Position numbers and translations under genes: made by a program
Shown: piece by piece, positions 1 to 34,021 of the stretch
Layout of the letters: every line of letters begins with the position of its first letter
How positions within the stretch are numbered: position 1 is the first letter of the stretch
Notes under the pieces: generated by a model
Database searches by the model: none
What the model was told of the DNA's origin: nothing
Seen by the model: the letters and a program-made list of their open reading frames with translations, nothing else
Assembly: GCA_020860565.1 (NCBI GenBank)
Contig: JAJBUA010000029.1
Coordinates: forward strand, 1-34,021
Direction of reading: 5' to 3'
Origin: Clostridiales bacterium
Lineage (GTDB): Bacteria > Bacillota > Clostridia > Lachnospirales > Lachnospiraceae
Length of the DNA stretch: 34,021 bases

Positions 1-20
1 GTTTCCACTTACACTATTCT

Positions 21-37
21 CCCCAGCAAAGCTGGGG
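21..37 (-). terminator. Hairpin downstream of the LarA-like gene
   Basis: CCCCAGC-AAA-GCTGGGG forms a perfect 7-bp GC-rich stem with a 3-nt loop, 15 nt past the stop codon of the minus-strand gene at 53-1360. There is no clear U-tract on either side, so it is either a weak intrinsic terminator or an mRNA 3'-end stabiliser. Confidence 0.5.
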
Positions 38-52
38 GATTAGACTTTTCAT

Positions 53-1360
53 TTATTTCACCGGTGTCGTCACATTACCCTCATCGTCAAACTTCATGTC
101 TGCCGGTTCATCCAGCGCCTCTACTTCCGGATACTTTCCGGCTTTTACATCCTCGTAATACGCCTCGGATAACATAATCTCTCCGATATGCAGGCTGTTC
201 GCGATTCTTACCATGCGGACATTCTCCAGATCGATCCCGTTGCAGGTCCGGATACAGAACTGAATCGCCTCTTTATCTGTAGCAAACACACAGGGAATCT
301 GCGCTGATTTAATGACCGTGCTGGTAATACAGTTCGGATACATCTTCTCCGGTTCCATCTCGTCAAAGATCTTCTTTGTGATCGCGCTCGCAAGTCCCGT
401 CCCCAGCGCATTTCCGTGAGACTCCTCGCTCAGATTCAGGAACGCCGTCCGCTGTACCTCGATGCCGCCATGCGCAAAATCGGTGGAAAATGTCCCCGTG
501 ATATTCGGGTCTACGCCGGTTCCGCTGAAATTTTTGCCGATCGTATCCACCACCAGCACATCGCACTTGCCTACAATCAGGCTCGGCATTTTACTGAACG
601 CCAGCTTCAGGAGCTCCGGCTCCCGCTTCATGATATTTTCCGCCAGGATTCCCTCAATCTTAAAAGTCTCATCATAGGCATTTTCAATGCAGGGAATCGC
701 GAACAGAATCGGTGCCTTCTCCAGCACCACCTTCGCCATCGTCGGGATATTTTCCTGAATCACGCCCATGCCGTCCGTATGTACCAGCGACGCGCCCTTC
801 TGCTTGCCCAGACCGACCGTCATCATCTTGCACGGACCGCTCTCATAGGGACCGCGGAACGCATTATGCGGCTTTAAGCGGCAGGAAATGATAATTCCGT
901 CCGCATGATACGCGTTCTTATCCATATAAACCATCCGGCCGCGTTCCGACAGTCCCAGTTCTACCGTCTCCATCGACGACAGAATCGGGCACCCCATCGT
1001 CTCTTCCGTAATATGGTACCCCGCCAGGATCTCCAGCTGTCCCTCCGCGGTCGCGCCGCCGTGGCTGCCCATGGCCGGTACGATAAAGGGGCTCGCCCCT
1101 CTGGATTTTACGAAATCCACGACTGCTTTTGTGATGATATCCACATTGCGGATTCCCCGGCTTCCCGCCGTGATCGCAATCCGCATCCCCGGTTTCACGC
1201 GGGAAGCAAACGCTTCCTGATTCAGTTCCCGGAATACTGCTTCCGGAATCTCTTCCGGACTGATATGCTCCTTCGCAAAGGTCTGTCTGGCATGAAACAT
1301 TTTCGGAATCTCAATTCCGCCAAGCAGTTCAGAAACTCTTCCGCCATTTACTACCTTCAC
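53..1360 (-). CDS. LarA-like nickel-pincer cofactor-dependent isomerase family protein (DUF2088)
   Basis: The 435-aa protein resembles the LarA/DUF2088 superfamily of 2-hydroxyacid racemases and epimerases, which use a nickel-pincer nucleotide. Visible motifs are GSRG near residue 67, GSHGG with His100, and a second conserved His165 in the segment KPHNAFRG; these fall about where LarA has its nickel-ligand histidines. The start is GTG at 1360, fixed by AGGAGGA at 1367-1373 with a 6-nt spacer. The gene diverges from a LysR regulator at 1618, the usual arrangement for a LysR target. Lactate racemase itself is not implied, since the superfamily also includes malate, phenyllactate, hydroxyglutarate and gluconate-type enzymes. 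Nearby gudD makes a sugar acid or other hydroxyacid plausible (inference). No larB/C/E cofactor genes are in the window. Confidence 0.8.
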   Translation of the reverse strand: MKVVNGGRVSELLGGIEIPKMFHARQTFAKEHISPEEIPEAVFRELNQEAFASRVKPGMRIAITAGSRGIRNVDIITKAVVDFVKSRGASPFIVPAMGSHGGATAEGQLEILAGYHITEETMGCPILSSMETVELGLSERGRMVYMDKNAYHADGIIISCRLKPHNAFRGPYESGPCKMMTVGLGKQKGASLVHTDGMGVIQENIPTMAKVVLEKAPILFAIPCIENAYDETFKIEGILAENIMKREPELLKLAFSKMPSLIVGKCDVLVVDTIGKNFSGTGVDPNITGTFSTDFAHGGIEVQRTAFLNLSEESHGNALGTGLASAITKKIFDEMEPEKMYPNCITSTVIKSAQIPCVFATDKEAIQFCIRTCNGIDLENVRMVRIANSLHIGEIMLSEAYYEDVKAGKYPEVEALDEPADMKFDDEGNVTTPVK

Positions 1361-1557
1361 AGCAAATCCTCCTCTCCTTATTTTTCAGCTGCTTATTTTG
1401 TCGCCCGAAATTCATCTGGGGGGGATTTGTTTCCGTACCATTCCACAAATCTTCCCAAAAAATTCTCTATAAGTAATTATAATATTATTCATAACAATAA
1501 GTAAACTTAAAATAACTTTTTTTATCGTTAGTATTTTTAACGAAACAATTCTTTCTA

Positions 1558-1586
1558 TTGTCTTTCAGGATTCCCCACGTTATAAT
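1558..1586 (+). promoter_or_regulatory. Promoter of the first LysR gene
   Basis: TTGTCT (1558-1563), a 17-bp spacer and a perfect TATAAT (1581-1586) lie about 30 bp before the LysR start. The 257-bp intergenic region upstream is AT-rich with several short dyads around 1470-1500. It should also hold the promoter of the divergent LarA-like gene, but no equally clear one was found there. Confidence 0.7.
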
Positions 1587-1617
1587 AAAGGGAAGGCAAA
1601 GGGAACGGAGGTACGGG

Positions 1618-2535
1618 ATGAATCTAAAGGAAGTAAAATATATTGTCAAAATCGCAGAAGCCGGCAATGTATCGCGGGCGGCCGAGCAGCTCTTTATCAC
1701 GCCATCCGCCCTGACCCAGCAGCTCCTCCGGCTGGAGGATGAACTGGGCACTCCGCTCTTTATCCGCTCCCGCAATGGCTGGAAACCCACCAAAGCCGGA
1801 GAAATCTACCTTGAGACTGCCCGTGAGATGCTCCGTATGAAATCCGAGACCTATCACCGTCTTCAGGATATCGCAAAAACCTGGAAGGGAACCCTCTCGG
1901 TCGGACTCCCGCCTGACCGCGGAGCTGCGCTTTTTACCAGCGTCTATCCGGCTTTTTCTCAGGAATATCCGGATATCCGCATCCAGACGCATGAGGTCAC
2001 GGTACGTCGACAGCAGCAGATGATCGCGCGCGGAGAACTGGATATCGGGTTTCTCACCCTGATGGAGCATCAGAAAACCAACGATGAATATCTCTACATC
2101 AAACGAGAAGAGGCTCTGATCGCAATTCCTTCGGAACACCCTGCCTGTCGGGATGCGGTTCCCAGTGCGTCCAGTCCCTTTCCGGAGCTGGATATCGCAA
2201 AACTTCAGTATGAGCCCTTTGCACTGATACACAAAGAATCCACATTTCGTGAACTGGCGGACAATGTCTTTCGTCAGGCCGGATTTGAGCCCACGCTTGT
2301 CTTTGAAGCTACGCTCCTAAATACGATTCTCTCGGTGGCCGCCGCAGGACTTTGCTGCGGACTGGTTCCCAGCTTCCATGCGGTGAACGCTCCCCGGAGT
2401 CTGTCATTTTTCTCTCTGCCGGAACATCCGTCCTGGTACCTTACGGCAAGCTACCGCAGGAAAACCCGCCTCAGCAAGCCCGCCCGCCGCTTTATCGAGC
2501 TTGCGACCCAGCAATGGAGAAACGAATTACCGTAA
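1618..2535 (+). CDS. LysR family transcriptional regulator (next to LarA-like gene and gudD)
   Basis: The 305-aa protein has an N-terminal winged HTH (residues 1-60, with the typical AAEQLFITPSALTQQL helix-turn-helix) and a C-terminal LysR substrate-binding domain. The start is ATG 1618, chosen because GGAGG lies at 1607-1611 with a 6-nt spacer and a -10/-35 pair lies at 1558-1586; the upstream in-frame ATG at 1558 would overlap the -35 box. The gene is divergent from the LarA-like gene and convergent with gudD, so the likely targets are the LarA-like gene and its own promoter (inference from LysR habits). It belongs to the same subfamily as the LysR proteins at 22138 and 27166: all three share the LGTPLF wing segment, an R-G-x-x-x-F-T stretch near residue 105 and the RGELDIG/KGQIDLG-like segment. 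Confidence 0.92.
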   Translation: MNLKEVKYIVKIAEAGNVSRAAEQLFITPSALTQQLLRLEDELGTPLFIRSRNGWKPTKAGEIYLETAREMLRMKSETYHRLQDIAKTWKGTLSVGLPPDRGAALFTSVYPAFSQEYPDIRIQTHEVTVRRQQQMIARGELDIGFLTLMEHQKTNDEYLYIKREEALIAIPSEHPACRDAVPSASSPFPELDIAKLQYEPFALIHKESTFRELADNVFRQAGFEPTLVFEATLLNTILSVAAAGLCCGLVPSFHAVNAPRSLSFFSLPEHPSWYLTASYRRKTRLSKPARRFIELATQQWRNELP

Positions 2536-2561
2536 ATGAAACAGGATCAATGATAAACACA

Positions 2562-2609
2562 AAACGGCCAAAGCTGATTCCATCTCAAAGCTTCGGCCGT
2601 TTCTTTTCT
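2562..2609. terminator. Bidirectional intrinsic terminator between lysR and gudD
   Basis: AAACGGCC-a-AAGCT (2562-2575) pairs with AGCTT-c-GGCCGTTT (2589-2602). On the plus strand it is followed by the T-rich tract CTTTTCTT; on the minus strand by TTTTGTGTTT. It sits between the converging lysR (stop 2535) and gudD (stop 2617) and can serve both. Confidence 0.85.
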
Positions 2610-2616
2610 TCTATTT

Positions 2617-3963
2617 TTATCTCACCAGCGCCGGTTTTTTCGAATCAAACTTCCAGTTGGGTATCAGGTACTGCATCGCCATCGCATCATCACGGTCATG
2701 TGTCGGAAGCTGATTGTAGAGCTTATTCGCCTCCATCACACGATCCATATTGATTGTCACGCCCATCCCCGGTTTTTTCGGCACCTGCAGGTAACCATTG
2801 ACAATCTGCGGGGTATCCTCCAGCAGATTCTGACCGTCCTGCCAGATCCAGTGGGTATCCAGCGCGGTCGGTTTGCCCGGAGCCGCCGCCGCCACATGGG
2901 CAAATGCCGTCAGTGTGATATCAAAGTGGTTATTGGAATGGCTGCCCCAGGTCAGACCCCAGTCGTTGAGGATCTGAGCCATCCGCACGCTGCCGCCGAA
3001 TCCCCAGAAATGCGGATCGGCAAGCACGATATCCACCGACTTAAGCGCTGCCGCATGATAGAACTGTCTCCAGTCCGTGGCGATCATATTGGTCGCTACC
3101 GGCAGATTGACGGCGTTTTTAAACTCAGCCATGATCTCGCGGCTGGAGAATCCCGACTCCGGTCCGCACGGATCCTCGATATAAGTAAGGATGCCTTCCA
3201 TCGGCTTGCAGACCTCTATCGCTTCCGCCAGACTCCAGGCGCCGTTCGGATCGATATTGATGCGGCCGTTCGGGAACGCCTTCTTCAGCGCACGGATTGC
3301 TTCCATTTCCTCTGAGCCCTTCAGCACACCTCCCTTGAGCTTATAGTTGCGGAAACCGTATTTTTCATGAAGGATCTGCGCCTGCTCCACGATACGCTCC
3401 GGGGTAAGCATCTCTTTGCGGCGCAGACGAAACCACGGATCGCTGCTGTCGGACTCATCCAGATAATCGAGTTCCGGAGCTTTGTCTTTATCACTCACAT
3501 AGAACAGATAACCCAGTGTCTCCACCTCGTCTCTCTGTTTGCCGTCGCCCAGGAGCTCGCACATCGGCAGATCCAGATACTGTCCCAGCAGGTCGAGCAG
3601 GGCACACTCAATCGCCCACTCGGCCTTGACGACAAATTTGAGCTTGCTGATATCCAGGCTCTGGATGCCCTCGCCGTCGTCTTCCTTCGCTCGTTTGGAC
3701 GCTTTATGGATGCGATCCAGAATCGCGCGGTATTTGCCGATCGGCTGTCCTACGACCAGCGGGATACAGCTTCTTAACGCCTCGCAGGTATAATCGCCGC
3801 CGTGGATCTCGCCGATGCCCGTGCTGCCCGTCTCATCCTTTAAAATGACCAGATTTCTGGTAAAACACGGTGCATGCGCCCCGCTGAGCGTCATCAGCAT
3901 ACTGTCATAACCAGCGACCGGGATGACCTGCATCTCGGTGACAATCGGTGTTCCTCTGTCCAT
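2617..3963 (-). CDS. gudD: Glucarate dehydratase (enolase superfamily)
   Basis: The 448-aa protein matches E. coli GudD in length and in extended sequence. It dehydrates D-glucarate (and usually L-idarate) to 5-keto-4-deoxyglucarate. Enolase-superfamily catalytic residues are visible with a constant +3 offset from E. coli: the KLK motif at 208-210, metal ligands Asp238, Glu263 and Asn292, and the His342 base in SHSNNHFD, with Asp316 in ADPHFW. The start is ATG 3963, placed by AGGAGG at 3971-3976 with a 7-nt spacer. The open frame extends upstream to 4029, but that extension lacks a ribosome site and is absent from the family. It lies 62 nt behind the AICAR formyltransferase gene in the same direction with no visible terminator between, so it may be read as the tail of that operon. 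No aldolase (GarL/KdgD) partner is present. Confidence 0.95.
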   Translation of the reverse strand: MDRGTPIVTEMQVIPVAGYDSMLMTLSGAHAPCFTRNLVILKDETGSTGIGEIHGGDYTCEALRSCIPLVVGQPIGKYRAILDRIHKASKRAKEDDGEGIQSLDISKLKFVVKAEWAIECALLDLLGQYLDLPMCELLGDGKQRDEVETLGYLFYVSDKDKAPELDYLDESDSSDPWFRLRRKEMLTPERIVEQAQILHEKYGFRNYKLKGGVLKGSEEMEAIRALKKAFPNGRINIDPNGAWSLAEAIEVCKPMEGILTYIEDPCGPESGFSSREIMAEFKNAVNLPVATNMIATDWRQFYHAAALKSVDIVLADPHFWGFGGSVRMAQILNDWGLTWGSHSNNHFDITLTAFAHVAAAAPGKPTALDTHWIWQDGQNLLEDTPQIVNGYLQVPKKPGMGVTINMDRVMEANKLYNQLPTHDRDDAMAMQYLIPNWKFDSKKPALVR

Positions 3964-4025
3964 AGCATTCCCTCCTGATTCATTTTTATTTTCTGAAAGT
4001 TCTTCGAATTCCTGCCCCTTTATCA

Positions 4026-5216
4026 TCAATGATGGAACAGCCGGATCCCGGTGAAGGCCATCGTCATGCCATATTTATTGCAGACAGCGATCACGTTGTC
4101 GTCTCTTACCGATCCGCCCGGCTCCGCGATGTATTTGACACCGCTCTTATGTGCGCGCTCAATATTATCGCCAAACGGGAAAAACGCGTCCGAGCCAAGA
4201 GCCACATCCGTCATCTGATCCAGCCATGCCCGCTTCTCTTCTCTGGTAAATACCGGAGGTTTCACGGCAAAGGTCTTCTGCCACTCGCCTTCCGCCAGCA
4301 CATCCATATATTCCTCGCCCATGTAAACGTCGATGGCGTTGTCGCGGTCGGCACGTTTAATGCCTTCCTTAAACTGCAGGCCGAGCACCTGCGGCGACTG
4401 ACGCAGGAACCAGTTGTCCGCCTTCTGGCCCGCAAGGCGTGTGCAGTGTACGCGGGACTGCTGGCCGGCGCCGATGCCGATTGCCTGGCCATCCTTGACG
4501 TAGCAGACGGAATTGGACTGCGTGTATTTCAGAACGATCAGGGAGATCATCAGATCGATCTGCGCCTGTTCCGGCAGGTCTTTCTTCTCCGTCACGATAT
4601 TGGACAGGAGCTCCCGGTTGATATCCAGATTATTTCTTCCCTGCTCAAAGGTCACGCCGAAAACCTGCTTGCGCTCGATCGGTTCCGGCTCATAGTTTTC
4701 GTCAATCTGGATCACACAATAATTGCCGTTTTTCTTGGATCTGAGGATCTCCAGTGCCTCCGGCTCATAACCCGGGGCGATCACGCCGTCCGATACCTCT
4801 CTCTTGATCAGCTTTGCCGTCGCGACATCGCACGGATCCGACAGGGAAATAAAATCGCCGAACGACGACATGCGGTCCGCTCCTCTCGCCCGCGCATAAG
4901 CACTCGCCAGCGGGCTCAGCTCACCCATATCATCCACCCAGTAAATCTTTGCCAGTGTTTCCGATAACGGCAGTCCTACCGCCGCCCCTGCCGGGGAAAC
5001 ATGCTTAAAGGAGGTCGCAGCCGGAAGACCGGTTGCCTTCTTTAATTCACGTACCAGCTGCCAGCCATTCAGCGCATCCAGAAGGTTGATATAACCCGGA
5101 CGGCCGCAAAGCGCCTGGATCGGCAGGTCTTTGCCGTCTGCCATAAAGATCCGTGACGGTTTCTGGTTCGGGTTGCATCCGTACTTTAACTGCATTTCAT
5201 TCATGATTGTTACCAT
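4026..5216 (-). CDS. purH: Stand-alone AICAR formyltransferase (PurH transformylase-type)
   Basis: The 396-aa protein corresponds to the transformylase half of PurH, without the N-terminal MGS-like IMP cyclohydrolase domain. It transfers a formyl group from 10-formyl-THF to AICAR, the penultimate step of IMP synthesis. The catalytic Lys-His pair is visible at Lys71-His72 in the segment SFKHVSPAG, with the conserved GQQSRVHC segment further on. The missing cyclohydrolase is supplied by the next gene upstream (5298-6032), 81 nt away. The start is ATG 5216, with AGGAAAGG just before it; ATG 5204 is an alternative, because its own upstream sequence lacks a ribosome site at normal spacing. The stop TGA (4026-4028) lies 62 nt before the gudD start. 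Confidence 0.93.
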
Positions 5217-5297
5217 TCCTTTCCTGAGTCTTTTTATCTGTGATCGATCTTACGATCTGGTTTTCATGTTTGCAAACCTCTTTTTCAATCTTCTGTT

Positions 5298-6032
5298 TTA
5301 TTGATCGATCTCCTCTGTGGTCCCGTTTTTATTGACAATCCGGGTCTCATAAGCTCCGGACGCAATATCAATATAACGCACGAAAAGCGATACCTTATTA
5401 TCCGCGTTCAGGTTCTCCCAGACAAGATCCGTAAAGGTATCGATGTCATCGAGGATATCAACCAGCTTTGGTTCTCCCTCAAAGCTCGGCAGCGGATCGC
5501 CGTCATGCATGTAGGTATGGATAAAATGTCCCTCACCGGCCAGCGGACTTTCAAAAGAAAACGTATACCGGCTGCACGAGGACGGATCCCCGTGACTGCT
5601 CTTTAAGATCGACAGCTGATACATATAACTTCCATTGGCGATGTGCATAATCCCGGAAATCCGCGGCGTATAATTCGGCGCGTCCGGCTCAAACTCACGG
5701 CTGCGCAGAGACTGCTCAAAGGTCATATGCCAGCGGAGTCCCTCATAGATGGTATCGGTCTGGTCGCCGTTCGTCACAATGGTATCGTTCTCAAATACAC
5801 GCACCGGCGCATAGATAATCAGGCTCGGATCCTTTAACTTTGCCGGATCATAAGCCTGCGTACGGATCCCTTCTCCTTCGGTTACAAATACGCGGTTACG
5901 GCTGTTTTCACTGCGTCCCATAATGAAATACGCAGTCACTGCCTTCGTCCCGTCCGGCGTACGCCCGATCACAATCCCGCGTCCCGGATAGCTGTTGCTT
6001 TTTAATTCTTCCTCGAGAGATACTCTTGTCAT
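5298..6032 (-). CDS. purO: IMP cyclohydrolase, PurO type
   Basis: The 244-aa protein resembles the PurO-type IMP cyclohydrolase family (PF07826), first known from archaea and now also found in Clostridia. It closes the ring of FAICAR to give IMP. The N-terminal segment with YPGRG, the AYFIMGRSENSRNR stretch and the central HIANGSY stretch are typical; the fold is NTN-hydrolase-like. AGGAGG lies 7 nt before ATG 6032. It works with the AICAR formyltransferase just downstream, so the pair replaces bifunctional PurH. The gene follows RNase G by 48 nt in the same direction and may be co-transcribed with it; no convincing promoter is visible in the gap. Confidence 0.9.
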   Translation of the reverse strand: MTRVSLEEELKSNSYPGRGIVIGRTPDGTKAVTAYFIMGRSENSRNRVFVTEGEGIRTQAYDPAKLKDPSLIIYAPVRVFENDTIVTNGDQTDTIYEGLRWHMTFEQSLRSREFEPDAPNYTPRISGIMHIANGSYMYQLSILKSSHGDPSSCSRYTFSFESPLAGEGHFIHTYMHDGDPLPSFEGEPKLVDILDDIDTFTDLVWENLNADNKVSLFVRYIDIASGAYETRIVNKNGTTEEIDQ

Positions 6033-6080
6033 TCTCCATCCTCCTTATTTTATAGATAGATAACTATCATAACCGGCAAA

Positions 6081-7295
6081 TTATCGTTCATGATAATCAG
6101 GAACAAACAGGGCAATCTGCTCATGCAGCGGCCTGCGTTCTTTTTTGCGTGTCATCTCAACCAGTCCCAGCGGCGTCATATCTACAACAGTCGTCTTGAT
6201 CTGATCCCGGGCGGCATGTGCTTTTAACTCATGCATCAGCAATTGCCTGTCCTCTTCTTCCTTCATATCGATAAAATCGATCATGATGATGCCGGAAAGA
6301 TTGCGCAGCCGGAGCTGATGGCAGATCTCCTCTGCCGCTTCCCGGTTGATCCTGCGAATCGTACCGGCCAGATTCTGATTGCCGGCATATTTCCCGGTAT
6401 TGACATCGATGACGACCATGGCCTCCGTCGGTTCAATCACCAGATAACCGCCTGATTTCAGCCACACCCGTTTCTGTGTCGCCTGCCGGATCGCTGTCTC
6501 CAGCGCATAGACTTTGAGCAGGGCGATCTGCGGGTCCTGATACCGCCGGAGCCGGCCGATATCTTCCGGCTGGTATGCGGTGAGATACTCCTGCACGGTA
6601 TCAAAGATCTCCGTGTCGTCGGTGATGATCTCGGCAAGACTGTCCTTCTGGGCGCTCTTAAGGCTGCGGATATATCCCGGTTCTGCGTGGTAAAGCAGGC
6701 TGTAGCAGGTGCGATAAGGCACCGCCCGCAGAACCGTCCGGTACTGGTTCATCAGATAGGTGATCTCCCGGAACAGTTCTTCCTCGCGCTGATAAGCATT
6801 GGTGCGTACAATAACGCCGGCCTCATCTCCCAGAATTTCTTCCAGTCTCGGACGCACGCTCTCTTTCCATGTGCGGTCGGTAATCCGCGTTGAGAATCCC
6901 AGCGTCCGGTTAGAAGAGGTCAGCACCGCATATTTTCCGGTAAAGCTTAGATTGGAGGATAATACCGGGTCTTTGGTTTTGACGGCTTCTCTGGCAATCT
7001 GGACGAGGATCTCGTCGCCTTCCCGCAGGGCTTTGCGGGTTCCATCTGCCGTCGCCGTCTGCGCGTTATCCGTCAGGCTGTAATAGCCGGTCTGGTTGAG
7101 GCCGTAGTCGACGAAGGCGGAGTTCAGGTTTTTAACGATCTTTTTTACTTTTCCGATGTAGATATTTCCCAGAATCGAGGAATCATCGGCGATGGATAGC
7201 TCCAGGACGGACTTTTCTGAAATCAGGGCTGTCAGGGTCTGGGTTTTCCAGTGGGTGATGATCAGTTTGGTTTCTGGTTGAATGGGTGTATTCAT
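6081..7295 (-). CDS. rng: Ribonuclease G/E family endoribonuclease
   Basis: The 404-aa protein has the RNase E/G catalytic core. An S1-like RNA-binding stretch covers about residues 40-110 (NIYIGKVKKI, AFVDYG). The metal-binding aspartates are seen at Asp297 in DVNTGKYAG and Asp340 in MIDFIDM. It is shorter than E. coli RNase G (about 490 aa), and the C-terminal Zn-link cysteines are not seen; the protein ends soon after the EMTRKK segment. The start is ATG 7295. It has no recognisable Shine-Dalgarno: the preceding bases read TAATAACCTC. A palindromic element ends only about 27 bp upstream, so the leader may have been altered by insertion. Grouping with TIGR03960/TIGR03936 genes is common in Firmicutes. 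Confidence 0.92.
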   Translation of the reverse strand: MNTPIQPETKLIITHWKTQTLTALISEKSVLELSIADDSSILGNIYIGKVKKIVKNLNSAFVDYGLNQTGYYSLTDNAQTATADGTRKALREGDEILVQIAREAVKTKDPVLSSNLSFTGKYAVLTSSNRTLGFSTRITDRTWKESVRPRLEEILGDEAGVIVRTNAYQREEELFREITYLMNQYRTVLRAVPYRTCYSLLYHAEPGYIRSLKSAQKDSLAEIITDDTEIFDTVQEYLTAYQPEDIGRLRRYQDPQIALLKVYALETAIRQATQKRVWLKSGGYLVIEPTEAMVVIDVNTGKYAGNQNLAGTIRRINREAAEEICHQLRLRNLSGIIMIDFIDMKEEEDRQLLMHELKAHAARDQIKTTVVDMTPLGLVEMTRKKERRPLHEQIALFVPDYHER

Positions 7296-7321
7296 GAGGT
7301 TATTAATATTAACTTTGTTGG

Positions 7322-7476
7322 TTAATCGGCCGTTCCTGAACGGAAAACATATCCTCCGAGGACCGCTTGCGCTTAGGTTTTCACGTAGCGGTACTAAGTT
7401 CGCCGGAAATGCAACCGGCTCACTAAGTGCCGACGTGAAAAATGTCCTCTGCGGATATGTTTTCCGCTCAGGAACT
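7322..7476. mobile_element. 155-bp palindromic element flanked by 10-bp direct repeats (possible MITE)
   Basis: The outer arms are 32 nt each (7332-7363 and 7444-7475) and differ at only a few positions. Inside them, TTTTCACGT (7378-7386) pairs with ACGTGAAAA (7433-7441), then an ACTAAGT-type arm pair follows, and at the tip GCCGG (7402-7406) pairs with CCGGC (7415-7419) around an 8-nt loop. The whole block folds into one long interrupted hairpin. ACTTTGTTGG occurs on both flanks (7312-7321 and 7477-7486), as a target-site duplication would. It codes for nothing. Alternatives are a REP-like RNA stabiliser or a processing site between the two flanking genes. Confidence 0.65.
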
Positions 7477-7552
7477 ACTTTGTTGGCATGTATATAGAGC
7501 TGTAAATCAGATTGTAAAAACTAATGCTAAATTTCTGATTATATGGCTCAGC

Positions 7553-8287
7553 TTATGGATTAAGGATCGCTTCTGTAATATCCTTTCCGAATTCATCCAA
7601 TGGGCAGAAGCGATGTGCATCCGGTGTGGTTGAGAGGTCGGCGTAAACTTCTTCGCGGTTGATATGCAGGGCGAATTCCGGCAGTTTCTGACCGGCGTAG
7701 TCCATGAAGGCGCTGACTGCGAGTTCCGGTTTCAAATTGGCTGCGCTTCCGGTCGCGGCTTTGATCCACAGGCGGCCATCGTCGAGGGATGTGAATTCGT
7801 AAATCATCGGGAGAATATCGACTTCTCGTTCTCCTTTTTTGGATTTTTTTATGACGTTGACGGAACTCTGGCTCATGAATTGCGGGATTTTCCTGGTGAG
7901 TTCTGTCCAGTTTTCCGGTGTTTTTCCTTCGCGGAAGGTCAGGATATAATCTGCGGCCGCTACGATGGACATCGCGTTTTCTGCGTTGTCCGGGAGCAGC
8001 CGGTAATTGATAACGCGCATTTCGTCTACCAGTGCGGCGTTGATCCGGCGAACCATCTCTGTGGATGGTTCCGTACTCAGGACTTCGATGTCCATATATT
8101 CGCCGCTGCTTGTCAGTCCGACACCAAGCGGAGCCGCGAAGGACATGATCGGGTGAGGGCTGAAGCCTTCGCTGTAGCGGATATGCACATCTGCCCGCCG
8201 CAGCACCCGCTGGAAGTAGCGCATCATATCCAGATGGCCGATGAATTTCATGGAGCCCTGTTTGGTAAATTTAATCCTTATTTTCAA
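7553..8287 (-). CDS. TIGR03936 family radical SAM-associated protein (DUF2344)
   Basis: The 244-aa protein matches the DUF2344/TIGR03936 family, found beside or fused to TIGR03960 radical SAM proteins. Its reaction is not established. The N-terminus KIRIKFTKQGSMKFIGHLD and the segment RYSEGFSPHP are family signatures. The start is TTG 8287: the repeated GGAGGAGGAG at 8294-8303 lies exactly 6 nt upstream and the family typically begins at this residue. Upstream in-frame ATGs (8305, 8371) would put this ribosome site inside the gene. The coding region overlaps the 3' end of the TIGR03960 gene by 17 nt, implying translational coupling. No cysteine cluster is present, consistent with an accessory role. 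Confidence 0.88.
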   Translation of the reverse strand: MKIRIKFTKQGSMKFIGHLDMMRYFQRVLRRADVHIRYSEGFSPHPIMSFAAPLGVGLTSSGEYMDIEVLSTEPSTEMVRRINAALVDEMRVINYRLLPDNAENAMSIVAAADYILTFREGKTPENWTELTRKIPQFMSQSSVNVIKKSKKGEREVDILPMIYEFTSLDDGRLWIKAATGSAANLKPELAVSAFMDYAGQKLPEFALHINREEVYADLSTTPDAHRFCPLDEFGKDITEAILNP

Positions 8288-10139
8288 AGCAGACTCCTCC
8301 TCCATATCGCAGTGCGCCGCAGCCGGAGCATTTCTGGCGGCAGTTTTCTGTGACGATGCCTTTTTTCGCATTTTCCCACTCGCGTTTTAAAAATGCTTTC
8401 GTCACTCCGCAGTCGATAAAGTCCCACGGAAGGATCTCGTCAACGGAACGTTCTCTCGCCGTGTAAAAGTCCGGATCTACGCCGGCTTCTTCAAATGCGC
8501 GCATCCAGTAGTCGTTGTGAAAAGTCTCTGTCCATGCATCATAGAGCGCGCCGTTCTGATAGGCCAGCTCCACGACTCTGGCGACGCGGCGGTCGCCTCT
8601 TGCCAGCACTCCTTCCAGGATCGTCACATCTGCCTCGTGATAATTATATTTGAGGCTCTTGCGGTTTTTCATCTCTTTAAATTTATCCTTGACCCGATAC
8701 GCGCGTTCCAGAAATTCATCTCTCGTACACATTCTGGCCCACTGGAAGGGGGTAAACGGCTTCGGCACGAAGAAGGAGGAGCTCGCAACGACCTGTACTT
8801 TGCCGTTGCGTTTTTCCTTTGGCACTTCATCGTAATAGGTCTCGGCTACTTTTTCGGATAAGAGCGCAATTCCTTCCATATCTTCCGTTGTCTCGGTAGG
8901 AAGCCCCAGCATGAAATACAGCTTGACGCGGTTCCAGCCGCCGTGAAAAGCTTCCGCCGCCCCATGAAGGATATCCTCCTCCGTAAGACCCTTATTGATG
9001 ACGTCGCGCAGGCGCTGGCTCCCTGCTTCCGGCGCGAAGGTCAGGCTGCTTTTTCTCACATCCTGAATCTTGCTCATGACATCCAGCGAAAATGCGTCGA
9101 TGCGCAGCGACGGCAACGAGACATTAACGCCCTTCTCCTTAAATTCATCGATCAGGAAGGTGACGATCTCATTGAGCTGTGAATAATCGCTGGAGCTCAA
9201 GGAACTCAGTGTGATCTCGTCATGACCGGTATTATTTAAAATCTCATAAGCATAGTGCTTCAGCAACTCAACACTGCGCTCTCGCAGCGGCCGGTAGATC
9301 ATCCCCGCCTGACAGAAACGGCAGCCGCGGATACAGCCGCGCATGATCTCCAGAACTACCCGGTCCTGCGTGACCCGCACATAGGGGACGACCGGTTTCT
9401 CGATATAGGGAGCCGCGTCCATGTTAAGGACCATTTCCTTGTGAATCACCGTCGGCATCCCATCTGCCTTCGGCGTAAAGGAAGCGATCGTTCCGTCTTC
9501 CTGATATCTGACCTCATAATATCCGGGCGCGTAGATACCCGGAAGCTTCCCCAGCTCCCGCACAATATCCTCACGGGAAACGCCGCATCGTTTTAATGCC
9601 TGATACCGGTCAAAGAGCGCGTCATAGCAGGTCTCTCCCTCTCCGATATAAAAGAGGTCGAAAAATGGCGCGATCGGTTCAGGATTATACGTACAGGGTC
9701 CGCCGCCGATCACAATGGGGTCTCCGTTCGTCCGCTCGTCGGCGTGAAGCGGGATCCCGCTCAGATCCAGAATCTGCAGAATATTCGTATAACACATCTC
9801 ATACTGGATAGTAATGCCCAGAAAATCAAAATCCCGCACCGGGTCCTGCGACTCCAGCGTAAAAAGCGGGATCTTCTGCTCCCGCATAATCGGATCGAGA
9901 TCCGTCCATGGGGAAAAGACCCGTTCACAGAAGACGTCCTCCCGTTTATTAAACATCGCGTACAGAATCTGCATGCCCAGATGCGACATGCCGATCTCAT
10001 ACACGTCCGGGAAGCACATCGCGAAGCGGATGTTTACCTTTTCCGGATCTTTGTATACGGCGTTCATCTCGTTGCCGAGGTAACGGGCCGGTTGTTGGAT
10101 TGACAATAATATTTCGTCAGTTAATGCCAGTTTTCTCAT
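8271..10139 (-). CDS. TIGR03960 family B12-binding-type radical SAM protein
   Basis: The 622-aa protein has an N-terminal cobalamin-binding-like domain (about residues 30-200, including the GGGPCTYNPEP segment) followed by a radical SAM core with CxxxCxxC at Cys269, Cys273 and Cys276. A cysteine-rich C-terminal tail (CRQKCSGCGALRYGGG) probably binds metal or an Fe-S cluster. The substrate is unknown; conserved linkage to TIGR03936, RNase G and, in other genomes, ribosomal protein genes suggests RNA or ribosome modification (inference). The start is ATG 10139 with AGGT 5-8 nt upstream. It is the first gene of a minus-strand run reaching gudD, and its promoter should lie in 10140-10250. Confidence 0.92.
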   Translation of the reverse strand: MRKLALTDEILLSIQQPARYLGNEMNAVYKDPEKVNIRFAMCFPDVYEIGMSHLGMQILYAMFNKREDVFCERVFSPWTDLDPIMREQKIPLFTLESQDPVRDFDFLGITIQYEMCYTNILQILDLSGIPLHADERTNGDPIVIGGGPCTYNPEPIAPFFDLFYIGEGETCYDALFDRYQALKRCGVSREDIVRELGKLPGIYAPGYYEVRYQEDGTIASFTPKADGMPTVIHKEMVLNMDAAPYIEKPVVPYVRVTQDRVVLEIMRGCIRGCRFCQAGMIYRPLRERSVELLKHYAYEILNNTGHDEITLSSLSSSDYSQLNEIVTFLIDEFKEKGVNVSLPSLRIDAFSLDVMSKIQDVRKSSLTFAPEAGSQRLRDVINKGLTEEDILHGAAEAFHGGWNRVKLYFMLGLPTETTEDMEGIALLSEKVAETYYDEVPKEKRNGKVQVVASSSFFVPKPFTPFQWARMCTRDEFLERAYRVKDKFKEMKNRKSLKYNYHEADVTILEGVLARGDRRVARVVELAYQNGALYDAWTETFHNDYWMRAFEEAGVDPDFYTARERSVDEILPWDFIDCGVTKAFLKREWENAKKGIVTENCRQKCSGCGALRYGGGVCFENKD

Positions 10140-10246
10140 GAATTACCTGTTGCGTTTTTCTGTTATTTGTTCGGTTCGTTCGTGTTTCATTATATCTGTT
10201 TGCGCGTTACGTTGCAAGCTGTAATTTATCATTAGTAAAATATAGG

Positions 10247-10296
10247 TTGAATTTCTCCTAGAATCTGCATATACTAAGAGTATCATATACAGGAGG
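10247..10296 (+). promoter_or_regulatory. phd promoter, operator-like palindrome and RBS
   Basis: TTGAAT (10247-10252), a 17-bp spacer and TATACT (10270-10275) form a good promoter. The palindrome ATACT-AAG-AGTAT (10271-10283) overlaps the -10 box and start site, where a Phd-type antitoxin would bind to autorepress. AGGAGG (10291-10296) is 7 nt before ATG 10304. Confidence 0.7.
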
Positions 10297-10303
10297 TTCT
10301 CAC

Positions 10304-10546
10304 ATGAATATAAATACAAGCAATCTTGTCTCTATCACAGAGGCCAACCAGAACTTTTCACGAGTTGCTCGCATGGTTGATGAGAATGGAGCTGTTGTCA
10401 TTCTAAAAAACAACACGCCACGTTACCTGCTTATTGAGTTCAGTTCCGCAGAAGAAGAACAGACAGCACGCGATGAAGACGTCCTTGCCGTATCCAAACG
10501 GCTGCTCGCAAAAAATCATGAAGCCTACGAGGTACTGGCCAAATGA
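10304..10546 (+). CDS. phd: Phd/YefM family antitoxin
   Basis: The 80-aa protein has the Phd/YefM N-terminal DNA-binding fold: residues 8-45 include ITEANQNFSRVARMVDENG and VILKNNTPRYLLI. A short acidic C-terminal tail would neutralise a toxin. It starts at ATG 10304 behind a strong AGGAGG and ends by overlapping the start of a truncated doc gene (AAATGATC, ATG/TGA overlap). It thus looks like the first gene of a phd-doc operon whose toxin is lost. It may still act as a repressor, or as an anti-addiction antitoxin against a related toxin elsewhere (inference). Confidence 0.88.
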   Translation: MNINTSNLVSITEANQNFSRVARMVDENGAVVILKNNTPRYLLIEFSSAEEEQTARDEDVLAVSKRLLAKNHEAYEVLAK

Positions 10547-10605
10547 TCATTCTTTCTAAAGAACAGATTTTATTACTGCACACACAGCTTTTGGGAGAAA
10601 TATAA
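10543..10605 (+). pseudogene. doc: Truncated Doc toxin (first 20 codons only)
   Basis: ATG 10543 overlaps the phd stop codon. The frame reads MIILSKEQILLLHTQLLGEI and then TAA at 10603. The opening is characteristic of Doc/Fic-family death-on-curing toxins, which normally run to about 120-130 residues. The Fic motif (HPFxxGN) is absent here, and no continuation of Doc-like sequence is seen in the next 190 bp in any frame. The toxin is therefore inactive. Confidence 0.72.
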
Positions 10606-10715
10606 GCGCTTAATTTCCGGAGCCGCAAACATGAATGCATCTCTTAGTTCCAGTTCTAAAAATGTCTTTCGTTTCAAAGGCAACTCCATCTTTGTCTTAT
10701 TTGTCAAATACATAA

Positions 10716-10772
10716 ATGCCAACACAGGCCAAAAATGTTGGCATGTAATCATGCTTTCCATTTTTGGCCTGT
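10716..10772. repeat. Overlapping inverted repeats after the doc remnant
   Basis: ACAGGCCAAAAATG (10724-10737) pairs perfectly with CATTTTTGGCCTGT (10759-10772), 14 bp with a 21-nt gap. Overlapping it, ATGCCAACA (10716-10724) pairs with TGTTGGCAT (10736-10744). The two hairpins exclude each other. The long stem lies 22 bp past the stop of the adhesin gene (minus strand) and could end that operon, but there is no U-tract. The surrounding 10606-10793 holds no gene I can support and may be an insertion remnant. Confidence 0.6.
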
Positions 10773-10793
10773 AATCAGATGATTTAATTCTTT

Positions 10794-13700
10794 TTATTTA
10801 CTCAGACAGTTCCTTCTCCGTCTCAGCGTCACATAGATCAAATATGCCGAGCAGGTTGTGAGCAATAGACCTGCGATCCGGAAAGGTGCGGTACCGGAAC
10901 CGCCGGTTTCGGGGAGGACGGAACCCTTGGTGTTGTAAACATATAGACCGATGACATTGTCATTGTTGTCTACAATTAATGCAGCACTGTCGCCGTTAAA
11001 AGTTACACTCCCATCTGCATCAATTTTGAATGAAATGGCACTGCTCAGCAGGTTATAACCGTCCGGAGCGGTGATCTCCTCCAAATAATAGGTTGTTCCC
11101 AGAGAGAGCGAGTGCACCGTTACGCCGGCTTCGCTGTCCACCGATGTGATTGTCATTGCGTCTGTGATCGTAATGGTGTTGTCCACATTTTCCACCCAGA
11201 CAACTTTACCTGTCGTTGAATCATAAGAGTAATAATATTGTGTTTCATCCTCAATGTAATACAGAATGAACTCCGCACCGGCGAGATAAGTGGTTTCAGT
11301 GTCCTTTTCCAGCTTGACGATAGTCAGGTCGGTGGTAGTGTCGGTGGTATAGGTATTTGTTATTTCCGCATTTTTGGTCTCGATATCACTCTCATCAACA
11401 AGATCACTTGCAGAAATCACGAAATCATAACCATAGTCCTTTTTGTCACTTCCCGGCGTGCCGTCGCAGATATTCGCGTTCTGATCCACAGTTACGTAGA
11501 TCGTTTTTGTGGCGGTACCGGTAACTGGTTCCCCGTTCACTGTATAGGAATAGCTGTAAGTAATTGTTACGGCAACGACATCACCATTTTCAAGCGTTAC
11601 ATAATCAGTCAGAATAGAAGTAGGTTCCTTGCCATTCGTGCCGTGACCGGCCACGCTCTTGAATTCTGTATCGCCGCTATTATCATCTGATGTTGTACCG
11701 GCTTGCATTTCGATTTTAATCGGTGTGGAGGTCAGATCCCCGTTTTTATAGACAACCAGTGATGACAGGCTGGTCACCGTGATGGTTCCCGTATAAGTGG
11801 TTGACGTGGTGGCGTTTGCTGCGGTATTTTCATCTACAATGGTGAAACTCCCTTCGGTAGTTGTATACCCTTCCAAAGAGTCAGTAACAGTATATGTGCC
11901 TGCATCCAGATCCACATCCTTCCAGACGTATGTCCAATCGTCAGCCGCAGTCAGGGTCAGGGTCTTTACAACTGTTCCGCTGCTGTTTTCCACAGACACC
12001 GTAATGCTGCTGGGACGGCTGCTTTCGTAACCCTCGTCATTCCACACTTTTGTGATTGTCACATCCGTCTGGCCGGTACCTTCTGTGACTGTTACTTCGA
12101 AAGTACCTGCCACACGCAAGTCAATGTGATAATATGTATATACCCGCGACACTTTTACTGTATTTCCGTTCGTTGCGTCAGCCGTTATCGTCCCGTAATA
12201 GGTATAAGTTCCGTTACTGTACGATACAACCACCACATAATCCACCCCGTCAACCAAATCAAAAGTGACCTGCCCGTTTGAGTTGGTCGTTTCGGTGTAC
12301 AGAGTATTGCCATTGCTGTCTTTTATTGTCACTGATGTGCCAGACCCTACGGAGCTGTAGGTCGTGTTTCCATCGTCATCCGTTCCGCTTGGGTACTGAA
12401 CTGTAATTATTACCTCCGACGTTGCACCATAAACCATGGAATAGCTGTCGGTGGCCGTTCCTCCGTTTTTGCCAGTCGCTGTGACGCTGGCAACAATCGT
12501 CCCGCCTGTTACGCTGCTGGAGCTTTCGCTCATCCAAGTAACCGACACCGTGTCGTCGCCGTTGTCCTGGATCGTTGCCACTACAGTCCCATTGATGTCA
12601 GTCACAGTCCATCCGGAGGTTGAATTTCCTGTAATCGTCAGGGCGTTCCCGTCCACTCCGGTGCCCGTAAACGACCAGCTATAGGAAACGACGCTCATGT
12701 TGGTCGTGGTCGTGGAGAGCGTATTAACCGTGTTTCCGCTATCGTCTGTTCCGCTTGTGGAACTGATGGTCACAGACGGCGTATTGATATAGTACGTATT
12801 AATGCTCGAAATGCTTGTCAGCGTATACGTCCCGTCGCTTGTCACCACGGTATAGGTACCATCACTGTAATTATATGTAATGCTGACAACATTACTAATG
12901 GTGCTTTCAGAAGTACCATTAGACACTACACCATCTACGGTTGTGTAGGAGTAGGTATAGGAGCTTGAAGTAATTACTTCGTCAGCCAGATTCTCCATAT
13001 CCTCCGTCACGTCCTCCGCCAGCGTAAAGCTGGTGATGGAAGAACTCAGAGAACCAGTGCTGCTGTTGTCATCTGAAACAAGATAGGCAGCTACAGTTAT
13101 GCTGGATGCATATTTATAATATAGGTTTATTGTTACGTTGCTGCTACTTAAAGCAGGACTTCCGCTATAAAATGTATCAGATGTTCCGTTTGTGTAGGTT
13201 ATCTCGTAGGTAAAAGTAGTTGTGGTATTGCCACCGCCTCCTGACTGGCTTCTTGTCACGGTGATGGAAGCAACATTTTCATAAGCACTGTCATAAATCA
13301 CGGTGGCTGTGTACAGTTTATACGTAGCGCTATTGTATGTAATCGTACCAATAGTTGAATTGCTGCTGGTCAGGTCAATCGCCGAACCCGATGAAGCAGT
13401 CAAAGTCGTATCCGAGCCAATGTTTATTGTCGTATCATATATATAGGGCGTTGCAGAAAGGAAAAGGTAGGAAGTAGTTTGATTGTCCCCGTTTCCACTG
13501 GTGTAGCCCCACTGCAGCGTAAACGTCGAAAAGCTTTCCACTTCAAACTCCATTGTCACCGCATCGGTATCTACCGTACCTTCCGTTTCATCCGTTGCAT
13601 CCGCCACCAGCGTCGCTTCCAGTCCGTCTCCGCTCTCGGTCAGGTGCTGTACCTCAATGGTGCTTGTGTCCGCATCTTCCGGCACGATCCCTGACGCATC

Positions 13701-15470
13701 GATACTGACGGTCACAGCCTCAGTCGGCTCAACTTCTTCTCCATCCACCAGAAAACTGATATCCAATACCGCCAGTCCGGTGGAAGCTGACGTAGCATCA
13801 TCCGTGCTTTCTTCAATGACAGTTTCGGCTGTCTCCTCATCGGATACAACTTCCGTAGTATCTTCTACTGTATAATCAATCGCTTCCGCGGCCGCCGCGT
13901 ATTCGTCGCTGTCTTCCTCATAGACAGTCACGCTCAGTACCGCGTCTTCCGGCAGCGCCCCTTCGGACGCCGTTACGGTTACGGCTACGCCGTCCGCTTC
14001 CGCCGTATACTCGACGGTCTCCATTGATTCTTCCGTCTCGATCTCATCGAGTTTCAGATCCGCCGCGGTCGTTGCAAATGCCGCCGCGCCTTTTTTATCA
14101 AATCTTACTGATTCATAGACAATACCATCTACAGCATTATCAGCATCGGAGGCGCTTGCCGTTTCGTCCGCGTTGGAGTCGGTCGCCTTGCTCGCGGCAA
14201 GCAGGACACTCTTGTGAACCGAGATTGCGGAGCCAAGGACTTCCACATCCGAGTCTTCCGTGATATCGGAACTGCTGCCATCATCGGAAGTATCATTCGT
14301 ATTTCCGGTATTGTCGCTTACATTATCAGCGGTATTGCCGCTGCTGCCGGCAGTATCTGTATCGGAAGCGGAATTCTCCTCCTCACCTTCAGTACTGGTG
14401 CTGCTGGTGTTGTCACTGGTTTCGGTATTGCTGGTATTCTCATCTTCATTATCATTTTCGGTATCCCCGGTGTTTTCACTTACTGCACCGCTGTTACTGG
14501 TACCGACTTCTTCCGTCCCGGTATCATCAACGTCAGCATCCGTATCTTCGGTATTGGTATTTTCCGTTTCAGTATCCCCCGACACATCTTCCGTTATTTC
14601 CTGATCCGAAGCAGCATCCTCTTCTTCTGCCGGGTCCTCTGCACTGGCATCGGTTTCATCCTCTGCAATATTGCTGTCATCTTCTTCGGACACGACCGTC
14701 ACCTCAGTGTCCTCGGTGATGGACGCGGATTCCTCTGCATCGTCATCGGCTTCATTTGTGATCTCAATCACAGCCTCTTCTTCCGTGCTTTCGGTCTCTG
14801 CCGTTTCCTCGGACGTACTTGCCGAAGAGCTGCCGGAGCCGCCGCCCGAACCGCCAGCGGAAACACTTCTGCTGACCGCCACGGTAAGTGCCGTACTCTC
14901 AACCGCCGTGCTCTCTTCCTCAACTGTGATCGAGTCCACCGGAAGGATGGTGATCGCATCGGTCTCCAGACCGTCTACGCTGATGGTCGCTGTAACGGTC
15001 TTCTCGATCTTATTGCTCACCAGAAAAACGATCTCCTCCGACCCGTCGATCTCATAGGCCTCGTCGACCGGAATATCCCCTTCGATGCGCGCAAAGATCC
15101 GCAGATCCAGTGCCTTGTCCCTGTCATCATCTTCGTCAATCTCTTCGTCTGACAATTCCAGCTCGTACAGAGTGCCGTCCGCCTCGAAGAGCTCTGCGTA
15201 CTCCTCCGCGTGCTCCCCGGCAAATTCCAGATCTTCATTCACGGTATTGCCCTCGGAGACTGCCGTCTGCAGCGCTCCTTGCAATGCCGTCTTTTCGATC
15301 TCATAGGTATAGTCATTATCGTCATCCGCCAGTACCGACACCGGCACCGCGGACAGGTTCCCGATGATCAATGCACCGCACAGGAACACGGAAGCAAGCC
15401 TGCGGCCCTCCCGGCGCAATCTCCCTTCTGTCTTCGCCAAACGCTTCCTTAACTCTCTTTTCATCCCCAT
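10794..15470 (-). CDS. Large LPETG cell-wall-anchored pilus adhesin with Cna-B-type domains
   Basis: The 1558-aa protein starts at ATG 15470 (AGGAGGA at 15477-15483). It has a basic N-terminus and a hydrophobic signal segment ending near SVLADDD. A long Ser/Thr/Asp/Glu/Asn-rich low-complexity region covers roughly residues 190-430 and is probably an extended stalk. Then come Thr/Ser/Tyr-rich beta-type domains. A Cna B-type domain lies at about 1134-1215 (begins TDVTITKVWNDEGY). A SpaA/prealbumin-like domain at about 1380-1515 carries the E-box YYLEEITAPDGY, which supports an intramolecular isopeptide bond. The C-terminus is a sorting signal: LPETG at 1519, a hydrophobic segment and RRRR. As the last and largest gene of the pilus operon it is probably the tip adhesin. 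The ligand is unknown. Confidence 0.92.
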   Translation of the reverse strand: MGMKRELRKRLAKTEGRLRREGRRLASVFLCGALIIGNLSAVPVSVLADDDNDYTYEIEKTALQGALQTAVSEGNTVNEDLEFAGEHAEEYAELFEADGTLYELELSDEEIDEDDDRDKALDLRIFARIEGDIPVDEAYEIDGSEEIVFLVSNKIEKTVTATISVDGLETDAITILPVDSITVEEESTAVESTALTVAVSRSVSAGGSGGGSGSSSASTSEETAETESTEEEAVIEITNEADDDAEESASITEDTEVTVVSEEDDSNIAEDETDASAEDPAEEEDAASDQEITEDVSGDTETENTNTEDTDADVDDTGTEEVGTSNSGAVSENTGDTENDNEDENTSNTETSDNTSSTSTEGEEENSASDTDTAGSSGNTADNVSDNTGNTNDTSDDGSSSDITEDSDVEVLGSAISVHKSVLLAASKATDSNADETASASDADNAVDGIVYESVRFDKKGAAAFATTAADLKLDEIETEESMETVEYTAEADGVAVTVTASEGALPEDAVLSVTVYEEDSDEYAAAAEAIDYTVEDTTEVVSDEETAETVIEESTDDATSASTGLAVLDISFLVDGEEVEPTEAVTVSIDASGIVPEDADTSTIEVQHLTESGDGLEATLVADATDETEGTVDTDAVTMEFEVESFSTFTLQWGYTSGNGDNQTTSYLFLSATPYIYDTTINIGSDTTLTASSGSAIDLTSSNSTIGTITYNSATYKLYTATVIYDSAYENVASITVTRSQSGGGGNTTTTFTYEITYTNGTSDTFYSGSPALSSSNVTINLYYKYASSITVAAYLVSDDNSSTGSLSSSITSFTLAEDVTEDMENLADEVITSSSYTYSYTTVDGVVSNGTSESTISNVVSITYNYSDGTYTVVTSDGTYTLTSISSINTYYINTPSVTISSTSGTDDSGNTVNTLSTTTTNMSVVSYSWSFTGTGVDGNALTITGNSTSGWTVTDINGTVVATIQDNGDDTVSVTWMSESSSSVTGGTIVASVTATGKNGGTATDSYSMVYGATSEVIITVQYPSGTDDDGNTTYSSVGSGTSVTIKDSNGNTLYTETTNSNGQVTFDLVDGVDYVVVVSYSNGTYTYYGTITADATNGNTVKVSRVYTYYHIDLRVAGTFEVTVTEGTGQTDVTITKVWNDEGYESSRPSSITVSVENSSGTVVKTLTLTAADDWTYVWKDVDLDAGTYTVTDSLEGYTTTEGSFTIVDENTAANATTSTTYTGTITVTSLSSLVVYKNGDLTSTPIKIEMQAGTTSDDNSGDTEFKSVAGHGTNGKEPTSILTDYVTLENGDVVAVTITYSYSYTVNGEPVTGTATKTIYVTVDQNANICDGTPGSDKKDYGYDFVISASDLVDESDIETKNAEITNTYTTDTTTDLTIVKLEKDTETTYLAGAEFILYYIEDETQYYYSYDSTTGKVVWVENVDNTITITDAMTITSVDSEAGVTVHSLSLGTTYYLEEITAPDGYNLLSSAISFKIDADGSVTFNGDSAALIVDNNDNVIGLYVYNTKGSVLPETGGSGTAPFRIAGLLLTTCSAYLIYVTLRRRRNCLSK

Positions 15471-15528
15471 ATCCAGTCCTCCTACACTTATCCTTTCCAA
15501 TATGACTGCTTGAGATATTTTTCTTTGA

Positions 15529-16152
15529 TTATTTATAATTGCACCGCACCGTTACGCGGGTTTTCCCGCCGTAGGTGCAGGTAAATAACGACAACGGATA
15601 TCCGCTCCCGGTCATTTCCTCGATCGCGGTCGGCTCCAGGATCTCTGTCTTCGCTACGAGATAACTGGTACTGAATCCTTCCATGTCCGTAAAAATGACT
15701 TCTTCTCCGCCTGTCAGGTTCTTTAACATCCCGAAATGCCGGCTATAATTGTGCGCTGCGATGGTCAGGTCATCCGTATCTGCCGATCCGGTATAACGGC
15801 ACGGCGCGATCCGCAGCCTCGTGTAATCCCAGTCCGCCATCACCGGGAGCTCCAGCCCCAGTACAGGGATGGTCAGGATCCCGATGTAATCATAACCATC
15901 GACCATGAACCGTTCTTCTTCCACCGGGGCAGATTCGTCTGCTTCTTCCTCCTGCACCGCAAAATAGAACGTTTCTTCCTTCTCTGCCTCGCGGGCGGCG
16001 ATCTCCTGCTGGAGGATCGGCACCAGCCCCGCGACGCTCTCACCGGCTTTGCGGTCTTCCGCCCGGTTATGGAGGAGAAGGCCAATCGCTGCGGCCATCA
16101 GCAGGACGCCGACGGCCATGAAGCCAATCCCGATCTTACGCTTCCTGCCCAA
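15529..16152 (-). CDS. Second sortase of the pilus locus (class uncertain)
   Basis: The 207-aa protein has one N-terminal membrane segment (about residues 8-27), a Glu-rich linker and a sortase domain from about residue 85. Catalytic residues are His134 (AAHNYSRH), Cys192 (SLFTCTYGG) and Arg199 (GKTRVTVRC). There is no C-terminal membrane helix and the TLxTC motif is altered to LFTC, so it is not a typical class C enzyme; it may be the housekeeping-like sortase that attaches the pilus or the LPETG adhesin to the wall. The start chosen is TTG 16152, with AGGAAAG about 7 nt upstream; TTG 16170 would extend it by six residues. It overlaps the end of the minor pilin gene by 17 nt, so translation is probably coupled. 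Confidence 0.86.
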   Translation of the reverse strand: MGRKRKIGIGFMAVGVLLMAAAIGLLLHNRAEDRKAGESVAGLVPILQQEIAAREAEKEETFYFAVQEEEADESAPVEEERFMVDGYDYIGILTIPVLGLELPVMADWDYTRLRIAPCRYTGSADTDDLTIAAHNYSRHFGMLKNLTGGEEVIFTDMEGFSTSYLVAKTEILEPTAIEEMTGSGYPLSLFTCTYGGKTRVTVRCNYK

Positions 16153-17080
16153 GGTGTTTCTTTCCTCCAAAGAACAGCTTCCAGCCTAAGGCAAAAACTG
16201 CCAGTCCGCACAATGTCAGCACCGGAATCGGCCAGTTGAGCTGTCCGGTCTGCGGCAGGATCGGGAAGATTGATGTACCCGGATCGCCCGGATCCGACTC
16301 ACCCGAGGAACCGCTGTCCCCTGACGATACGCCGGGACCGCTGCTCGAAGACGAACCGCCGGACGAACTGGAACTGGACCCGCCGGAGGATCCGCCGCTG
16401 CTGTGATGGTGGCTCGAACTGCCGCCCGACGATCCTTCGGAAGACGCTGTCGTTTCTTCTGTCGATTCCGTGGGTTCTTCTGCAGGCTCCGTGGGTTCTT
16501 CAACAGGTTCTGTAGGCTCTTCTGCCGGTTCCGTAGGCTCCGTCTTCAGAGGTTCCGTCTTCGGGGTAGCGTTTATATCATACACATATACCCCGTCACT
16601 AAGGGTCGGCACACTTACCAGGAACGGGCTTATCGCATAATATCCGGAAGCGCTCGTATTCTGCACGATCAGGTACAGTCCCAGCGTCAGATCGGAAAAG
16701 GCCGCGATCCCGTCGCTGCCGATCGTAACAGTCGTCCCCTCCAGGCTGTTATCCGACACATACGTGGAAAGTGTCGAAGCCAGTGCCGACAGATCCTGGG
16801 TATCCAGATCCGTCAGGGAAACGCCGCTGTCTGCAAACGCATCCGTCAGGACGAAGCTGTAATTGCCATCGTCCACATATACCTCTCCGACCTGATACGT
16901 AGTCAGCGTGCCGCCCGCAACCGCTGATCCGGTCGATTCATCCACCATCGTCACCGTGATCGAACCCGTGCGGGTCGTATCCGGCACTGCGGCAAAGGCT
17001 GTCATGCCCAACACCGACGCGGCAAGCAAGATCCCGCTCGTAAAAGCTGCGATTTTTTTCATTAATCCATAATTCTTCAT
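16136..17080 (-). CDS. Minor (base or ancillary) pilin with LPQTG anchor
   Basis: The 314-aa protein starts at ATG 17080, with AGGGGG about 6 nt upstream; an upstream in-frame extension lacks a ribosome site. The signal peptide ends near GMTAFAA (residue about 31). One prealbumin-like domain follows (residues 35-190; ends VYVYDINATP, a layout common in pilin N-domains). Then comes a Pro/Glu/Thr repeat region (EPTEPAEEPTEPVEEP type, about 190-225) and a Ser/Gly-rich stretch with three consecutive His. The sorting signal is LPQTG at residue 275, a hydrophobic helix and GGKK. The rigid Pro-rich stalk is typical of cell-wall-proximal base pilins (inference). It sits between the class C sortase and the second sortase. 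Confidence 0.88.
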   Translation of the reverse strand: MKNYGLMKKIAAFTSGILLAASVLGMTAFAAVPDTTRTGSITVTMVDESTGSAVAGGTLTTYQVGEVYVDDGNYSFVLTDAFADSGVSLTDLDTQDLSALASTLSTYVSDNSLEGTTVTIGSDGIAAFSDLTLGLYLIVQNTSASGYYAISPFLVSVPTLSDGVYVYDINATPKTEPLKTEPTEPAEEPTEPVEEPTEPAEEPTESTEETTASSEGSSGGSSSHHHSSGGSSGGSSSSSSGGSSSSSGPGVSSGDSGSSGESDPGDPGTSIFPILPQTGQLNWPIPVLTLCGLAVFALGWKLFFGGKKHLGQEA

Positions 17081-17165
17081 AGCTTCCCCCTTATTTCCTT
17101 TTTTGAAGTTCCGCATCATTTTTGGTTCTTTATATAGTGATATTTTTCAATATTACTTTTCGTTT

Positions 17166-18080
17166 TTATTCTCTTCCGTCTTCCTCTTGCTTCTTCTTAC
17201 GTTTCCGCATCGCCCTTATGATCCGTACCGGAATCTCAGACAATAGCCAGATCAGTACCAGGGCGCCAACTCCAAGAGCCACCCACTTTACCCACTCCGG
17301 GATTTTTGTCTGCTCCGTTTGGGTCTCTTCCGGAACCGTTGCAATCTTCTCCGGCTCTTCGTCCGAATAAATGCGGCTTCCCCGCACCAGCAGCCGGTGG
17401 GTATTGATCCCATAAGGCGTACAGGTCATCAACGTGCAGTAATCCTTTCCCTCCTCGATGTAGAGGTTTTCGATCTCAGTCGGAAGGACGGTGAGGATCT
17501 GGTCGACCTGGTAGGTGAGGACCTCTTTTAAGATCGTGACTGTGAAAATATCCCCTTCGGCCAGACGATCCAGATGGGTAAAAAGCAGGGCGCTTGGCAA
17601 ACCCGTATGCGCGGAAAGTACACTGTGGGTACTCTCCCCGCCAATAGGAAGGCTGGTTCCCTCCATATGGCCTGCGCCGACCTGCAGAACTGAGGCATCC
17701 GTCCCATGATAAATCGGAAGCTTGACGTCAATTTTGTCAACCGTCACATATCCCATCACGCCGGTTCCCGTGATATCCAGCAGATCCCAGTAGCCTTCAT
17801 CCACCAGTTCCGTGGAAGCAATGGCCTGCGCCGAACCGACCTCATGCAGCCGGTCATTATAAGCCCTGGCCGCCTCGAAATACTCGCTGTAATCCTTCTC
17901 ATTCAGGGCATCCGCCAGCGCATTGTAAGTAGCTACCGCCCTGGTCTGAACCCTGGCATTCCACCAGTCACTGACCGTCGGATACAGCAGCACGCCCACC
18001 CCGATGAGAAATATCAATACAAGGATCCCCGTCGCCAGAAAATCCCTGACCGACCTGCGTTTTTTCTTTGTTTCCTTCAT
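17166..18080 (-). CDS. Class C (pilin-polymerising) sortase
   Basis: The 304-aa protein has two membrane segments (residues about 15-33 and 263-287) with an extracellular catalytic domain, the topology of class C sortases. The catalytic triad is His158 (SAHTGLP), Cys220 (TLMTCTPYG) and Arg229 (HRLLVRG). It would join the Lys of one major pilin to the Thr of the LPSTG motif of the next, building the shaft. It starts at ATG 18080 with GAGAG 5 nt upstream. It lies 193 nt behind the major pilin gene, and that gap contains stem-loops that may lower sortase expression relative to pilin. Confidence 0.95.
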   Translation of the reverse strand: MKETKKKRRSVRDFLATGILVLIFLIGVGVLLYPTVSDWWNARVQTRAVATYNALADALNEKDYSEYFEAARAYNDRLHEVGSAQAIASTELVDEGYWDLLDITGTGVMGYVTVDKIDVKLPIYHGTDASVLQVGAGHMEGTSLPIGGESTHSVLSAHTGLPSALLFTHLDRLAEGDIFTVTILKEVLTYQVDQILTVLPTEIENLYIEEGKDYCTLMTCTPYGINTHRLLVRGSRIYSDEEPEKIATVPEETQTEQTKIPEWVKWVALGVGALVLIWLLSEIPVRIIRAMRKRKKKQEEDGRE

Positions 18081-18114
18081 ATAGCTCTCTATCTCTCCTG
18101 AGCCATTCTTACCT

Positions 18115-18138
18115 GTTGGCTCTTAACTGCCAGCCAAC
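18115..18138. other. Stem-loop between major pilin and sortase genes
   Basis: GTTGGCT (18115-18121) pairs with AGCCAAC (18132-18138). A second, weaker dyad (TTCCTC/GAGGAA) lies around 18187-18215. Neither is followed by a clear U-tract on the minus strand, so an attenuator or RNA-processing site is more likely than a full terminator. Confidence 0.4.
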
Positions 18139-18273
18139 GGATTAAATGCTGACTGACAGCGAACAACCAACAGACTCTCATCCGCGGCTTCCTCCCGACC
18201 CAAAGCCTGAGAGGAAATGCCGCTGTGAGAAATCTTTTGATGATTTCAAATCATACGTGATAAAATATGCAGA

Positions 18274-19950
18274 TTACTCCATCTTGCCAAGACGCTTCTT
18301 TGTAATTAGAAGAACCGCCGCGCCAGCTACCAGGACACCACCGATGATGTAGAAGATCGTAGTGCCGATGCCACCGGTGCTCGGGAGGGTGGAACCAGCA
18401 TGGTTTGCGATAGTAATAGTAATGGTTCCTGCATCAATTGTTTCTATTACATTTTCATTTTCATCCAACACATTCGTTTCTTCTGTATATGTAGTAAAAT
18501 CACTCAATGTATTCGAACTTGTATCTGTAATTGTTAAAGATGTTATTTCATTTTCCGTATGATCAGCAGAAATAACAAAGACAAGTTCTTCCATCGTGTT
18601 ATAGCCATCCGGAGTGGTAGTTTCAACTAATTTGTATTGACCATCATCCAAACCAGACCATTCAAATCTAGTCTCATCAGTAATTTCACTGCCAACAGCA
18701 ACCCAACCATCACTATAAGTTGTTTCTTCTGTCTCTTCATTGTAAGTCGCGACTCCATCTTTTACATACTTATATAAGGTGAATCCTGCTCCAGTCAGGG
18801 CATTTCCATCATCATCTACTTTATCTACTTTCATTGTATAATTATAGACAGTAGTTTTATCATTCGTTGTTTTTCCGGTTGTTGTTCCCGTACTCTCAGT
18901 TGGATTATTTGAATATTCCAGATAAGCGTCGTTGTTTTCCTTATAAGATGCATCATCATCCAACGTTGCAGTATACTTTACAATTATTTTTGACGTACTA
19001 CTTACATCGATCAGAGTCTCGTCACTTTCATACAATACATTTGTATCTGCGATTGTCACTTCGAGACTACATCCATCACTACATGATGTACTTACTGATA
19101 TGTTACTTAAATTAATATCAACCTCTGTATCATCAACGTACACGCTCACACTATTGCTATCATATGTTAGTCCACTTGATAATGAATCATGAAAGACCAG
19201 TTTATAAACGGTATATTCGCTATAATTTGTCGGTAATGTCGCAGTCAGTGTAAATGGAACGTGATCACCTTTATCATGATCAGCCGAATCAACCGAATCT
19301 CCTACACTGGTTGTTGCATCTGTTTCTGTAGAATCGTTAATGTCATCAATATCCTTTTCAAGAGTCGGGATATCTTTTTTTAAATTCTCTATAGTAACAT
19401 TTCCAACAACCTCTAACATATAATTACTATATGCAGCGCCAGTATCTTCAGTAGTATTAGGAACTACTGTATTCTTAATTAAATAGTAACCAGCGCCCAC
19501 CACAGAGATCGTGTAGCGAGAATCACTTTCACTATATTCAGACGTACCGGCGCTTGTTAAAGTAAACGTTGCTATATACTCCGCAAAATCAGCAGCGCTA
19601 ATATTACCATCCGCCAGAGCTTCAGCCAAGCCAGCAACACTGCTTTCATAGTCTGCCACACCGTCTTCGTCTTTATCAGCACTTAAGGTACTACTATAAT
19701 AAGACAGCAATGTAGACTGATCCTCTTCACTCAGAGCCGAGCCAAACTCAACATTGGACAGAGTCGTACCATCTTCGGAAACATCACCTGCAAAAATCTG
19801 GTAGGCGATATAGGTATAACCGTTAATCTCATTGTTAATTGTGATCGTGTAAGTAGGCGTTTCATCCGCGAAAGCCACAGCACTCATACTAAGCACCATT
19901 ACCACCGCCAGTATCATACTGACCAGTTTTCTTAATCCTTTTTGTTTCAT
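18274..19950 (-). CDS. Major pilin subunit, LPSTG-anchored (SpaA/SpaH type)
   Basis: The 558-aa protein starts at ATG 19950, behind GGAGG (19956-19960) with a 5-nt spacer. The signal peptide ends near SAVAFADE (residue 30). The N-terminal domain (about 35-190) ends with the pilin-motif-like TLEKDIDDIND, whose Lys199 is the likely acceptor for sortase cross-linking. A central beta domain covers about 220-385. A C-terminal SpaA-like domain follows, with Lys in MKVDKVD and the E-box YKLVETTTPDGY for an isopeptide bond. The sorting signal is LPSTG at 522, a hydrophobic helix and KKRLGK. Its size, position ahead of the class C sortase and domain order mark it as the shaft subunit. The 264 bp upstream hold a dyad but no confident promoter, so transcription probably enters through the XRE gene. 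Confidence 0.95.
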   Translation of the reverse strand: MKQKGLRKLVSMILAVVMVLSMSAVAFADETPTYTITINNEINGYTYIAYQIFAGDVSEDGTTLSNVEFGSALSEEDQSTLLSYYSSTLSADKDEDGVADYESSVAGLAEALADGNISAADFAEYIATFTLTSAGTSEYSESDSRYTISVVGAGYYLIKNTVVPNTTEDTGAAYSNYMLEVVGNVTIENLKKDIPTLEKDIDDINDSTETDATTSVGDSVDSADHDKGDHVPFTLTATLPTNYSEYTVYKLVFHDSLSSGLTYDSNSVSVYVDDTEVDINLSNISVSTSCSDGCSLEVTIADTNVLYESDETLIDVSSTSKIIVKYTATLDDDASYKENNDAYLEYSNNPTESTGTTTGKTTNDKTTVYNYTMKVDKVDDDGNALTGAGFTLYKYVKDGVATYNEETEETTYSDGWVAVGSEITDETRFEWSGLDDGQYKLVETTTPDGYNTMEELVFVISADHTENEITSLTITDTSSNTLSDFTTYTEETNVLDENENVIETIDAGTITITIANHAGSTLPSTGGIGTTIFYIIGGVLVAGAAVLLITKKRLGKME

Positions 19951-20072
19951 ACTTACCTCCATGTTTTCAAATTCATTTCTTTGTTGCTCTCCTCCATCAG
20001 ACCCATACCCAGATCCAACGGAGGATTTCCTTTGGTTCCCCGTATTCAGTTTTCCCTTGGTAAACCTGCCGC

Positions 20073-20136
20073 CTGAGACGGCTTTTATGGACGGTTTTTC
20101 TATCTCAGTGCCCCCTCACCTCCTTCACCGTCTCAG
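20073..20136. other. Inverted repeat in the major pilin leader region
   Basis: CTGAGACGG (20073-20081) pairs with CCGTCTCAG (20128-20136) across 46 nt. This lies 123-186 nt before the pilin start, within the 264-bp gap behind the XRE gene. It may structure the pilin mRNA leader. No clear -10/-35 pair on the minus strand was found in this gap. Confidence 0.4.
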
Positions 20137-20214
20137 TCTTTTTATATCTGATAAGCCAACCGCCGTGATCCGCCGGCTGGCCTTCGATACCCTGTTTTTA
20201 AAATGTAGGACGCC

Positions 20215-20562
20215 TTACTCCGCCATATAATGCTTCAGATCCACCAGCACTCCCAGGAGCCCGTCCATCCCGCCGTCGTTTACCTTCTGGCGCAGTTCCA
20301 TGATCTCCTGCTCCGTGTCCATATCGTCCACCGGCATCAGCAGTCTTGGACGTGCGTCCTCGGTGCCATTCTCGCAGTGCGCGAGGATGTAGTCGGTCGA
20401 TACCCCGAAGTAATCTGCCAGTGAGATCAGGTTGTCGATCTCGATCCGGTTGCGGTCACGCTCCATCCGGCTGATGATCTGTTGGGATACTCCGATGATC
20501 TTTCCCAACTCCGCCTGCGATAGATTCCTGTCTTTTCTAAGCCTTCTGATATTACTCTTCAT
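20215..20562 (-). CDS. XRE-family helix-turn-helix regulator at the head of the pilus operon
   Basis: The 115-aa protein has a classic Cro/C1-type HTH in residues 1-60: LSQAELGKIIGVSQQIISRMERDRN, followed by LISLADYFGVSTDYIL. The C-terminal 50 residues are of unknown role and may mediate oligomerisation. It starts at ATG 20562, with GGGAG about 9 nt upstream. It is the first gene downstream (minus strand) of the putative invertible promoter and lies 264 bp before the major pilin gene. It may be a pilus regulator co-expressed with the operon, or may control the switch (inference). Confidence 0.9.
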   Translation of the reverse strand: MKSNIRRLRKDRNLSQAELGKIIGVSQQIISRMERDRNRIEIDNLISLADYFGVSTDYILAHCENGTEDARPRLLMPVDDMDTEQEIMELRQKVNDGGMDGLLGVLVDLKHYMAE

Positions 20563-20630
20563 TCAGCATCTCTCCCGTCTTTTCTTTATCGTCCTGCTTC
20601 TCATTTTCTGATGCCTGGAAACGCTCCACC

Positions 20631-20648
20631 TCATAATGCATGTTATGA
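20631..20648. repeat. Left inverted repeat of the putative promoter switch (recombination site)
   Basis: Arms TCATAA (20631-20636) and TTATGA (20643-20648) surround the 6-bp asymmetric spacer TGCATG. The 16 bases 20632-20647 recur exactly, in reverse complement, at 20926-20941. Paired arms around a short spacer are the usual layout of a tyrosine-recombinase crossover site. Confidence 0.75.
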
Positions 20649-20941
20649 AGTGAAGGAGGGAACGAAAGGAGCCGGATACCTGCCTGATGACAGGAAATTA
20701 TGTGATTACAAACAGGCAAAAAAGGACTGTTCTCATCTGCATCATCCAAAATCAGGGCGCACGGAATACCGCCGGACAGAGAAATTCTGCCTGGCTCTTT
20801 TGCATGCAATAAAAAACACAAATTTTTCAATTTTGTCATTCCAAGGGGTTGTAATTTCAGCAGTTTTGATTTATACTATCCATAATTTGAGTGGGTTTTT
20901 TGAAGTTAAGTTCAGACATGCACCACATAACATGCATTATG
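20632..20941. other. Putative invertible promoter segment controlling the pilus operon
   Basis: The 310-bp interval is bounded by exact 16-bp inverted repeats and lies in the 403-bp gap between the tyrosine recombinase gene and the XRE/pilin operon. It contains a plus-strand promoter (20849-20877) and no credible gene. In the present orientation the promoter points at the 3' end of the recombinase gene (antisense). Inversion would aim it at the XRE gene, with about 125 nt of leader. The inverted spacers (TGCATG against CATGCA) predict inversion rather than excision. Seen: repeats, promoter and gene order. Inferred: switching and ON/OFF states. Confidence 0.7.
20849..20877 (+). promoter_or_regulatory. 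Promoter inside the invertible segment (points away from the pilus genes here)
   Basis: TTGTAA (20849-20854), a 17-bp spacer and TATACT (20872-20877) match the sigma-A consensus at 4/6 and 5/6. The predicted start is near 20884, about 42 bp from the right repeat. No comparably good promoter was found on the minus strand of the segment. Confidence 0.65.
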
Positions 20942-20957
20942 TGGTCTTTCTTTTTTC
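20922..20957 (+). repeat. Right inverted repeat of the switch, with terminator-like T-tract
   Basis: Arms ACCACATAA (20922-20930) and TTATGTGGT (20937-20945) surround the spacer CATGCA. The copy shares 16 exact bases (20926-20941) with the left site in inverted orientation. On the plus strand the 9-bp hairpin is followed by CTTTCTTTTTTC (20946-20957), which could stop transcripts from the internal promoter in the present orientation. Confidence 0.7.
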
Positions 20958-20965
20958 AACGGCCG

Positions 20966-21811
20966 CTAAGCCGCCACCACCAGGTCCATTTCATCCAGGA
21001 TCTGCACCTGCTTTTTCCACCCACATTGCACATAGATACGGGTCGTATTCAGATTGGAGTGCCCTAAGACATCCGCCAGATTTGCCAGGTTCTTTTCCTG
21101 CTCATAATAAATGCAGGCAAACAGGTGACGCAAATTATGCGGGAACCCTTTGCTGCTGGCGACGCCTGCCATTTCGCACAGTTTCTGAATCTCATGATAA
21201 ATATTGCTCCGGTCAACCGGCTTCCCGCCGCGTGTGACAAAGATGCTTCCTTTTTTTATACCGTTTTTCCGGATATAAGCCTTTAACAACTGGATAAGTT
21301 TCCGCGGCAGGATGATGCGGCGGTTTTTGCCTTTCATATTGACATCCGCGTATCCCGCCCTGACCGCCTCCACTGTAATGAAACGAAGCTCACTGATCCG
21401 AATACCAGTAGAGCAGATCGTCTGCAGGATATGCCAGAGGCGCATCTTCTCCCCAGCCTTCGCCGCTGCGAGTAACCTTTCATATTCCTTCCGGCTTAAC
21501 TCCCTGTCCTCTCTTCGGAAATTCCTTTTCTGCGTTTTGATCGTCTTGACGACACAGTCGTACCATCCACAAAATTTCAAAAAGCCGTTTACTCCGGCCA
21601 GCATGCTGTTGATGCTCGATACCAGGTAGCTTTTCAGCAAAAAGTCCTTGTATGCAATCATCATCTCCTTATCCACCGGCTCTGCTCCTGCATAGTTTAA
21701 AAACACGCCCAAATCATGCATGTACTTATTCACGGTCGCCTCGCTCTTTTCCTCGTCGATTAAAGACTTTCTGTATTCTTCCACCATTTCTTCTGTGATT
21801 ACTTTTATCAT
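20966..21811 (-). CDS. Tyrosine recombinase, candidate pilus-switch invertase
   Basis: The 281-aa protein has an N-terminal SAM-like core-binding domain (about residues 5-90) and a C-terminal catalytic domain with a full active site: Arg138 (TGIRISEL), Lys160 or 162, His225 and Arg228 (HNLRH), His251 (LGHSN) and Tyr260 (TRIYV). It is Xer/FimB-like in size, with no large accessory domain. The gene ends 25 bp from the right inverted repeat of the promoter segment and is transcribed in the same direction as the pilus genes, the arrangement expected of a dedicated invertase. No phage or transposon genes accompany it. The start is ATG 21811 with AGGAG 10 nt upstream. Alternative: an integrase left by a lost mobile element. 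Confidence 0.9.
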   Translation of the reverse strand: MIKVITEEMVEEYRKSLIDEEKSEATVNKYMHDLGVFLNYAGAEPVDKEMMIAYKDFLLKSYLVSSINSMLAGVNGFLKFCGWYDCVVKTIKTQKRNFRREDRELSRKEYERLLAAAKAGEKMRLWHILQTICSTGIRISELRFITVEAVRAGYADVNMKGKNRRIILPRKLIQLLKAYIRKNGIKKGSIFVTRGGKPVDRSNIYHEIQKLCEMAGVASSKGFPHNLRHLFACIYYEQEKNLANLADVLGHSNLNTTRIYVQCGWKKQVQILDEMDLVVAA

Positions 21812-22137
21812 CGCTAATATTCTCCTTTTTGCTCGTATTTTACAACTAATAGTTCTATTTCATATCATCTCACAACTTTCCAGCTTACGCCACAGTTTTT
21901 TTAAAATTTTTAATTTCGGGGTAACATCATAACGCAGCATATCAATATCCGTAAAGGGGAAAAATAAAAGATAATTGAAAGAAATGTCACAAAGAATTAC
22001 CATCTTTCACGGCGTAAACCGGACGCTTTTGTAAATTTATTTTACTTCCCTGAAAAAATCTGTTATATTGGATATAAACAGACATTCAGTCGAAATCAAA
22101 ATATTTCACACACGGATCATCATTTTCAGGAGAAATC
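21812..22137. promoter_or_regulatory. Divergent intergenic region with LysR promoter
   Basis: This 326-bp AT-rich gap separates the divergent recombinase and LysR genes. For LysR, TTTACT (22041-22046), a 17-bp spacer and TATATT (22064-22069) with an upstream TG (extended -10) form a promoter. CTGTTATA...TATAAACAG (22060-22081) is an imperfect dyad over the -10 region, suited to autoregulation. AGGAGA is just before ATG 22138. No confident promoter was found for the recombinase; TTGTGA on the minus strand near 21870 has a poor -10. Nothing else was recognised. Confidence 0.6.
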
Positions 22138-23046
22138 ATGGATACCAAACAGATCGAATACATTCTCAAGATTGCAGAAGAAAATAACATTACCAAGGCG
22201 GCGGATAAGCTTTTTATCACCCAGTCCGCACTCAATCAGCAGCTTTTAAAGCTGGAAAAGGAGCTGGGCACCCCGCTTTTCCACCGTTCGCGCACCAACT
22301 GGCGGCTGACGGAGGCAGGCCGCATCTATATCGAAGGCGCCAAGGAAGCCCTGCAGATCAAAAAGACTACCTACAACCGTATCTATGATGTGGTAAACGC
22401 CAAAAAGGGCTCTCTCACCATAGGGCTCACTCCCGGCCGCGGACTGCGTCTTTTTACGGAAATCTATCCGGAGCTGCACCGCAATTTTTCCAACCTTGAG
22501 GTGCGTCCGATTGAGATGCGCGTCCGCCCGCAGCAGGAAGCCATCGCCCGCGGCGAACTCGACATCGGCTTTATGACTCTGCACGAGCAGGAGCGTACCT
22601 CGGACAACTATCTGACTCTTGGCAAGGAAGAGCTGATCCTCATCATCCCCTCCGGGCATCCCACTGCCGCGAAGGCGGCTCCTGATGGCGCGCCGCTCAC
22701 CACGCTGGATATCCGCGAGCTCCGCTACGAGCCCTTTGTGCTGATGGACAAGACCTCCACGCTGCGTGCTGTCTGCGACCGGCTCTTCGATCAGGCCGGC
22801 TTTACTCCGAATATTCTCTTTGAAACCAATAATACCGCAGGCATCGCGCGGATGGTAGAATCCACGTTCTGCTGCGGTATCATTCCCTGGTATTATGTCC
22901 GCGAACCCTCGCCGCGGCTGGCGCGTTTTACACTGGAGACGCACCCCATCTGGGACGTCGCGGTGAGCTATCCCAGATCCGGGTATCTGAACTCGGGGGC
23001 GAAGGAGTTTATACGGCTGGCGCAGGAAAACTGGAACAGCTTGTAG
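22138..23046 (+). CDS. LysR family transcriptional regulator (divergent from the recombinase)
   Basis: The 302-aa protein has an N-terminal winged HTH (residues 1-60; AADKLFITQSALNQQLLKLE) and a LysR substrate-binding domain (about 90-295). It starts at ATG 22138 with AGGAGA upstream and an extended -10 promoter. It is a close relative of the LysR proteins at 1618 and 27166. No metabolic gene is divergent from it; the divergent neighbour is the tyrosine recombinase. If the usual LysR rule holds, it may control recombinase transcription and so the pilus switch (inference). Alternatively its original target genes were displaced. A strong intrinsic terminator follows. Confidence 0.92.
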   Translation: MDTKQIEYILKIAEENNITKAADKLFITQSALNQQLLKLEKELGTPLFHRSRTNWRLTEAGRIYIEGAKEALQIKKTTYNRIYDVVNAKKGSLTIGLTPGRGLRLFTEIYPELHRNFSNLEVRPIEMRVRPQQEAIARGELDIGFMTLHEQERTSDNYLTLGKEELILIIPSGHPTAAKAAPDGAPLTTLDIRELRYEPFVLMDKTSTLRAVCDRLFDQAGFTPNILFETNNTAGIARMVESTFCCGIIPWYYVREPSPRLARFTLETHPIWDVAVSYPRSGYLNSGAKEFIRLAQENWNSL

Positions 23047-23068
23047 CATCTATGCTGTACTGCATCAT

Positions 23069-23104
23069 ATGGGAAGAAGCAACACATTCTTCCCATCTTT
23101 CTCA
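23069..23104 (+). terminator. Intrinsic terminator of the LysR gene
   Basis: ATGGGAAGAA (23069-23078) pairs perfectly with TTCTTCCCAT (23087-23096) across an 8-nt loop, followed by the T-rich CTTTCTCATTTTC. It lies 22 bp after the stop codon. Confidence 0.88.
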
Positions 23105-23178
23105 TTTTCTTATCAACATCCAAACATGTCATCTTTCTCTTTCCTGTTCAAACCCATATTAAAATTAAAATTTATACG

Positions 23179-23207
23179 TTGACCAATAGTATCATATATG
23201 ATATCAT
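23179..23207 (+). promoter_or_regulatory. hicAB promoter with embedded palindromic operator
   Basis: TTGACC (23179-23184), a 17-bp spacer and TATCAT (23202-23207). The perfect 14-bp palindrome TATCATATATGATA (23190-23203) fills most of the spacer and enters the -10 box. This is where the RHH domain of HicB would bind to autorepress (inference from HicB habits). Confidence 0.75.
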
Positions 23208-23225
23208 GAATGAAAGGCATAATCT

Positions 23226-23486
23226 ATGACGATAATCCAGAAACGTTTACAGAAATTTTATCGGAAACCTGTTCCCAACGATATTACCTTCGATGATGTA
23301 AAGGCAATATCTGAATATTACGGATGTATTGTTGTCAGCGGCGGCAATCACAGCAAAAAGATAATCCATCCTCAGACCGGCACAGTTATTCCGATTCCCA
23401 TGCACGGAAAAACAATTAAAGAAGCCTATATAAAAGAATTAAAAAAACTGTTTGAACAAATTTCTTCCGGAAAGGAGAATGCTTAA
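23226..23486 (+). CDS. hicA: HicA family mRNA interferase toxin
   Basis: The 86-aa protein matches HicA (double-stranded RNA-binding-like fold). It has the SGGNHSKKI segment with the likely catalytic His42, then HPQTG and IPIPMHGKTIKEAYIKEL, the family C-terminal motif. HicA cleaves mRNA when released from HicB. It starts at ATG 23226; GAAAGG lies about 9 nt upstream. Its stop codon overlaps the hicB start (TAATG). The protein is slightly longer at the N-terminus than minimal HicA proteins, which are about 60-80 residues. Confidence 0.88.
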   Translation: MTIIQKRLQKFYRKPVPNDITFDDVKAISEYYGCIVVSGGNHSKKIIHPQTGTVIPIPMHGKTIKEAYIKELKKLFEQISSGKENA

Positions 23487-23953
23487 TGCAATACGAATTT
23501 AAAGTTTACCAGATGCAGATTGAAAACCACCTTTTCTGGGTTGCGGAGAGCTGTGCCCTGAAAGGCTGCGTTGGTCAGGGCGATACGACCAATGACGCCA
23601 TCCGGGAACTGGCTGATAATGAAAAGGAATGGTTAAAAACTGCCCGTCAATACGACATTCCGATTCCACCTGTTACGGTAAAAAAAGAAAGGCAGTTCAG
23701 TGGAAAAATTTCTCTGCGTATTTCTCCATTTGTCCACGAAACTGCCTACAATCATTCACAGGAACTCGGCATCAGTTTAAACCAGTATCTGAACGATGCG
23801 ATTGTATCTTATAATACCCAATGCCAGACCACTTATAACCGGGAACCTGCTCCCACTTCTCAGCCGGACCAGACATCCGCTACTTTGATTGATCTTCCAA
23901 AACATCGATTTACAAAATCATTGATACCCTCATCCGATCCAAAAAAGATGTAA
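23486..23953 (+). CDS. hicB: HicB family antitoxin
   Basis: The 155-aa protein has an N-terminal HicB partial RNase H-like domain (residues 1-65; WVAESCALKGCVGQGDT and DAIRELADN are typical). A ribbon-helix-helix segment follows (about 75-112; KISLRISPFVHETAYNHSQ, GISLNQYLNDAI) for DNA binding and autoregulation. The tail after residue 115 is Pro/Gln/Thr-rich and not conserved in the family. The start ATG 23486 shares one base with the hicA stop; AAAGGAG is 8 nt upstream. Its stop lies 4 bp from the stop of the convergent DUF1667 gene, with no terminator visible between. Confidence 0.9.
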   Translation: MQYEFKVYQMQIENHLFWVAESCALKGCVGQGDTTNDAIRELADNEKEWLKTARQYDIPIPPVTVKKERQFSGKISLRISPFVHETAYNHSQELGISLNQYLNDAIVSYNTQCQTTYNREPAPTSQPDQTSATLIDLPKHRFTKSLIPSSDPKKM

Positions 23954-23957
23954 AGAA

Positions 23958-24314
23958 TCACTCCACCGTCTTCGTCAGAATCACATCGCTCCCCAGCCCC
24001 AGCACATCGGAGATCACGACATCTCCAGCCTGGACCGGAGCGGTGAGGCAGACTTTTCTGATCTCCGCCATCACATCAAAGATCCGGTTCTTGGGGATCG
24101 GCTTCGTCAGCCGCACGCTGGCAAGCGGCAGCTCACCGCCGGTGACCAGCACCGAACTCGCGATATTGCGCATCGGATTGACAATCTCCTGTGTCACATA
24201 TTCTTTTCCCTTCGGGCAGCGGTTTCCTGACACGCCGGCAATTTTCTCATCCTCGATATCTACGGTAATCTCGCACCCCTGCGGGCACATAATGCAGGTA
24301 AATTCTCTCAGCAT
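23958..24314 (-). CDS. DUF1667 protein, small iron-sulfur-type partner of the flavoprotein operon
   Basis: The 118-aa protein matches DUF1667, a family found as the third gene of GlpA/GlpB-like operons in Clostridia and spirochaetes. Four conserved cysteines (Cys7, Cys10, Cys14, and Cys33 in RCPKG) resemble an Fe-S ligand set. It may pass electrons from the flavoproteins, replacing the membrane subunit GlpC (inference). It overlaps the upstream FAD oxidoreductase gene by 7 nt, so translation is coupled. It starts at ATG 24314. Confidence 0.88.
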   Translation of the reverse strand: MLREFTCIMCPQGCEITVDIEDEKIAGVSGNRCPKGKEYVTQEIVNPMRNIASSVLVTGGELPLASVRLTKPIPKNRIFDVMAEIRKVCLTAPVQAGDVVISDVLGLGSDVILTKTVE

Positions 24315-25540
24315 AATACCTCCACCTCCAGATCTTTTTCTTCCAGCTGTCCCGCTTTGAGCGGGATCTGGATCATCTCAGCCGGCAGGGCCTTTGGCTT
24401 GCGCAGTTCCCGTACCACCCGCTCTCCCTGCTTCACACGGATCGTACAGTTTCGCACCGGTCTCCGTACACGGAAAGAGATCGTCACATCATCCTGCCCG
24501 CTGATTCGCGCCGGCACCAGCTGTCCGGTCATACCGTCTCCCTTTACCGCGTATCCGCCCTCCGGCAGACTTCCTTCCCGGATATACCGTGCCGCGGCGT
24601 CTGCCAGCGCTTCCGCTTCCAGTGAGACAAAGTCTACCAGATCATGCACATGCAGTACATTTCCCGCGGCAAAGATGCCCGGCGTTGTTGTCTGATAATG
24701 CTCGTCCACCGCCGCTCCTCTGGTACCCGGATCCTCTTGCGCGCCTGCCATCCATGTCAGCTCATTCTCCGGAATCAGCCCTACCGAAAGGATCAGCGTA
24801 TCGCAGGGATACACCTTCTCCGTTCCCGCAATCGGCTGCATCCTCTCATCTACTTCCGAGATCACAACCGCTTCCAGACGCTCTGTTCCCCGGATCTCCG
24901 TTACAGAATGGCTCAGATAAAGCGGAATGTCATAATCATGCAGACACTGTTCGATATTGCGCGCGAGCCCGCTCGGATAAGGCTGGATCTCAAACACGCC
25001 CAGAACATGCGCCCCCTCCAGGGTCATCCGGCGCGCCATGATCATACCGATATCACCGGAACCCAGAATCACAACCTCACGCCCGACCATTTTATTCTGC
25101 AGATTAATGTATGCCTGCGCTACACCGGCCGTATAGACGCCGGCCGGCCGGGTGCCGGGAATGCTGATCGCGCCTCTGGTACGTTCCCTGCATCCCATCG
25201 CGAGGATTACGGCCCTGGCCTGAATTGTCAGGAAGCCTTCGGAAGAAGCCGCGTAAACCTTTTTATCCGGCGTTACCTCCAGTACCGTCGTATCGGTCAG
25301 ATAAGGAATCTTCAGTTCCTCCACTTCCCGGATAAACCGGCTCGCGTACTCCGGTCCGCTCAACGTCTCACCAAACCGCGTCAGACCAAATCCATCATGG
25401 ATACACTGGCGCAGGATACCTCCCAGTTTCTTTTCCCGCTCCAGGATCAGGATATCCGTCACGCCCTTATGTACCAGCTCGACAGCCGCCGCCAGTCCGG
25501 CGGGACCGCCTCCGATAATTACCACATCCGCCTGTCTCAT
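24308..25540 (-). CDS. NAD(P)/FAD-dependent oxidoreductase (GlpB-like position in operon)
   Basis: The 410-aa protein has an N-terminal FAD-binding motif GGGPAGLAAA (residues 10-19) and a second nucleotide-binding motif ILGSGDIGMIMARR in the middle, so it probably binds both FAD and NAD(P). No redox-active CxxC pair is visible, unlike thioredoxin reductase. The C-terminal 60 residues form a beta-rich extension typical of this operon type. It lies between the GlpA-like dehydrogenase (ATGA overlap at 25537-25540) and DUF1667 (7-nt overlap). It would link oxidation of the glycerol-3-phosphate or 2-hydroxyacid substrate to a soluble acceptor (inference). Confidence 0.9.
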   Translation of the reverse strand: MRQADVVIIGGGPAGLAAAVELVHKGVTDILILEREKKLGGILRQCIHDGFGLTRFGETLSGPEYASRFIREVEELKIPYLTDTTVLEVTPDKKVYAASSEGFLTIQARAVILAMGCRERTRGAISIPGTRPAGVYTAGVAQAYINLQNKMVGREVVILGSGDIGMIMARRMTLEGAHVLGVFEIQPYPSGLARNIEQCLHDYDIPLYLSHSVTEIRGTERLEAVVISEVDERMQPIAGTEKVYPCDTLILSVGLIPENELTWMAGAQEDPGTRGAAVDEHYQTTTPGIFAAGNVLHVHDLVDFVSLEAEALADAAARYIREGSLPEGGYAVKGDGMTGQLVPARISGQDDVTISFRVRRPVRNCTIRVKQGERVVRELRKPKALPAEMIQIPLKAGQLEEKDLEVEVLC

Positions 25541-27018
25541 GCTTCTCTTCCCGCCTTTCCCGTCTCTGATTCTCTCACCCTGCCTGTGAACATCCAGGAG
25601 TCCTTCTTTGAATAACGCACTTCCTCCGGACAGATGCCCAGTTCACTTTCAATCAGCTGTGTAATCCTCGTCTCACAGTAACCGCCCTGGCAGCGTCCCA
25701 TCGTCGCGCGGGTCCGGTTCTTGATGCCCGTCACGGTATGGACGCCCAGAGGATTATGAATCGCGGCCAGGATCTCCGCCTTCGTCACTGTCTCACAGCG
25801 GCAGATGATCTCTCCATACAGCGGCTCTCTCTGGATTGCTTCTTCCTGCTCCTCGTGCGTCATCTCATAGAAACGCTTCCGCACTGGACGCACCGGGTCA
25901 AAGTCCGGATTCTCCTGCGGCTGTTCTTTCTCTGCCAGCAGACGGCAGGCGCGTCTTGCCAGCGGCAGCGCGCAGGTTACACCCGGCGACTCGATTCCCA
26001 CCAGATTGACCGTATTCGGATGCGCCTCATCCGCCTCCAGCTTAAAGTCAAGCACTTCCCCGGTCTCCGGATTGATCCGTTTCCAGCGGATGCCGGCAAA
26101 ATTACGGATAAAATAATCCCGCTTCATCTGTTTGAACATCTTCTGCCCGTCAGCGAAGAGGCCGTCCATGTGCTCCTTCGTAACCTTATAATCCTCCAGC
26201 CCTTCCGTCACGTAGGAATCCGGCCCTACCAGCACATTGCCGTCAATCGTCGGCGTCGCATGCGTTGAGAATCCGCCCTTGTCATTCGGAGCCGGATAAA
26301 CCGGGATGGACAGGTAAGCGCCCGCTTTCTTATCCAGCACGAAATATTCGCCCTTAAAGCCTCTGACCGGATAGTTCGGATATCCGAGCATCGCGGAAAT
26401 CTGTGACGCATACATACCCGCACAATTGATCACCCATCTGGTACGGAATTCATCGGTCTCTGTATGAAGCAGCCACGTCTCATCCTCCCTCGTGATACCG
26501 GTCACCTTCTGTCCAAAATAAAACTTCACACCGTTCTGACAGGCGTTTTCGGCCAGCGCAATCGTATACTGCATCGGATCCAGAATGCCGGACGACGGTA
26601 CGTACATCGCAAACTCTCCGCCTGCATTCGCGTCGATGCGGCGGATCTCATCCTTGTCAATCATGCGCATGCCCTTCACACCGTTGATCTCACCGTTGGT
26701 CTTGAACTTGAGAATATTTTCCCGGTCATGCTCAGTAAAGCCGACGACCAGTTTGCCGGTACGCCGAAATGGTACGCCCAGCTCCTTTGCCACCTGATCA
26801 AACTCCTGATTGCCTTCTACCGCACATTCCGCCTTCAGGCTCCCCGGCTTGTAGGTAAATCCGGCATGAAGCATACCGGTATTGCGGCTGCTGTTGCCGC
26901 AGGCCACATCCTGCTCCTTCTCAAGCACCGCGATATTCAGGCGGTACCGCGACAGTTCTCTGGCTGTCGCCGAGCCGACCACGCCGGCTCCGATCACAAT
27001 CACATCATAATCTCTCAT
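25537..27018 (-). CDS. GlpA/LhgO-like FAD-dependent dehydrogenase with C-terminal BFD-type [2Fe-2S] domain
   Basis: The 493-aa protein has an N-terminal DAO-type FAD domain (VIGAGVVGSATARELS, residues 8-23) with the SSRNTGMLHAGFTYKPGSLK segment, shared with L-2-hydroxyglutarate oxidases and anaerobic glycerol-3-phosphate dehydrogenase GlpA. From about residue 400 it has a BFD-like domain with Cys406, Cys408, Cys443 and Cys448 (CRC...CQGGYC), the spacing of a [2Fe-2S] centre. The substrate cannot be fixed from sequence: glycerol-3-phosphate or a 2-hydroxyacid. It starts at ATG 27018 with AAGGAG upstream. It is first in a three-gene operon driven by a strong promoter and divergent from a LysR gene, which probably responds to the substrate. 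Confidence 0.9.
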   Translation of the reverse strand: MRDYDVIVIGAGVVGSATARELSRYRLNIAVLEKEQDVACGNSSRNTGMLHAGFTYKPGSLKAECAVEGNQEFDQVAKELGVPFRRTGKLVVGFTEHDRENILKFKTNGEINGVKGMRMIDKDEIRRIDANAGGEFAMYVPSSGILDPMQYTIALAENACQNGVKFYFGQKVTGITREDETWLLHTETDEFRTRWVINCAGMYASQISAMLGYPNYPVRGFKGEYFVLDKKAGAYLSIPVYPAPNDKGGFSTHATPTIDGNVLVGPDSYVTEGLEDYKVTKEHMDGLFADGQKMFKQMKRDYFIRNFAGIRWKRINPETGEVLDFKLEADEAHPNTVNLVGIESPGVTCALPLARRACRLLAEKEQPQENPDFDPVRPVRKRFYEMTHEEQEEAIQREPLYGEIICRCETVTKAEILAAIHNPLGVHTVTGIKNRTRATMGRCQGGYCETRITQLIESELGICPEEVRYSKKDSWMFTGRVRESETGKAGREA

Positions 27019-27031
27019 ACGGACACTCCTT

Positions 27032-27054
27032 GATAAAAAATGATAATTTTTATC
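27032..27054. promoter_or_regulatory. AT-rich dyad in the leader of the flavoprotein operon
   Basis: GATAAAAA...TTTTTATC forms a 23-bp imperfect dyad between the operon's predicted start site and its RBS. TTGATAAAAAT recurs at 27104-27114, next to the -35 box. These paired elements in a LysR-controlled divergent region are candidate regulator sites. Confidence 0.45.
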
Positions 27055-27073
27055 TTGTTTTTGTTATGATTTT

Positions 27074-27102
27074 ATTATATAAACAGATAGTAAGTTAGTC
27101 AA
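27074..27102 (-). promoter_or_regulatory. Promoter of the flavoprotein operon
   Basis: On the minus strand, TTGACT (27102-27097), a 17-bp spacer and a perfect TATAAT (27079-27074). The predicted start is near 27067, about 50 nt before ATG 27018. Confidence 0.78.
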
Positions 27103-27165
27103 ATTGATAAAAATAATCGATATGTTAGTTTTACTAATATTCATTTTCTTTATCGGGAGGTATGT

Positions 27166-28080
27166 ATGGATCTGAAACTGATGGAAAGTATTCTTATGAT
27201 TCATGAAGAAAAGAGCATCACCCGCGCCAGCGAAAAACTCTTTGTCACCCAGTCTGCCCTCAGCCAACAGCTGCAGAAGCTCGAAACCGAACTCGGCACC
27301 CCGCTCTTTACCCGCACTCGTTCCGACTGGAGACCCACTCCCGCCGGAGAGGTTTACATTCAGGCAGCCAAGGAGATCCTGATGATCAAAAGAGACGCCT
27401 ATAACCGGATCTATGATATGGCCGAACAGGCCAGCCGCCATTTTAATATCGGTCTGATCCCGGAGCGCGGGATCGACATGTTTACCGCCATCTATCCGCA
27501 ATTTCACCGCGAGTGGCCGGAAGTGATCCTGGAACCGCTGGAATGCAACGTCCGGACCATGCAAAGACTGATTACCAAAGGTCAGATCGATCTGGGACTG
27601 ATCACTCTTACCGAAAATCAGAAAGATGACAACCATTATCTGTCCATGGGGCAGGAAGAGATCTTCCTCGCCGTTCCCTCTGACCATCCGCTGGCCCCGC
27701 TTGGCGGCCCGGACGCTAAAACTGCGCCGGTAATCTCTCTCGGACAGTTCCGTGACGATTCTTTTGTCGAAATCGCCCGAACCTCCACCATGCACCAGCT
27801 GGTTGAAAAATTATTTCAGGACGCCGGCTTCACTCCTAAGATTCTCTTTCGTACCAGCAGCAATATCAGCAAATACCGCATGGTCTGCGCCGGCGTCGGC
27901 TGCGCCCTGCTCCCCGCGATATTTGCCCTGCCCGACAAAAGCATCACCTACTTCCGTTTGGACCAGCACCCCTTCTGGGAGATTACCATGTGTTACCGCA
28001 AAAATGCCTACCTGAGCAACGCACAGAAAGCATTTCTGCGGCTCTGCCGGCAGTATTGGAGCAATGCGGCAATCTGGTAG
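27166..28080 (+). CDS. LysR family transcriptional regulator (divergent from the flavoprotein operon)
   Basis: The 304-aa protein has an N-terminal winged HTH (residues 1-60; ASEKLFVTQSALSQQLQKLE) and a substrate-binding domain. GGGAGG lies 5-6 nt before ATG 27166; an ATG four bases earlier is out of frame. It shares the 147-bp divergent region with the GlpA/LhgO-like operon, so it is probably that operon's regulator, sensing a related hydroxyacid or phosphate compound (inference). It is the third member of one LysR subfamily in this window. Confidence 0.92.
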   Translation: MDLKLMESILMIHEEKSITRASEKLFVTQSALSQQLQKLETELGTPLFTRTRSDWRPTPAGEVYIQAAKEILMIKRDAYNRIYDMAEQASRHFNIGLIPERGIDMFTAIYPQFHREWPEVILEPLECNVRTMQRLITKGQIDLGLITLTENQKDDNHYLSMGQEEIFLAVPSDHPLAPLGGPDAKTAPVISLGQFRDDSFVEIARTSTMHQLVEKLFQDAGFTPKILFRTSSNISKYRMVCAGVGCALLPAIFALPDKSITYFRLDQHPFWEITMCYRKNAYLSNAQKAFLRLCRQYWSNAAIW

Positions 28081-28410
28081 GAGGCCGTTTTTTGCCTCAT
28101 ACTCGCCACGACGGACGTGAGCAGTGTAATCTGCTAATTTTACGCCCGTCTGTAAAAAGGAATTTCGCAAAGTGAAATCCCACATCTGTATACTCATGGT
28201 CACCAATGAAGAAACACCTCTAACCAGAGAAGCAATCAAACATATATTTCTTCATTTTATCGCAACAAACCCTCGCGGAAAAACCTCCCCGACTTTGTTC
28301 CGAAGCTTCTAATTGTCCATGCAATTATCACCGAACATCTCGGACAAACTCAACAACCATACCTTTTACGTGTGACTGCCAACGTAGTGAATATACCTAT
28401 TTTTTAAATT
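28081..28410. other. 330-bp intergenic region without a recognised gene
   Basis: It lies between the convergent LysR gene (plus) and the last Gfo/Idh gene (minus). GAGGC-CGTTTTTT-GCCTC (28081-28098) is a small hairpin directly after the LysR stop, without a following T-tract, and a second weak dyad lies near 28162-28178. Short frames in all six directions are interrupted and match nothing I know. It may hold decayed coding sequence, but that cannot be shown by eye. Confidence 0.5.
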
Positions 28411-29583
28411 CTATTTTCCAACATCTCGCCCCAGCGTAATTGGTTTACTTTTTGTGAAATTTTCAATACTTTTCTGTTTTTCATGAAAATGGGGCATCAC
28501 AGATGGAATCCCTCCCTTGCGATAAAATATATCATCTTTGACGATAGGAAGATCTATCCTCTGCCCTACATAGGCCGATTTGTATATAGCCGCTATCAGT
28601 TCAATCGTACTGCGTCCCTGTTCACCATCAATAGCAAGAATTTCTTCCCCGCGAATGGCGCGCACAAAATTACGAATCTGAGCCGAATGGCCCTCCATTG
28701 TCAAATCTGGCAATTCTTTATAACGCTTTTGTATAGCTTTAACTATCTCCTCGTTGGATTCCGGAAAACCATTTGGCTGAGCCCTAGATGATGCCACCCG
28801 CCACGGCACGCAGATTTCCGCGCGTTTTCCCTGAAAGATCAGCTCCTGTTTTTCATCATGTGTCACAAGCGAGGCATTGAGCTGAACTACCTTACCCGGA
28901 TAACTCATGATAACTGTAGCGTAATCCTCACACTCCGAGTTACCATGTCCCAGATTTGTGATAAAAGCTCTGACCGAGTCTGGTTTTCCAAGCATCCACA
29001 GGATTAAATCGATGTGATGCACTGCATGATTAATCACGCAACCACCAGATTCTTTTTCCCATGTTCCACGCCACCAGATATCATAATAATTTTCGCCTCG
29101 CCACCAGAGCGAATTAACAGTAGCACTTAAAACAGAACCAATCGCTCCTTCATCTAAAAGGCACTTAACCTTCTGGTTTGGGGTCTTAAAACGATTTTGC
29201 GCGATAACACTTAAAAGCTTTCCGTTATACTTCGCAGCGCAAAGCATAGCGTCACACTCTTCAAGTGATCCTGCCATCGGCTTTTCACAGATAACATGCT
29301 TGCCACTATTAAGTGCCAACACAGCAATATCCGCATGTGCACCTGGCGGCAAACAAATCGACACCGCGTCAATATCTTTGCGGGACAACGCTTCCTGATA
29401 GTTTTTAACGGCAACCGCGGATGTTAGCTGATATTCATCGATGAGATCCTTGGCTTTTTGAGGAAACAGATCACATATAACACGAATCTCACATAAATCA
29501 CATAATTGAAGATAAGCCTGTATATGTACATTAGCAATAGCCCCTGCACCCAGAATGGCGATGCCCAGTTTTTCTTTTTTCAT
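28411..29583 (-). CDS. Gfo/Idh/MocA family NAD(P)-dependent sugar dehydrogenase (1)
   Basis: The 390-aa protein has an N-terminal Rossmann fold (GAGAIANVH, residues 12-20), the CEKPMAGSLEEC segment with the catalytic Lys of the EKP motif, and the GGCVINHAVHHIDL substrate-domain helix with the conserved His pair. The family oxidises or reduces cyclic polyols, sugars and sugar acids. It is the last gene of the TRAP operon, 16 nt behind a second Gfo/Idh protein, so the pair probably acts in sequence on the imported compound (inference). The start is ATG 29583, with AAGGGTG about 11 nt upstream. Confidence 0.92.
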   Translation of the reverse strand: MKKEKLGIAILGAGAIANVHIQAYLQLCDLCEIRVICDLFPQKAKDLIDEYQLTSAVAVKNYQEALSRKDIDAVSICLPPGAHADIAVLALNSGKHVICEKPMAGSLEECDAMLCAAKYNGKLLSVIAQNRFKTPNQKVKCLLDEGAIGSVLSATVNSLWWRGENYYDIWWRGTWEKESGGCVINHAVHHIDLILWMLGKPDSVRAFITNLGHGNSECEDYATVIMSYPGKVVQLNASLVTHDEKQELIFQGKRAEICVPWRVASSRAQPNGFPESNEEIVKAIQKRYKELPDLTMEGHSAQIRNFVRAIRGEEILAIDGEQGRSTIELIAAIYKSAYVGQRIDLPIVKDDIFYRKGGIPSVMPHFHEKQKSIENFTKSKPITLGRDVGK

Positions 29584-29599
29584 TCAAGATTCACCCTTA

Positions 29600-30673
29600 T
29601 TATTTAATTTTTAAAGCCTTATTCTGCGCCTCAACGGCAAGTTCCATAACGCGAAAGATATATTCCTGTCTCATAGCATTTTCACTTCTATTCAAACAGT
29701 CCAGAATCATTCTGCCAAAAAATGGGAAACCACACTTTCCACTGACACATTCATGATGTTCCCCTGTCCGGTCAACCCAGTAAACATGATCACCCTCCAT
29801 ACTATTGGCAATATCCAAATATTTTCGGATTTCAATATAACCATCTGTACCAACTATAATTGTACGTCCATCGCCCCACGCATTAAGACCATCCGGAGTA
29901 AACCAGTCTACTCTGAAATACCCCGTCACACCGTTATCACATGTCAGCATGACATCACCAAAATCCTGAAAATTCGGATGTTCCGGATGATTATAATTTC
30001 CAATCCGACTTTTCGTAATCTGTGCATCTGAAGCCTTGGCATAAAACATCATTTGTTCGATCTGATGGCAGCCAATATCAACCAGTATTCCTCCATAACG
30101 TCTCTCATCAAAAAACCAAGAGGGACGGGAAGGCTCGTTCAGACGGTGGGGTCCCCACCCCATGACCTGAACCACTTTGCCTATAACTCCATTTTCCAGA
30201 AGCTGCTCCGCATAGACGGACGCTTCCACATGAAGCCTTTCACTAAAATAAGTAAAATATCTGCGTTTCGTTTCTGCCGCTATACCACGGACTTCTTTAA
30301 TCTGTTCAAAAGTTGTAAAAGAAGGCTTATCAGCAAAATAGTCCTTATCGCTTTGCATTGCCGCGATTCCTATCGCTGCGCGTTCTGACGGAACAGCCGC
30401 AGACACAATCATTTTTACCGATGAATTCAATACCTCCTCCATACTAGAGGCAGGTCTCGCGTTTGGGAAAATTTGCAAAAACCGACCTACCTTTTCGGGA
30501 TCCGGATCAAAAACAAATGTTATATCCGCTCCGGCCTCTGTCAGTCCATTGCACATACCAAAAATATGTCCATGATCCAGCCCAATAACCCCTACTTCAA
30601 ACTCATGCGCACCACATACAGCAATCCGCTTTCCCTTTGGTGCATAAGTACTTCCATCATTTTTATTCTGCAT
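29600..30673 (-). CDS. Gfo/Idh/MocA family oxidoreductase (2)
   Basis: The 357-aa protein has a less usual N-terminus: VGVIGLDHGHIFGMCNGL replaces the standard GxGxxG loop, as in the subgroup of Gfo/Idh proteins with a G-x-D-H-x-H motif. DKPSFTT stands for the EKP motif (Lys in DKP). The segment YGGILVDIGCHQIEQMMF holds the conserved His. The substrate is unknown; linkage to TRAP transport suggests a sugar acid or modified sugar. ATG 30673 has GGAGAG 6 nt upstream. It follows dctM by 19 nt and is certainly in the same operon. Confidence 0.9.
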   Translation of the reverse strand: MQNKNDGSTYAPKGKRIAVCGAHEFEVGVIGLDHGHIFGMCNGLTEAGADITFVFDPDPEKVGRFLQIFPNARPASSMEEVLNSSVKMIVSAAVPSERAAIGIAAMQSDKDYFADKPSFTTFEQIKEVRGIAAETKRRYFTYFSERLHVEASVYAEQLLENGVIGKVVQVMGWGPHRLNEPSRPSWFFDERRYGGILVDIGCHQIEQMMFYAKASDAQITKSRIGNYNHPEHPNFQDFGDVMLTCDNGVTGYFRVDWFTPDGLNAWGDGRTIIVGTDGYIEIRKYLDIANSMEGDHVYWVDRTGEHHECVSGKCGFPFFGRMILDCLNRSENAMRQEYIFRVMELAVEAQNKALKIK

Positions 30674-30692
30674 AAATTCTCTCCATTAATTA

Positions 30693-31976
30693 TTATCCAT
30701 AAATGAAATCAGGAAGCCATGTAACCATCCCTGGGAAAACAAAACCAATCGCCACAACAAACACTACTGTAGCAATATAGGGTAAAAGCGGTTTTACAAC
30801 CTTTTCCATTGGAAGATGCGCAACTCCACACGAGATAAATAAAAACGTTCCAACCGGAGGCGTAATGGCGCCCAACTGCATAATGATTATCATCAATACT
30901 CCAAAATGTATCGGATCAAAGCCAAAAACATTACCGATAGCCAGCACACTGGCTGCAAACATAGCAATAATAACAGTAGGATCAAGGAACATTCCCAGAA
31001 TAATAAATACGATACACAGGAAAAGAACGACCAGCGCAGGGTTTCTCAGTACATTAATAGCAAAATCTTGAACCTCCGTCTGAAAATGCAGACGCACCAA
31101 TACGTTAGAAAGCACACCTGCACCCGCAATCGTCATATAAACCACAGACGTTGTAATAGAAGACTCAATTAAGATATCAGGGATATCCCGGATTTTCAAA
31201 CTTCGATTAATGACAAAACCGTAAAATAATCCATACACAATCGCCAGTACGCCAGATTCCGTAGGAGTAACAAAACCAAAGCAGATACCCGATAAAATAA
31301 TAAATGGCATTAATAATGCTCCCATCGAATGCCATGCGGTACGAAAAAGATTGCCGATCGAAAACCTAGTGCGAGGTATATCATATCCCCGTATACGGTA
31401 TTCCGCATAAACGACCCCCATCTGCAATATCCCAAGGACAATACCAGGAATCAAGCCACCCATGAACATACGGCCAATCGGCACTTCCGTGTAATAGGCA
31501 TAAAGAATCATCGCGATACTTGGCGGAATGATTGGCGACAGCATAGACGATCCCGCAGTTACCGCCACAGCATAATCCGTATCATAACCCTGCTTCTCCA
31601 TTGCCGGGATCAGCATACCGCCGATAGCTGCCGCATCCGCACAACCAGAGCCCTGAATTCCTCCAAAAATCATGGATGTCAGTACATTGACATGCCCCAG
31701 ACCTCCTGGCAAAAATCCTACTGCCGCGTTCGCAAAATCCACCAATTTATCCGTTATCTGCGCATGCATGATAATATTTCCCGCCGTAACAAAAAACGGT
31801 ATCGCAAGCAACGAAAGGCTGTTAATGCTTCCAAACATTTTTATTATTGTCAAATTAAGAGAATTCCCATCCGCCACAAGAAAAATAATTCCCGTAATCA
31901 GCAATGACATAAAGATGGGAAATCCCAGAAAAATAAAAGCCAGTAATACAATAAAAATAAGAAATGTCATTAACAT
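30693..31976 (-). CDS. dctM: TRAP transporter large permease DctM
   Basis: The 427-aa protein is an almost continuous series of hydrophobic helices (about 11-12), typical of DctM. It has the GGIQGSGCADAAAIGGMLIPAM segment, the conserved SPIIPPSIAMILY motif and a late GAITPPVGTFLF motif near the second ion-binding region. It carries out Na+-driven uptake of the ligand delivered by DctP. The start is ATG 31976, chosen because GGGAGGG lies at 31986-31992 with a 9-nt spacer; a longer open frame reaching 32129 overlaps dctQ in another frame and does not look like DctM. It lies 19 nt behind dctQ. Confidence 0.94.
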   Translation of the reverse strand: MLMTFLIFIVLLAFIFLGFPIFMSLLITGIIFLVADGNSLNLTIIKMFGSINSLSLLAIPFFVTAGNIIMHAQITDKLVDFANAAVGFLPGGLGHVNVLTSMIFGGIQGSGCADAAAIGGMLIPAMEKQGYDTDYAVAVTAGSSMLSPIIPPSIAMILYAYYTEVPIGRMFMGGLIPGIVLGILQMGVVYAEYRIRGYDIPRTRFSIGNLFRTAWHSMGALLMPFIILSGICFGFVTPTESGVLAIVYGLFYGFVINRSLKIRDIPDILIESSITTSVVYMTIAGAGVLSNVLVRLHFQTEVQDFAINVLRNPALVVLFLCIVFIILGMFLDPTVIIAMFAASVLAIGNVFGFDPIHFGVLMIIIMQLGAITPPVGTFLFISCGVAHLPMEKVVKPLLPYIATVVFVVAIGFVFPGMVTWLPDFIYG

Positions 31977-31995
31977 GATATTATTCCCTCCCAGC

Positions 31996-32529
31996 TTAAA
32001 ACGCGTTATTGATTCTGGTGTTCTCATCTGCATCTTTTGTAAATGGATGCTTCCCAAAAATAAAAATGAGCAAATAGTCATAAAACAGATAGAAACACCC
32101 AACTGGAATTGCGGCGTAAAACCAAGCATTGGAAACCGGCAAATTCTGCAGGAAGCTGGAGCTTTGTTTTATGGTAACACGGATCCCGACAACAATCAAT
32201 AAAGCAAGCGTCAACAGCACAATCAATTGCGCCGCTTTGCGGACTACAATTGCCACTTTCGAAGGGAAAAACCTTGCGACAAAGCTTTCCAGGCTGATAT
32301 GAGAATTCTCTCTGACACCCAAACCCGCAGCCAGAAACGCGATCCAGATAGCTCCCATCTGCATTAACTCATTAACCCATGGGAAAGGACGCAAGAACGA
32401 TACTCCTTGGATCAGATAACGCAGGACAATATTTACAACACACATAAGGATACATAAACTCAGAATTATAACCAGCAAAATAATACGGATATAATTCAAT
32501 ATATCATTTATCTTTTTCAGTATATCCAT
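31996..32529 (-). CDS. dctQ: TRAP transporter small permease DctQ
   Basis: The 177-aa protein has four predicted membrane helices and the conserved segments PWVNELMQMGAIWIAFL and GVRENSHISLE typical of DctQ. It pairs with DctM as the membrane complex. AGGAGG precedes both ATG 32535 (3 nt) and ATG 32529 (9 nt); the second has the more normal spacing. It lies 143 nt behind dctP, with a strong hairpin in the gap. Confidence 0.92.
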   Translation of the reverse strand: MDILKKINDILNYIRIILLVIILSLCILMCVVNIVLRYLIQGVSFLRPFPWVNELMQMGAIWIAFLAAGLGVRENSHISLESFVARFFPSKVAIVVRKAAQLIVLLTLALLIVVGIRVTIKQSSSFLQNLPVSNAWFYAAIPVGCFYLFYDYLLIFIFGKHPFTKDADENTRINNAF

Positions 32530-32561
32530 AGCCATATTCCTCCTGATAACAATACCATAAT

Positions 32562-32589
32562 ATAGGGGTCAAAAGTGTTTGACCCCTAT
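32562..32589. terminator. Strong hairpin between dctP and dctQ (attenuator or mRNA stabiliser)
   Basis: ATAGGGGTCAAA (32562-32573) and TTTGACCCCTAT (32578-32589) form a perfect 12-bp stem with a 4-nt loop. On the minus strand it is followed by ATTATGG, a poor U-tract, so termination would be partial. Such hairpins often keep binding-protein mRNA more abundant than permease mRNA. Confidence 0.7.
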
Positions 32590-32672
32590 GATATGTCGGA
32601 TTTCTCTGCGCGATGCGGACAATCACACAGGAAACGGCCTCTTACACAATCCGAGCATTATCTTCTACGTCA

Positions 32673-33770
32673 TCAGTCGATCGAGGTCAGTAAATCATAG
32701 AAGTTCTGCCATTCCTCCCCCTTCGCTAGATACTCCTCTGTCATCGGAGCACACGCCTCACGCCACGCGTCAATGTCTGTAATCTCCGTTACAGTAACTC
32801 CGTTTTCTTTCATAGCCTCCAGAGCAACCGTCTGATCCTCATCATCAATCTCTTCCTGATAAGTCTGCGCTTCATTCGCACATTCTCTGATAATAGTCTG
32901 TAAATCTTCAGGGAGCGAATTCAGCCAGTCTGTATTAAAGAAATAATACGTACACGCAATAATATGATTCGTAATAGCCAGATATTTTCCGTTATCCTCC
33001 AGTGCGGAAGCATGGATGGAACTCGGAGAACCTTCACAACCATTGCAGACATTCTGACTCATGGCAGTATAAATCTCATTCCAATCCATGGTAATACCAA
33101 CAGCACCAAGCGCTTCAAACATCGAAATATACACAGCGTTCGGGCCACGTAAAACCAGATCCTCCATATCCGAAAGCTTTTCAACCGGAACATTGGTGAG
33201 AATATCCCGAGACCCCTGTGATTGTCCCGCCATGGCCGTAAAACCAATCGGATTTACCGCGTTATTGACGTACTCGATAACCGACTCATTTTTCATAACA
33301 CGGCGATAATGATCATTGTCTTTGAACAGGAATGGGAACTCAAACAACATCAGCTGCTGACATCCCTCATAAGCACCTGGTCCGGTACCTGGAGCCGCAG
33401 TCACCATTTCAAGGTCACCTTCCATTGCCATGGCCACCTGTTCCGCCTGACTGCCCAATTCCGAGCCATAATTTGCAACACAATTAATGCGTCCCTCCGA
33501 TTTTTCATTCACCAGTTCAGCAAATCTGGCCAACCCCTGTCCAACGGTTGACGTAGCAGCCAGGTTCGTAGAGCAACGCAGATCATATGTTTTGGTATCT
33601 GTTACAGCTACTTTTGTTTCCTCTTCTATCGCCTGATTTTCTGCTGCCGCAGTCTCCGTGTTCGATGCCGCGGTCCCAGTATTCGATGTCGTTCCACAAC
33701 CGATGACCGATAAGGCCATCATAGTGCACAATGAAACGACTGCCAATTGTTTCTTGTGAATTTTTTTCAT
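32673..33770 (-). CDS. dctP: TRAP transporter solute-binding lipoprotein DctP
   Basis: The 365-aa protein has a lipoprotein signal peptide with lipobox SVIGC (Cys25), a Thr/Ala/Glu-rich linker to about residue 55 and a DctP-type binding domain. Typical segments are FPFLFKDNDHYRRVM, LVLRGPNAVYISMFEALG (Arg as likely carboxylate clamp) and the ITNHIIACTYYFFN region. It captures an acidic solute outside the membrane and hands it to DctQM. Start ATG 33770. It is the first gene of the operon dctP-dctQ-dctM-gfo-gfo. Confidence 0.94.
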   Translation of the reverse strand: MKKIHKKQLAVVSLCTMMALSVIGCGTTSNTGTAASNTETAAAENQAIEEETKVAVTDTKTYDLRCSTNLAATSTVGQGLARFAELVNEKSEGRINCVANYGSELGSQAEQVAMAMEGDLEMVTAAPGTGPGAYEGCQQLMLFEFPFLFKDNDHYRRVMKNESVIEYVNNAVNPIGFTAMAGQSQGSRDILTNVPVEKLSDMEDLVLRGPNAVYISMFEALGAVGITMDWNEIYTAMSQNVCNGCEGSPSSIHASALEDNGKYLAITNHIIACTYYFFNTDWLNSLPEDLQTIIRECANEAQTYQEEIDDEDQTVALEAMKENGVTVTEITDIDAWREACAPMTEEYLAKGEEWQNFYDLLTSID

Positions 33771-33834
33771 ACAGGTATCCTCTCTTTCCTTTGATCATTT
33801 TTGTAAAAATTTGTTAAACTGACTGAAAATTTCG

Positions 33835-33854
33835 ATAGGTAAACGTTTGCCTAT
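33835..33854. promoter_or_regulatory. LacI-family operator-like palindrome upstream of dctP
   Basis: ATAGGTAAACGTTTGCCTAT is a 20-bp palindrome with one mismatched pair and the AAACGTTT core usual for LacI/GalR-family regulators. It fits a cre (CcpA) site only loosely. It lies about 65 nt before the dctP start and about 90 nt downstream of the predicted transcription start, so repression by roadblock is possible. Confidence 0.65.
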
Positions 33855-33948
33855 TGGGTAAAAAAAATATTTTCACGATTTTCCTCTCAAATAGCTTTTC
33901 CTCCTTTCAAAATTGATTTTTTTAAGTACTATGTTCTCAGTTTTCTGT

Positions 33949-33978
33949 AGTCTACACATCCTTTTCGTATATTGTCAA
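33949..33978 (-). promoter_or_regulatory. Promoter of the TRAP operon
   Basis: On the minus strand, a perfect TTGACA (33978-33973), an 18-bp spacer and TAGACT (33954-33949). The predicted start is near 33942, leaving a leader of about 170 nt before dctP that contains the palindrome. AAAGGAGG near 33900 precedes only very short frames. Confidence 0.62.
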
Positions 33979-34021
33979 GCAGATTCATGATATTTCCTGA
34001 AAATATTATGAATTTCCATGT

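Follow-up and report, generated by a model that had tools for sequence, protein, structure and literature searches.

A predicted recombinase-linked invertible promoter before a sortase-pilus operon in a Lachnospiraceae bacterium

Introduction

Type 1 fimbriae of Escherichia coli are chaperone-usher fimbriae whose fimS switch is served by two recombinases, and in both respects they are unlike the locus described here. The likeness lies in the anatomy: in the account of PMC9993118, an invertible segment of ~310 bp carries a promoter and goes with tyrosine recombinases (FimB and FimE) and a pilus operon. The cwpV switch of C. difficile (RecV) shares with our locus the class Clostridia, a site-specific recombinase, a surface-protein target and a proposed intrinsic OFF terminator; unlike our locus, the cwpV promoter is situated outside the inverting DNA, upstream of it, and recV is not close to cwpV, as PMC2784873 describes it. 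In the gut commensal Bifidobacterium breve, sortase-dependent pili are under ON/OFF control, which PMC9187656 attributes to replication slippage and not to DNA inversion.

Invertible promoters of this general kind are known as invertons, and those of gut bacteria are among the systems closest to ours. According to the main text of PMC11892184 (published in 2025), inverton group 139 comprises 33 invertons, 32 of them from class Clostridia; it is most significantly linked to the tyrosine recombinase ‘invertase group 35’, and its repeat motif is called novel. The same text gives a median of 3 invertons in Clostridia-like genomes, compared with 8.5 in Bacteroidota. Group 139 resembles our locus in its short inverted repeats, nearby tyrosine recombinase and clostridial origin; two examples measure 255 and 257 bp, and there inversion was observed in reads. 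Compared by that main-text description, our switch and group 139 may be of the same family, and the words ‘sortase’ and ‘pili’ have no occurrence in the main text of PMC11892184.

Here we describe a locus in a window of 34,021 nucleotides, the whole stretch of DNA that was analysed. An earlier note on this DNA, made from the letters alone, had proposed a phase-variable pilus switch and called it apparently undescribed. That last claim needs softening: the locus belongs to a known type of system, the invertible promoters or invertons, and possibly falls within the Clostridia group of PMC11892184. No sortase pilus under promoter inversion was found among the matches listed in open-licence literature searched by titles and abstract openings, which is weak evidence of absence.

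Results

Architecture of the locus

The predicted switch spans 310 bp between a tyrosine recombinase gene and a pilus operon, which are co-directional. The features, by position in the window, are:

10794-15500, minus strand: large surface protein of 1568 aa, a putative adhesin containing SpaA and Cna_B domains (no NCBIfam family)
15529-16170, minus strand: second sortase-domain protein (PF04203, 2.6e-12; no NCBIfam model over cut-off)
16136-17119, minus strand: second pilin-like protein with weak matches (SpaA and GramPos_pilinD1 under cut-off; iso_D2_wall_anc 49.6 bits, cut-off 95)
17166-18080, minus strand: class C (pilus) sortase (NF033745, 272.7 bits, cut-off 160)
18274-19962, minus strand: LPXTG backbone pilin (GramPos_pilinBB, SpaA and Gram_pos_anchor; RrgB_K2N_iso_D2 over cut-off, SpaH/EbpB model under)
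20215-20562, minus strand: XRE-family (HTH_3) regulator gene that opens the operon (PF01381, 7.3e-17)
20632-20647, unstranded: putative operon-side recombination site, CATAA-TGCATG-TTATG, reading CATAATGCATGTTATG; exact reverse complement of 20926-20941
20648-20925, unstranded: segment predicted to invert, the 278 bp that separate the exact repeats, with same-orientation homology to other window-type segments
20849-20877, plus strand: promoter-like site TTGTAA-17-TATACT, 9/12 consensus match, directed toward the recombinase (predicted OFF for the pilus)
20922-20955, plus strand: hairpin with 9-bp arms, the recombinase-side site as its core, followed by a T-tract (folding, T-tract); probably terminator-like for the OFF transcript
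20926-20941, unstranded: putative recombinase-side recombination site, CATAA-CATGCA-TTATG on the plus strand, reading CATAACATGCATTATG
20966-21811, minus strand: tyrosine recombinase, predicted to invert the segment (PF00589, 2.7e-26)

Domain searches returned the gene order that the earlier note had read (XRE, pilin, sortase, pilin, sortase, adhesin), with the second pilin weak and the adhesin putative. An LPXTG pilin with an isopeptide-type domain stands together with a class C sortase, the combination that marks a sortase-assembled pilus operon. The description of the switch in that note also stood: the segment lies between the recombinase and the XRE/sortase-pilus genes, is free of genes (mechanical ORFs excepted), and is bounded by 16-bp repeats that are exact reverse complements, each having an asymmetric spacer of 6 bp between arms of 5 bp (CATAA/TTATG); the spacer reads in opposite senses in the two repeats (TGCATG and CATGCA). 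In 300 dinucleotide shuffles of 20200-21300, scored for exact inverted repeats 100-600 bp apart, the longest reached 14 bp (in 2/300). The unit at 20632-20941 has the marks of an inverton, namely inverted sites, an agreeing asymmetric spacer and a short segment between them, with a tyrosine recombinase bearing the catalytic residues nearby. A structured leader RNA was considered and dropped, with no Rfam match at the gathering threshold in the window or in the fetched loci L044 and L049.

The closest PDB match of the recombinase is the XerC-like 4a8e (6.1e-20). Its reading frame is open, with no internal stop, and R138, K160, K162, H225, R228, H251 and Y260, the Xer-like catalytic residues, are invariant across this protein and four relatives. 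The protein falls under every NCBIfam cut-off, including those of the Xer equivalogs (XerA, 131 bits against 220; XerC, 104 against 335; XerD, 96 against 330) and of the tyrosine-type DNA invertase models (31.8 against 221). A peptide-pattern scan found no close relative in viral contigs, and distant matches occur in 72 of 50,697 phage records (40 covering ≥80% of the query; best identity 40.9%). With no close viral-contig relative and such distant phage matches, we rejected a phage integrase as the identity of this enzyme. The product of 20966-21811 is the enzyme predicted to invert 20648-20925.

Promoter-like sites and the hairpin

That the segment holds one good promoter directed away from the pilus genes was borne out for the site and its direction (plus strand, with the operon on the minus strand) and less so for its strength. 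The consensus match is weak by itself because the scanned region is rich in such sites, with nine of this quality in 19900-22200 against 3.7 expected (s.d. 1.8). Presence in paralogues is the better support for a promoter at 20849-20877: in each of the six intact window-type copies of the switch, the top-scoring site is one directed toward the recombinase, narrowly in G019:C49 (9.5 compared with 9.2), and the site falls within the best-conserved block of the alignment, as judged by eye. By consensus scan and conservation, promoter-like sites lie both inside the segment and outside it, the latter aimed at the operon. The scan listed none on the minus strand between 19900 and 20960, and four farther upstream (22066-22039, 21990-21961, 21955-21926 and 21162-21134, the last within the recombinase gene). 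With these four sites aimed at the operon and no minus-strand terminator-like site listed in 19900-22200, the operon is possibly not silent in the OFF orientation, which slightly lowers our confidence in the switch as read here.

The right-hand repeat forms the core of a palindrome with 9-bp arms (20922-20945), followed on the plus strand by the T-tract. Its folding energy as the OFF hairpin is -10.0 kcal/mol; the predicted ON site reaches -10.3 kcal/mol but without a T-tract. The asymmetry recurs across 17 CATAA-type switches: at least seven T among the 12 outward bases, a threshold chosen after the data were seen, were found at 14/17 recombinase-side sites (the exceptions being G017:C154, C51 and C87) and at 0/17 operon-side sites. 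Terminator-like sites as such show no excess (two found, 2.1 expected). Because of the T-tract asymmetry between the two sides, the recombinase-side site appears to double as a terminator of the OFF transcript.

The cassette recurs in the genome, the genus and the family

The window (contig C15 of genome G000) holds one copy of what its recurrence identifies as a repeated recombinase-linked cassette. Intact window-type switches number six, three in this genome (G000:C15, C17 and C44) and three in the same-genus genome G019 (C77, C42 and C49). An XRE gene adjoins the switch in five of the six, the exception being G000:C44, where a surface-protein gene lies directly next. Pilin and sortase relatives follow the switch at four of the copies, those of the window and of G019; downstream of G000:C17, just an XRE gene and a surface-protein match were detected. 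The segment is homologous, in the same orientation, to those of G000:C17 and of G019:C77, C42 and C49, while the G000:C44 segment aligns with C17 alone (z 6.7). Searched as DNA, the promoter block matched this genome alone among 100 of the family (G019 not being among the 100), and window-type pairs with a gap of 255-285 occurred in 2/24 genus genomes, G000 and G019, at two places each (none by control). The window's own subtype is therefore narrow.

Two further loci of the same genome carry related operon genes. A second pilus locus (L049, G000:C108, 2403-11963) has a distant XRE gene (41.5%), a leader with a 74% match to the window's pilin leader, and no family recombinase within the fetched stretch. 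In L045 (G000:C48, 8681-9025), an XRE gene 91% identical to the window's adjoins a sortase-like gene; no recombinase match was found in the fetched stretch, and the 341 bases read contain no inverted pair.

Beyond the subtype, the recombinase was found at E ≤ 1e-40 in 12/24 genus genomes, at 31 loci in total. The earlier note had made its reading depend on conservation of the repeats with the recombinase gene; a site pair lies 3′ of the gene at 18/31 loci. The main pair search covered 27 of the 31 and gave 10 CATAA-type pairs and 5 with ACAAC/GTTGT arms; among the other four, G000:C15, C17 and C44 have pairs and G019:C85 stops at a contig edge. CATAA-type pairs start up to ~150 bp beyond the matched part of the recombinase (for example at G022:C12 and G017:C186), and the ACAAC/GTTGT-arm sites (L112, L113, L114, L116 and L119) come after recombinases in G002, G014 and G001 that are 44-49% identical. 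Four recombinases have neither a pair nor a contig end beside them (G000:C52, G019:C68, G020:C13 and G005:C19), and four site pairs have no listed recombinase adjacent (G020:C4 and C10b; G017:C51 and C87). Across the family, a search for paired sites that left the spacers free gave 11 matches in 8/299 genomes and none with the pattern reversed; the gap of 185-215 that it used excludes window-type pairs, which makes 8/299 a lower bound. The fetched locus contains a recombinase of 40-50% identity for 10 of these 11 pairs, with none within the 1.5-kb flanks of L138. In three loci from other genera (L135, L140 and L142), a third site copy with the same spacer lies in direct orientation 35-74 bp from one end.

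The surroundings of the switch differ in the sister genome G019, whose cassettes are not at the window's position. In a comparison with two fetched G019 stretches, L151 (G019:C54) and L152 (G019:C72), the regions flanking the block 2519-22126 stand ~70 bp apart: the region matching 22127-23046 lies that far from the region matching 54-2518. The part matching 6817-10158 is on another contig, as is the RNase G/radical SAM part of the block. Neither of the two fetched stretches contains a recombinase, XRE, pilin, sortase or surface-protein match, and the arrangement reflects a rearrangement, an insertion or a misassembly. Beside the pilus operon, 10304-10546 encodes a Phd/YefM-like antitoxin (under the Pfam cut-off), and 10235-10600 matches G020:C18 and C13 at 89%. 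A HicA/HicB-type pair at 23226-23953 (HicA under and HicB over its Pfam cut-off) is missing from the corresponding G019 place, where the flanks stand 27 bp apart.

Spacers agree within each pair

Site pairs were gathered from two site-pattern searches (hits 150-400 bp apart) and the family paired-site matches, giving 5 + 11 + 11 = 27 pairs located without requiring spacer agreement; G000:C44, with one arm CATAG, was located by inverted-repeat search and stands outside the 27. In all 27 the spacers agree in the inverted sense, and the 6-bp spacer differs among loci. The stricter genus pattern (11 pairs) paired 22 of its 28 forward hits, with one hit in the control. Its six single hits comprise three near contig ends (G010:C11, G015:C57 and G017:C4), one at G022:C39 and two in G017:C25; the last two were set aside as lying inside coding sequence, by eye a putative glmM gene and a partial duplicate. 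The looser pattern (5 pairs) gave 11 and 22 forward hits against 6 and 10 in the reversed control, so that its single hits mean little and its pairs are the evidence. We do not claim distinct spacers within a genome as a sign of selection, since few collisions are expected anyway; G019:C25 and C77 share TATGTG.

Homologous segments lie in both orientations

Each of the 17 CATAA-type switches was read in the direction from the recombinase to the operon (by eye from downstream ORFs for the four without an adjacent listed recombinase), and their segments were compared. Alignment was obtained for 37/136 segment pairs (z > 6), all compatible with one orientation assignment. The 11 alignable window-type pairs are all in the same orientation; the other 26 comprise 10 inverted and 16 same, with no contradiction. 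G020:C18 and G017:C154 carry the segment the opposite way round from G020:C10a, C4 and C10b and from G017:C186, C195, C51 and C87. Between G020:C10a and C18 the order of recombinase and HTH genes is kept and the segment is inverted, with an alignment score of 78 (z 28.6) in the inverted sense against 12 (z 1.0) in the same sense, matching over 191 bp at 71% as the reverse complement only. The G018 and G022 segments align with no other. Both orientations had been expected across related genomes, and they are seen in the homologous G020 and G017 switches; the six intact window-type copies share a single orientation, OFF by the predicted promoter direction.

A TTGCTT-17-TAGAAT/TAAAAT site aims at the operon in G020:C18, where it has the second-best score, and in G017:C154; the TTGCTT site aims at the other side in G020:C10a and C4 and G017:C186 and C195. 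Promoter scores tie at 8.5 in G017:C186 and C195 and G020:C4; since such scores alone do not orient these switches, the G020 and G017 orientations rest on segment homology. G022:C12 looks ON by promoter score alone. Downstream of G020:C18, in the ON orientation, stand an HTH gene, CpsB/CapC and a Wzz/polysaccharide ORF (L104, 709-3999), and polysaccharide may be switched there too. Surface proteins, a pilin and a sortase follow G017:C154.

Contigs tend to end on the segment side of the recombinase, with an end ≤310 bp downstream of the gene at 9/31 loci and upstream at 0/31 (Fisher p 0.002), or 9 compared with 1 within 500 bp. At six of the nine cut loci a single CATAA-type site is found close to where the contig stops (G019:C25, C71 and C85; G000:C18; G010:C11; G015:C57). 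G019:C71 and C17 end at sites with a common spacer, TGGAAG, the former on the recombinase side and the latter before an XRE-pilin operon. Such ends could arise from mixed orientations, or from assembly trouble at short repeats.

Discussion

We consider it highly likely that the 310-bp unit at 20632-20941 is a site-specific invertible promoter, flipped by the adjacent recombinase and controlling the pilus operon. This reading is supported because the cassette recurs, the spacers agree within pairs, orientations differ in G020 and G017, and contigs end downstream of the recombinase. The earlier proposal of an invertible promoter switch is thereby supported, with inversion of the window copy itself predicted, as are catalysis by this recombinase, the promoter and terminator functions and the ON/OFF control of the pilus. 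We judge the element, which is conserved, linked to a recombinase and placed ahead of a sortase-pilus operon, to be very probably functional.

By this mechanism, the adjacent recombinase would bind the CATAA/TTATG arms of both sites, exchange strands within the 6-bp spacer and flip the segment. In the sequenced (OFF) orientation, the promoter would fire toward the recombinase, and the transcript would meet the hairpin and T-tract and probably stop. After inversion (ON), the promoter would read across the operon-side site, which is without a T-tract, into the XRE regulator, the pilin and the class C sortase, and the transcript would continue through the second pilin, the second sortase and the large surface protein.

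The assignment of the adjacent enzyme has a rival in which the segment does invert, with a related recombinase elsewhere acting in trans and the adjacent gene mainly serving other sites. The genome offers candidates, namely five recombinases of the family with 49-100% identity and another two with 26%; pairs with no listed recombinase alongside (the four in G020 and G017, and L138) and the 4/31 recombinases with neither pair nor contig end are as this would predict. Yet a pair follows the gene at 18/31 recombinase loci, and 10/11 pairs in other genera, found by site pattern alone, come with a recombinase in the fetched locus; we regard action in trans as unlikely. What the segment contributes can also be read differently, with most transcription of the operon reading through from the recombinase gene and the segment passing or blocking it, as at cwpV, rather than supplying a promoter. 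Because recombinase and operon are co-directional, this rival stays a serious one where part of the transcription is concerned, and the minus-strand promoter-like sites at and upstream of the recombinase gene, with no listed terminator-like site on that strand, favour it. As the main source of transcription it seems to us quite unlikely, given that the toward-recombinase site is kept in all six window-type segments, that its homologous counterpart aims at the operon in G020:C18 and G017:C154, and that pairs exist with no listed recombinase adjacent.

The single orientation in which all six intact window-type copies were assembled would also suit a locked switch, its anatomy inherited and the window copy no longer inverting. 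The open recombinase frame, the intact sites and the agreeing spacer argue against this, as do the G019 contigs C25 and C71, which carry recombinases of 79-82% identity and end just beyond the recombinase-side site, and we hold it to be very unlikely. Finally, the repeats could be nothing more than terminators flanking intergenic DNA, with the recombinase being an Xer- or phage-type enzyme that has no connection with them. The terminator-like recombinase-side repeat, an enzyme nearest to the Xer models though under their cut-offs, and the distant matches in 72/50,697 phage records (at best 40.9% identity) speak for such a view; agreement of spacers within pairs and the opposite segment orientations led us to reject it, and with no close relative found in viral contigs it appears extremely improbable.

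Within the invertible-promoter reading, we tentatively suggest a spacer-barcoded family of switches, possible rather than probable, in which one genome has several paralogous recombinase-switch-surface cassettes, 6-bp spacers particular to each locus would let each cassette invert alone with no recombination between loci, the recombinase-side site would also serve as the OFF terminator, and the HTH/XRE gene that heads most of these operons may couple the loci and keep the number in the ON state low at any time. Three aspects deserve attention: the pilus as target, the spacers specific to each locus, and the asymmetry that makes one site terminator-like. Genes behind the repeated cassette encode sortase pili and large LPXTG surface proteins, and in one relative they are polysaccharide genes. 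If the switches flip, the frequent contig ends at these loci would be explained, and one clone may show differing pilus sets, with consequences for adhesion, phage attack and immune recognition. The natural variety of spacers makes the insulation of paralogous switches by spacer identity a testable idea.
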